Assembly: GCA_026874595.1 (NCBI GenBank)
Contig: CM049311.1
Location: forward strand, 35,753,176-35,817,175
DNA: 64,000 nt
Direction of reading: 5' to 3'
Origin: Sipunculus nudus
Taxonomy: Eukaryota; Annelida; Sipuncula; Golfingiida; Sipunculidae
The notes under the pieces are model-generated. The model worked only from the letters and a program-made list of their open reading frames with translations. It made no database searches and was not told the DNA's origin. The first letter of the stretch is position 1; the number at the start of each line of letters is the position of its first letter. The translations under genes and the position numbers were made by a program. Shown one piece after another: positions 1 to 64,000 of this stretch.

Positions 1-1520
1 TGAAGGTCTTATTATATATTATATTTTCATAAAATTTAAATCATATATAATTATATTCTCTTCCATAACTGAATGCTCAAAACAATATTAAGAGGCCATG
101 AAATTATTCGAATGTCATCTGATCCTAGTGATTTATTGTGATATTTATCGTGAGATTAACCATGCCAAGAATATTTAGAATTAAGCAAACAACCAGAAAA
201 GAAGCAAAGTTCGGAAAACTACATGCTACATTCATATCTTGCAATGATTTCAATAGGCAGTTGGCGTTAAATATCTTCACTTTTAGATTTATTCACGAGA
301 CATTTTCATTACTTTGTAGGTTACTAGCATCTGAATTATCTTCGAACAAGTACTGGTTAGAGTCAATTGGAAGGAATAATTGCATCGACATTTTTTTAAA
401 TAGACGAGTTACTACCAAATTATTGATATCCTGTTTTATGTTACAGCATATATATAATATCCTTTAGTGACACTGTAGAAATAGGTCACTTAAATCCAAC
501 ATGGTTTAATGTGATAGACCATGGTATGAACTCTGTGATGTATTTTCTGTGAGCTTCTAGATGTATTTTCCTGAATTAAATATAAATAAAAATCGTACAT
601 TAATTTAAAAAAAAAACCTTTGTTAAACATTTGCAGAGTAACTTGTAAATATAACCAAAGGATAAATGAAAATAAGCAGGTTATCTTGGCAAGAGGACCA
701 AATGGCCCGCCAGGGTTGACCGTGGGAAGGCTTGCTTTTAATAAGATGGAATCTGAAGCTTGCAGAACCTTGTGTGGAGCCTTATATTTAGATGTTACAT
801 TTAGGCATCCTGTTTTGATAGGTATAAATCGAACGGGAAGACATAAACCGAGAAATCAGCTGAAATCAATCTAGGACATGGTGTATTTTGGTGTAATGAA
901 GGTGGGTCGAAAGATTCCAGCAGGTATTGCAGGGAAGAAAGATTGAAGTCAAAATTGACCCAAAAAATCAGAAATGTAAAAAAAAAGGGTACGACCAAAA
1001 GCAATAATCACTTCATAAGACAAACATGATATACCTGCCATGTTAATAGGAACAGGGTATGAGTTACTGATATGAAATATTACGTCGTATGTGAGAAGCT
1101 GACATCAGGCAAATAGGCAGTCAAGACTGAGAGTATACATTATTTTCTAGGTTTACTCTTGGCATATATAGTAACTGAATATATTACATTCCAGACTGAA
1201 CAACTGTTGTATTGCCTTAAATATACCTATAACATTTATTAAATTCAGTCTATGCAGCATGATAGATGTATTAATTAATCAAGCTGGGCTCCATATTTTC
1301 AATTAATAACTGAATAAATAACAATATTTTGTATATTGCCATGGCTCGCCTCCCTCAGGTGACCATCAACCTTGATCAAGACTTTCCTTCGAGGAGGTTT
1401 GAAATAGTCTACTGAGAAAACTCCTGGTCCTGACGCTACATATACTGTACACAAGTCAGGAGGACCATCCCTGCTCAACTAGCTTACCATCCTCTCCCAG
1501 TCTTGATGTGTTTAGCAAAG
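1..1520. other. AT-rich stretch without a supported gene
   Basis: No exon with both splice sites and recognisable homology was found. A plus-strand open stretch at about 632-870 follows an acceptor-like TTTGCAG and reads GRLAF...CRTLCGAL, faintly like part of a scavenger-receptor domain, but spacing does not fit and no donor is convincing. The rest of the minus-strand protease domain (the Asp and Ser catalytic exons) was sought here and not found, so it would lie beyond the left edge or be absent. Confidence 0.4.
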
Positions 1521-1521
1521 A

Positions 1522-1710
1522 TCAACATATACAGGAATTACGAGATGTCTCATAATCTGGATGATGGTTAACCATCAGAGTCAAACCTATGTTCTCACCA
1601 CGACACTGTTCATCTCGATGTTTTCGACCACGATGACGGATGTATTCAGAGATTATAACACGGGCAAGAACAAGTCCAATAGTAAGCTGTTCAAACCTCT
1701 GGGTCCCCAC
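1522..1710 (-). CDS. Candidate degenerate S1 protease exon (between catalytic His and Asp)
   Basis: The minus-strand frame ends in GRKHRDEQ...GENIGLTLMVNHHPDYE, which resembles the stretch of trypsin-like domains after the catalytic histidine, where a G-x-H segment is followed by an H-P-x-Y motif. It follows the candidate histidine exon in the expected order. A possible phase-1 donor is just after the DYE motif. Its 5' boundary is uncertain: the only phase-compatible acceptor would leave an intron of roughly 50 bases, which is very short. The stretch could be a real exon with a mis-read start, or part of a decayed protease copy. Similarity is judged by eye only. Confidence 0.3.
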   Translation of the reverse strand: MGTQRFEQLTIGLVLARVIISEYIRHRGRKHRDEQCRGENIGLTLMVNHHPDYETSRNSCIC

Positions 1711-1758
1711 AAAAGGAACCTCTCACTAGAGACCTTCCTTCCGCTCACCTCCCTTTAC

Positions 1759-1853
1759 CTTTACTCCAGCAGTGAGCAAAAGATACAACTGGAGATGGAC
1801 TAGTAATCTTCAGCCTGCGACAACTTTGGCCCACAATGAGTCCACCCCAAAAA
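1759..1853 (-). CDS. Candidate S1 protease exon with catalytic-His motif
   Basis: Read on the minus strand, the exon follows a TATTGAG acceptor and translates as FWGGLIV...PVVSFAHCWSK. This matches the F-C-G-G-x-L-I ... W-V-x-A-A-H-C region of chymotrypsin-fold proteases, with the catalytic His in AHC. The cysteine before GG, normally disulfide-bonded to the Cys after His, reads as tryptophan, and there are about eight extra residues between GGLI and AHC with one additional Cys. It starts in phase 2, matching the phase-2 donor proposed for the preceding exon, and ends in phase 1 at GTAAAG. The odd residues suggest a divergent or non-catalytic protease homologue, or decay. Confidence 0.4.
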
Positions 1854-2086
1854 CTCAATACCACGAACCACATGCAATGTAAAACATCACCTATATGGAC
1901 ATGACCAACATCGACCCCGGGTTTGTCGCTCAAAAAATAAATAAATAAAATTAAATGAGTTACCGGTTCGGAAAAAAAAGTTGATTTTCAGGGTGTTTCT
2001 ACGTTTTTGATTACCTTGAATGAGTAAAGGGCACAACCTAGAGACAGGTATTTGGGGTAGGGGAATTCTGATCCATGGCCTAGTAC

Positions 2087-2231
2087 GGACTTGTGAGGCT
2101 TTTATCGGACTGTTTAAGGGTGAATGATCCTACCATCCACGGCCATTTCTTCTTGTCCGTCACAGTGTTTCCGTTGAAGATGATCGGGTACAGCTCGTCA
2201 TCACTAGCTCCACTTACTCCACACGAGGATG
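2087..2231 (-). CDS. Exon starting a trypsin-like (S1) serine protease domain
   Basis: The exon starts after a TACGTACAG acceptor in phase 1 and reads SSCGVSG...LYPIIFNGNTV...KKWPWMVGSF. This is the layout of S1 proteases: a linker Cys-Gly-Val, then the new N-terminus (normally R/K-IVGG or IVNG), then W-P-W-x-V. The basic activation residue is missing: LYP precedes IIFNG, so ordinary trypsin-type activation is not expected. A GTACTA donor in phase 2 gives the frame of the next candidate exon; an earlier GTAGGA donor (phase 0, exon end 2134) is the alternative. Phase 1 at its start fits the end of the module-3 exon at 9613, so I infer one mosaic gene. The linkage rests on phase, strand and order. 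Confidence 0.5.
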
Positions 2232-2389
2232 CTGTACGTAATATAAGTACAAAATAATAAAAAATCAAATATTGACATTATAAGTAATATCCTATCTATT
2301 ATTTTAACTACTATTAACAAAAAATGTCCACTCGTTCGATGTTTCTTTTGGGTCACAGTAACATAAGTAAAACTTTTTCTTAGCTTTTT

Positions 2390-3485
2390 CACACTATATG
2401 GTCCATCTGTTTATTATTTACTTAATATTTGGGATAGGAAGACAAGAAACCCTGCCGTTAAGTCCGACAGCCATGTGGTTCAGGGTTAGTAATCAGAGGA
2501 TTCCCTCCATTTAGCATTTCGACGGGAATTTATTAATCTTTCTATGTCTTTTGTCTTTCTAGTGACAACGATTCTTTGTACAAATAATCACAATAACATG
2601 CCGTCAGCAGGTACTGAAGTTGAGCACGTCTAATTCTGTTTCGAAAAGACGACAACCTTGGCACAGCAAACGAGGACGCGCTTTCTGATTGGTTAACGGC
2701 AGGTCCACACACATAATAAATTCTGTAATAACCCCAGTTGCTATCAAAAATGAAGATGTAGATATTGTAGAAAATTCTAAATACTAAGGATGTACTATTA
2801 ACAGAAATCTGAATTGGAAAGTACATGTGTTGAATCAATGCAAGAAAGCAAACAAAAGATTATATTACCTATATTATCTAAGAAAGCTAAATATTGACAA
2901 AGCCATTATTACAATGTTTATGGCCAACGGTCCTATTGGTCAATAATCAAGAGAAAATAGATGGGAACTCACCGAAAATATAACCACAGATAAATGGTGT
3001 TCCTCTACCGTCATAGGTATATTAACAAGTACATTCCCACCGTACTGAAGATACAAAACATCGATGCTAAACACTGATTTTTTAGGTGTAAATAAAGAGG
3101 TAAACAACCTTACGTGTTGTAGAATCCGTTAGAATTTAAATCGCCTGGTGTACAGAAACTTGAGAAGGGGTATTTTGATTGTTTGGTGCGGGATTGATTT
3201 ACGCTTGATTGCTGTGAAGTCCATTCCAACAGACTCACTGGCTGTCCTTGAAGCATACCCAATGTTGACTACTTTTAAGAAGGCGGAGATATAGCGTAAA
3301 CATAAGTTCCAAACATTTCTTAGGATTTCACTTGCATATGTTTATTAATGGAGTCTTCAGATGGTGACACCGCCGACGTAACAACGGTTCAGCGCACGTA
3401 CTTCAAATTGAGCCCGAAACCGATGTGACATGGCTGCCTATCCCAAATATTAAGTAAATAATAAAGAGATGAACCATACAGTGTG
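2390..3485. mobile_element. 1.1 kb element with 49-bp terminal inverted repeats
   Basis: The ends 2390-2438 and 3437-3485 are inverted copies matching at about 46 of 49 positions by hand comparison, both beginning CACACT or CACACTG-like outward and ending GGGATAGG inward. The inside holds a decayed LINE fragment, so the element is either a non-autonomous DNA transposon that took up a LINE or an inverted duplication. No clear target-site duplication was seen. It lies in the intron upstream of the protease exon. Confidence 0.6.
2788..2946 (+). pseudogene. LINE reverse transcriptase C-terminal relic
   Basis: A 52-residue open stretch reads GCTINRNLNWKVHV...CKKANKRLYYLYYLRKL. This matches the thumb-region pattern of non-LTR reverse transcriptases (YLG-x-x-x-D-x-x-L-x-W-x-x-H-V ... 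K-x-x-x-R-L-x-x-L-x-x-L). A stop codon (2785-2787) replaces the residue before GCT, where Y-L-G is usual, and the frame closes at 2944. It is a short non-functional fragment, not a gene of the host. Confidence 0.6.
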
Positions 3486-3548
3486 TAAAACGCAGGAAAA
3501 TGTCAGATAAGTAGTTTTAAAGAAATAACCCAAAAAAGGGTTTCACCA

Positions 3549-3549
<1 letters not shown>

Positions 3550-3608
<59 letters not shown>
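3550..3608. repeat. (TA)n microsatellite
   Basis: About 29 uninterrupted TA units. Confidence 0.95.
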
Positions 3609-3609
<1 letters not shown>

Positions 3610-3611
<2 letters not shown>

Positions 3612-3975
3612 GAGTCGTTGCGCGTGTTACCAATCGCTATTCAAAGTTGGCCTGTTCAAACAAAATAACAAAATTCTCGTTCAGCCAGCCAGTGTTGCTC
3701 CTTGTGAAAAGTGTTCTCTCCCGGCCCATGAGAGCGAATCGTCAGGTCCTCAAAGAGCCTTGGAATCACGTTTAAGTTTTGTATGCATCTATTAGCAAAC
3801 ATAAATACCAAAGACTTGTTAAGGCTGAAAAGAATTAAAGTCGCTAAAATTCTAAATATGAAGCCAACCAAAGCATGCCGAACAGGTATGTATCTAGCTA
3901 CAGGTCTGTGGGGCAAACAATTCTATTTGTTCTTTCTCGTTTGCGTTACAGCTCCTAAGGTGGTCAGTTTACCCT
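3610..3975. other. No supported gene
   Basis: Open frames on both strands here overlap one another and show no recognised domain. A plus-strand stretch rich in Lys and Arg (about 3783-3920) is unassigned. Confidence 0.3.
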
Positions 3976-4624
3976 CTAAAGCTTGGTCTGATCTAACCAA
4001 AGTTGTTGTAAGGCCTCAACACTCATCTTCATTAATCTTGAAAAATATCCCCAAACCGTTAAATATGTCAAAGTCGCATATATGTTTTTTTTTACAAAGC
4101 GCGAAAAATAAGCCCCAATAATGAAAGGTTATCTCCAAACCTTTAAACACAAAACGTGAAAAAATATTATAGGAAAACTAAATCACGGTTTGATCATCGG
4201 TAATGTTTTGTGAAATTACGGTTTGTGTCCACTTGCGAGGAAAATAAAAGGTTTCACGGTTTGTGCTGCTATCATGTTTCTTGAAATCACGATTCAAGCT
4301 AGCCTCAAAATCGTGATTTCAAGAGCCATCGTGTATGCAAAACGTGAAAAAAGCTGAAACCAGCGAAAAAATCCATGCTTACTTCCAAACATACCGGTCA
4401 CCTTCCTCTAAATGTCTGCTGTACACGCAGACAGTTGTCTTACCTAAATTTGAGAATTATTATCGGTCCAAGATCAATTTATGACATGTTCGATAAAATC
4501 GATAGAAATTTTTAAGGCTTCAAGTCGGGCAAGAATATCTTGCACAGAAAATTGCCGTCAAACCCTGCATGCATGTTAATAATAACTGATCTGAATAGAC
4601 AGGTCCCTATTAAAAAAGTACAGA

Positions 4625-5668
4625 TTGTTCAAAGATCATTTCTCTTCCGGTTCTTCTCTTACTTCTTTTTCAACTTTTCTTCTTTTATGTCCTTTTCTTT
4701 TTCCCATTTCGTCTAACTCTTTTTCTCTTCCTCTTGCTTTTGCTCGTGTTTCCTACTTCATCTTGCTCCCTTTCTTCTTTTTTCTTATTCTTTCTAGACA
4801 TTTCCTCACTCTACTTCTTCTGTTCTTCTGCTTCTTGCTCTTCTTTACAATACCCTTATTCTTCTCCTCCTTCTTTTGGCACTCATCTTACTCTTTGTCT
4901 TGTTCTACTTTTGCTTTTTCTTCCTCTCACTGTTCTCCTTCTTTATTCTTGATATCATTCTTTTCCCTCCTTTTCCCAATTTTCTCAAGCGTCTTCTTGC
5001 TTTTTTTCTTTTAACTCTACATCTTATTCTTCTCTCTCTTGTTCTTATTCTTATTTCTCCCCAGGTTTCTTCGTTTTCTTAATTTCTCACTCTTCTTCTC
5101 AAACCTCTTTCCCTTCCTACTCTGCTGCGTTTTCATCTTCTGCTTCTGCTTATTATTATTATTCAGCTTTTTATTTCTTTTTATTTGTTTCCACTTGCTC
5201 TTCTACTCCTCCTAACTCCTGTTCTCCTTGCCATTCTTCTTCTTTTTCGTCTTCTTACAGTTCTTCTTACATTTCCTGTCCTGTCTACTGTTACCCACAC
5301 TCTTTTTATAAATCTTTATATATCTTTTCTCCACTTTTTATTTCAATTCTCTTCTTATTTTCAGTTCTGTTACGCTTATTTTTCTTCTTGCTCCTTCCAC
5401 ATCTTCCTACTTCTTTCATTCTGTCTCCTTCATCTTCTCACTCTGCTTTATCAACATCTTCTTCTTATCTTTATTATTTCTTCTATTATTCTTCCCCCTC
5501 TTTTTCCCTCCTGTTCTGTCTTGTCCTATTTCGCTCTTCTTGTCAGTCTTCATTCTTTTCTTCTCCTTTTTCCTTTACTCTTCTTCCTCTTCTCTTTACT
5601 TTTATTCTTGCTCTTTTGCCGGATTTTCTCTTCTTTTTCTTTATTTTCCTTACCCTTCCTTTACTAAT
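4625..5668. repeat. Kilobase-long polypyrimidine tract (left foldback arm)
   Basis: Almost pure C and T on the plus strand for about 1 kb, mostly TTCTTC, CTTCTT and TTTC permutations with scattered A and G. The Ser/Phe/Leu-rich open frames that cross it are low-complexity artefacts. Confidence 0.9.
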
Positions 5669-7754
5669 ATATATTTAATATATATATATGTATATATAGA
5701 GAGAGAGGAAGAGAGAGAGATTACCTGTTTGGATAATAATAAACGTAAATTAAAACGAAAAAGTAAACCAGATAAGGCAAGTAACCACCTGGCCCAAATT
5801 AGCATAATGACTGGACTGAAATTTCAGATTATAAAAGCACAATCTTGCACACATATATAATTCATATTAAATTATGTGTATTCATACAGTGATAAATCAA
5901 CAAACTGAACGAGCACTGAAAAGCACTGATAGAATGCAAATAATCTATGAATTGCATTGAACAATGGTAACATGGTTTAGTAGGGCACTGAATTACCAGG
6001 TCGAGACAAATGTCATAATGGCTCCAAAACTTCCAAAATATTCATTTTCACAATTGTCTGAAAAACTGGTTCAGCCAATTTAGTTTATAGTTTGCTTGAT
6101 GACAGTAATATATCAGAGAATTAGGCACATACCTTAATAGTAATTAATGCCAGTGAAACAGGCCTGGATACATTTTCACCTATGGTTAATTTCAAATGGT
6201 TGAAAAAAAACTTACCAAATTGTCAGAAAAAAAACAAAACAACATTTACCAAGTGACTTGTTTTCACCAACATTTATCATATGTGCAAAATAAAGTGCAA
6301 ATCAGTAAAGCCTTTGCCGAGAGAAGCCCTGAGTAGGTCCTCCGTTAACTGAAAAAAGAGACCAAGGGAGCAAAAAAAAACCGCTCATAAAATGATGTAA
6401 AAAGACAGATGGCACCACCAAATTCTGATTCAAGGTGTACTTGGCCCAACATACAAATGTATACACAGTTTAGTAATGATCTCTCTGGCCAGTGCTTAGA
6501 AAAGCTGTCAACAGACTGACGACGGACGGCGATGAACGACGGACTAAGGATGCGCCAGTACAACAACTCACAAGTAATCAAGGAATTAGAAGAACAGTTA
6601 ATAAAAAAAAGGATAACAAGCAAGGGCACAAAAAGAAGTGATCTATTGGTAATGACGGTCAGCTACCTTGTTTCTGAGGGAGCTAAATGTTCACATAGTT
6701 ATTGCATTTGGGAATGGCTGTGCAGCAGGATATCAAGTATGATTTACCTACTGGCCCAACTAAAATCTTGATACAGTTGTCATCAAATGCAACATGAATC
6801 GCTATAGTATTACAGTTTCTGTGATTTGTTTATTAAACCTTAGATACTTACATAATTTACATAACCCAAGCGAGGTTGTTTTTCCACATGAGAATATATG
6901 GGTGTCTACCCCCCCCCCTACCAATTGCAGGGTGTAAATCTCTTCATTAGTTAAATAGCTATTGTCAAAGATACGCTTATGATTGATATAGGCTGAAAGA
7001 GTTATAGGCTAATAAAGACAGGAGAGCCTATTCCTGAGCGTACAACTTAATTTCTGGCTTAACCAGACAGACGGCTGTAAAGACCCATCCCTATATCTCG
7101 GATGTTGAAATTAGGCATTCTAGAAAATAATAACAAGAATAAGTAAAGTATTCACCACCATTCTTATTCAACTCATAAATATATCCATGATCAATAAGCA
7201 TTCCTAGTTTTTTTTAAATATATGAAGCCGCAGCTAATAAGATCACACTAATGCTTGATTTGTCCGTTTAATAAATACAAGAAAAATGCATAAAAACGGA
7301 ACATTTGCAGGTGGCGATACCATATTGATTAACTTTATGGCGAACACGCAGACAAGTGAAAAATCAATACAAGTAGAAATGTGTAGAAATGAGAAAATGT
7401 ATATGGTACTAACGAGTCTTGTTTATTTGGTAGAACTTTTCATGTTTAATATGCGTACCACGGTTTTAGGAGAAAACATGGATCTGAGAAAGTTACACAA
7501 TTGGTATAATTTCGCAATTTAATAAAAGGATAAAAATGCCTATAAATATTAAATAAAATTTTAATGGTACCACACCGCTCGTTCAACTCATAAAACTATC
7601 CATCATTAATAAGTGTGTCAAGTTTCAGGACAATGCTTGGCAGTTTACAGTTTGAAGTTTCTAGCTCCGCTCTATTACTGGTCGCCTCGACGGACGGACT
7701 GTGGACAAAGGCAGATCGCTATAGTCAAAATAACTTTCTGTGAGCTTAGGTTAT
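5669..7754. other. Foldback spacer, no supported gene
   Basis: AT-rich, with a TA/GA-rich stretch at its start. Two pieces carry GACGGACGG strings (near 6520 and 7695), common in dispersed invertebrate repeats. No protein domain was recognised. Confidence 0.4.
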
Positions 7755-8625
7755 AAGAAGAAGAAGAAGAAAGAGCAGAATACCAAAAAAATCAGAATGT
7801 GATGCATAGGGGATTAAGAAGGAGAAAAGTCAAAAACAGAAGAGCAAAACGAAAAAGAAGCAAAGGAAGAATTGCAACGAGTAAGAATACGGACAAGAAG
7901 AAAGGCAAGCAAAGAACAAAAAGAAGAAACAGAAGGAAAAAAAAGGAGAGAGAAGAGACGGATGAGACGAGGCAGAGGAGGAAGAAAAAAAGTGAAAAGA
8001 AAAGTAGGTAGAATAAAAAGGGGAAGAAGAAGAAGGAGGATAAGAAATATAGGAAAGCACTGTAAAAGAGTTATACAGAAAAGAAGAAGATACACTAGAA
8101 GAAAAGAGAGTAAGTACTGAATAAAGTAAGATGGGCAAGACGAAGTAGAATTAGAAGAAGAAGAAGATGGAAGACAGAAGAAGGGGAAGAAAATTCAGGA
8201 CATTAGAAGAAAAGCAAGACAGAAAAGATGAACAGAAAGAGAAGCAAATTAGAAGTAAAGGAAGTAGAGCAAGAAGGAGAGCGAATAGAAGAAGATAGAA
8301 AAAGAAGGAGAAAAAGAACAAGACGAAGATAAGCAAGACAAGAAGAAAAAGAAGAATGAGAAAAGAGAGATGAGAGAGAAAGAAGCATGTGGATTATAAA
8401 AAGAAATGTAAGGAGAAGAGCTTAGGGCGATGAAGTACAATAGAAGAAGATAAAAAGTGTGAGGATGAGAGCAAGGGGAAGCGGACAATGTACATAAAAA
8501 ACAAGGCGAAAGGCAGAATAAAGAGAAAAAAAGGAGAGAAGAAGATGAGAAGAAGAAAAAAAAAGTGAGAGCACAAGGAAAAAGCAGAGTAAGAATGGGG
8601 AAGAGAAGAATAGTCTTTGAACAAT
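7755..8625. repeat. Polypurine tract (right foldback arm)
   Basis: GAAGAAGAA-type sequence of about 0.87 kb, the complement in kind of the left tract. The Lys/Arg/Glu-rich frames across it are not genes. Confidence 0.9.
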
Positions 8626-9361
8626 CTTTCCTTTTGTGAAAAGGGACCAGTCTATTCAGATAAGATTATTATTATTCACATGCATGCAGGGTTTGACAGC
8701 AATTTTAAGTGTTTTGGTGCGAGTTTCCAAGTTCTATTGATCTTAATATGTCATAAACTGATATTAGACCGATAATAATTTTCAAATGTATGTAAGTGAA
8801 CTATTTGCGTATACAGCAGACAATTTGATTTTAGTTTTTTCATATTTGGCATACACGATGGCTCCAGTTTCACGATTTGGAAGCTTGCTTGAATCGTGAT
8901 TTCACAAAACATGACAGCAGCACTTTCCGTGTTGTTATTTTCCTCGTAAAAGGAACAGGGGTCCTAAAAAAGACCGTAATAACACAAAACTGGTGACCAA
9001 AACGAATTCTTTTTCATAAAATATTTTTTCACGTTTTGTGTTTAATTGTTTGTAGATAGTCTTCCACGTTTTGAGACTTATTTTATCACGTTTTGTAAAA
9101 AAAAATATGCGACTATGACATATGTAGCGGTTTGGGGATATTTTCCCCGATTAGTGCAGATTCACGTTTTTAGGCCCAACAGTGGTTCAGACCACGATAT
9201 ACGGCGTTCAACGAGAGACCGCAACAACCCCTACATATTAAGCATAATGAGGCTGTGTTGACTCAGTTGAGATATAAATTGCAACTTAAATGTTCAGTAT
9301 GTATGAAATTATTGGCACTTACTCACAAGAAAACTAGACAATGGCTATCTTCAACGGCTCT

Positions 9362-9540
9362 GAAGGCATGCTGGGAAGGCCTGTCCCCTGGTCGATTTAT
9401 GAGGGAACCACCATATTTGGGTGTTTTTCGGTATTTTGCATAGATCCCCCTGTAAATGCGCATGTGATTCCCTTTTGGGGTTGTGATCCAATTAGAGGGG
9501 AAACTCTCACCAGCGGGTCCTCGGACTCTATTCCTGAATG
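9362..9540 (-). repeat. Dispersed repeat, copy 1
   Basis: Its reverse complement matches 29721-29923: both run TTCAGGAAT ... AGAGTTTCCC/GGAGTTTCCC ... GGGGATCTATGCAAA ... CTTCCCAG(C/A)ATGCCTT. The second copy has extra sequence near the 3' end. Confidence 0.6.
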
Positions 9541-9612
9541 GAGTCTGAATGTTCGGGTTAATATGCATCTAGCAGATTATATGGAAGAAATATCTGATTA
9601 CGAACTACTCAC

Positions 9613-9754
9613 GCTGACTGAGTGGTCCGTAACACAGGTTGAGGTACAACTCTCCTGTTTTATGCTTCTTTTCCTGGTACGCTCGTGTTTTGTAGTTCCA
9701 CATGTCCTTTCGTACCTCCGCTACAGTTCTTTCATTCCAATCGTCCACGTTGGC
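9613..9754 (-). CDS. Module 3, second exon, of secreted mosaic gene
   Basis: A long pyrimidine tract and TTTTCAG acceptor precede a 142-base exon reading ANVDDWNERTVAEVRKDM...YLNLCYGPLSQ. From W-N to C-Y-G it aligns without gaps (38 residues) with module 2 (WNKNTVERVREDM...YQTLCFG). It starts in phase 0, matching the first-half exon at 10859-10971, and ends in phase 1 at a GTGAGT donor, like modules 1 and 2. If the donor is not used, a TAG codon (9605-9607) ends the protein after three modules. I prefer splicing because modules 1 and 2 end at the same kind of donor in the same phase. Confidence 0.75.
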
Positions 9755-10858
9755 CTGAAAAAAAAATCCGTTTCCAGTATACTCCCAAGTTTATACTGTT
9801 TCCATCGAAGGTTAGACTGGCACAATAGCTAAATCTGAATTTTTAGCAGTATAAAAAGTAAGTGCTGCCACCTGCCGGAAAATTATAGAGCTAATTCATG
9901 GCCACCACTGTTACGGTACGTGGTTTCCGACTCGGTTATGTCTATCGAGGCACTGAGTCCCGTTCTATTTTCCATATTTATGTGTCAACATATATACTAA
10001 CAGACCTGACATGTCTACCAGCTGATAATTTGCTTGATTGGGTATTAACTTGAAACATCTCCTAATTCCATTATTGAACTGTTCCCCTGAACATACCCTG
10101 AGAGTCAGTATCCGGTTTTCTGCAAAGATCACGTGTAAGGCCAAAAAATGTATGTTTCTCAGGCACTTTTTCAGAAATTTTTACCTTTTTTTGTATGGTT
10201 TGATAAAAACGTTGAATCAGGGAAAAGCATTATATTAACAGAATAGTTTTGCTCAATAGGTAAAAGCACTATATCACAAAAGAAATCTTATCAAAATTGT
10301 ATCATTTTATCTTCTTGAAAGATGAAAATAAAAATAAAAATTTGTGATCCGGGGGGTAAAATTGAAGCGGGCAGTGCATGAGAACCAATATTTTTTTTGC
10401 GTAAGCCTACGAAACTGCTAACCAAAACCTTCAAGCATGTGATGTAATGTTGAAGTCTAGGGCTACAAAACAGGGTTGTTGTCACGCACCACGCACGATA
10501 ATTTTGACCCCCAAATGAAATATTGTCATTTGATATCCATTAGAAATGAACCGATTTTAAGGTCCAGAAGCTCGCACATGCTTTCAAAATAGAATAATTA
10601 TAAAATTTCGATAAAATGTCATTTTTAAGTGTTTTTATCTATTTAGCAAAACTCTTCCGTTATTATCATGTTGTCGTCTGGTCTTATGAAATTCATATGT
10701 ATAAAAACATTTCGCCCTCACGAAAAGAGTATCTGTGAAACCAACATTTTCTGACCAAACTACAAATATTTTACATGCGAAGACCCTAAAAATTTTATGG
10801 TCATTCTCTGGTCAAATTTGAAACATTTTGAGAAATGTTCTTTTTAGATCAATTATAC
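9755..10858. other. Intron of mosaic gene, no repeats recognised
   Basis: AT-rich; contains a small G-rich patch at about 10351. Nothing else was supported. Confidence 0.5.
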
Positions 10859-10971
10859 CTGACTGAGAGCTGGGCTTCCTGTACCGGTCTCCAGGCAACC
10901 AGCTTCTTTCCACAGATGGAGTAGGCATTCACTACTATGCGGGCCTGGCCTGCTTTCTTCTCCACACTCAA
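10859..10971 (-). CDS. Module 3, first exon, of secreted mosaic gene
   Basis: After the acceptor TTAACCAG the phase-1 frame reads LECGEESRPGPHSSECLLHLWKEAGCLETGTGSPALSQ in pieces: CGEESRPG, PHSSEC, LWKEAGC, GTGSP. This fits the invariant core PHSxEC-x4-W-x3-GC-x3-G-x2-SP shared with modules 1 and 2. The exon is 113 bases, starts in phase 1 as required by the 11658 donor, and ends in phase 0 at CAG|GTATAA. The longest open frame here is in a different phase and is a shadow. Cys positions and spacing suggest a disulfide-stabilised extracellular module; function unknown. Confidence 0.8.
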
Positions 10972-11657
10972 CTGGTTAATAAAAATTGATGGATTATACA
11001 CGTGTAGTTGAACTCTACATACATGAACATGTTTTAAGGAAAATTGTGCAAATGGAACACCCAAAATTCATGACACAGAATAGTGTACTCTTACAGAGAA
11101 TAAACTAGTTGAGGAAATTAAACCAAATTTTATATATTTTTATATAAAACTGAGGGTAACGAAAATGTCAGAATTCGTAAAATTTAACGATTTTTTTTCA
11201 GTGGTCTTGCTTAAAATGCGATTCTATTGTCGCAGTATTTTAGTTTTCAGTTTCATTCAAATTTCAGTAGCATTCTGAAATATACACTCCCACATATCGG
11301 TCACGTTCCATTCCTAGTAATTCCATTCATTCTGCTCACTGCTTCCACGTTTTTGGTAGAGACCCCACCAGGAGAGCAATGTATATGGGGGCCACGCCAA
11401 ACGTTAAATTTTCAAACTCTTCTCGGTCGCAACATTTGGCCCAATGCTGGCCAAGCATATGTTTTTTAACCAATGAGAACTGGACATCTTGGGTTGAAGC
11501 CAAATTATCGCCCAAACAGTCATGCTTGGCACGGCGCCAATATATACGGCTCCACAAGTGGCGGTCTACGGCAAAAGCTCCCCGTTAGAAGCACTGGCAG
11601 AATAAAATGTAATAGCAGGAATGGATTGCGTAAGACGTGTATCTAAATTGGACTCAC

Positions 11658-11766
11658 GGCTGGCGTTCCTGGTGCCAAAGCAGAGAGTTTGGTAAGGCAC
11701 TCCCTCCTCGTCGGTTTTCCCCTCGTTAGCCTGCTGTCTGTACATAGCCATATCCTCCCGGACTCG
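11658..11766 (-). CDS. Module 2, second exon, of secreted mosaic gene
   Basis: The exon starts in phase 0 after CATCCCACAG and reads RVREDMAMYRQQ...GVPYQTLCFGTRNAS, ending in phase 1 at C|GTGAGT. It completes module 2 begun at 13199-13347: the joined segment WNKNTVE|RVREDM...LCFG is collinear with module 3. The fourth conserved Cys (LCFG) is here. The intron within module 2 falls about 13 codons downstream of the one within module 3, though both are phase 0. Confidence 0.8.
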
Positions 11767-12024
11767 CTGTGGGATGAATCAACGTACATCATTAAGCCTT
11801 TCACCACTATATTTATTAAGTATCTACTTCCACGAAGAAGTTTATGTTTCCCCCGTGTTTATTGTTTGCCTTTATGTCTGTTTGCAGGACGTACTACGCC
11901 AAACTTTTAGACTAACTTCAGCGGAATTGCGAGGATCCGAAGACAGACTAGGATCAAGTAGGATTTGCTTTGGCGGAGGTATGCGCTCTAACTAGTGGGA
12001 TTAGAGTCACCTCCTTCTTACTCT

Positions 12025-12028
<4 letters not shown>

Positions 12029-12063
<35 letters not shown>
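12029..12063. repeat. (TA)n microsatellite
   Basis: About 17 TA units followed by further TATATA. Confidence 0.9.
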
Positions 12064-12067
<4 letters not shown>

Positions 12068-12585
12068 ATATATATACGATTTATACCTTCGAATCAATTC
12101 TTACATTTGAAAAAGAGCTTCGACATCGCAAAATTAAATCGCAAACCCCCTCTAATGTGAGAACTCACAGAGGACTTCAGGATAGTACATGCAAATAATA
12201 ATAATCGAAATGAATCGATTCAGAGGTATATAATCCATTTCAATTTAATCGAAGGCTTGCAATTCAATGCATACATATTTGCATCCTCACACAGCCTTAT
12301 ATATAGCGCAGCCCTCAATACAAGTTGTTAAGACGTTCTGGCGCTGTTCTGAGAGCCAAATTCTCTTGTAAAGGCCGAAATGGTGCTAACTTTTTCTCGA
12401 TAAATTTTCCCCAGTCAAATAATAAATTGTGTTGTCCTTGACTCCGTAGGATAGATTATGTGTGTTGACTTATACATCGCGTGAGAGCCTTTAACCCTAC
12501 GATTTTATTGAATCGTGCTCTTCCCTGTCTCAGTTGATAACAATGTCTGTCAAATACACATACATGTACTGCATGGGATTATGTA

Positions 12586-13071
12586 CAGTGGCGGATCGAG
12601 AATTATGCTATACGGGGGACACAAGTGTAAGCGCAAAACGTTAACCCTTACTCCACAAATAGAAACGAATATAACAAGACCCTGTGTTCAGTAGATCCAT
12701 ATCCTAAAGGTTGGCCTTGGTCATGTTAGACACATTGTTACGTTATAATTGGGTTTTGCAGGCCCAAATGAGGGCGAAAAATCAATAAAAATTACTAATT
12801 ACATCTTGTTATAAATACTGAAGCACAACGTAGTGAAAAAAATGCGAGTAGCATCTGGCAGTCCAAGAGGTAACGCTACGTTTCCAGCCACAGTGGAGAC
12901 AATTAGACAAATGGTTAAAAAGGTGTTGAACTTGATATAAAATCTCTTATGACATTGATAGATGCAATACTATTTTATTGTAAAGGTCGTACCAAATATA
13001 CAAGGTAGCAAGGAAAAAACGGAATGCAAAGGGGGCACGTGCCCCCCCCCCCCCTTTTGGATCCGCCTATG
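12586..13071. mobile_element. CAGTGGCGGATC-bounded element
   Basis: Starts CAGTGGCGGATCGAG and ends TTTTGGATCCGCCTATG, imperfect inverted ends, with a poly-C run just before the right end. Same end type as the elements at 16519-16722 and 27495-27641. Non-coding. Confidence 0.6.
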
Positions 13072-13198
13072 ACGAAGAAGAAGACGAAAAATATTGTTCT
13101 ACCAAAACGACATGTCTAATGCAGATGTGATTGGAATAGACATTCCAGAGCCTCCCATCTTTTTTATACTATAAAGGTTATTTTAAATGCGACTTTAC

Positions 13199-13347
13199 CT
13201 CGACCGTGTTTTTATTCCACCATTCTCTCCTGTCCGGGGACCTGGCTGGGCTGGCAGTGCCGTTCACGCTGCACCCTGCTGCCGTCCACTGCTTCATCTG
13301 ACATTCGAGTGAGTGGGGACCGAGAGCTTCATCAAAACTGCAGTTAG
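13199..13347 (-). CDS. Module 2, first exon, of secreted mosaic gene
   Basis: Accepting at CATCTAG, the phase-1 frame reads NCSFDEALGPHSLEC, QWTAAGC, VNGTASP, REWWNKNTVE and ends exactly on a codon at GAG|GTAAAG. It carries the first three module cysteines and the core PHSxEC-x4-W-x3-GC-x3-G-x2-SP. A nearer acceptor (CTGCAG, giving a start at 13337) would drop the first conserved Cys and break phase with the consensus GTGAGT donor of the previous exon, so the upstream acceptor was chosen. The 149 bases plus one carried base give exactly 50 codons. Confidence 0.8.
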
Positions 13348-13901
13348 CTAGATGGTGCATAACAAAGTTAAGGACAATTTAATCTAAGGATGGCTACGTT
13401 GATTTCGCTTTTATAATTCCTTTGTTGAATATCAAAGATTATTGCAATAGATGTATTTAACCCTATCAGGTGAAATTTAATTTTATTACCAGAAATGATG
13501 GTCTATTGGTCATGGCCACTCAGCTTAGCCTATGCTGGAGCATGCCGTTATACTAACTATGAACCTCTTTTACTAACTAGTAAACTATATTTCATTTTAT
13601 AACATAGACCTTGCAAAGCATGTACTGAAGATCACAATCGGAAGACTAACGTTTAAATTTTGATTAAAAAAGGTTCGGAATATCCTTCTGTAGTTATTTT
13701 TTAATTGTTTTGTAATTGTTTTTGTATTTGTCGTATATCACTATGTCAAGTAACAACCAATTCTATCTTTTTCTATATATTTGGTTGTTATGGCATGAGA
13801 AATGTAATAGTCTGAGAAATATGGTTGTTTTTATTTCATTTCAAGAACTTTTCACTTATTAATTTGGATGTTCAAGACTTTTCTGAAGGCTAATTTAGAG
13901 T

Positions 13902-14075
13902 CACAGAATTTCGGTGTAAATATGGATAGTTACTCACAGAATTTCGGTATATAGATTTATAGTCACAGAATTTCGGTATATAGATCTATAGTAACAGAAT
14001 TTCGGTATAAATATGGATAGTTACTCACAGAATTTCGGTATAAATATGGATAGTTACTCACAGAATTTCGGTATA
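13902..14075. repeat. Six tandem copies of an exon end and splice donor
   Basis: The string CACAGAATTTCGGT (one copy AACAGA) starts at 13902, 13935, 13963, 13993, 14026 and 14059, spaced 28-33 bases. The copy at 14059 is the 3' end of the module-1 exon plus its GTGAGT donor on the minus strand. The other five lie in the following intron; three of them keep the same TTACTCAC donor context. Confidence 0.9.
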
Positions 14076-14310
14076 TAGCCCAAGCAGTTCTTCTGGTAGA
14101 CAGACAATCCACGATCAGAGTACTTTTTAGTGAATTTCATGCTGTTCCACACCTCACCAGCATTCTTATTGTACAAGAGTCGCTTCATGTATGGGTCTTT
14201 AGGACTGAAGTCTCCTTTTGGTTTACATCCAATGTCAAGCCACCACTTTACCAGACATTCCTGAGAGTGGGGCGGTGGGGTCGCAGGATCAACCGGGCAG
14301 TCAGGCTCAT
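14062..14310 (-). CDS. Module 1 (single exon) of secreted mosaic gene
   Basis: Acceptor TTTGCGTGCAG, then in phase 1: DEPDCPVDPATPP, PHSQECLVKWWLDIGC, KPKGDFSP, NKNAGEVWNSMKF, VYQKNCLGYIPKF, ending in phase 1 at T|GTGAGT. Four cysteines and the core motif match modules 2 and 3. Unlike those, the whole module is in one exon. The 3' end choice is set by phase: the GTAACT donor four bases on would be out of phase with the preferred acceptor at 13347. Both splice sites are tandemly duplicated in the flanking introns. No named domain family was recognised. Confidence 0.85.
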
Positions 14311-14403
14311 CTGCACGCAAAATAAACACAAATTATACATACAATAAACTCTCGCTCATCTGCACGCAAAATAAACACAAATTATACATACAATAAACTC
14401 TCG
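14306..14403. repeat. 49-bp tandem duplication over a splice acceptor
   Basis: Two copies (14306-14354 and 14355-14403), essentially identical, each with the minus-strand TTTGCGTGCAG|ATGAG acceptor of the module-1 exon. Forty-nine is not a multiple of three, so use of the outer acceptor would shift frame. Confidence 0.9.
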
Positions 14404-16112
14404 CTAATAAGATCACCTCTGGTACCAATAATTTGTTTTACTCTGGCGTGGTAGTGTGTTAAATGTCTATGCAGTGGAAGACACCCTTGAATGAACCTTG
14501 GTTATAACTGACCTTTCTAATCAGACCACTTTTTGTCTGTTCTACGGGTGTTCTTATTTCACAGATTTTACTGTATAGTGGTTACTTTCCAGTCTACAAT
14601 TTCTTATCCGACGTACGAGGCCTGCGTCAGCATCTGTTGCAAGACGTAAGCCGATCATGTTAACTGGAGTTTTCCATAAACATTACCTTCACAGAAAATC
14701 ATCACAGAAAAGGTCTCTGTCAAGCTTTGTTAGCATGACTGCATATAGATATGGTAAGATTGGTGCCTGTGTTTTTTTGTTGTTGTTTTTTTTGTAAATT
14801 TGGTGCACAATGATGACGTTAAAATGGCTGGATATTGCTTAATCGGGAAACTTACCAGACTATTAAAGTTACCAGGAACTGTCAGTAGTTCAGCAGTGTC
14901 AAACTTTACCTCACCTGTATTGACCAATGTCTGTAGTTCAGCGGTGCCAGACGTTAAGTCTCGTTTTAATAGTCGTCACTTATTTAGTGGAGCTAGATTT
15001 TTGTTCACTTGTATTTACCAGGGATTCACAGGATCACTGGACGTGTTAACCAGATCTATATGGCTCATACAGGCTGTTGATGTGGACCAGACGTACCAGC
15101 TGATCGGACACTCGGTAATTTCCCTGTGTTACGGGTCTATCTAGTGCAAGCATTAGACTTTGTAAACCTTTGGTTTATTTTCATACAATGGACATTTAAG
15201 TCTATATACTCATTGGTTAAAACAATTTCTGGCATGTGTTATTGCTATTAAGCTAAGCTTAGCTGAGCTGCAGCTAGGCTATGGTTCAGGGGCCTGGTAA
15301 GTTAATACTTTTGTATTAATGTTTCATATCTGTCAATATCCTTGTTTATTGTTTCACACGGTCTTTTCCTGTTTTGTGTGATAGACTTTGAGCAGAGTGA
15401 GCACAACCGAGAGTGAAACAGTCCCAGTCTAGATGTTTCTTTAACGGGTTTAGATCATGAACACAATCAGTTGTTACAAAGGTTGAGGTGAGGCTTTTCG
15501 GTTCGTGCATATTTATTGCATGCCTACATTCCTTTTGCAGCCTATGACCTGTGCGTTTTATTCCAAGCTTTTTATTTATCAAATATATAAAGTCGTTTCA
15601 CAAAATTAACAATCGTGACATCATAAATATTGGTTTAGTATCATTTGTTCGTCAGGAATGACTAAGAAACATAAAACTTCATGTGTCATAAATAAGGGAA
15701 CCTATATCTCCAGCTGTCGAATAAATAAGTGATAATTTTATACAGGCTTAAAAATATTATCTTAGCATTATATGGAAGAACAATAAAAATTAGGTTATAA
15801 AACACACATCACAGGGAACGTAAATGAATACTTGAATATATACTTGAATACTAGAAACATGAATATTATATGTAATCACTAAACAACTACAATAACATCA
15901 CTATACAATGAGCACAGGATACCTAGCTTTGTTGTAATTTACGCTGTTGAGGTATATAAGGTTTGCGGATATATTCATTTCATATTCTTATATATTCTTC
16001 ATTTTCCCTTTTCTTTCCTACTCTATTTATCTATATACTGAATCCCACCTCGTCCATTTGTTGCTGCGTAGATACGTGCGTGTATGTGTACATGTAAGTG
16101 TGGGAAACTTAC
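14404..16112. other. Intron, no gene recognised
   Basis: A decayed piece at about 14488-14583 (TAATCAGACCAC ... TTTTACTGTAT) resembles the TACAGTGAAACC-bounded MITE seen at 57445-57629. Otherwise nothing supported. Confidence 0.4.
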
Positions 16113-16172
16113 CGCAGAAGACCAAGCCTGCCATCAGTAGCGCTGACGCTATTACGAACAGCAATTTCATGG
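16113..16172 (-). CDS. Start exon with signal peptide of secreted mosaic gene
   Basis: The minus strand shows an acceptor TTTTTTAACAG followed by CC and ATG at 16170, then MKLLFVIASALLMAGLVFC and one base before the donor G|GTAAGT. It is a textbook secretory signal: Lys after Met, a hydrophobic core, and a small-residue-rich end. The phase-1 donor joins the module-1 exon to give ...FC-DEPDC. The acceptor two bases before ATG implies a separate 5' UTR exon, for which a candidate exists at 17070-17150. Product: a secreted or extracellular protein with three Cys/Trp modules (19 + 83 + 86 + 85 codons) and probably a protease-like C-terminal part. Confidence 0.8.
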
Positions 16173-16518
16173 CTGTTAAAAAATAACGTTAAAATTATAG
16201 TTGCGAGGACCACAAGACGGTCCATATAAAAGTAACACCATGCATTTTTTAAAAAGCAGTAAATATTCCCATTTTCTTCTTGGGAAAGTCCGAGTATTTA
16301 ATTTGTTTGTCTTTACCTACTTTACCCTTTATTATTTTTCCTTGTTTTAAGTTTTCGAAATTAAAAGAACTGCAGTTCTGCCTAGGACACATCATAAAAT
16401 TATATGCTTTCAGAAAAATTCATATATTGTGTTTGCCCCTTGATAAATTGCGATTTTTTTTCGAGTCTGAGAGCTCATTTAGATTTCTATCCCTGCTGAA
16501 CACATCTGATAATATATG

Positions 16519-16719
16519 CAGGGGCGGATTCGGGGGGTGGGGGGTGGGCTCAAGGGTGTTCTGAACCCCCCCCCCCCTTTGAGCCGAAACAACTTTTTTT
16601 AGGGTTTCAAACACAATTTTGCGACCCTGACCCCCTCCCCGGACCAGAGGACCATTTTTAGGTTTTCTTTCAGTCTTCTTGGGCGAGGCCCTCCCCTTTC
16701 AAAAATCCTGGATCCGCCC

Positions 16720-16722
<3 letters not shown>
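16519..16722. mobile_element. CAGGGGCGGAT-bounded MITE-like element
   Basis: Ends CAGGGGCGGATTCGG and TCCTGGATCCGCCCCTG are inverted; the interior has poly-G and poly-C runs. About 200 bases, non-coding. Confidence 0.65.
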
Positions 16723-16776
<54 letters not shown>

Positions 16777-16783
16777 ATATATA
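16723..16783. repeat. (TA)n microsatellite
   Basis: Interrupted TA repeat directly abutting the MITE. Confidence 0.9.
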
Positions 16784-16787
16784 TGGC

Positions 16788-16909
16788 TCAGAATGTGGAG
16801 TTTTGTAGACTGTAGAGATTGAAGAAACCGGAGAACCCGGAGAAAACCACCGGCCTTAGCCGGGCAACTACTAACCACTCTCATAACCACGGCGGGAATC
16901 GAACCCGGG

Positions 16910-16912
<3 letters not shown>
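16788..16912 (-). mobile_element. SINE family A, copy 1
   Basis: On the minus strand it reads CCCGGGTTCGATTCCCGCC (B-box-like GGTTCGATTCC), then GTGGTTTTCTCCGGGTTCTC. The same order appears on the plus strand at 60050-60240. It looks like a tRNA-derived SINE flanked by TA microsatellites. Confidence 0.65.

Positions 16913-16914
<2 letters not shown>

Positions 16915-16963
<49 letters not shown>
16915..16963. repeat. (TA)n microsatellite
   Basis: About 24 TA units. Confidence 0.9.
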
Positions 16964-16968
<5 letters not shown>

Positions 16969-17069
16969 TTCTGTATTAGTAGTACCTTTTGACGTACTTT
17001 AATTACCATAAGTCTACAATATGTTTTGATCAGAATAATAATAGAATGACAATTCAAAGTGTTATTTAC

Positions 17070-17150
17070 CTGTGATCCGCCTTTTAACTCTTGCTGAAAA
17101 ACCTGTGGTTGTCTCTACTTTTCTTCTTGTGGCCAAACCTCAAGTGCTGT
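17070..17150 (-). other. Candidate 5' UTR exon of secreted mosaic gene
   Basis: On the minus strand, a TATA-like TATTTAT (17180-17186) is followed about 30 bases later by this stretch, which ends at GGATCACAG|GTAAAT, a fair donor. It would splice to the acceptor at 16172. The start at about 17150 is inferred from TATA spacing. No transcript evidence. Confidence 0.45.
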
Positions 17151-17179
17151 TTTGAGTTCTGTGACTGCTTTAAGGCAGC

Positions 17180-17186
17180 ATAAATA
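17180..17186 (-). promoter_or_regulatory. Candidate TATA box of secreted mosaic gene
   Basis: Minus-strand TATTTAT about 1 kb upstream of the start codon and about 30 bases before the candidate first exon. Confidence 0.4.
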
Positions 17187-17620
17187 TGTGGTCGTCAACT
17201 GTACTTAGCACAAATTGGACTGATAATGCGCCACGCCGAACGCCAAGGTCGTTTAAATGAGTGACAGTGTGAATGCGGGTGTATGGTAGGCGTTGACACT
17301 AATAATTTCAGATCCCTTTTCGTGGTACTACCCAAAGCGGAGTACTCAATCAGCTAAAAGCATCTAATAAAAAAAAATGTTCCCACACACTTTATATTGA
17401 TTTACAATGAACAGGCCTAAGATATAAATGTCAAAGTGTTCTCGAACATATACAGCTATATTTCTGTAGACGTTTTAATGTGCACATCACGCTTAAATGT
17501 TAATAGGCTTAAACAGCTTAATATAATTGTCATATAGAGAGTAAATCCCTCCACAGAATACCTTTCTATTGTAAATAACCCATCTATTGAAAAACCTCAA
17601 TATAACTAATATAGATACTA

Positions 17621-17830
17621 CATGTAGGTCAAAATGATAGATTTATTCTGAAGAATTGCAAAATAGAAGGTACAGAATTTTTACTTATCAATGTTTATTT
17701 TCCTAATAAAGATCATCTTAGAGACCAAATAAAACTCATTCAAACATTGCGTGAATGGTTAAATCGATGTATTGATAAAACGGTGTTAACTGAAGGTGAC
17801 TTTAATGTTACCATGAATTTAAAAAAATGA
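17621..17830 (+). pseudogene. LINE apurinic-endonuclease relic
   Basis: The open stretch of 69 codons reads ...FLLINVYFPNKDHLRDQ ... LTEGDFNVTMNLKK and then hits stops. This matches the L1/Tx1-like endonuclease pattern L-x-N-x-Y-x-P-N ... G-G-D-F-N-x-x-x-N. GEGDFN is altered to TEGDFN. Weak continuation in other frames (NNSLKI-type) downstream suggests frameshifts. Not functional. Confidence 0.7.
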
Positions 17831-18054
17831 TAAAACGGGTGCCCACCATTCAAAAAGTAATTAAAATTTTTATTCCTGAAGGTTTGTGAAAATAACTCTC
17901 TTAAAATTTAGCCGAAATGCTCCTGTGGGAAATGGTCAAACTTACATTCATAATGACATTCAGGTTTGCTTATTTAAACTTGACCAGTTGACAGTAATTT
18001 AACATGAGTCCATTTAGCGCTCTGAATGGTTGGTTTCCTCAATCCTTGATAAGT

Positions 18055-18590
18055 GTTCTTCATCGATTAACATGCAAGATTAATAAAAAAGTTGATACAA
18101 AAGCTCCAGTATCTAAATAATTAATGCAATGATCGCCATGATTCTTTGCAAACATAATGATAATGTAGTGTTTCATCAGTTCCTGCAACGTGGTGGTCCC
18201 CCCTGTAATTTTTTCGATGATAAACATCCTTGGAAACCTGAAATTAGGGCATCTGTTACCCATATCCTCCGAGCTAATTAAAAATTTGATACAAACAGAC
18301 CAGTATCTTAATAAATAAAGCATTGATTGCCATGGAGTGTTTCACCAGTTCCCGCAGACTGGTGGCGCCCCCTGATTTTTTTCGAATTTTTACGCATTTC
18401 TTACTGTATTGTTGAGACCTTCAAATGAAGTGGACGTCCGTTAACATGGCATAAACCGTAACCGCTGGACCTAGAAATTTCTATTACCTGAATATCCAGG
18501 GAGGTCATTAAAAATTATTTCTGAAAACCTGAAATTAGGTCCCTGTTACCCATATCCTCCTGGCTATGGGGCCCTTAAGTGCCCCCCCCC
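18055..18590. repeat. Degenerate tandem repeat with GGTGGCGCC-type core
   Basis: Segments recur: TTGATAC...CCAGTATCT at 18090 and 18280, CACCAGTTCC/CATCAGTTCC plus TGGTGG(T/C)(C/G)(C)CCCC at 18175 and 18332, and CCTGAAATTAGG plus TACCCATATCCTCC at 18238 and 18526. Non-coding. Confidence 0.7.
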
Positions 18591-18966
18591 CCTTTCTGGG
18601 TCTCCCTTAATACACCGTTAATTCTGATGGTAAAGTGCTAATTTCGAGCCTGAATATTTAGCCAATTCAGTATCGCATTAGGTCACAAGGTCCCATTTAA
18701 TCTCATTTAAGATGAAATAGACTTGTGAATGGCACAGTTTGCGTTGCTTGGCTCTAGCCATTATACCAAACGAAAAGTTTGATCTTTATATATGTTTAGC
18801 ATTTACACAATAAAATTTGCCAGTATCGGTAAATTATTGGTCAGTTAGAGACATGGTGTCCAAATTCTTCTTTAGGACCACTTTGTGGGGCCAATTTGGC
18901 TTCGGTGTATTTAGTTCGGAATTGTATGAAAAGGAGATACACAAGCTCCAGTTTCCTTGCTCTTGT

Positions 18967-19371
18967 TTAAAGGGACATAGTAAGGACCAATATAAAGTCT
19001 ATTCTTTCAAACTGTCGGTTAATGTTTGCTTCATACAAAATTTCCCAGCAAAACCATCCTAACACACGGTCTCAGTATACCTTCTCTTTATCTGCTTCAT
19101 CATCAACACCTTGTTATGGTCCTGTGTGTGAGTAAACACGGTCCATGTGTCTGTTAATAATAAAAGGCCTCGTGTCGGGATGTCCGCTTTTGCGCATCCG
19201 GGTAAGATCTCGATCAAACCAAAGATAGACGTGCACTGGTTGTAAAACACTGGTTGTAAGCCTGAAAAGAAAACGGAAGACGTAGATTGCTTTGTTTATG
19301 TTGGTGCCACCTTTTTAACATTTATGTACAGGATTATAGGTCTCTTTGTACGTGATTATATGTCCCTTTAA
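18967..19371. mobile_element. TTAA-flanked MITE, copy 1
   Basis: Begins TTAAAGGGACATAG and ends TATGTCCCTTTAA: inverted ends AGGGACATA with TTAA on both sides, as expected of piggyBac-type target duplication. A related copy in the opposite orientation is at 54336-54820, sharing TTTCCCAGCAAAAC and AAGAATAGAC-type inner segments. Confidence 0.75.
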
Positions 19372-20064
19372 GTAAAAATAAAAAAAATTAAGGGGAAAAT
19401 GTTTTATGCCATAATTTAGTTTTAAAGTTGTGTAAAACAGGTCCAAACTTCAGGCTTTTCATACATGTTTTTTACTGCCCTGTGTCCTTCAGTGAATAAG
19501 GATGAATTATCTATTGTGTGACCAGCGGCTAAGTGTGACTGACGATAATTTGATGCCCCGCACTTATAGAATATATGCGGGTGAAGGAATACAGACCTTG
19601 GGATAATAAGCTCAATCGGTCAATCGTATTCTGATAAATTCACATATTATATACGTGTAATGTAAATTGATGGTAATTAGTTGTATTATTATTCGGTAAT
19701 TTTACCACATGGTGTCTGATCGATGGACATCTGTATTCCTGTAAAGGACATGCTGTCAGACAAAGTAAGGGTCATGAGTGCGAAAAGTGTGACATAGACA
19801 TTATAAATCGTTATGTTTTTTAATGTCGTGTGATATGATTTTAAGATCTCATTCGAGACATGAGATCGAAATGTATGAAACAACCAGGTTACATACTATA
19901 TAGACTCATTTAAAATTTTGTGAATTATTTAGTATGAAAAATAGATGTACTAATATATAACAAATTTACATATGTTTGAAATATTAGCCTTTTGTGACGC
20001 GTTTATTTTTCCGCTGCCTTCGTTTCACAGATCTTTCACTTATGTTACAGGTGCTCTTTTTTTT

Positions 20065-20797
20065 TGTGACACGGGTGTAACTCTTGGTGTGGCGCCCTTG
20101 CCGGGCCGCTTGTTTCACTCTATGTTTAATCCGTACTGGTTGAACTCTCGCTGTCATGCTAGCTTGGGGCTTTCTCGCCTAGCCGAGATCACGTGTGCAC
20201 CCTCGTATGTAGAGACACAGCGTGTTCTTCTAGATGCTTCCTATAACGCATGTTTCCTGTGTATTATGTTAGATCCTTTAGACTGTTCGAGAAGTGGAAA
20301 ATTCTCGGCTTGGAGCAAGAAGTTATAAAAAAAGGGGGCTGTGTTTTAGAGCCGAGAGAGAGAGGAGAGAAGATTCCAGCGGACACAGACGTGTTTATGT
20401 CAGTTTGTGGGACTTGTCCGATTATCCAGTAATTTCTGGGATTCTACTATTACTAACTCTATACAATTTAATGCTGCCTGCTTCAAGTTTACTTTCTGGA
20501 TTATTACAAGAGCTTTACAATAAACTGTTATTCTCCGAGAGGGCTTGTCATCCGGCATATACGTTTAAAAAGACATCGTTGTGACGGTGGTGGTATCCAG
20601 GTACTGTGCACATTGTTTATTTTACTGTGTGATTGTATTGATTTGTTGTTATACCGCTGTTTTACTGTATAATTGTATTGATTGAGTGTATTGTAATGTA
20701 AGGGTTGTTTTAAGAATAAATTGTGGTTATTTGTTAACAAAAAAACACTGACCTCTTTATTCATTCTCCTAGACATTTCACGCTGCCTAGTGTTACA
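20065..20797 (+). mobile_element. Solo LTR candidate
   Basis: Starts TGTGACACG and ends AGTGTTACA, imperfect inverted ends with TGT...ACA termini. Inside it has TATAAAA at 20324-20330 and AATAAA at 20715-20720 in the order expected of U3-R-U5. No partner LTR, primer-binding site or pol frame was seen, and no clear target duplication. The open frames here are fortuitous. Confidence 0.5.
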
Positions 20798-20879
20798 GAA
20801 TCTGATTTTTTTTTTATCTCCATTACAAAATTTGTGTTCATCACACACCACTTAAAGTAACCCAGTTGCAGGTCAAGAC

Positions 20880-23030
20880 CCCGGGACCAACATTTTTTAA
20901 ACGCCACAAGCCACCAGTATTCCTGGGTTGGACCCCCTTTCCCAGAATTCTGGACCCGTCCCTGTATCCAGTGCCGGATTTTTAAGTGCTCTGGACGGAT
21001 CTAATCACCAAGGGGCCTCATCCTCCTGTGAAAATAAATAATTTACCAATAATGAAACATAAATAAATAAAAAGGTTTCTCCGGAATGCCCCATATTTGT
21101 TTCTCATGTTTAGATAGTATAAAGGTTTTTGCTTAGAAAGGTCTCTTGGCTGTAGCCCAGGCCCTTCGGTAGTACTAATCAGGAAATGAATAACACCGGT
21201 TCTTGCACAGGGTCAAAAATCAGACCGACGAAAGCTGTTATCTGACGAGCGAGGGCAGGTATCAAATGTTTAAAATTTGGAGCTGGATGCACAGGGCGAT
21301 ACCACGCTCTTATTGGCATGATAACAATTCTTTGCTCTGTTCTCCCTGTCACACCGGTAAAGGTATGAACGACCAAGTTATTTTAAATGGTAGACCAAAC
21401 CGGCTGAAACAGAAACATACACTCCAAAAGAGAAATAAGATATGAAATAACAAAATAAATCAATATATTAAAAAAATTACATTTTTTTGGGGAGGCGCTC
21501 CATACATATAAACACTGATGATCATAAGCGTCCAATAAAAAACACAAAATCACTAAGTCCGTTATGTTCACTGCATGGGGAAGATCTCTGTTTACTCAGC
21601 TCCTGATCACATGACCATCGCACACAAGTGGCATCGGAAAACTAAGCCGCTCACCCATGCAGTCCGCTCGTTCCTGTGTATATACACAGGACCCTTACGA
21701 TCAAAAGTGCTTCGCCCGAGTACACGTACGCCCCTCAAGGCACAGTTCACCTTAGTGATAGGCGCACATCCTATTGTATCTGAACTTAGAATCAATGTTC
21801 ACAGCTGATGTCTTCTGGGTTCATCTAGCAATAGGTAACTGAATATGTCACCACAAAACGATATCCAGTACTCTAAACTTTTGCGTGTAAATAATGTTCC
21901 AAGCCTGTTACTGGAAGCGCTTACAGCAGATACAAATCGCCGGATTACCATTCCGTCGGCAATTGCGATATCCGCTCTGAAGTCCGTTACTGAGGTATCG
22001 GCGTGGCCTCCTTAGACGCTGTTTACACCTACAGACATCTCTCCAGACTCTGATGAACCCAGACCTGCCTCTAGACTGCAGACAAACGTCAGACTACAGC
22101 AAGCTGGCGCGCTGAACAGGCAATTGTGGAAATTTTCTTCTCAAATACGGCTCATGTGTGCTTGCTGACGTCAGAAGTCACGACCAATCATCTCACTCCA
22201 TCATGCCGATTTTCACTAAAACTACGTGAACATCAAAATGGATACGCCTCCAGGGATCAAACCCTGAGAAAAAGCAACCTAAGCAGGTGTTCGGCCTTTG
22301 AAGTCTACAATAAACAAATATGCTATAGAAACAATCTGGACATGAACCAGTTCCAACGGAATTAAACTGTATGGAAATTAGCCTCAAATGAGGCACCTTT
22401 GTTTTCTTAACTTAATTCCCACGCTAACATCTAAACATGATACTCCATATCAATGTACAATAAATTTAAAAAACAATCATTTGGTTATACTCCCTACTTG
22501 CACATGCAATAATATAACTAAGTAACAGTTCTCTGGTGACACCCTTGTGGTCGAACCCAGAGAACCTTACTATATAAAGCAGGGCTTACATGAAAAGAGA
22601 TCTGGGACGACTGCAGTGTATAACCACTGCGTGAGGGGCGTAATATTTAGCTGTTATATTTATATAGGCAAAAAAACTGTTATATTATCATTTATATAAA
22701 ACTTACATGCGCTTTCCCGGTGATTCGTGAATTAGGAAGTTGTGAGTCAGGAATATTTCTGCTTTGTTGGAGAGCAGAATGGTTCCGTAAGCTACCGCTA
22801 GATGTCAGGTTCAACGGTGCCAAGGATTGAAAGGCGTCCCTCCGTGTATGGGTATTTATTTCTACAGAAAACGTCACAGTTCAAGGGTTTTCTTGGTGAT
22901 TTTTTTTTAATCTTGATTATGTTATAAAAAAACTTAATTTGTAGAAAAAATATCTTTAGAATTAGTAGTGCACTTTTCAGTTTCCCTTTTTTTTAAATAG
23001 TACAGGTTAGGGGAAAATATGAACCTTTTT
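20880..23030. other. No supported gene
   Basis: A decayed CAGGGGCGG-type piece (GGTTGGACCCCCTTTCCC ... CTGGACCCGTCCCTG) lies at about 20926-20966. Open frames at 21.2-22.4 kb show no recognised domain. TATATAAAG at 22572 lacks other promoter support. Confidence 0.4.
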
Positions 23031-24487
23031 CTCGACACTGTTACACGAAGTAAAATCTGACTTGCTCATTTCAGAAAATGATTTCACTAGTTTTTTTTGT
23101 GATTTTCGATAAAATTAAAATTAATAGCCCTTGATAAAATAAAAAAAATAAATTATAGTTATGAATTTAACGAAAAAGTGTGTAAAAAAAGAAAATATTT
23201 TCTTCTTTTTAATTTAACATTTAAAAACAAAAATTGTCTCTATTCCTTTTATGCTTCAAGAGGGATTCATTTGCAGGGATTTACCGGACAAAGTACTTTG
23301 GTACATCGACCTTCAGAATTTGAGTCGAAATTCCTTGTTAATTTTTTTTTTTTTTTTTTTTTGAGTGCACAGAAAATTAAAAAAAAAAACATGCTTTTAA
23401 ATCCTCTAGGTAACGGTGTTGAGCAGAGATAACGATGTTGAGCATAGGTAACGGTGTCGAGCTTCTGAAGTAAAAATAACCGTAGTGACTTATGGAATAC
23501 CAGTATTATGTATTAAAACAAGCAAATGCCTGTTTGAATAGAAGAAACGCAAATGTTATTTATTTATTTATTATAATATTGTGAAGGGTAGCCTGTACCA
23601 GAATAAGAATTCTGTTATAAGCAGGGCCCTCTTCCAAGATATACAAGATATTATAAACAATGGAACATGATAATAAAAATACATAAAAGTACATGTACAA
23701 TGCGAAATATAAAAGACATAATGAGACTGTAAAATCATTACAAAGGAATGATAATATCATAAAATTAATAAAAGGGACGGTACTAACAGCGGTAAGAGCA
23801 ACGATTACATCTAGAACAATTTCGTGCTGTGATAAAGTGTTTTAAAGATTTAGCCAAAAATATGTTTCAAATTCTATTTCAATAATTTGGATTTAATACC
23901 AAGTTCTCGACACCGTTACCTTGCTCTCAACACCGTTATTTTTCATGCAGGTAACGGTTTCGAGTCGTAATGGTGCTGAGATTTTTTCATCTGTACCCAG
24001 ATGCAGGACAAAAATTACTTCCATACCGTCCCTAGGAGGACACTACGTGTTATCACTACATGAACAACAGCAACAGCAGAAGAAGTTTACGCTCGTCGAG
24101 CAGCTACAGGTTGCTGTGGTCAAGACCTCAGCCCTGTGTGCTCGAGCCTTAAGCACGTTCTCTGAGCCAACAGACGCGATGCCACACCAAGCCATGCAAT
24201 GAGCCGGGAGAGATCGCCACCGTCCATCCCGAGCCGGTGACCTTTTAGGAAGGCTACAGCATCCACAGCCGCAAAGGCAGAAACAACACACATTCCCTCG
24301 ATCCACCGATCCCAGCAGCGGAGACCCAGCCATGCCATTCGAGGGCCAAACTCGATCATTGTGAACGACAGTGTTTCGAGACGCATCGCCTTTATACTTG
24401 CAGTTTCGGCCATTGGACAACAAGAGGAAGCCATTTTTGAGGAGTTATATGTGACGGCTAATTTTTCGCAAGTGTAACGGTGTCCAG
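23031..24487. mobile_element. Element with arrays of a TAACGGTGTCGAG motif
   Basis: Left end CTCGACACTGTTACACG and right end GTGTAACGGTGTCCAG are inverted. The motif GGTAACGGTGTYGAG recurs three times in tandem at 23409-23464, twice inverted at 23904-23938 and twice at 23949-23982. Motif arrays near both ends are typical of transposase binding sites. A repeat shared with 63085-63405 lies within it. Confidence 0.5.
24062..24420 (+). repeat. CpG-richer dispersed repeat, copy 1
   Basis: About 360 bases collinear with 63085-63405: both contain GAGCAGCTACA, GTCAAGACCTCAGCCCTGTG, TTCTCTGAGCCAACAG, AGCTACAGCATCCACAGCC, ATCCCAGCAGCGGAGACCC. The coding status is unknown; frames differ between copies. 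Confidence 0.75.
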
Positions 24488-24677
24488 TCTAAATAAACAT
24501 ACGGTGATTTCTTTTAACCCTTTAATGAATAACAGACAACACTGATATGACAGTTACTCAGTTTAATTATGGTTTATGTGTACAGCATTTCCTGAACTCT
24601 AATAAACGCTGCTCCCTGCATCTGCAAAGTGGTTTCTGTTCATGTGCTGCGAGGTTGAAAGGTCAGGTGATAAAGTC

Positions 24678-24681
<4 letters not shown>

Positions 24682-24709
<28 letters not shown>
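24682..24709. repeat. (TG)n microsatellite
   Basis: About 14 TG units; an (AT)n run follows at 24762-24809. Confidence 0.95.
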
Positions 24710-24711
<2 letters not shown>

Positions 24712-24761
24712 TGGCGTGTGGGTTTAAACGGATTATCATTAGATAAGTGGTGGAACCTAAC

Positions 24762-24809
<48 letters not shown>
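24762..24809. repeat. (AT)n microsatellite
   Basis: About 24 AT units. Confidence 0.95.
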
Positions 24810-24814
<5 letters not shown>

Positions 24815-25600
24815 CAATTGCATCACTGAAAATAATTAGTAAGTACGACTGTACAGCTCAAATTAGTCTTTTTTCCTTCCAGAAATCTATTTTTTTTTTT
24901 GCCTTACTCATTTTTATATACACTGTTTGAAACGTATAGTTACTTGACCAACCGGTAATCAATTATTAACTGAATCAATTTAACGTCCCAGCTTTTTGTT
25001 TACATGCACGTTTGATTTGTCGCCAACGTGTTAAACATTGCTGAACTGTAAGTCACGTCTCTTAAATATGATTGCATAATTCATCAGGCGGAAATCGAGT
25101 GTCTATATTTTATAATCATTAGTAACTTATTATAATTATTTAAAAGATCCATACCCAGATAAAGCAATTTTTCTCTTTAAGGTACCCATTCACCTACCCT
25201 TTTGAAAAAGAATGTATGTGATTTCTGGCTTCCTCTATGTACATGATCTAAGGGTAATTTTGGTAATGAAAAGTTCTTATAACGCCTCCATGAAGGATGT
25301 ATGAACTTGTTTATCAACAATATGTTTGTAAACACAGCAATGTTGACAAGCAGGAAAAACATGTAACCTAATGTGGTAGGTTGCATATATGTGGAGGAAG
25401 AAAAGGTCACTTGTTGCAAAACGCCATTTGGATTATCTACATGAGTAACCGCCATATATACCCTTGTTGAATTTGTTTTGATTATTTTGGCGGGCCTCCA
25501 CATATTATAAACTTTTTGATATACACAAAACAAGCAGCCTGTGAGCGGTGATATCCACGTTTTGTGGCCTAATTTAATAAAAGTTCCAAGAGATTACCTT
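24810..25600. other. No supported gene
   Basis: AT-rich; open frame at 25177-25533 (minus) shows no domain. Confidence 0.4.
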
Positions 25601-25609
25601 ATCCATGAT

Positions 25610-25795
25610 TTAGAAAAAAAGAAAGGGGGTCCAACCCAGGAGGAATAATGAAAATAAAAAAAAAAGTCCCCAGGTCCTATAAAGATGGGGGGGGGGGGGG
25701 TCCATGCGGAAAAATTTTGTCTGAAACACTTGAAAAAAATAGTTGCTTCTGATAAAAAAAGGGGGGTCCGGACCTCCTGGATCCCTTTCTGCCTT
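25610..25795. mobile_element. Decayed CAGGGGCGG-type element
   Basis: GGGGGTCCAACCCAGGAGGA ... GGGGGTCCGGACCTCCTGGA matches the interior of the 27495-27641 element but lacks its outer ends. Confidence 0.45.
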
Positions 25796-26081
25796 TAGTT
25801 TATAAAGGTCAGATAAGTAACTGGGCCCGCGTTTAAATTAAGTTAACGTGTCGCTACAGAGTGCGTGTACATTATAAGGGGCTAAATGTTGTAAACTCTG
25901 GTAGATTATGAATCCTAAAGATCAATTATTATCCTAGAATAAACATGGTTAAAAAAAAGAAATATCAACCGCGAAAATTCATCTTTATAAGAACCCGAAA
26001 GTGGCTAAGGAAACGTCCTCAGTTTGAAAAAAAAAAAAACAACAACAACCGGAAATCTGAATTCGAAGGAATGCTAATCTC

Positions 26082-26370
26082 CGCCACGTGTTTGCATTCA
26101 CTGATTCGGCGTATATTCCCAGGTTCATCCGTGCATAAGTCACTGTACATTTGCGAATATTCCTTGAGGGCTTTCCTGAATTCGGATCATGTTCCGGATC
26201 CACCAAAATCGAATCGATTCTTCCCTGGACCATTCTCGAAAATTTCATGAGATTCCATTCATGATACAACAGTTATGTTTTGAACCAACACACACACACA
26301 CATACTAAACATGCATACATGAACGGGGATGAGCGCATCTCTTCCTGGAGGATAAAATGAAATATAAATC
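26082..26370 (+). repeat. Dispersed repeat family B, copy 1
   Basis: Collinear with 52090-52372: GTGTTTGCATTCACT, ATTCCC, GAATAT, CGGATCATG/CAGATCATGAGCCGGA, AAAATTTCATG(A/G)GATTC, CTTCCTGGAGGATA / CCTCCTGGCAGAGGGTA. Confidence 0.65.
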
Positions 26371-26687
26371 ATATAAATCATTGACATAATTTTGTACATA
26401 TGACATAAAGCATTGAAAGGAGTGTAATAAAATGTAGTCTTTACTGGATAACAGGAATGCTTAGGCCTGTTTAATCCTGCCATGGATACGTAGGAAATAT
26501 AGATCTGTTATCGGAGTGTCTTCTATATATAGTTTTATATGCCTCAGACCATTCTTGGCTGAGATGGCCCCAATAACAGAAACTATTCACAGGACATTGT
26601 AAACAAATAAATTATATTCTTTATTTATATCCTGGTTTCAAGTTCAGATAATTTCAACTCACAATGGACCATTTATTTATTAATTTA

Positions 26688-26756
<69 letters not shown>

Positions 26757-26956
26757 TTGTTGTTGCTGTTGTTGTTGCTGTTGTTATTATTATTGTTGTT
26801 ATTACTGTTACTGTTGTTGTTTTTATTGTTTCTGTTATTATTTTTATACACACATACACAAACAAAATCGAGAGGAAACAATAACTCTAGGTTCTCGCAG
26901 GGTAAATAAGGAAGATACCTGATGTACGGCATGTGGAATTAGTTTTATTATTGTTG

Positions 26957-27000
<44 letters not shown>
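26688..27000. repeat. (ATT)n arrays
   Basis: ATT repeats at about 26688-26757 and 26944-27000, separated by TTG/CTG variants. The Leu- or Asn-rich frames are artefacts. Confidence 0.95.
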
Positions 27001-27494
27001 ACATGTATTATTACCTCCGCGAAGTGGCGAGGGTTATGTTTTCTGTGGCGCTGGTTGTCTGTTTGAAACGTCATTTAAAAAGTTATGAACGGATTTTTAT
27101 TATTTTTTCTGGATACCTCGGCAATGGTACGAGAAACAATTTATTAAATGTTGGGGGTGATCCGTAAATGAGTGTTTTATGGGGTTTTATAACACATTTG
27201 CTTATACAAGGACGTAAAAGGCGATGATATGGCCATATTTGGAGTGCGAGTCTTGACGTCACAGAGCACAATGACGTCAATCCACCTGTACGTGTCGTTT
27301 CCCTGAAAGGTGTCAGCAAATCAACGTACAGCATATGGGTTATTTTTGTTCGCAGTGTTTGTAGTCCTGGACCCTGTCGCAAAAAGAACGTAATTAAAGG
27401 GCTTATACCCCCCCCCCCCTGCAAGTTATAAAACCCGACTTTGGCAATTAAGCTCGAGATTTAAGTCTGTTGCAATAACGCTGTTTTAGCGTAG
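27001..27494. repeat. Repeat-like tract with CCTCCGCGAAG start
   Basis: TTACCTCCGCGAAGTGGCGA ... AAAAGTTATGAACGGATTTT is a phrase typical of dispersed invertebrate repeats; its ends were not defined. A poly-C run is at about 27410-27419. Confidence 0.4.
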
Positions 27495-27641
27495 CAGGGG
27501 CGGATCCAGGATTTAGGAAAAGGAGGGGTCCAACCCTGGAGGAAAATTGGTCTGAAATTAACACTTAAAAAAAGCTTGCGGCTGTGGAAAGGGGGGGGGG
27601 AGGGTCCGGACCCTCTGGACCCCTCCCTGGATCCGCTTCTG
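27495..27641. mobile_element. Short MITE with CAGGGGCGGATCC ends
   Basis: Ends CAGGGGCGGATCCAGG and CCCTGGATCCGCTTCTG are inverted over about 15 of 16 bases; total 147 bases. The best preserved member of this family in the window. Confidence 0.75.
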
Positions 27642-28159
27642 CGTAGACCGGCTAAATTAAGTCCTAGAAATCTAATCCTCTTTTTCAACGCCACCTTTTG
27701 GTGGGCGAGTTAGTGACACCTTTCAGACGCACGTATCGTCAAATATCTTATCATTTTTTGCTGAGTTATTATCATATTCGTTCATTAACTGCTTTGTAAA
27801 TATATCATCTTTCAATAAAAAAATGTCAATAAATGTGGCTACATCTTGTTTTGTAACGAGAGGGAAGGATGCCAAAATGCAACTTTTGACAACGCATGTG
27901 ACAATTGGTTATAACTTATATTATGGAGGCGATCTAGATCACAATTTGGATCCATGAAAATTTAAAAAAGAAATAAAATAGTTCATTTCTGACAATGGAA
28001 TAAGGGGGTAATGAGCTGCCTTGGTGGAGAATCTGCGCTCTCTGAGTGCTTTTCTAGTTATCATTATAATAATTATTGTTATTATTATTATTAATATTTC
28101 TCATATATTATCCCCCCCCCCTATTTCAAGTTTGGTTTATCTATCACTCAACAGATGCC

Positions 28160-28286
28160 GCCACGTGCCGGAAGTTACCTCTGACCTCAATCTCATGTGT
28201 CAACTCGCGCCATCTTGTAGTTCACGGGAAGCGAAAATCGGGGTGGCCTACTTCCTTTTACTATTACTTTTAACTTTCTCCCGCAG
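28160..28286 (+). promoter_or_regulatory. TATA-less promoter candidate
   Basis: Within 60 bases lie an E-box CACGTG (28162-28167), an ETS site CCGGAAGT (28168-28175) and a YY1-type CGCCATCTTG (28208-28217), in a locally CpG-richer setting 100-150 bases before an ATG. These are hallmarks of broadly expressed TATA-less promoters. The CTCCCGCAG at 28278-28286 could instead be a splice acceptor, in which case transcription starts further upstream. Confidence 0.5.
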
Positions 28287-28312
28287 ACAAAATTCCACTC
28301 CACGCCCCAGAA

Positions 28313-28372
28313 ATGCCGCTGGCACCGCTAGCAGACCCGTGGCAGCGCATGGAATGCCGGTCGGACACGGAG
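28313..28372 (+). CDS. Start exon of an unidentified plus-strand gene
   Basis: ATG at 28313 opens MPLAPLADPWQRMECRSDTE and reaches GAG|GTAGGC exactly on a codon boundary. The 5' context is either UTR running from the promoter or an exon beginning after CTCCCGCAG (28287). The following phase-0 exon at 34190 continues the acidic stretch. I do not recognise the protein. No signal peptide or known domain is visible in the 31 residues available, so it is probably intracellular. The large AT-rich region to the right would be its introns. Confidence 0.5.
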
Positions 28373-29720
28373 GTAGGCCTGAGACATTGCTTTTATTGGG
28401 ACGTTTTGGGGTTGTAGCTCAGTTGAGGAGTTTTGACAACTCGTCTCTCGTGCCGGATACCTGCTTACCCTGTTGCACGTAAACACAACCTAACTGTACT
28501 CGCGGGCAGTAACTAAGAGTAATTTAACCCTTACTGAGAAACTTTTTGTTGCTATGCTGCAGTAAATTTTCAGCTGTCTTTTTTTATTAACCCATGATAA
28601 ACGGAATTGTTGTCTCATTCCAAGCTAGCTGTCAGTGAGTGACAGGACACAACTTGACGGATTCTGATAGAAGCCCCGCCCATTTTCTGGTTTAGTGAAG
28701 CTGTTCTCCTAATAGTGTCACATTTCAGTCCCTGGATAAACCACAATCTAGTTAAGGTGCCATTTATAAACCCAATTATCAAACAGCCATGCTTCTGAAC
28801 TGGTATACTCAGTCTAAACCAACTGATATTTTATATAAGATATCATTATCAGATATTATCTATGGAAATAAATTAAATTACTAATGATATTACTTGTGTC
28901 ACTTCATTTATTATTTATCCAGTCATTAGAGCATACAGTGATACTGTATATTTGACTGTGCATTTCAAGCAGTCACAAAACACTGGATTGTTTTTGGTGT
29001 AGTGTACAAAATAACAGTACTTACTGACATTGGTAAAAGGCCATGTGCGGCTGATGTGCCTAGGTTGTTTTATACCCCCTTGGCCTAGTGTATACCCAAT
29101 TACATTCAGTTATAAAAGCTGCTATAGTGTCATGCCAGTTGTGCTTCCTAGTACCAACTACCAAATAAAAATGATACATAAGAACCATGGAGGGAAATAA
29201 TAAATGCATGAAAACATTCACTTTATGTAAATTTTCACAGATTTATTTCCATTAAACTGAACAAAATCTTTATACAAATATAAATTGTTAACATGGCAGA
29301 AGTCATCCACATTATACTCATTATTTACATTGAATTAATTCAAAACTTCAGAAGATTAATGGCAATTATGTAAAACCAAAATGTGTTAAGTTTTAAAGCA
29401 CAGTTATTTAAAGAAATAACAGGGTATAATTTAGCTTTAGGGGATTAAGAATATAAAAAATAGACTTGGACAATAAGACAGCCAGTGTACACTAATAAAA
29501 ATCTGACAGAAGAAGAGCCACTTTATAAAACAAGTTTCCATGGTATGAAGCATGCACAGCTAGAAGCAACAGGCAGGCATAATTTAGCCTGTAGGCATAT
29601 AAAATAGATCAGTATAAATCATATCCAGGATGTAATCCTGGCTAGCCCAATTTATACCCATCGTAATACAGTTTTGGCTGTGCTAGATCTATTCTTACTA
29701 GTCCAAAACATTAGCCTCAC

Positions 29721-29923
29721 TTCAGGAATGGTGTCCAAACACCTATGGGGGAGTTTCCCTCTGTTTAGACTCAACCCCAAACAGAAATCTCATGCGAACT
29801 ATAAAGGGGATCTATGCAAATTACCTAATGATACTTGATAGGTGATGGTTTGATCATAGATCCCCATGCATTGCACAAGAACAGACCCTCCTAAAACTTC
29901 CCAGAATGCCTTGCCAGGCTGTG
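29721..29923 (+). repeat. Dispersed repeat, copy 2
   Basis: Matches the reverse complement of 9362-9540; see that entry for shared landmarks. Confidence 0.6.
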
Positions 29924-32224
29924 AAAAAGAACCGATGGAGGTAACAATTATCTGGTTTGCTTGAGAGTAAATACCAATATTTTCATACTAAATGAACATT
30001 AAGATACAATTTATGTTACAACTGAGTCAATACAACTGTATTATTCATAATATGTAGGCTTTCTTGCATCTGATTGTCCTCACACCTAATATCATGGTCT
30101 GAACCACTTTGGTCACATAATCACTCACATTTGACTTGGCTTTCTAAGGAAAACTCTCCACATTAGGAGATGGAATTCAAACAAGAAAGAACAATTAAAT
30201 AAGAATTGTTTGTGTTAGAGGCCTGTCGCTAGACTCTTCCTAGACCTGTATAAAATAAAAGGGGATGACTGTGGCCTGCAAACACACTGCTACCAAGTGC
30301 ATTCACATATTTGGACGTGGTCCCAAAAAAGCATTACTCTGTCCTGAACTTTGCTGATACACATCCCCTTGCCACAAGGCTCTCTGTTCAGATACACTGA
30401 CCTGGACACTGTCCTCTCAGTATTATTATTTTGCATCCCTGCATCTCTTTTGGACCCTGACGGGGTAATTTCTCCCAATTTATCAAAATCGCTAATGGAG
30501 GCTGCCATTTTGCATACACTAAAATCCGGATATCAATATCGCAGGGTAAGCTGCTGGTTTGCAGTGAAATGTAAGAACATTCATACAACCCAGACGAATT
30601 AAATGTTCAGTCACTGTATATTCATGATATATGTAGCAGCACTACAAATTTTTTAAAAGCCTAAAATGTCAAAACATCTGTCATATTTGCAAAACATAAA
30701 CATGTACATGTTACATTCAGTGAATGCTAAGTTGTTGAATATTGCTTATCCTAGTCCAGAGGCAAAAAAATGTTGATTTACCAGATAAAAAGACTCAATT
30801 ATATAAAAGGACCATACATAACAAAAATCTGATATTGTGGGTGGGTACAATATTTGTGAAGGTGAAACAAAGCACTATTCCTTGTTTCAATGTTTTTTGG
30901 CGAATTCATTAAATCACAGTTTCACTAGAATACCATACTAAGACTAATAGATTACATAACTTTTTAGAGTTCAATGTTATGATTGGACAAGATGTGCTTT
31001 TATAACACAACTGGCATCTGATTGTGGAAAACAAGTCAACAACTTTATTATTTTTCTCGCAGACTGAGTCAGTGAATAATATATAACATAGGACAATTGA
31101 TTATATGCTGTATATAGTTAAAGGCCTATTTTGAATCCTGTTTTAGTGTTGTCTGTAACTAAAGATTATCCCTCGCATTTGTTATATCCAACCACACACC
31201 TGCTGTCTGGTTTGTTTTTATCCTTGTGTTAATAACATGTTGGGGACCTACTAAAATAGTTCAAACGCATTTCACTATTTCAACAAGGGCATCTGGCAGC
31301 AAGTCCAAAGAATCAGAGCTTTGCAAGAGGAGTTCTGCAACTAGTGATCTTGCAGCTTCAGCACATTTACAACCAACCATCTTAGTTTACATGGTTTTCC
31401 CGTTTCTCAACATTGTAAATATACAAGCTCGTACTTCGTTCACAGAGCCGTTATAAGAACTTTTCTGAAAATTAGTTCCCTAGAGTTCATTAATATGTAT
31501 AGAGAATAAGCTGGAAACGACAAAGTTATATACAAAATTTAGGTGAATAGCCAACTTTAATATTTTCCTGTATGCATCTGTAAATACCGCTGCTTTTATG
31601 TTTATGGAAGTAGAAGCTGGTGGGGTGGACATTTCTGAGAAAATGAAATGTTTTGCCACAGCAGGCAGCGTCATTATTTCTGAGAAATGGAGACTGTATC
31701 AGTTATGATATGGTTATTCACAGATCAAAAACACACCCTTAGCCTATGTATGTATGAAAGTATATATGTATAAGGAAATTGTCATTAAATATATCAGGAT
31801 TATTTGATTGATTCATATTTCATCTTTCACTTTGAGTAACTCCCTTTTTTTTACAAATTTTAAGTTTAGAATATTATACAATTTACTGCAAATTTACATG
31901 GGCATCGTGCATTCCTGGATACAAGGTGTTTATGGTTAATGAAATATTGGCCAAGCTGGCACACCCTGTTAAAAATATTTACTAAAACATAACTTGGAGA
32001 TGTTATCAGGTGAAAAGATTGTTTCACTTATAAAACCATAATATCAAAAACTGCTGGTAAAGACTTGCTTGTTTTCTGCCATGTAATATCTTTCCAACAG
32101 AGTTTTGACATTTCTTCATAGAATATACAGATTTAAACAAATTTTTCTGCAATTGTCCATATTAAATGAAAAAAAAAGATAAATGTTTGTATATATAAAA
32201 GAACTGAATGGAAAGAGTTCCTTC

Positions 32225-32395
32225 TGTTTGTGGACAGGGCACAATTATAAACCATTAAGCTGTCTTTCCATAAGTGTGAGAGCAAACGCAAGCGCAATAA
32301 AAATATGTCACACAGCATTGGCATGGAAATTCCTTAAAATGATGTCAGGGAGAGAGGGCATCCCTGAGTTTACATCATGTGCCTAAACATGAGCA
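32225..32395 (-). repeat. Dispersed repeat family C
   Basis: Its reverse complement matches 42008-42175 (TTAAGGAATTTCCATGC, CACTTATGGAAAGACAGCTTAA versus GGCTTATGGAAATACAGCTTAA); a partial third copy is at 33075-33135 (TTTGCTCTCACATTC, ACACTTATGGAAACAGAGC). Confidence 0.65.
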
Positions 32396-32490
32396 AAGCC
32401 GGCTTGAGTGAAGACAGAGATGATGTTCAGTGATGGTGATGTGGACAGATTGGTAGAATTAATAATGAAAGGCACTATATACAGTTATGG

Positions 32491-32770
32491 GGGCCGGTGG
32501 TGTAATGGTTAAGGTGCTGGACTCGTAACGAGAGGTTGTGAGTTCAAATCCTGGTCAGACTCCTACCTTGCCAAGACCCTTGGGCAAGGTCCCAACCACA
32601 AGTGTGCCTCTGTCCACCCAGCTGTATAAATGGGTACCAGTAAATAGTGGGAAGGGTACCTGCGATGGACTAGCGTCCCATCCAGGAGTGTTACTCCAAA
32701 GTTGCTTCATGCTACCAAGACCAGCCTGATAAGCTCCTGCCTGATGAGCCATTATGCTCAGGTGTAAAAT
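32491..32770 (+). mobile_element. tRNA-derived SINE (family D)
   Basis: Head GCCGGTGGTGTAATGGTTAA (A-box-like), GACTCGTAACGAG and GGTTGTGAGTTCAAATCC (B-box-like) imitate a tRNA. The body then has CAAGGTCCCAACCACAAG, CTCTGTCCACCC, ATAAATGGGTACC and GATGGACTAGCGTCCCATCC, a core seen in many animal SINEs. Not a working tRNA gene: no acceptor stem pairs at the expected distance. Confidence 0.8.
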
Positions 32771-34189
32771 CCCAACAGACTTTTTAGTAATTTTACTATA
32801 TACTTTTTATATGATGCCACCTCTCTTTATCACAGTGATGTTTAAATGATTAGGAATGTATAACAATTGAAATGCTGGACATAGAGGGAAAGTAACCTAA
32901 TAATAAATATATTTATTTTCTGATAAATATTGAATTAATTCTTGAATAATCACTTTGGTAAGTTCTATAAAATTCACCAAATGGTATTTAAATTTTTCAA
33001 ATTATACTGTGCAGAAGAGAATAGAAATTGCATGTCGCGTATATGGAAACATCCTGCCAATGGTTCACAAATCATATTTGTATTTGCCTTTGTGTTTGCT
33101 CTCACATTCACACTTATGGAAACAGAGCTTTAGACCTAGAAAGACCTTGGTTAAGGTTCAGACAATTCCTGATAATTTTAATCATCTGGCAAACCAAAAA
33201 TTAGATCTCATTAATCTATATTGCAAGCTGTGTACTGAGAGCATGATTTTGAGCACTTTGAATGTCAGACCCTTCTGAATGTTTTGCTCAATGTTCAAAT
33301 ACAGTAAGCTAAACATAAATATATAAAGGCAGATTAGGTGTGTCATACATAATGCTAATACATTAAATGATAAGTTAAAGACATTCTGGAGTATTTACCT
33401 GAATGAGAGAATGGATTAGATTAGGGAATGTATTTCCAAATGTTTTATTATAAAATGTATGAAACTACAGTTATCAGTGAAACATATTTGTTTAACATTG
33501 GTTATAAATTGTAAAACAGTGAATAGATTAATCATCCAAATATTCTCAAGTAAAATAGTATATTTCAGGATGTCCCAGTGTCAACCAGGTATTTTGGAAT
33601 ATTCCCATCTCAACTAGTTGAGTTCTGAACTCACTGGATTCCCATACATGTACACTGTAATATTTACTTTGGAAGTCTCAGGTTAACCAAATATTATCAG
33701 TGGTCTGTACAAAAAAACCCAGAACACTGAAGGGTTCTTCATCAAGTTAGTGTCTTTAAAGTAGTGGCTGTAGTCTGTTCATATTTCATAGCTAATTGTT
33801 GGTTTGTTGGATGATTCATTGATATTCAGTTCAGCTGCCTATTTTATGATCTCCTTCTGTCAAACTGGAAATTTTTTTTGCCCTTCAAACTCGATCTTAA
33901 TCTCAAATCTCACTAAAAATGCCCAACTTAATTACTCCATTCTCAGGTGAAAGTGATGAAAATTCTCAGATCTGAGTGATCTTTCTGACCAAAACATTAA
34001 CAGACTATACATTGTCTGGTCTGATTAGATACTGTTGTTGCTTCTTTTTAGCAGAGTTAAAAACTTGAAATTGACTGATTTTCACTTTTTCAGTGTTATA
34101 TATATACCTATATATATATATATATATATATTTAAAGTGCTTAAATGTTTGTTTTATAGTTGTTAATTGATTATATTCTCTTGTTGTAG
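32771..34189. other. Intron-like region
   Basis: No exon recognised apart from a partial family C repeat at 33075-33135; a short TA run lies near 34100-34131. Confidence 0.4.
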
Positions 34190-34222
34190 AATGCCAGCGT
34201 GGAGGAAATGGTTGTGGATGAG
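34190..34222 (+). CDS. Second exon of unidentified plus-strand gene
   Basis: A 33-base exon: acceptor TTATATTCTCTTGTTGTAG, then NASVEEMVVDE, then donor GAG|GTAAGT. Both splice sites are near consensus and the exon is exactly eleven codons, phase 0 to phase 0, matching the phase-0 donor at 28372. The joined N-terminus MPLAPLADPW...SDTE-NASVEEMVVDE is acidic. Short size leaves a real chance of coincidence. Confidence 0.45.
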
Positions 34223-37200
34223 GTAAGTTACTTTGATTATAACATGCACAGGACAGTCACATCAACTTATATACATATAATATGTATGTATGTATGTCAT
34301 ATAGCAATGATAACACCAACACAACATGCACAAGAATGGTCACTCCTACATGGAGTAAAGCTGGTCTGCATTTGTTATCTGTTGTATGCTTTTATTAAAG
34401 ATAGGCGTTTCCTTGTTTACTTGGTTATGTGCTCTGTATTCACTCTGTATACTCATTTGCAAAAAATAGACTACATTGAAATGGGTTGGAGAGTGAATTA
34501 AGTTAGCATTCCATATATGCATACACAGTACGTATGCTGATGCAGTATGTATGCTTTAATGCAGCTAAAAAGAGATGCTTGTGATATCATTAATACGTAT
34601 GCGATACAGAATGTATGCAGCAAAATAGGGATGGAAGTAATGAGCTGTAAGAGTAGTTAACTTGTCTGCCAGAGGAATACCCTATACAAGTGCAATAAAA
34701 CTTTGGAATTTCCCCATCCTTTGCCATTTTTATGCATTTTCAATCGCTACCTTGAGCGGACAAAATGCGTTTCATACATATATACACATACATGTACATA
34801 TGGAATCACTCTGAGAGAATATAATGGGTGCCTTGCATAGGTATTTCCCACATACTATATATTCACATATGGAATGCTACCTTAAGGCATTTACATTTCT
34901 AGCAGAGCCCCACAGTCAGGTCACAGGGTGCAGTGTTAAGGTACTTACAAATTTGTTTTGACTGGTGTCCTTGTAGTATCCAAAGAGGCACATGAAATTT
35001 CTCTTTTAGAAAATCTTACATATTTATGAAAACATATTTGAAGGACAGTGGATTGGGCAATACAGAGTGCATGTACACATACAAAATAAAAGCACAGCCA
35101 AGTGGAAAAAGCAACACAACATAAAAACAGTAGCTCAAACACATGCCAACAATAACTAACACCAACAGAACACAACATGCTTAAGAACAGTGACTTATAC
35201 AAACAGGAATATGGAAGCCTAACAAAAATACCTAGCAGGTCTCACAAATAGTATCTGTGTCTATATATAGAGTATATAAAGTATAAAAATTGCAAGAGAG
35301 CTTGAACCAACCATTAAATCTGGCAGTAATATAGATAACAACACAAGTGAAAGCAATCTGCAACAGTTTCAGTCTTTTATAAAAACAGCAAAAGACCCAT
35401 AGACTGTAATATACAGCCGGTTCAGCTGCAGCAGTTTCATCATCAGTTTGAGTAGCTACACTTAACCTATTTAATTTCTTTTATATCTTCATTATTGAGC
35501 TATAAAAAGGTGCCAATCTAAGTTTAACCTAGTTGTTTTTTACCAAGCAGAACAAACCTGATGATTTATATTGTGAACAAGGTATTACCTTTACTTATTT
35601 TTGTTACACTGAGGGGTTTCACAGTAGTTTTTATAAATAAAGCATTTAATATAATCTACAGTTCTATAATGGAAGTACATTTTCAAAGGGACAGTGGTTT
35701 GCAGTATTACTCAAAAGGTAAACCTCCCTACATGACATAACAATGTTCATCAGTGTTATAACCCACCAGTTGGGAAGATTACACACCCAAAGCTCCCAGG
35801 TGCAAAGGTCACTGGGCCTGATTAACACCAGGATATAAAATGGAAGGAAGTGTGTGATATTGCCCTGTCGCGTAGTCGGAAATGGGAATGGAATTCTGCA
35901 GATGTACATATACTAGAATTAAAAAATTGGAGGCAGTTACCTCCAACCAAAAAATGATTATAAAAATTGAGCATCTAAAAAGACTAGTTCTTTTTCGATT
36001 TTTAATGTCCAGTTGACAGAATTGTCACTATTCATGTGCATGAACAGTTGCTCTGTAATGTCAGTAGTTAGATGGACCTTCACCTGGCAGAAAGCCTCAG
36101 TCAGCTGCTTGAGGCAGTGGGGCAGTTGCAGTCCTGTTGTATCGGTTCTGCTGGTCATACACAGGGCTCCTATACATGTAAGCTATGTTGACGGACTTTT
36201 TATACATCTCCACTTCAAAGACCTGAGCATATAGTTTAACTTACACAGGATCACTGGTTTCTGTGGTTGCACTGTTGATTAGATAGGTTATGTATTAAAC
36301 AGAATGGAAGGCATAGATAATCCAGAATGTCCTGGTGTCAGATAAATTGTAAAACCTGCACTCACCACAGGGACCAGTGATTAAGTACAGGGCATCCAAT
36401 TGAAACCTCCTTTCAGTCATGCAAATGTATTTTTGTTACTAGTGTTGGGGGTCATTCATATTTCATGGCTGTTATTCTTCTTTCCTGTGAGCAAACTGAA
36501 TCATAATTCATTTTTATTTAGATAATTAGTGTGATTTAAAAAGACTCTGTCTCATATGTGTGTTAGTATAAATGTCTATTTAGTTATAACTGGTATAACA
36601 TTGGTCTCTGGGTTTCTGAACTTATGCTTTGTATGCAGCATGCCTGCAGTGTAAGGATTAAGATTAAACAAATCAGAAAAAAAAATCATATTTATTCTCA
36701 TCAGTTCACAAAACTTGTTTCTCTAAAACTTTTTTTTTCAAGGGAAGGACAGGTTTGTTGTTTAAAAAGTTTTTTTTAGCTCTAATGTTTTCAGGTTCCT
36801 ATATTGAACCTGTTTTCCAGCATATGGGATTTACTTATGAAGCAAGGATATGCGGCCCCAGGACAGCCACTCCAACCATCCCTGCTGGTATTGAAGTCTG
36901 TAAAAAGCATTGAGGTCTTTCACCTAAATATATATATATATATATATGCCATGGTACATCATGGTTTTACTTAAAAGATACTTTAGTTGTAATGTGATAC
37001 TGTGGTTGCCTTTATATTGGCGGGGCTGAATTTTCGCGGTTTTTATATTTTTAAAAGTTTCACGGGGTTCCTTTTTCGCGCTCTATCATTGGTCTAGTAG
37101 TATATTTCATTATCAAAAATAGTTTCATTTACCGGTGATTTCACTATTATCTAGGTCTCCTATTTCTCTGTCCGGATATCGCGGGTTCGAACATTCACAG

Positions 37201-39161
37201 ACAGCTGAGCCGACGCCTGCGGGAAGCATTGACCCCGCTGGCTGTAATTAGTTCAGGACCGAGGCTCATTAAAAACAACTCAAATGTTATTAAGGTGTGT
37301 CGAGAAACCAACCTGTAATTACAAAACGGTATATTTAGTTTGTTTAGGGAAACTGTCTTGATAAGGGTATCTTACTCATGTTAATTAAAAGTCGAGTCGT
37401 AATCACCTGCTCAACCAACGAGGGACGCCTGTAGGTAGCCCCCTTGTTTCAGTATCAAAGGCAGGGATGTGCCCAGAATAATTTGAATGCCGTTTATATA
37501 TGTTGCTAATTACTTCCATATAGGTGGAAGAAGGAACCGTATTCAGTTTCTCACAGTTAAAATCTGAAGCAAAACATAATATTCCACTGTTTTAAGGCAC
37601 TTTGGCCCCAAAATGAACTGCGACCTTTCAAATATATACAAAACTCACGTCATCACTAGCCAATCATACATCGTTTGGCGCGTCATGATTTCACAGAATT
37701 AGTCTTTTATACAATTACAAGGTGGCGCAATCCTAGCGGCTATGTTCACTACTTTAGTGGCAAATTTTATTCATTAACATGACTAAATACGGCACAATGT
37801 GAACGAGTACCTTCTACTCAATATTCATTTTTAAGCGGCACCGGATCCTACAGATCTATAAGACAGGGGAATAGCTGACTTTAAGTAATTGTATTTGATG
37901 TTGTGGTTCATTGTTTTATAACCAGTTTCAATGGTGTAGATATCAGTTGGAAGTTCACCCAAGGTTCTTTTTGTAAAGGCTATAAAATTCTATTGGTGGC
38001 CATGATACAGACTATTATTCCTCTGGCAGGCAGTGAGGCAATATATATTTTTCTTGGTTACTTAGTTTATATCACTGTTAGTAACTTAACACAGAAAGTT
38101 ATGATCAGATTTGGATTTTGATGAAATTTGTGTAGAGACAGATTGACATTCAAGGAACAATTCTTTAAATTTTTAAGGTATTCAGGATCATTATAATATA
38201 ACTTTTACTTTGAAAACTCCATAACTTTATGCAATATCTTTATTGTGACTTTGTTCCAGCTGTATGCCTGATCCATTCACAGGTATTAGGAGCCATCCTT
38301 GTTCTTGACTTCAGCTGTAAATGGTCATAGTGTAGCACACATGAAAAATTGATTAGAATCCAGGCTTAGTTAACTATGTAGGCTCATGACAACAGTTCTG
38401 GTTTATATGTTTATATGTAATGGAAACATTGAAACTCCATGGCTCCAAAACCTTTGTGAGGGGAGGAATGTTATGACCTAGAAAATAGTATTCTCTAATG
38501 GATTTAAGTCTCTGGATGTGTGTACTCAGGCGTCACAATCACCCGTTTCATTACTTACTAAGGCACACTCATGCATGATTTAAAGCCTGGCTAGTTAGCT
38601 GAAGAAGGCCAAGCTAACTCTCTCCAGGGGGTCGTAACCCCTGGGTTATGTCCCATGGAAAGTCTCTAATTCCTTACATTAACTAATCTCAGGAGACATT
38701 TTTACAGGCATTACAGTGACTGACTCATCAGACTAAGACCTAACACTTATCGATGATTGGTTGTTTTCTTTAATTAATAAATTACTTGGGTGCACCTTAT
38801 GTCCTTTTTGCATAATCAATCACAAACAAGTGCTTATGTATATGATTGTATGCACATGCAAAGAAGTCAAAGTGCTATTATCCAGAAAGGAAATAATTTT
38901 AATCCTGTCAGGAAAATAATAAAGGAGGACACAATTTAGTAATCTACATTAAAACTTGGAACCCTGTGAGGCAAACAGGTGTAAACATCCCCGCAAAAAC
39001 ATCCTTTCACCATGATATATACAAGTTGGACTGAATTTACTTCGTCAGTATTTTCGGTATAATTCTATACAGCAGATGTCATGGTAAAAAAGTAGGTACA
39101 TTTATTTATTATATGAACAGTTAATATCGGATCGACTGTCATATTTTTTCCATCACTCATT
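34223..39161. other. Intron-like region with one repeat and a GC-richer patch
   Basis: Contains the repeat at 35760-35935. A GC- and CpG-richer patch lies at about 37150-37300 (TATCGCGGGTTCGAACATTC, CAGCTGAGCCGACGCCTGCG) and could be regulatory. No exon was supported. Confidence 0.35.
35760..35935 (+). repeat. Dispersed repeat family E, copy 1
   Basis: Collinear with 53615-53795: GCAAAGGTCACTGG, TTAACACCAGGA/TTAATACCAGGA, GTGTGATATTGCCCTGTC, GGAATGGAATTCTGCAGATG. Confidence 0.75.
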
Positions 39162-40984
39162 GTATCCCCAGACAAAGTTGGGATACTATGGTTTCACTAC
39201 GATCCCACCGCCGCTGCCACAGAAAAAACTTGTGAGCGGGATAACTAAAAAAATATTTCACTGATCTTTTTCAAACTTTACATTTGTATAGATATAGGTG
39301 AGAGGACGAAGCCCATTTAAAATGGTGTCATGACCTTTGCTAGGAGAGAGACCTTGACCTTGAATAGGTCCAATTTTGCTGAAAACAACACAAATTCTTA
39401 AATATCTAAAGAAAGCTTGCATGGACTGGTCCAAAAATCAAGGTGACTAAAGATCCCGCATAGCCTTGTGATATGCCAGAAACTGGTGGCGCCACCTATT
39501 ATCCTTTTCTTGTTTTTAGGGCTTTTAATACCCCCATAATTGCCACTTGACAGTACGCTTGAGCATTATAAGTCAATTTAACTAATGGACAGATTTCTTA
39601 CATATTATTAACATGTAGAGAGATGGGTTGCGGGATGAGGTCTATCTAAATTTGAGTGATGACCTTTACCATGAGAGTGGCCTTGAGCTAGAATATTTCC
39701 AAATTTGGTGAAAATCACACACCTCTTAAGATATCTGCAGTGTTGATAGCCATATGGATTTCAAACGTGACTTATGTATGGTCCAACACTAAAGAAAGAA
39801 CCCTAAAGGTTCTAGGGTCTAGGTCAAGGTCACTGGACTCGCATCTTTGAAGATATTGTGGATGCATTTTAAGCCAAACTTCAAGGTCACAGGACAATCA
39901 TCTGTGAAAAGATGGTGGATGCATTTTTAGCCAAACTTTTCATCTCAGACCTTTATCTTGCACATATAGTTTACCTGCCAACAGAGGAAGCCCCATATCC
40001 ATTTTTAGGTCAAAAGTGAAGGTCACAAGAGCCATCTGTCCAAAAATTCATTTCCTGATGATAACTCCAGCTTGGATTGATATGTGTTCAAACTTGACTT
40101 ATATATGGCCCATCAATAAAACAAGACTCCGATTGATTTTGAAGTCATGAGGTCAAAGGTCAAGGTCACGAGACACATCTTTGAAAAGATTGTAGATGCA
40201 CTTTTAGCCAAACTTTTCATCTCAGACCTTTTATCATGCACATATAGTTCACCTGCTGAAGACCCCTATCCATTTTAATGTTTAAATTTGACCTTTTCTA
40301 TGAGTGGCCTTGACCTTGATCATGCCATAAATGGTGAAAATAACACAAAATCATAAATATTTCAGCAAGGGATGCATGGATTGATCCAAAAAAAATCAAA
40401 TTGACTGAAGATCTTGGATAGCTTTGTCTTCTGTGGAAGACAGGTGGCGCCACCTTCTGTCCTTTTCTTGTTTTTGGGCCTTTTAATTAGCCATCATTGC
40501 CACTTGACAGTACTGTGAGCATTATAAGTCTTAAACTAATGGACAGATTTGGCTTAAATTGTGCATGTCCATAGATCTTGGATACCTCCATCTTATATTC
40601 AAGACTGGTGACGCTATCTGTAATCATAAATGTGTGACGTCCATTGGTACTTTTGCTTTCAGTGGAAATTGCTTATATCTCAAAAGTGGTTCAAGGTATT
40701 GGTCTGAAATTTGGCATGTCCATCCATCTTGGAAATTGTTCTCATTAAACAGACAGGTGGCGCCACCTACCTTTCCATTTTTGTAGAATAAATAAATGCC
40801 CTTTTCTGATGAGTGATTTGCCCTATTGGCCTGAGCTTCAACTTATTGTCCCCCATATTTGGTGAAAAATATTCTTTCTCAAGATGGTAGATGGAAGAAG
40901 CCATAGTCGCTTGCCAAGTGTCAGTATATGCTGCTGAAGATGGGGGCCTATTCTTAAAGGGGGGGATGAATTGTCTGGGGATAC
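39162..40984. mobile_element. 1.8 kb element with GTATCCCCAGACAA ends
   Basis: GTATCCCCAGACAA (39162-39175) and TTGTCTGGGGATAC (40971-40984) are a perfect 14-base inverted pair. The interior holds a direct duplication of about 955 bases: GCATGGACTGGTCCAAAAA / GCATGGATTGATCCAAAAA, GGTGGCGCCACC, CTTTTCTTGTTTTT, TTGCCACTTGACAGTAC and AATGGACAGATTT recur at 39418-39592 and 40374-40548. It also has two copies of AGCCAAACTTTTCATCTCAG. Non-coding. Confidence 0.65.
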
Positions 40985-42735
40985 TGTGGCACTTGGGGTG
41001 CCAAGAAATATCTAGTTAAACATGATTTTACAACTATTTCTGCCAATAATACTGTAGACAATATTTTGTTGATCTGTGTTATCTGTGTAGATATAACATT
41101 TAAACGTGAATATTGTGCAATAGATATAACACCCCTCTACCAGGGGGGTTGGATTGGACCTTGTTCATGTAGACTGTATTTTAAGAAAGGCAGTCATGCA
41201 GTATGACACCTAGCCGTGGAGGATGCAATACCCAAACCCATGCTGTATCACTTTAGTGTACATATTGTACTGTACAGAGCCATGCACTATTGATAAATGT
41301 GACCTAAGTACTCACTTGGAGACGGAATGAGGCCACAGATTGAATGTGGTGAATGTCATGCTTCATGGTTCACACAGCTCTGACATTACTTATGTTACAT
41401 AAAAACCTCTGCATATAAATTGCTTTTAATAACTGCTCTCACTTTCTGGTATATTGTGTAAAAAAAGGGACTAGAAAAGCAGCCAGATCTGCATATAACT
41501 GCTTATACATTCCTCTGCAAGGAGCAGAACTTTTTGGTATTTTCTACATAGAAAAATCTGTCACACTTCACTAACCACATGGTTGGATCAAAGGTCAGCT
41601 CTACTCACTGAAACAAAGGCACCCCCTAAAGCTATATGAGCCAATGCCAGAGCAAATGCGAAAATGAGTGGCAAGCCATTCAGGGGTTGTTTCCATATAA
41701 ACGACACTACACACAATTTCTAGTCTTTTCTGCACAATTACATTACAGAAATTTAAATTTTATTTGGTGGATTTTTTTTAAATAATAAAAGTAAGTGTTC
41801 TAGAATTAAAGGCATGTCGAGTCTGGATGTATCTGAAAATAAGGTAAATGTCGCACAACATATTTAAAGTTAATTTCCCTCTGCTTCTTGAATTTCAATT
41901 GTCATAAGTTGCTAACAATTTAAATGTCAATTGTGATAGAGGTGGCATCTAATAAACAGTATGGTGCCTTTCATATACAAGTGCTACTAGTCAACACATC
42001 ACCATCACTGAACATGGTCAGTGTCTCCGGGCTCTGCTTTAGGTACATAAACACAGGGATACCCTGCCTTTGTGATGTAATATTAAGGAATTTCCATGCG
42101 AATGCCTTGCAATAGGTTTTTGAATTGCTACCCAGCGCGTTCAGGCTTATGGAAATACAGCTTAATACTGGTGAATTTCTTAGGCCCTTTGCTGGGATAA
42201 ACAGTTTTCCCTGTGTTATAATGATAAAGCATCCTTCAAAAGAGAAACATTACTGTGTTCAAGATTATCTTCAGAATGTTATAGATTGTTCCTATGGACA
42301 CGGTTACCATAACCCTCTTGCAAATTTCATCAAAATCCATTGATTAGAATAAATTGGCTTACAGACAAATGACCAAGTATTCAACCAAAAAATCAACCTT
42401 ATATAACTCAACAGTCAATGTACAAGTCAGAAACTTTATTCATGCAGTTGGTCATCATGGCCATGAACTTAACCTGTTAATATATAAAATCTGACCAAGT
42501 TATAAAGTCTGACCTAAATTGTAGGGAAATAATGTATAATTAATCCCAAGGGCTTTGTCTGCATGTTTTTTCATGGTACCTGGTTTTAAGGATATATTCT
42601 TTTCAAATAACATTTGTCCTCAAACAAATAATGGAAATATGCAGATCTGTGTTCTGCCAATTTTGTGTAAAATAAAGGTATATACTATATCTAGTATTTA
42701 CTTTGTGACCCTGTTGCATGTCTTTTTGTTAATAG
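40985..42735. other. Intron-like region
   Basis: Holds the family C repeat (about 42008-42175). Otherwise no feature was recognised. Confidence 0.35.
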
Positions 42736-42769
42736 ACGGAGGATGATATCTTTCCAGTAATGCTGGAGA
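42736..42769 (+). CDS. Candidate third exon of plus-strand gene
   Basis: Acceptor GTCTTTTTGTTAATAG is followed in phase 0 by TEDDIFPVMLE and one base, ending at A|GTATGT. It would continue the acidic sequence after NASVEEMVVDE. A longer open frame continues to 42981, so if the donor is not used the exon could be longer or the stretch may be non-coding. Confidence 0.25.
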
Positions 42770-43319
42770 GTATGTTTCACTATGGAAGACTTTTCATGTC
42801 TGTGGTACTGAGAGCTGTTTATAAGATTGACAACTGTGATGTCACAAAGACACCACAAGGTCAGTCGCATATGATTTTGCCTTGTCTGACATCACCTGTT
42901 GGAACCAGTGATGAACATGTCGCAAACATTGTTGAATATTCTGTCATACTTTGTGTTATTTTCCTCAAACAAATTCTGTGACAGGTAAGACACTATTTTT
43001 CACACTGGCAGTCGGCGGTATAGCTGTTGTAACCTTTGGGTTAAAAATTGTTATACTGCCTCGTATATATATATATAAAAATGATCCTGGTTAAACATAT
43101 TGACATGGGTGCTAGGACGTATAAAATATATGCAGGGGCTGAAAGATTGCAAGATATGGCTTTGACGTAGAAGCTCAGATGATAGGATAAGGAGAACTAG
43201 AATACGGGTAGTCGACAAGTGACTACGTGTATCCACCTAAATCAGAGTGGAATGGGTGAAGTGAGGCATGGATTGAGTGACAAGGGGAAATAGAGTGAAG
43301 TGTTGCATATTAGCATGGA

Positions 43320-43788
43320 TGTCTGCAGCCAAATGGTGTATGTAGGTTGCACCACCTACCACAAAATCCAGAAAGCCCTCCAAGTTGTATACATATGCAA
43401 AATTTGAGGCAGATAAGTCAAACCACTATATGTTTATGAGTGATTTTAGCACGTGGCAGACAAACAGATGGACGCTGTGCAAAAATGGTTGAAGGTGGCG
43501 CCACCAGTTTTGTGTATGATAAAGAGCTATGTGAGAGCTATACACATGCAAAACTTTGGCCCAATCGGTCAAACGGTTCCCAAGATATGAGCTTGGATGT
43601 CTGCAGCGTAAACGTGAATGTAGGTGGCGCCACCTGTCATAAAATCAGAAAAGCTATCCAGAATGTATACACATGCCAAATTTCAGGTGAATTAATCAAA
43701 TCGCTGCAGAGATATGAGTGATTTTAACCCAAGGCAGAGGAACAGATGGACACTGTGCAAACATGGTTGCAGGTGGCGCCACCATTTT
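43320..43788 (+). repeat. Tandem repeat with GGTGGCGCCACC palindromes
   Basis: Period about 270 bases: GATGTCTGCAGC(C/G) at 43318 and 43590, TGATTTTAGCAC/TGATTTTAACCC at 43440 and 43709, GGTGGCGCCACC at 43495, 43623 and 43772. The array is interrupted by the Helentron-like element and resumes at 45699. Confidence 0.75.
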
Positions 43789-44665
43789 TAGCTCAGCTGA
43801 CTATAAGTCATCTGAGCTATAGTCGTGGTCCATTGTCCGTCGTCCGTCCGTCTGTCCATCCGTCCGTCCGTCCGTCCGTAGATGTGGCACGTTTTGAAAC
43901 CGTAAGACCTAGGAATCCAAAATTCAGCATAATGTTAGATGTCCCCAAGATCTCCTACCAAGCCGAAAACTGGGTCTTTGCGACTTCGTTCCTTTGAGAA
44001 ATTAAGGAAAAACCTCAATTTTTTATTAAAATCCTATTTTCACACTTCAGGACTGCCTATTATCAAAACCACTCATCTGATTTTCCTCATATTTACCATA
44101 AATATTCCTCTATATAGTTCCTATGTACATGCCAGAAATTAAGTCTGTAAAGTATAAATTCTTTAAGTTATGGGCCCAAACATAATGGACTTTGTAAAAA
44201 ATCAGGAAAAATAATAACTCACTTAACATGAAAAATATTGAAACTAGAGTCTATTTTCTCAAGTATATAACTATGTTTAATTAAGATTCAATTGTTTACC
44301 AAAAATTAGATCTGAATTTTGTAAATTTTTTAAGTTATTAGCATAAAAAAAAAATCAGTACCTTAAATTTTGCCCAACTTTGACCATGGCACGTTTTTTT
44401 CCTGTAAGCACCATTGATTTAATTTTCACAGCATGTAAACATAAATATTTAGTTTGTCTAAATCTGAAATTTGAAAATAAAAGCTTGAAAATTAAGCTAG
44501 TTATTGATTTTTTTCCTGTAGTCACTTGCTTTGATTACAGATGCAGGGTCCCACTCCAGGTCACTGGAAGTCAGCTATGCCAGGGTTTCTGATTTGTTAC
44601 AGTCACTGGGGGAGATCCCCTGCTGTTACAGGTGTACAGTTATTCTCATATCACCACCCCAATCA

Positions 44666-44694
44666 CCCCCCCCCCCCCCCCCCCCCCCCCCCCC
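44666..44694. repeat. Poly-C run
   Basis: About 29 consecutive C, inside the Helentron-like element. Confidence 0.95.
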
Positions 44695-45381
44695 GCAAAC
44701 CCGACCCACCAAGTGTTATGCACTAATTGTTATTGTTTTCACTGTATCTCCTTAATTGTAATGCTGTTTCCACTCCGATATGCAAAAACTTTCCTTGAAA
44801 AAATAATTCAAGGTGTAATCAAGAAGATGCAATGTTGTGTAATGTAGCATTTTTAAAGAAATCAATTTTCTTTTAAATGATTTTAACAAATATAATTGAA
44901 CCCATCAGTATGCTTATATTATTATTATATATGAAGCACATTATGGATAAATAAAGACACAATTAAAAATTGTGAAATCTAAATCAAGTATTATTTTTAG
45001 ATATTTATTGTTTTGCAAATTTAAAAAGATATATTTTTGTGGTAAAAAATAAATAAACATTTGTATGCATGATGTGGTGTTATCTGACAAGATTGAGATT
45101 TATGATGATGCAATTGAGAATTATGAATCAACTTTTATATTCAGATATATATGTTAAATTGGAAATGTATAGAAATATAAACTTAAATTAGAAAATAATT
45201 GATGTGATAAAAAAATGAGGATTTAATACAAACATTTGTTCATTATTTTCCTGCCTCAGCAGAATTTGAGATCAGGCTTTGTTTGCCCTGTTTTATGTTG
45301 TATATTAGCTCTTTTTCAACTGTATACATTTCATAAAAAAATTACATATATATTTAATAATATATATTATACAAAAAAATA

Positions 45382-45591
45382 GATTCAATTGAACAAATGT
45401 GTAAACTACTGAAATGTCAACAGTTAATCAAAAAACCAACTAATGATCATGGTAATAGTACAGATCATTTGTTCACAAACTGCTCACATGCTTTAGTTTC
45501 AACATTAGGAAACACATGGTCAGGTCACAAAATATTTTTTGCAACAATTTCTTGCTCATCAATACAAACCAATCATATAAACCAACCATGG
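45382..45591 (+). pseudogene. Endonuclease-like relic in Helentron-like element
   Basis: The frame reads CKLLKCQQLIKKPTNDHGNS-TDHLFTNC ... TWSGHKIFFATI. It matches the C-terminal pattern of APE-type endonucleases (Q-L-I-x-x-P-T-R ... x-D-H-x-x-T-N ... S-D-H), with SDH changed to SGH, which would remove a catalytic Asp. Known Helentrons encode such an endonuclease fused to Rep/helicase, so this may be the last remnant of the autonomous parent. A plain LINE fragment is the alternative. Confidence 0.5.
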
Positions 45592-45698
45592 CCTTTATTA
45601 CCTCTTCCTCTTACACTTTATCTCCATTTGATATTATTTTAGATTTTTACCTTCAAGGTTAACATCAGCTGAGCACAGTGACCCATAGGTCCCTTGTT

Positions 45699-45830
45699 TG
45701 TGTATGTTATAAAGCTCTCCAAGGGCTACATTTGTGCAAAAAAATTTTCCTGATCCGTCAAACGATCCTGAGATATGTGGGTTTATGTGTGGAAACAGAT
45801 GCACAAACGGACGCAGAGCACAGAGGAAAG
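45699..45830 (+). repeat. Tandem repeat array, continuation
   Basis: TGTGTATGTTATAAAGCTCT ... CGTCAAACG...GAGATATG parallels 43511-43590 of the interrupted array. Confidence 0.65.
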
Positions 45831-46640
45831 GTCAGAGGTCAAAACAAAATCGGGGCGCAGCAGTTCACATGTGACCCGAACATAATCCCGGGTTTCGTAA
45901 AATTCCGCCCAGCGGTTATGGAGGAGTTCTCCGGACACCAACGCCGCGGGGGCATGCAGCTGAAAACATAGTATCCGCAAAACTCTGTTTTGGTGGATAC
46001 AATAATGAGTCCATGAAATCTGTTTCAGGGCAGCTTCTGTCATGGACGATCACATTACATCTGTATGAACCTTAATCAGGTTTCAGAGCCCACCAAGCAG
46101 AGACTGTTTATTTACTGATGTGTAAGGTAAAGTGGTATCTGGTCGCTGTCAGTATCAGTGACGTTAATATTATTGATTCAGGCTGTGTGGGAGAAACAAG
46201 TTGTAAATAAGATAAATGTGACTGCCATAAGCAAGATTTACATGTATAAAATGTGCATGCATGTGATGAGTTCCTGTATATAATCCACCCCCTCCTCCCA
46301 CACAATGTTGGAGCATCTTCTTTCCCAAAGCCTGTCAGTATCGTTACCTCACAGTTATTAATGATGAAAAGTATCACACATCCTGCCCTCATTGATTATG
46401 GGATAGGAATCACAGATTAACAGCTTCACTAAGACAAGTTAGACAAACACAGGAAATGGCAATTACTGCTCTGAGAGTGGTATCACTGTCAGTGGAGATG
46501 TGTTCAGTCATATTTTTATACGCCTTTTTAAAGATGGGATGGATTATAGTATTGGCAGCATTTGTGAGTCTGTCATTTAACCTTTAGCTTTTTGTGATAC
46601 TAACCAGGGATTTAATGGATATTCTTGAAACTCATTATAA
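45831..46640. other. No supported gene
   Basis: A CpG-richer patch is at 45855-45955; nothing else. Confidence 0.35.
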
Positions 46641-47000
46641 ATATTGACAGATTATCTCAACTGTGTTCAATTCACAGCAAAATTCACACATATTTAGTGA
46701 GAGGTCAGAGGTCACCAGACTTCCTTACGCTGAAATCCTAATAACTAACAAAGGATTCTATTGGTTTGTTTGAAACTCCCCATGAATTTTAGCCAGTATA
46801 TTATCCATCTGAGTTCAGTTCTCGGCAAAATCTGTGCATTTTCAGAGGTCCTCAGACTGTGGTGTTACCTTGGTAATTTACTTTGATTTGGATGGATTTT
46901 GATAAATTCAGTATGATTTTTAACCATTAAGGTAAATCACCTTAGTTTGAATTTTGGCAAAATCTGTGCATATTTAATGAGGTCAGAGGTCACCTGACAT
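46640..47000. repeat. Degenerate tandem repeat
   Basis: GCAAAATTCACACATATTTA at 46678, GCAAAATCTGTGCATTTTCA at 46827 and GCAAAATCTGTGCATATTTA at 46958, each followed by AGAGGTC(A/C) text; period about 140 bases. Confidence 0.65.
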
Positions 47001-49370
47001 ATGATAGGCATATCATATGCATTCTTATGGTACCCTTTCTATCATATTAATTTACTATTTCTTCTTTCACATGTCATATATCCAGTGGTTCTTTCATGCA
47101 GCTAAGGAACAGCCCAAAATGAGAACTGATTTCTTTGTCTTAAGATTCTGTAATTACAGTTGGACATGTATTAGTATTAATTGAATCTGTAATGAAAGGC
47201 TGCACAATAAATGATTGAAAAAGAACATTTTTCTGGTCCTGCATATACATTTGACTTTATGATATGTTACCCTAGGGTTCTTATCTTCTGTAGAAGGCTT
47301 GATATGGGGAAATTATCCAGCTTCATTGAATACAAAGAAAACCTTGACTATATCAGTGGTTGTCTACATCTATTTATGCATTCTTTTCTCTTGAGAGACA
47401 ATGCTAGTGCCATCTCTTGTCAGTGTCTGAGATTGTGGAATAATTCCTCTCAGGCATTGCAGGGTCTGTCACATTTGCTCAAGTCTGAATGATGTGTTGT
47501 GGTCAGCTTCAAGTCTGATCTGTGTGTAAATATAGGATTTATATTAACTACATAACTTGAAGTTCTACATATTTGCCCCTTATATGTGATACACAATCTG
47601 GTTCATTTAAGTTCTCTGTTGAGTTTAAATACTGGTGACCTTGACCTCGTAAAATATGCCTGTTAGAAGAATGCCAGGATTTCTAGTCATCTATGGCTTA
47701 GACAAATCATCTTTTTACAAAAACTGAAGCAGCCTTTTTCTCCTTGATAATGTAGGTAATGTTTCTGCAAAAGTTTAGAATTAATTTGAAAAGGGCAAAG
47801 CACAAACACTTGGTCGTCCATTTTGGAGTGTAGATGTCTTTAACAAGCTGGCATTGTTTTCAGGGTGAACTAGTTTTATGTTGATCTTTCCATGACATTT
47901 TCATGGCATTTAGATGGAAAGTTAGCAGCCGCGTTTTCCCCATGACATTTTCATGGTTTTCAGCCATTTAATTAGCAGCATCACAAGAAACTTCCTTGAG
48001 ACATCTGCAGCGCATCTTTACAGCATATCTCATCATGTCTTAACCTCATTCTACTGTTAATTACATATCCCAAATGCATGGTTGGATCTCATTTACCCAA
48101 GTGTTTTATATGTTTTTTAAAGTTACCTTGTAAGATCAGATAAATTCATTCACTTTTATAGTCATTCCAAGCATCTGTGCCCATGTGTTTTTCTGTGATA
48201 TTGTTTTTATTCATGAGAGACAATATAAAAATTTCTGGCCCAAAGGTTGCACAAGCTATTCTGCCAACTGAGTGGAAAATAATGTCTCACCTTGAACTAG
48301 TTTTGTATGAAATAAATAATCCAAAATATGGCAGAACAGACATTGGTCAGTGTTTGTGACACATTATTCATGGGTTAACTGAGAAATAAGCAAGTCATTC
48401 CAGCTGGTGACACCAATGGAGGAACTTACTTTCCAGTCTCTCCTGGAAAAATGTCACCCCTTGTCCTTCAGCATGATCAACACAACAGGGTGGCAAGTGA
48501 ATACTTCTAAATAGATGAATTATTACTTTACACAAAATTGGCAGAAAACTTGTCCTGGGACAAAGTTATTTGTAAAGGATGTTCTTGAAACTCGAAGGGA
48601 CTTATCCCATAATACAGTTACACCAAAATGTTCCTGTACGCCTTATATTGAGCACAAGATTTCCCTGATCTTTTGTGGATTCTTGTGACTTGGATCAAAT
48701 GGAAACTAGAAGATTTATATAAAGTAAAAGGACTTTTAAAAGGTCAGGTTTTAAATTAATGAATACCTAAAAGTTGTTGGCTCATTAAGATATCCTTTGA
48801 ATGACACTCATACACTATAATGCTAAATATTTTATATTGATTATCCTCTATACTGAGCTCAAACTTAGTGCCAGTCTTCTTTGAATATCTAGTTACACTG
48901 TGTGGGGTCTCTTTTTACAGTGTTTTAATATTTACCAGAATGGGTTGTTGAATTTTTTTTAAAATATGCCTCTAAAGCATAAGGGGACAGGTGGAATACT
49001 GAGGGCTCCGATGAATTATTTGTTTTACTAGACAAGGGATTAATTTTTGCATTTTGTGCCAATCTATCATCTTTTGAACACAGGTCTAATAGAATAAATA
49101 ATGTGCCTTTTTACAGGACAGTACCTTAAAGTGTGTTTTCGTGATTAGAATTCATATCAAGGACAAACCATGTAGTAAAATATACAGGGATGGATTAAAA
49201 AAACACTTATACCTCAATTATTAATCAAACACTTGCTGAAAAAAAAGCATCATAAGCAATATTTAAGCTGTATTGTGCTGAAAGATCAAGCTTTTTGGTT
49301 TTAATGTCAAGACAATCAAGGCCATATTTTCAGGAAGGCAAGAGCCTTAGCTTCTGTGAACCAACAAATG
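47001..49370. other. Intron-like region
   Basis: A short duplication CCATGACATTTTCATGG recurs at 47890 and 47940. No exon was supported. Confidence 0.35.
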
Positions 49371-49379
49371 GCTGATCAA

Positions 49380-49570
49380 CAAGTCTGAAAAATGATTGTG
49401 TTCTGTGCTAGTTCATGCCACTAGGGGCACCCATCTGTTTTTGGCAATATTAATTTATATGCCTAAACTTCCTATAACCACAAAAAGCTAGATCAGTCAC
49501 TCAGAAAAATGACTATGTTCTGTGCTTATAGCCATCTCACCAAGGGTGCCCATCTGTTTTTGGAATTATT
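49380..49570. repeat. Two-copy tandem duplication
   Basis: AAAAATGA(T/C)T(G/A)TGTTCTGTGCT and CCCATCTGTTTTTGG recur about 119 bases apart. Confidence 0.7.
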
Positions 49571-50009
49571 TATCTAAAAGTTAGTTTATTTTGAAAAATC
49601 ACTTGTCAGTGGCTCAGGTACTCCAGTAGGTATTTATAAGGTAATCAGTATCATACCTTGAAAGAATTTGAGCAAACCAGTGTATTTGATATCTGACAAA
49701 ATATTGTTTTGTCATGATATGTTTGAGTGAAATGACAAGGTCAGGGACACATTTTGACAAGCGTTGCTTATATGATTGGAATACTAGGTACCATAGATAT
49801 GATGAAATACATACTATGATAGTCAGCTAAAAGAAGACATCCTGTGCTGTCACTACATGAGAAAATATCTAGAAATGTGCAAAGTATACATTCAGTAAAA
49901 TATTCCATTCTCTATTGCCCGAAGGCACATATTTTTTTGCCATTGTAACATACTGGACAGAAGTATTAGCATTCCCAAGGTGGTGAGAATTTCAGGGAGT
50001 AGGCTTAAT

Positions 50010-50100
50010 TTGAATGCCATGCCCCACAGCCTTGTTTCACTCTCAAACAAGTGCGCCTTTCGGGGGTTCCTTGGTGATATTACCCAGCAATTGATAACAC
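50010..50100 (+). repeat. Dispersed repeat family F, copy 1
   Basis: Shares CAAGTGCGCCTTTCGGGGGT, TCCTTGGT and ACCCAGCAAT with 53095-53160. Confidence 0.65.
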
Positions 50101-52089
50101 CAGAAAATCAGAACCTATGTCCTCAAAAATTTGTGGAAGGACATGATACGGGCGGAAAAAGAAACTGTTAAATCAAGTTTAATATCCAGACACAGTGCAG
50201 GTCCATGTTTTGCCTGGGCAGAGGTAAGCGTTCATCTGAGGGCTGTCTCAGTTGTTTTTCTGCCACACTCCTTAACAGAATATTGGTCACTAGCCGGGTG
50301 CCATATTCAAGCAGCACATGGCAGGTATTTAATCCCAGCATGAGGCAGGCTAATAATCAGTGTACATAAAACTTACATGATGACGGATTGCTGAGAAAAT
50401 TGGTATGCTGATTGATGGTGTCATTATGAACTTCGTAGATCTGACGAACACATAACCAGAGTTGTGTTTGTAATAACTGGATCTGCAGTGCTCCGGCAGT
50501 TAAGTATTCAGCACCCAGTGCCCATTCACTAACTCCACAACATACTATGACAACTTAATTATTATATCTTGCTTGAAAGATGTATGTAAGGGAAATTTTT
50601 TCTTGCAAGAAAGGTTCAATTTCTTCTTACTAATGGTAACTTTTGTATATATTTATCTGAGATACATTGGTAAAATGACAAAAAAAAATTATAATGGGGT
50701 AAAGATCCATCAGATAATGACACAGGAGGAGGATAGTTTTGTCTTTTTTTTTATTTGGTCCCAGAAGAAATTTATCTGTGTTTGGCTATAGATACCTGTC
50801 ACCTAGTCCATTTAAGGTCCTTATATAATGTCCTTTAATGTCTCTGCCAGAAGGACATGCTGTCCAGTAGAGGATCCTAGTACAGGAAGGTCCATGCAGG
50901 GATGACCTATCACCCTGGTTTACCAGACTGAGACAGAGTGGCCCACATAACTGAGAGCAGGGCGGTGATCCTGCATCCTGTAAGATTGCTTTTCCTGTTA
51001 ATTGCCCTCCATGAAAGTGAGGCAGACTGGTCCTGGATGTACCTTTATCCTTGATGGAGGTCTATTTGGTAATGATTGGGATATGGCGTTGTCATTTCTC
51101 ATGACTGGCTTTTTGCCTGAGGGCACCCAGAGCGGCCTCTGGGGACCATCAAAATTGAGAGGAGAATGAATGTTTCATGGAGCCAAGCTTGCCAGCAGGC
51201 TGTCTGATTCCAGACAGGTTATGGCAAATAGCAGCAAAGGGGAAATATTGTGCTGCTGGAGGTGGTGTTTTAGAAATGTTATGAAAGTGTACCATAAAAC
51301 TGTCTTCATTACAGGGACAATTTTCTTCTAGCCTACATCTTTGTTTGTGTTTGTGCGTGCACATGCAAACTCTTAAAAAATACCTGTGTAACATATTGTT
51401 CGCCTGTTTGGTTTACCTCCTGTGTTGAGTACTATGCCAGAAGAGAGAGAGGGGTTAAAATTAATATTTGACACAAAAGATTTTCAAAATTTGTAGACCA
51501 CATGCAGAAAGTGTTGCACACAATAGACAGTTTCCAAACTTGTATCCGAACACAAACTTTACACAAAGTGTCATGCTGAGTTTGCTCTTGAAATCTATAA
51601 AGACAAATAAAACACACAATTTTAGTCATGTGTGTATGCTAGAGTTTCTATTTCCTTCATTCTCTTCAAATCAGGGGGAAACATTAAAAAAGTATGCCAT
51701 ATCAGGTAGTCCATATCAGGATGACCCTTGGTGTACTTCCTGATGGGCTGTGCTATGGCAAGAGTCTTCTCAAAAGGTTTTTCTAGCTTTAGTGGCCTGA
51801 AAGACATATTGGTAATATTTTTTAAGCATGCCCAAGGGAGATGTAAACAGAAGGCATTTTCTTGTAATGTTACATATTTTTATTGCAAAGTTTGACAGTT
51901 TAGACAAGTAATCCTTGCCTCCCCACAATACCCAGCTGAAATATTGGGTTTGTTTTGAGTAGAATGTAGAAAAATGTATTCTTAACAAATGCAGGCCTCC
52001 GCCATGCTGGCTGTCTTTAATACTGGGGGACTCTGCAACCCATGTTTTCATTTACGTATTGACCTATATTCCCAGGTTAATTGGTGCAC
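50101..52089. other. Intron-like region
   Basis: GTAAGC at 50223 follows an open stretch, but no acceptor is convincing. No other feature. Confidence 0.35.
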
Positions 52090-52372
52090 ATATATGTTCC
52101 CAAGCTGATGTGTTTGCATTCACTTATTCAGCTCATTTTCCCCTGTTTAATTCAGCATGTGAATGCAAATATTTGAATATCCCTAGAAGTCCTTTCAGAA
52201 TCCAGATCATGAGCCGGACCCACATCAAAATCTAATCCATACTTCAGTGGCCTATTCCCAAGGTGCCCTAAAAATTTCATGGGATTCTGTTAATGATTGT
52301 GTGGGTTATGTTGGGAACAGACTCAAACACACAAACAGGAATGAACACATAACCTCCTGGCAGAGGGTATTT
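52090..52372 (+). repeat. Dispersed repeat family B, copy 2
   Basis: Collinear with 26082-26370; see there. Confidence 0.65.
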
Positions 52373-53094
52373 TGATGGCATTTGATCTTAACACCCACTG
52401 TTAATAAGGGCTGTTCCCTTAATTTCTTATTAATATGAGTAAACACAGAACTGACTACCCTCTACATGTTACACAGGTGTTTTCCCACCTGTCATGAGTT
52501 TTTACTGTAATTATCATGATATATTACTCGGGGCTGTTCCTGAGAGAGGCAGCCAGATGGGAGTATTCAGCATCAGCAGCTCAGAGAGCAGGCATCACAG
52601 GAACTATCAGCAGATAATCCTGTCAGCAGGGAAGGTGATGATGCTGTACTCAATGACCTGTGTAAATTATTCTTGTAGCCAGGCTTATTGGGGATATCAT
52701 ATGGTCAGTAGAGTGGCCACAGGCTGACCTCTGGCTGGTGGATGCTCCAAGCCCTCAGTTACCTCTTCATCTTGATGTAGTCCAGGACAACAACAGGCCT
52801 GTGTGGGTGTAAATTATTGAACAAGAGGTTGGCTATCATGGGAAATGCTAATATCAGTTAATGGACATTGGAAACTGGCAGTATCAGAAATTTGAATAAT
52901 GATAATTGATGTGAGGTTATTGATAAAATGTCAGTACTTTTCTCATCAATGTTTTCTACATATATTCAGTTAAATAATTGGCTTCTGTGGCTCAGGGTTG
53001 AGCACAGGACTAAAAGCCAGCTGAAGGGTTGAGATTTTTCAGCCTGCACCCAGGGTGAGCGCTGTGCAGGCTTAATAGGAAGGCTGTGCCCAGC
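52373..53094. other. No supported gene
   Basis: No recognised domain or repeat. Confidence 0.35.
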
Positions 53095-53160
53095 AGCTGT
53101 GTTTTACTCACAAATAAGTGCGTCTTTTAGGGGTTCCTTGGTAGTATGACCCAGCAATGG
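53095..53160 (+). repeat. Dispersed repeat family F, copy 2
   Basis: See 50010-50100. Confidence 0.65.
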
Positions 53161-53614
53161 GGGTGGTTACAGGTCAAGCAAACGTATTCCAAATCTCATT
53201 ATATTATCATATAACATAATTGCCTATGAAAAAAATATTAATATAGATTTTACATAAAATGAGCCCAATTCCTGGAGGAAAAACATTTTTTCTATCTATT
53301 TTTCCACTAAAAAAATGAGGTTGTGTGATTTGTTCAAAAACTATGGGCACATCTATAAGCACTGTCAAATTGGCAGTGACGTCACATACTGGGAAATCCC
53401 CTGTGACTAAACATTCTAGATCTCAGTAAAAGCACAGTATTTCCGCCTCTGTCAGTCCCAAATTTTCAGCAGAGAATAAAAACAACATGCATTACTAGAT
53501 CTGAGTTGTTGATAAAATTCAGTCCATGATGTCACACGTGTACCAGCCAATCAAATCAGGGCAAAGTCTGGGATCTGGGTGAAATTCTCCCATCACACAA
53601 CAAACGCACGTGGA

Positions 53615-53795
53615 ATAGGTTTACTTAACCTTACACACCTTGGACCCTCAGATGCAAAAGTCACTGGTCCTGGTTAATACCAGGAAAAAAAATGAGAGCA
53701 AGTTTGTGATACTGCCCTGTCACACTTTCTGAAACTGGAATGGAATTCTGCAGATGTATATATACTTAGTTAAGCTGGCATTAAAAAAATGGAGA
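53615..53795 (+). repeat. Dispersed repeat family E, copy 2
   Basis: See 35760-35935. Confidence 0.75.
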
Positions 53796-54335
53796 CAAAA
53801 GAATAATAATAATGACCACCTGTCAGCAACAGTCAAGCAATAATGGACCTGTTGTAAAGCAAATATCCCGAATTTATTCTGTATAAAATTTAAAAAAAGG
53901 TTATATGGTTCAGCTTTATTTGATTGATTGAAACTCTTTATTGACTGAAAATCCCTTTTGCAATTTCTCTTATAAATGTGATACAGACAAATATAAAAAA
54001 AGGTGTACTGTTTCCTGCATGTTCATGATGATTCCATTTCTTTTCTATATCAATTCTTGTCAGAGACATTGAAAGTCATATCAGTTCTTGTCACAGCATT
54101 CAGTAATCCTATTGATTGTTGTCAGAGCCATCTAAACACATAGTAGACCTCTTGCGTGGATTAAGTTATCAGTATATCATAAATGATATACCAACAAGCT
54201 TGAATTAACTGCATGTGGTGTGCTATGGTTTCTCAGTGCTCCTTGATTTGTCTAAACCTTTGATGTCTGGACCTGTCAAGCACTACAAGTAAAGTGCTAA
54301 AGCAAATGCCAGGCTTCTCACAAGATTAAAAGTGC
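53796..54335. other. No supported gene
   Basis: AT-rich, nothing recognised. Confidence 0.35.
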
Positions 54336-54820
54336 TTAAAGGGGCCTAGTCACCTATAAAGCAAGTTGTATAAACATGAAAAATAGCTTCTTCCCTTTAA
54401 AATCAATTGATACCTGCCAAAATATTGCCCTGAAACCGTTTGCTTATATCTGTAAACGAGTGTGATCACAGGTGTCAACATAAACACAGCGTGTGTATCA
54501 CCTGCCCACCTGCCCCCCATGTCAGTCAGGAGATGCCCAGACTGACTTGGCCCAAAAAATGTAATACATGATCCAGCTGGCTGAAACACTGTGTTGTGGC
54601 TCACAATTGCACCTCCGGTCACATGGCCTTCTTATGGTAAACAAAATCTAGTTGACCCTGTTTACAAACACACAGACTCATAACAAAATGTTAAACGGCC
54701 GTATGCAAAGTACTGAGACTGTGCATGGAACGTTTTGCTGGGAAACTTTTGTATAAAGCAAAAGTGAACTGATAGTGTGTAAGAATAGACATAAGATTGC
54801 TCCTGATTATGTCCCTTTAA
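54336..54820. mobile_element. TTAA-flanked MITE, copy 2
   Basis: TTAAAGGGGCC at the left and TATGTCCCTTTAA at the right. Inverted relative to 18967-19371: AGAATAGAC...GATTATGTCCCTTTAA here equals the reverse of the other copy's left end. Confidence 0.7.
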
Positions 54821-56007
54821 AAATCTTCAGATTTCTTTATATTTTCAAGGATGGAAAGTAATTGGATTTACTTGAAAACACCTTGAATATCTCTTTAATG
54901 GCTAGCTCTAACAGACAAAGAGGAACAATACAATGCAATTTAAACGGGCAAAAAACATTTTAGATTTATGCATAAAAATGGAGAATAATTAATAAAAAGG
55001 GAAAAGATTAGATGGTGTATGTGTGGTAAATGAGGCCCTACATTAAGAAAAAATACACTACATAAATCCAGATTGTCTTTGAAAAAACCTTGATTTTTAA
55101 GGTTAAAATGAAATTATACATTTGTGGAAACCATAAATGTGATGTATCTGGCTTTACAATGTATGTGTTAGGGGATGTGTATGTTACAGAGCATTACATC
55201 TAGTTTGACAAATTTTATATAAGATGCTCTGGTGTCCGTGTACATTATTACATACAGCTGGGGGCCGGGCTGTGTGTATACTGTATAGCCAGACTGCTGT
55301 GTATAATAAAACCGAAGCATGGAAGTCTTTATAGTAGGCAGGAGAAGTTTACTCTGTTGGGTGGGTATACCGGGCCGTGTTTACCTGAGAATATATCATA
55401 ACGAGTCAAGTATACACCTACTAGACCAGGTATATATAAACAACAGACGCAAGAATCTCGCTCAGACAGGCACCCTGCACTAACTGACATAATAACAGGA
55501 GCCAACAAGTTGTGTGTGCTTTTATATAACTGATAGTACCGTTTTATCTCTGCCTCATTGTTTTTATTCTAAATATAATAGTGTTGATCATATTTTTATA
55601 CAAGCTGTTTCTTGAAGCAGTTCTGTCTTAGGCCAAGTAATGTAATTAAAAAAGTGTGTTAGCAGATCTATGTTTTGCATGTACAAACTTGTTAAGTTTA
55701 ACATAGATACTCAAGATATTAGAATAACTTTATTATGCAGAGAACAATTGAATTATCTTCTTAAGCCACACAAAAAAAAATAATTCTAGGGATTTGATTA
55801 ACAATGTCTCTGGCAAGAATGGATATAGAAAATAAATACTTGGACAAGGGAGATCAGAGTCCATCCTTGTCAATGCAGATTAAAATCAGCGTTGCCACAT
55901 TGTAAGGTTATGTCCTGTACCATTAAACATGTCAGCATGTTTGTTATCTGATAATTCTTTGTACAATTCATTCAGTATAAAGTAAATCAGTAGAAAATCA
56001 CAGGTGA
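54821..56007. other. Region with a TATA-box motif
   Basis: GGTATATATAAACAACAGAC at 55429 is followed 30 bases on by CTCAGAC-type sequence, resembling a TATA/Inr core promoter. No downstream ATG exon was found, so it is only noted. Confidence 0.25.
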
Positions 56008-56409
56008 GGGCTTGACAATAACTTTTGAAAGTACTTTGAATTAGGCAAGTAACATCTAACTTTTACTTGTCCCACATGAATTTTTACTTGCCCTACAAAA
56101 ATAAGTGATCACAGCCATGAACAAAGTGTTTTCCACATGACATGTTTTATTGCATGGTAAACAAAAAATGTTTTGTTTGTTAATTAAAATTCTCTTAAAT
56201 ATTTTCACAGATAAAGAGATATTATTAATTTGATTTCATTCCTCTTAAGAAAGAAAATGGCTAGTTAAGATTCAAGCTTTTTAGGAAAGGCTCAAATTTG
56301 GCCAGCTTGCCCTACTGGGCAAGTTTTAGCTGACTTGTGGTTGTTCTACCACCATGTCCTGGAAATTTTACTTGCCCCAGGCAAGCAGTATACCATTAAT
56401 GTCAAGCCC
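56008..56409. mobile_element. GGGCTTGACA-bounded MITE
   Basis: GGGCTTGACAATAA at the left and TTAATGTCAAGCCC at the right are inverted with one mismatch. The interior repeats ACTTGCC and TTTTACTTG(T/C)CC several times. 402 bases, non-coding. Confidence 0.7.
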
Positions 56410-57444
56410 AGCAGGTCCAAAGGTGGTAAGTGGTTTTCACTGATGGCCATAGTAGAAAATAATTATTTAATCAGAGAATTAATTAAACTCTTATTAAGAG
56501 TCTGATAACCAAAAGTGAGAGTGCATAGTATATAAGCCTTACTTCTTCAAATGGTTATCTTGCATGTAATTCACCTTTTTAATAATGTTTAAAGGCATGA
56601 TGCAGGCCTCATACCCTATTACAAGACAGCAAGCATATCTTTGTGGATTCAGTCATGACTAATAAAATAATTACAAATATATTATTCACAAGATACCGAC
56701 CTAAATCCGAGAAGCCATTCTCCAAGCTGTACTGTCTGTTAGAACAGCTAGGAGATTGGCCTCTCTGATACAAACATTATATGGCTGAGACAAACACACA
56801 CACACATACACAGCTGATCACATGACTCCCTTCCGCCTGTGCTGGTGGAAGTAATAATAAAAATCATGATGTTAAAAAATTTATTTGAATCACATCCAAA
56901 GGGATTTGGTTTTGTTTCCTGGAGCATTAAGCCCATTTTAACCACAAAGTTAACCTGTCAGACAATCTATCGTTGGTCTGTTACTTTTAAAATCACTTGA
57001 ATATGGTGGATTGAGTTTCGCATTATCCCCAAAGGGCTTTGGTAACAGCCACACAAAGAGGTGTGGTTTTTCACAAGAGATAGGAAGAGGAATTTGAATG
57101 GTCCTTTAAATCTTAGGCGTGGTTTATGTCACTGAGGTAGAACTGATCCCCAGATGCTTTTAGAAGGATTAGATTCGTTTGGTGACAGCAGTTGTCAAGG
57201 TTTATAGGTCTTCAGAAATATACTGATTGTTCTCGATAACAAACTATGCACTAGAGAGTCTGTCCTGGTTGTTCAACACTGTGGTATAGCACAGCATCTG
57301 TTGATTCATGTTTATTACCATGACTAAAGCGCATGACAAAAATAGCAGCTGGCTTCAAATTGAAAGATGATGAGGTAAAATAAAAAGTAAATATGCGAAG
57401 AATATATATGTTTGAGCAAATTGTAGAATAAAAGAAATTTGATC
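56410..57444. other. No supported gene
   Basis: Contains a short CA run near 56790; nothing else. Confidence 0.35.
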
Positions 57445-57629
57445 TATAGTGAAACCAACCTGAAAGACCACTTTTCATATAAGACCACCTGTCTGTTAAG
57501 AACAACCTTGGGTGAACGGAAAGGATTTATAAATGTTAGTTATAACTAACCTGTCTAATAAGACCACTGTGAAGTAAGACTGCTTTTGGCCAGTCCCATG
57601 GCTGGTCTCATAACACAGGTTTCACTGTA
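57445..57629. mobile_element. TACAGTGAAACC-bounded MITE
   Basis: TATAGTGAAACC (57445-57456) and GGTTTCACTGTA (57618-57629) are inverted with one mismatch; the interior repeats AAGACCAC. A decayed relative is near 14488-14583. Confidence 0.7.
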
Positions 57630-57954
57630 TTTTATACCTTCTTGTCATGTTTCACTGGGAAACCCAGATTCTATGAGGAGTCTTGCACCAGTCCAGGAGC
57701 TCATTTTCACATATTCTATACCTACACAGGATATGGTTATGCAGGACTGTACATGCTTGACTAGTCACAAATTACAGCGAAGCACTGGTTATTCCGGATA
57801 ATCCAGGGTCTCATTTATGTAAGCTTTAGGGTAATCTGTGGAGTAGGATCATCGATCACTATGGGGTGAGAGTAAAGTGATACATTTATACAGGTGATGT
57901 CACATGGATGATGGAGCATCGGAATATATTTGCTGTGTCCACTGAATATATGGG

Positions 57955-58260
57955 CTTAGAACAAAAGTTTACAGGACATAATGTCCTTGGACAAAATTGT
58001 CAAAATGATGCAAGTCATGATGTACATGGACAAAATTTTACAGGACATATTGTCCTTGAACAAAATGATACAAGTCATGAAGTTCCTGTGTTAAATACTT
58101 CAGGTCATAGTGTCTACAGACAAAATGTTACAAAACAAATTTCATGGATGAAATATTATAGGTTGTTATGTATACACACAAATGTCACTGGACATCATGT
58201 CCATGGACAGAAATTTACAGGTCAGTGTCTCAGGACAAAATGTTACATGTTGTAATGTCC
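57955..58260 (+). repeat. Degenerate 30-36 bp minisatellite
   Basis: Units of the type ACAGGACATAATGTCCTTGG followed by ACAAAAT recur about eight times. An open frame of 115 codons (57908-58255) crosses it with a repeated TGHxVxGQN peptide. Splice signals and codon constraint cannot be shown, so it is treated as a repeat. Confidence 0.65.
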
Positions 58261-59870
58261 ATATACAAGAGGTCTAGTTGTCTTAGTTTGGTTATACTTG
58301 TCCATTGTTTGAGTAAAATATTTACTGTTTCTGTCCTGTCTCTTATTAAATAATAAAATCTATGTGAAAGTTATGTATAACATCGAGGCATTTTCTGATT
58401 TCCCATGTCAGCAGACTCTATAATCCATAATTGGATACCTAAAAAAGGCTGCCTTTGTTAATTATAGTAATACCACTTCTGCATGTCAGCGCCACCTTTT
58501 GTTCATTCAGTGAATCGTAACATGAGTAAGGCATATTTGATAATTTTCTCATACATGTGTACCCAAGGGTTTTGGATTACAAACTAAGAAAGTAGCAATT
58601 TTCTAGTTATTTTTCATGGTTTGCTTGCAAAATTGTGTTAGTTATTTTACAACCAGAGGTTATCTTAATCTGTAGAGCTGAGACACAAATAACTTTGACA
58701 TAAGGCCAGTGAAGGGGCAACTGAGAGTGATTCTGGAGTTTACAAAACAAGCCACAGATGTATTGCAGTACCATACAAGGCCAAGTTCCATACTAGCAGC
58801 CTATCAGCTATAGATACTAGACATAACTCTAACGTTAACAATTTAAATAAAATATTTTAAAGAAAAATTTGTTGTTTGAAAATTATCACCTGCAAAAATC
58901 ACAAAAATAATTAATTTTAAACCCTGGATTCTCGTACAGCAGAATGGATTGTAAACATGAACAGCAGTATTTCTACTTCAGCAAGCTAAAATATGATGCA
59001 AACAGCTGTGTATTAGAAGGAGCTATGTAAAACATTTAAATCATCCAAAGTTAAAACACAAGATGGGGCTGCGAAGCCATAGCAGTGTTACTGTTAATAA
59101 CAATAACCATGTTCCAAGGTACCCCATTGTGTACATGGTCTGGGAACCTAATTTTTGTCTTGTTCAGCACAGGGTATCATTATCAGGATATGAGAGTCTC
59201 AGACGTTTCCTCTATTCCAAAGAGGTAAATCAGAACACCAAGACAGGCGACAGTGCAGCTGAGAGCCTGCGACAGCACTGATTACAGGACTGGTTGGCTG
59301 GAGGCTGCTCCTGAGATTAAGACTCGCCATTGTTTGCATTACGAGTGATCCACATTACAGTTTGTGTTTGTGTTGGATGAAGCCGGGCATTGCCATGCAG
59401 AATGATGTTGGCACACTGCTTCACGTTCATCTCAATAACCGGCAGCCAGAAAATGTGCCCCCTCCTGGCCCCCAGACATTTATTGCAGCTGATCATGCAG
59501 TTTTGTTCAGAAATATTGTTCCCCAGTTGGAGAGTCTTTCAGCGGGATTCAGAATCATTTAAATTTGGACCCAATTCTTTTGAATTCCCCTGTCATGCAT
59601 CCTTGGCAATATGCTCTCTCCCCACGTGGCACTAAATATAATCCCATTAAGAATCTAATAACAATGTGTAACTGTAAAGGATGATTTAAGAAATCATAAT
59701 TCATAATACTTGGCTTCCAGAATCTGAAAAAGTATTCCTATTTACAAATATAGCTCACATTTTCAGTTTATTATACTTTCATTTATCATAATTTTAAATG
59801 TATTTCCTTATTAAAATTTAAAATTTGGGATCTTTCTGATTTTAATTTGTGTTAAGTACTTATTATAAAA
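58261..59870. other. No supported gene
   Basis: A possible exon at 59169-59222 (after TTCAGCACAG, before GAG|GTAAAT) has no recognisable homology. GC is slightly higher at 59280-59560. Confidence 0.3.
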
Positions 59871-60031
59871 AGTGGAACCCCACAATTACGACCACTTGGG
59901 GACTTACCAAAGTGATCGTTATTTAGGGTCAGTCATATTTGTGAAATTTTTAAGTTACCTGGATCCTATATTTGGAAACAAGAAAATTGGGTGGGTGGTC
60001 GCATTTGTGGGGTGGTCGCAAGGTGGGGTTT
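59871..60031. mobile_element. Short MITE with GTGGAACCCCAC ends
   Basis: GTGGAACCCCACAATTACGA and the inverted GGTCGCAAGGTGGGGTTT bound about 160 bases that include a further GGTGGTCGCATTTGTGG. Confidence 0.6.
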
Positions 60032-60049
60032 ATCAAGGTATATCAGGGA

Positions 60050-60240
60050 CCTGGACAGTCAAGTGGTAAAATACTTGGCTCTCTCCACTGGTATCCCAGG
60101 TTCAATCCCCAGAGTTGCCATGAGAGTGGGTTACAGTGGCTATCCAAGGTGAGTGGTTTTCTCCGTGTTCTCCGGTGTCCTCCATTTTTACATGGAACAC
60201 CATCATCAGAGCCATAGAGAGTGCCTCGTAAAAGTATAAC
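60050..60240 (+). mobile_element. SINE family A, copy 2
   Basis: GTCAAGTGGTAAAATACTTG (A-box-like), CCCAGGTTCAATCCCC (B box), then GGTTTTCTCCGTGTTCTCCG and a tail. Same architecture as the minus-strand copy at 16788-16912. Confidence 0.7.
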
Positions 60241-60297
60241 TAATTGTACAAATCCATGTAAAATTAATAAAGTTTATAAGTTTATCTATAGTATTTT

Positions 60298-62919
60298 TAG
60301 CTCAGCTGACTATAAGTCATCTGAGCTATAGTTGTGGTCCTTTGTCCGTCAGCTGTCCGTCCGTCCGTCCGTTAAACTGGCACGTTTTGAAACCGTAAGA
60401 CCTAGGAATCCAAAATTCGGCAAAATGTTAGATGTCCCAAAGATCTCCTACCAAGCCGAAAACTGGGTCTTTGCGACTTCGTTCCTTTGAGAAATTAAGG
60501 AAAATTCTCAATTTTTTATTAAAAACCTATTTTCACACTTCAGGACTGCCTAATATCAAAACCACTCATTTGTTTTTCCTCATATTTACCATAAATATTC
60601 CTCTATATAGTTCTCATGTTCATGCCAGAAATTAGGTCTGTATTATATAATTTAAAAAAGTTATGTGCCCAAACATAATGCATTTTGTAAAAAATCAGGA
60701 AAGATATTTGATCACTTAACACAAAACATGTTAAAGCTAAGGACTTTCCAGTAATATAACTTTAATAAATAAAAATTAAATTGTATACCCAAAATTAGAT
60801 CAAAATCTTTTAAATTTTTTGAAATATTAGCAAAAATAAAAAATTTGTACCTTAAATTTGCACAACTTTGACCATGGCACATTTTTTTCCTGTAACTGCT
60901 GTGGACTTAATTTTCACAGCATTTTTTTGTTAGCATTTCATCTGTTAACACTAAAAATTTGAAACCAGTTGATCAAAAACTGTAGATTTTATTCAAGTTT
61001 TCAAGGACCATGTCACATATTAGTTACATCAAGCTAGTGTTATGCAGTTTGCAAGAGCTCAGCTCCCCAGCTTCAGCTCAGAGTTCCTAAAATTTAACAT
61101 ACAGTTAGATGTCTCCAGAATCCCCTACCATGCCAAGAATTTGGTCACTCGGACTTAATTCCTTTTAGATATTAATGAAAAACTTTATTTTTCCATTAAA
61201 AACCCATTGTTACACAAGACTGCCTAATATCAAAACCACTGATCTGACTTTGATCATATATAATATACATATTTTTTCATACATTCACTATGCACATGCC
61301 AGAATTGATGTCAGTATTGCGTAATTATTTTAAGTTACGGGCCAAAATATAATGCGCTTTGTAAAAAATCAAGAAATTTATTTACTCCCTTAAAAATAGG
61401 ATTGCTGAAGCTAGAGATTTTTGTCAGGGGTGCAACATTATTTAATCAAGATTCAATTGAATACCCAAAATTAGTTCTGAATTTTTCAAATTTTATAAGT
61501 TATCAGTATAAATATAAAATTAGCACCTTAAATTTTGCCCAACTTTGACCATGGCACGTTTGTTTCCTGTGAGCACTGTTGATATAATTTTCACATCATG
61601 CATACATAAGGATTTCAGCTTTTTAGTTTAGAAAGCTGAAAGAAAATGGCCAAAAATTGTAGCTTTTAATAATGTTTTTATGAGACCATGTCAGAACCAG
61701 GCTTTCCCAAGCCCCTCTTCAGTCACCTGTATGTTGACCTTATTGACCTTTCAGCAAATTATGGACGCTTGAGGGAGGCATACACTGGGGCAGCCAGGCA
61801 GCTTATGGCCAGCCACAGTTGATCCAGTTGTCCAAACCCAACTTATCTAGTAGTTGTTTTGACCAACAACATAACAAGAAACTATAAATTAATAAATTTT
61901 TATTGGTTTTTAATAAAAAATTAAAGAAAAATTAATAGAAAAGGAATTTGTTAGTTGTTGAATAACAGGAAATTAACTTGCAGTTACTGATGATGTAAGA
62001 ATAATGTATGGATGGATAGAATGTCAGTTATTTCAAATAACACCATGCAGTCACCTATGGTATTTTTCAGTTCAATTTTTAATGATAACAAAAATAAATC
62101 ATATTATTCATTACTAATCATTAGGGATCATATGAAGGAAATTAATGATAGACAAAGATGCATTTGATAATATTAATCTAGATATCAACTGTGTCTATAG
62201 TGTGTAGATTGATGTGAAAGTAGTCCAAAGTGAATATATTACATTTATTTTTTTAATATAAATAAAAGCCATAAAACCAAGTACTTATGATCATTATTTA
62301 AATTTGTGAATTTTGTATATTCTGGATTCTCAATATAACTGTTTGGCTAAAACTGAATAAATACTAGACATGGTGTGAATGCTTAGCAAATGTATTTGAA
62401 TACGAATATGAATCATTTTAAAATTTCTTGCATAAGAATGGGAATACAGTTAAAAATGAAAGTATTTGAATACCAGTGCAAATACTTTCAAAATGTATTC
62501 ATGAATGCATGCATGAATATATTCTATAATATTATTTTAATAATCATTTCAGTTATATTTTATTTTAAAAAAAAATCATGATTCTCTTATTATTTTTAAT
62601 AAAAATTATATTTGGCACAATATTTGTTATTAAATTTTAATAAATAGTAACACTCTTATATTATATGTGCTGCTTATAAGTTGTATGGCCAAGTCAAAAT
62701 CTGTGTGACAATAGCACTCCATTTGTCAATAAAATAAATGAAATCAATCCTCTTCCCTGTCTCCAAAGATACTATCAAAATCATACATAAGCTAAACACC
62801 AACTACTCATAATAAAGCTTTTATTTATTTCCACTCAAAACCAGCATGTGCCTCATTTCCAAATCATATTTTTTTATCATATATAACAGCTGAGCGCCGT
62901 GACCCATGGGTCCCCTGTT
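60298..62919 (+). mobile_element. Helentron/HINE-like element, copy 2
   Basis: Starts AGCTCAGCTGACTATAAGTC, GTCC array, CACGTTTTGAAACCGTAAG as in copy 1. Ends with CAGCTGAGC (62887-62895), the perfect palindrome GACCCATGGGTC (62901-62912) and CCCTGTT. It has an internal direct duplication (about 60380-61000 and 61085-61720, sharing CCATGGCAC(A/G)TTT and GTTAGATGTC text) absent from copy 1. No endonuclease frame was seen. Confidence 0.7.
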
Positions 62920-63084
62920 AAATAAGGACCTGAATTGAAAAATTCATGGGTGAACAGGGGTCACATAAATATACCTTTTTTATGTCAGGTTATCTGAAGC
63001 AAGTTATTCCCATCAGTGGTACATCAGGATAGGAGAAGAAAGTCTGTTAATTGATATGGAATAAGCCAAGCCAAAAGAAGTATA

Positions 63085-63405
63085 GGCTCATCGAGCAGCT
63101 ACAAGTTGTTGCGGTCAAGACCTCAGCCCTGTGCGCTCCTTAAACATGTTCTCTGAGCCAACAGTCGCAGTGCCACGCCAAGCCAAGCAGGGAGCCGTAG
63201 AGGGCGCCATCTTCTCTTCTGGTTGTTGTCCTTGTTAGAAAGCTACAGCATCCACAGCCACAAAGCCAGAAGCAACCCGCATTCCCTCCATCGATCCCAG
63301 CAGCGGAGACCCAGCCATGCCATTCAAGAGCCGAACTGGATCCTTGTGAACAACCTTACTTCGAGACCCAAAGCCCTTTTACTTGCGATTTCGGTCATTT
63401 GGACC
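63085..63405 (+). repeat. CpG-richer dispersed repeat, copy 2
   Basis: See 24062-24420. Here it has lost about 40 bases and the flanking TAACGGTGTCGAG motifs. Confidence 0.75.
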
Positions 63406-64000
63406 GTTTATCCAGTTTCCCGGTTATGCAAGTTTACAAGTTTTTTCGTCATTGGCAACCTTGCTGCTAGTGTGTTGTTGAGTTTTAATTTTATTATTAT
63501 TTAATTTAATTTATAAAAAAAACTGCAAAGGTGTATGCTTGAATTTATGGTGGAGTGAGGCTTCTATTAATAAATTTTTTCGCTAAATATGTTTTGTTGT
63601 ATTATTGGTGCCTCGTGCAAGGTAATTTTGCGTTTTGTTATATGTCGTGAGCAGTGATGAGAATACAACTTTTGTGCTGGTAAGAGTAGTCCGTCATCAA
63701 AATATGTTCTCACATATTTCTTCGGAGTACATATGGAATAATAAAGGACCTACTCCTACAGAGTATGTCATAATACTACAAGAAAATGTGGAAACATAAT
63801 ATAGAAAACTGATATCTTTAGATTGTGGGTGGTAAGGAATTATGCTATTTTGAATAGAGATGCTACTGGTTTCTTATTTGCTCTTGGTTACTTGCAATTG
63901 GAATATATACCTCCTCTCCACCTGAGGTATAATAAAGGAGCGAAGTTTACCTGTTGTGATCTGCATTCAGTGTATTCAAGATTAATTCAGGTGAAATGAA
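63406..64000. other. No supported gene
   Basis: AT-rich to the window end; nothing recognised. Confidence 0.35.

Follow-up and report, generated by a model that had tools for sequence, protein, structure and literature searches.

Plasma kallikrein carries tandem cysteine modules before its catalytic domain, and CLIP-domain and other modular invertebrate S1 proteases are secreted zymogens with a disulphide-rich adaptor ahead of the protease. In other modular S1 proteases, targeting is provided by apple domains, kringles and CLIP domains. Most S1 zymogens also require an Arg or Lys directly preceding the Ile-Val-Gly-Gly-like N-terminus. The Sipunculus nudus gene described here resembles plasma kallikrein in the tandem cysteine modules placed before its catalytic domain, appears to share with CLIP-domain proteases the secreted zymogen with a disulphide-rich adaptor, and has in common with S1 proteases (PF00089) the catalytic triad, the GDSG motif and the light-chain Cys1-Cys122 link. 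In contrast to plasma kallikrein and factor XI, it has N-terminal modules to which Pfam assigns neither PAN/apple nor any other domain; it also lacks Asp189 and displays Ile instead of Arg/Lys at the activation site. The modules are comparable to TSP1, EGF and PAN modules in their phase 1-1 borders, even cysteine number, tandem copies and varied neighbours, although their sequence matches none of these in Pfam.

The window (the whole 64-kb stretch analysed, C6:35753176-35817175 of the genome assembly) had received an initial annotation, which placed on the minus strand six exons encoding a signal peptide and three copies of an extracellular, exon-shuffled, unnamed module. All six lie at the positions given by it, their introns are GT..AG, and joined they provide 273 codons without a stop, with unit borders in phase 1. 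The gene continues beyond 9613, however, and an S1 protease domain had been missed. The donor of exon 6 is in phase 1, and the next exon encodes CGVSGASDDELYPIIFNGNTVTDKKKWPWM, which resembles an S1 protease N-terminus. The full gene has 12 exons and 537 residues in an open frame, with a signal peptide, three modules, a linker and a complete trypsin-like (S1) domain, then a stop codon followed by AATAAA (Table 1). Its 11 introns are all GT..AG and all phases fit, the exon junctions being predicted from the genome sequence. We conclude that this gene very probably encodes a secreted modular S1 protease zymogen, in which three uncatalogued four-cysteine helical modules precede a trypsin-fold domain.

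Table 1. Exons of the gene and its nearby copies (exons 1 to 7 in window positions, other features in genome coordinates)
Feature	Position	Strand	Support or state
Exon 1, ATG and signal peptide (MKLLFVIASALLMAGLVFC)	16113..16170	-	joined ORF, full gene model
Exon 2, module 1, uninterrupted, phase 1-1	14062..14310	-	joined ORF, module profile, gene model
Exon 3, module 2 first part (C1, C2, C3)	13199..13347	-	joined ORF, module profile, gene model
Exon 4, module 2 second part (C4)	11658..11766	-	joined ORF, module profile, gene model
Exon 5, module 3 first part (C1, C2, C3)	10859..10971	-	joined ORF, module profile, gene model
Exon 6, module 3 second part (C4)	9613..9754	-	joined ORF, module profile, gene model
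Exon 7, linker, S1 light-chain Cys, activation site, S1 domain start (PSSCGVSGASDDELYPIIFNGNTVTDKKKWPWM)	2134..2231	-	gene model, paralogues
Exons 8-12	C6:35751155-35743025		gene model; below window
G1	35.635-35.655 Mb	-	all 12 exons kept
G2	35.665-35.677 Mb	-	broken
G3	35.699-35.730 Mb	+	all 12 exons kept, one GC donor

Three more copies of the gene, G1, G2 and G3, are found within the 120 kb examined below the window, two of them intact. Relative to our gene, simple counts without significance test gave dN/dS values of 0.27 (G1) and 0.26 (G3) for the modules, and of 0.26 (G1, without exon 12, which differs in length) and 0.16 (G3) for the S1 domain. G2 has two in-frame stops in module exons, has lost the exon 4 acceptor and the exon 9 donor, and retains exon 11 in a form alignable only in part; its exon 1 was not found.

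These copies also bear on exons 7 and 1 of the model. Taken alone, exon 7 has no match in Pfam or PDB, displays a five-residue match with chymotrypsinogen, and reaches E 0.046 with a home-made profile, a score attained by one of 40 random windows. It is thus only suggestive by itself, and is accepted because it is conserved in all three paralogues, with agreeing phase in G1 and G3. The ATG of exon 1 lies 2 nt past an AG acceptor, and the same AG|CCATGAA start is present in G1 and G3, so a 5′ UTR intron upstream is likely. Two minus-strand pieces near 1777 (VVSFAHCW) and 1545 (HHPDYETS), considered as the remainder of the S1 domain, proved wrong: nothing S1-like was found for them in Pfam or PDB, a rough S1 profile did not support them, and the actual exons are located below the window. 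A frame-wise Pfam scan of the window minus strand (1-9600 and 16100-26000) detected no family, and neither tRNA nor Rfam families were found in the window.

Assignment of the C-terminal part to the S1 family is clear. Pfam Trypsin (PF00089) matches residues 294-530 at E 3.9e-47 (161.3 bits, gathering cut-off 20.6), and the four Pfam matches at E up to 1 all fall within these residues; none, PAN/apple included, falls in residues 1-293, which distinguishes the protein from CLIP-domain proteases. The best solved relative is plasma kallikrein (E 4.3e-37), followed by chymotrypsin, thrombin and factor XI. The catalytic triad is intact (His334, Asp389 and Ser486, in TAAHC, NDI and GDSG contexts), and Cys277 and Cys409 correspond to chymotrypsin C1 and C122. 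The specificity pocket is unusual, with Arg189, Met190, Thr216 and Ala226, and with Ser at 197 (GDSGS, not GDSGG), as numbered against aligned chymotrypsin and trypsin sequences; the plasma kallikrein alignment places a gap, not Arg, opposite Asp189. The Asp189 of trypsin specificity is thus absent, and because of these pocket residues protease activity is not certain. The domain could be a pseudoenzyme, in which case the product would be a secreted binding protein whose protease-like tail has no catalytic function, a reading to which the pocket, GDSGS and the non-basic activation site all lend themselves. We consider it rather unlikely, since His, Asp and Ser are retained in our gene, G1 and G3, and the S1 dN/dS values given above are low.

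The activation site varies within the family. By eye, 11 of 13 related S1 N-exons lack Arg/Lys at this position: the residue before I-F/Y-x-G is Ile in the four 35.7-Mb copies, broken G2 included, Val in the five copies at C6 9.1 Mb, Gln on C13, and Ser in the C17 copy L053, whose S1 exon has no module within 25 kb upstream. Both C12 genes have Lys. Given the usual need for Arg or Lys, these sites imply a change of activating enzyme within this protease family. Self-activation of the copies can be put forward only as a hypothesis.

The similarity of the modules, noticed by the initial annotation, is far above chance. By eye, the motif C-x(7,8)-PHSxEC-x4-W-x3-GC-x3-G-x2-SP is present in all three, and the 38-residue span from W to the G of (F/Y)-G is the same in modules 2 and 3. 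Compared in pairs, the modules are identical at 28/79, 21/79 and 33/84 positions. Among 2935 six-frame ORFs from the 64-kb window, single-module phmmer queries recover the N-terminal halves of the other modules at E 5e-5 to 8e-10. Matches between C-terminal halves are weaker: 2b finds 3b at E 0.005 and 3b finds 2b at E 0.007, while whole module 3 finds 2b at E 0.025 and whole module 2 finds 3b at E 5e-6; neither half is recovered by module 1 alone. When the queries were reversed, nothing in this set scored below E 1. A three-module profile recovered the five module exons at 51.6-130.7 bits (E 1.5e-14 or better) and no other window ORF below E 0.5, and it peaked at 9.7 bits in 40 random windows of matched dinucleotide content.

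The modules differ in their introns: module 1 is undivided, an intron follows alignment column 53 in module 2 and column 41 in module 3, and both of these introns are in phase 0. Since five close module 2 relatives at C6 9.1 Mb align with its residues 1-82 within a single open frame, the module 2 intron seems to be particular to the 35.7-Mb cluster. That of module 3 seems older, as a module half also ends just past the SP motif in six other loci (L004, L007, L009, L012, L014 and L016).

The signal peptide and the symmetrical phase-1 borders support the proposal of an extracellular shuffled module, and Pfam offers no family for it. Window modules reached at best 13 bits (cut-off 23.9), and a scan of 21 module members, with the cut-off shown for member 1 only, gave nothing better than E 0.031, spread over four unrelated families and without PAN. 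One module relative is predicted by AlphaFold2 to form four helices (pLDDT 93.2, pTM 0.82), a fold without convincing match among 60 PDB chains. No relative outside its own genome was detected in a set of 5.8 billion proteins, viral contigs, GTDB genomes or solved structures; as none of these collections is one of animal genomes, this absence says nothing about other animals. Among the literature matches listed, titles and abstract openings do not describe the module. As judged from its sequences and the model, it is a real, expanded folded unit of ~85 residues, uncatalogued in Pfam. It might alternatively be a very divergent member of a named domain, beyond the reach of sequence profiles; small helical disulphide domains diverge fast and the structural comparison covered just 60 chains, yet we hold this origin to be doubtful.

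Within each module, Cys1 probably pairs with Cys2 and Cys3 with Cys4: in 2 of 26 modules Cys1 and Cys2 are jointly lost while Cys3 and Cys4 are kept. These two losses are perhaps one event. Two C15 modules have no C4 at the aligned column, and one of them (C15:58455333) has no Cys1 yet keeps Cys2.

A stop codon lies two codons past the exon 6 donor, and read-through of this donor (...PLSQRE-stop) would yield a three-module protein without protease, as an additional or even the main product. Such a product is improbable, as the donor, GTGAGT, is identical to those ending modules 1 and 2, and exon 7 is conserved as described above. A decayed, silent locus is still less probable: G2 next to it is broken and tandem duplications of exon 2's own splice sites flank this exon, but the open 537-codon frame, the intact splice sites and the low dN/dS to two intact paralogues argue against decay.

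The preferred reading, a secreted modular S1 protease, finds parallels elsewhere in the genome (1,426,538,692 bases, 153 contigs), where two module queries match 107 places on 9 contigs, 50 of them followed downstream by an S1 exon. Conversely, of the S1 C-terminal exons, 23 of 103 are preceded on their own strand by a module match no more than 25 kb away, against ~0.06 expected by random placement. No such exon has its match solely downstream or solely on the other strand, and the 23 contain all of the 14 best S1 matches. These cases are not independent: tandem copies and the broken G2 are among them, and some S1 exons share one upstream module on C17. S1 N-exon copies follow module clusters at C6 9.10-9.23 Mb and at two C12 places, with weaker ones on C13 (E 0.02) and at one C17 place (E 0.35). 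What is established at the level of genomic sequence is thus the structure of the gene, the order of its domains, the retention of its exons and splice sites by two tandem paralogues, and the recurring module-then-S1 order.

Among the other 57 module places, four loci were examined for neighbours. A TSP1 repeat (E 2.4e-15) precedes the first of three module matches on C8 by 1.2 kb. At C15 loci L030 and L077, modules are followed by EGF-like repeats (EGF_laminin at 21.5 bits against a cut-off of 21.0, EGF_TEN below cut-off) and by a stretch with weak F5/8-like scores, also below cut-off. By eye, the module on C17 (L028) has behind it a stretch that is acidic and Ser/Thr-rich, as well as a hydrophobic segment, and the one on C10 (L026) is preceded by a Thr-rich stretch. 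First Pfam scans of L026, L027 and L030 alone gave nothing. Strand and distance suggest that the TSP1, EGF-like and Thr/Ser-rich sequences belong to the same genes as the modules.

In the protease, the zymogen would be cleaved at the linker between modules and catalytic domain, and the modules would stay tied to the catalytic chain via Cys277-Cys409. By analogy with other modular S1 proteases, they may serve as a targeting arm that binds a surface or partner and positions the enzyme there; the enzyme would act extracellularly. More tentatively, the module could be an undescribed, fast-expanding extracellular domain that one animal lineage has built into proteases, TSP1 proteins, EGF-type receptors and membrane-anchored mucins, where it would probably serve them all for recognising ligands. 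Tandem protease copies may then undergo self-activation or mutual activation, forming a private cascade that needs no trypsin-like enzyme. Such a cascade is conceivable in view of the aliphatic site in the two C6 protease clusters as opposed to the C12 Lys, and of a pocket without Asp189 and with Thr216 and Ala226. We regard this wider scenario as possible rather than probable.

In animals, shuffled extracellular modules determine how proteases and receptors are led to their targets. A module unnamed in Pfam yet matching so many places in one genome suggests that animal adaptor domains are not yet fully catalogued. Annotators gain from it a new profile, and biochemists a folded unit for ligand testing, while the altered activation site within a single protease family would offer a direct test of zymogen-cascade rewiring.

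Both splice sites of exon 2, which encodes module 1 of the gene under study, are present in tandem copies, the acceptor through a 49-bp duplication and the donor within repeats of 29-33 bp. Use of the copied acceptor would lead to stop codons. Overlapping blastn matches suggest that the duplicated acceptor segment is single-copy in the three paralogues G1, G2 and G3.

Intron 6 carries two inverted structures. The arms of the larger one, a fold-back element, lie within 4025-4490 and 8745-9161 of the window and match at 73-85%, and between them long pyrimidine-rich and purine-rich stretches mirror one another. The shorter pair could possibly be a small non-autonomous transposon.

Repeat-associated features of the gene and of locus L079
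Feature	Position	Remarks
Exon 2 splice sites, tandem copies of both	window 14305-14402 and 13893-14090	
Fold-back element, ~5 kb	window 4025-9161	inside intron 6; inverted arms
Inverted repeat pair, 73 nt, 85%	window 2372-2444 and 3431-3503	intron 6; ~1 kb apart
Thr/Pro/His-rich tandem repeat and S1 N-exon (L079)	C13:46517347-46518120	minus-strand frames

Elsewhere in the genome, at L079, the exon that begins the S1 domain is directly preceded by a Thr/Pro/His-rich tandem repeat running into it, all three minus-strand frames of the repeat being open. On C15, about 1 Mb (58352162-59428528) holds 26 of the 33 module matches of this contig; the single locus examined there (L030/L077) displays EGF-like and weak F5/8-like sequence. 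This cluster is perhaps a large tandem receptor family.
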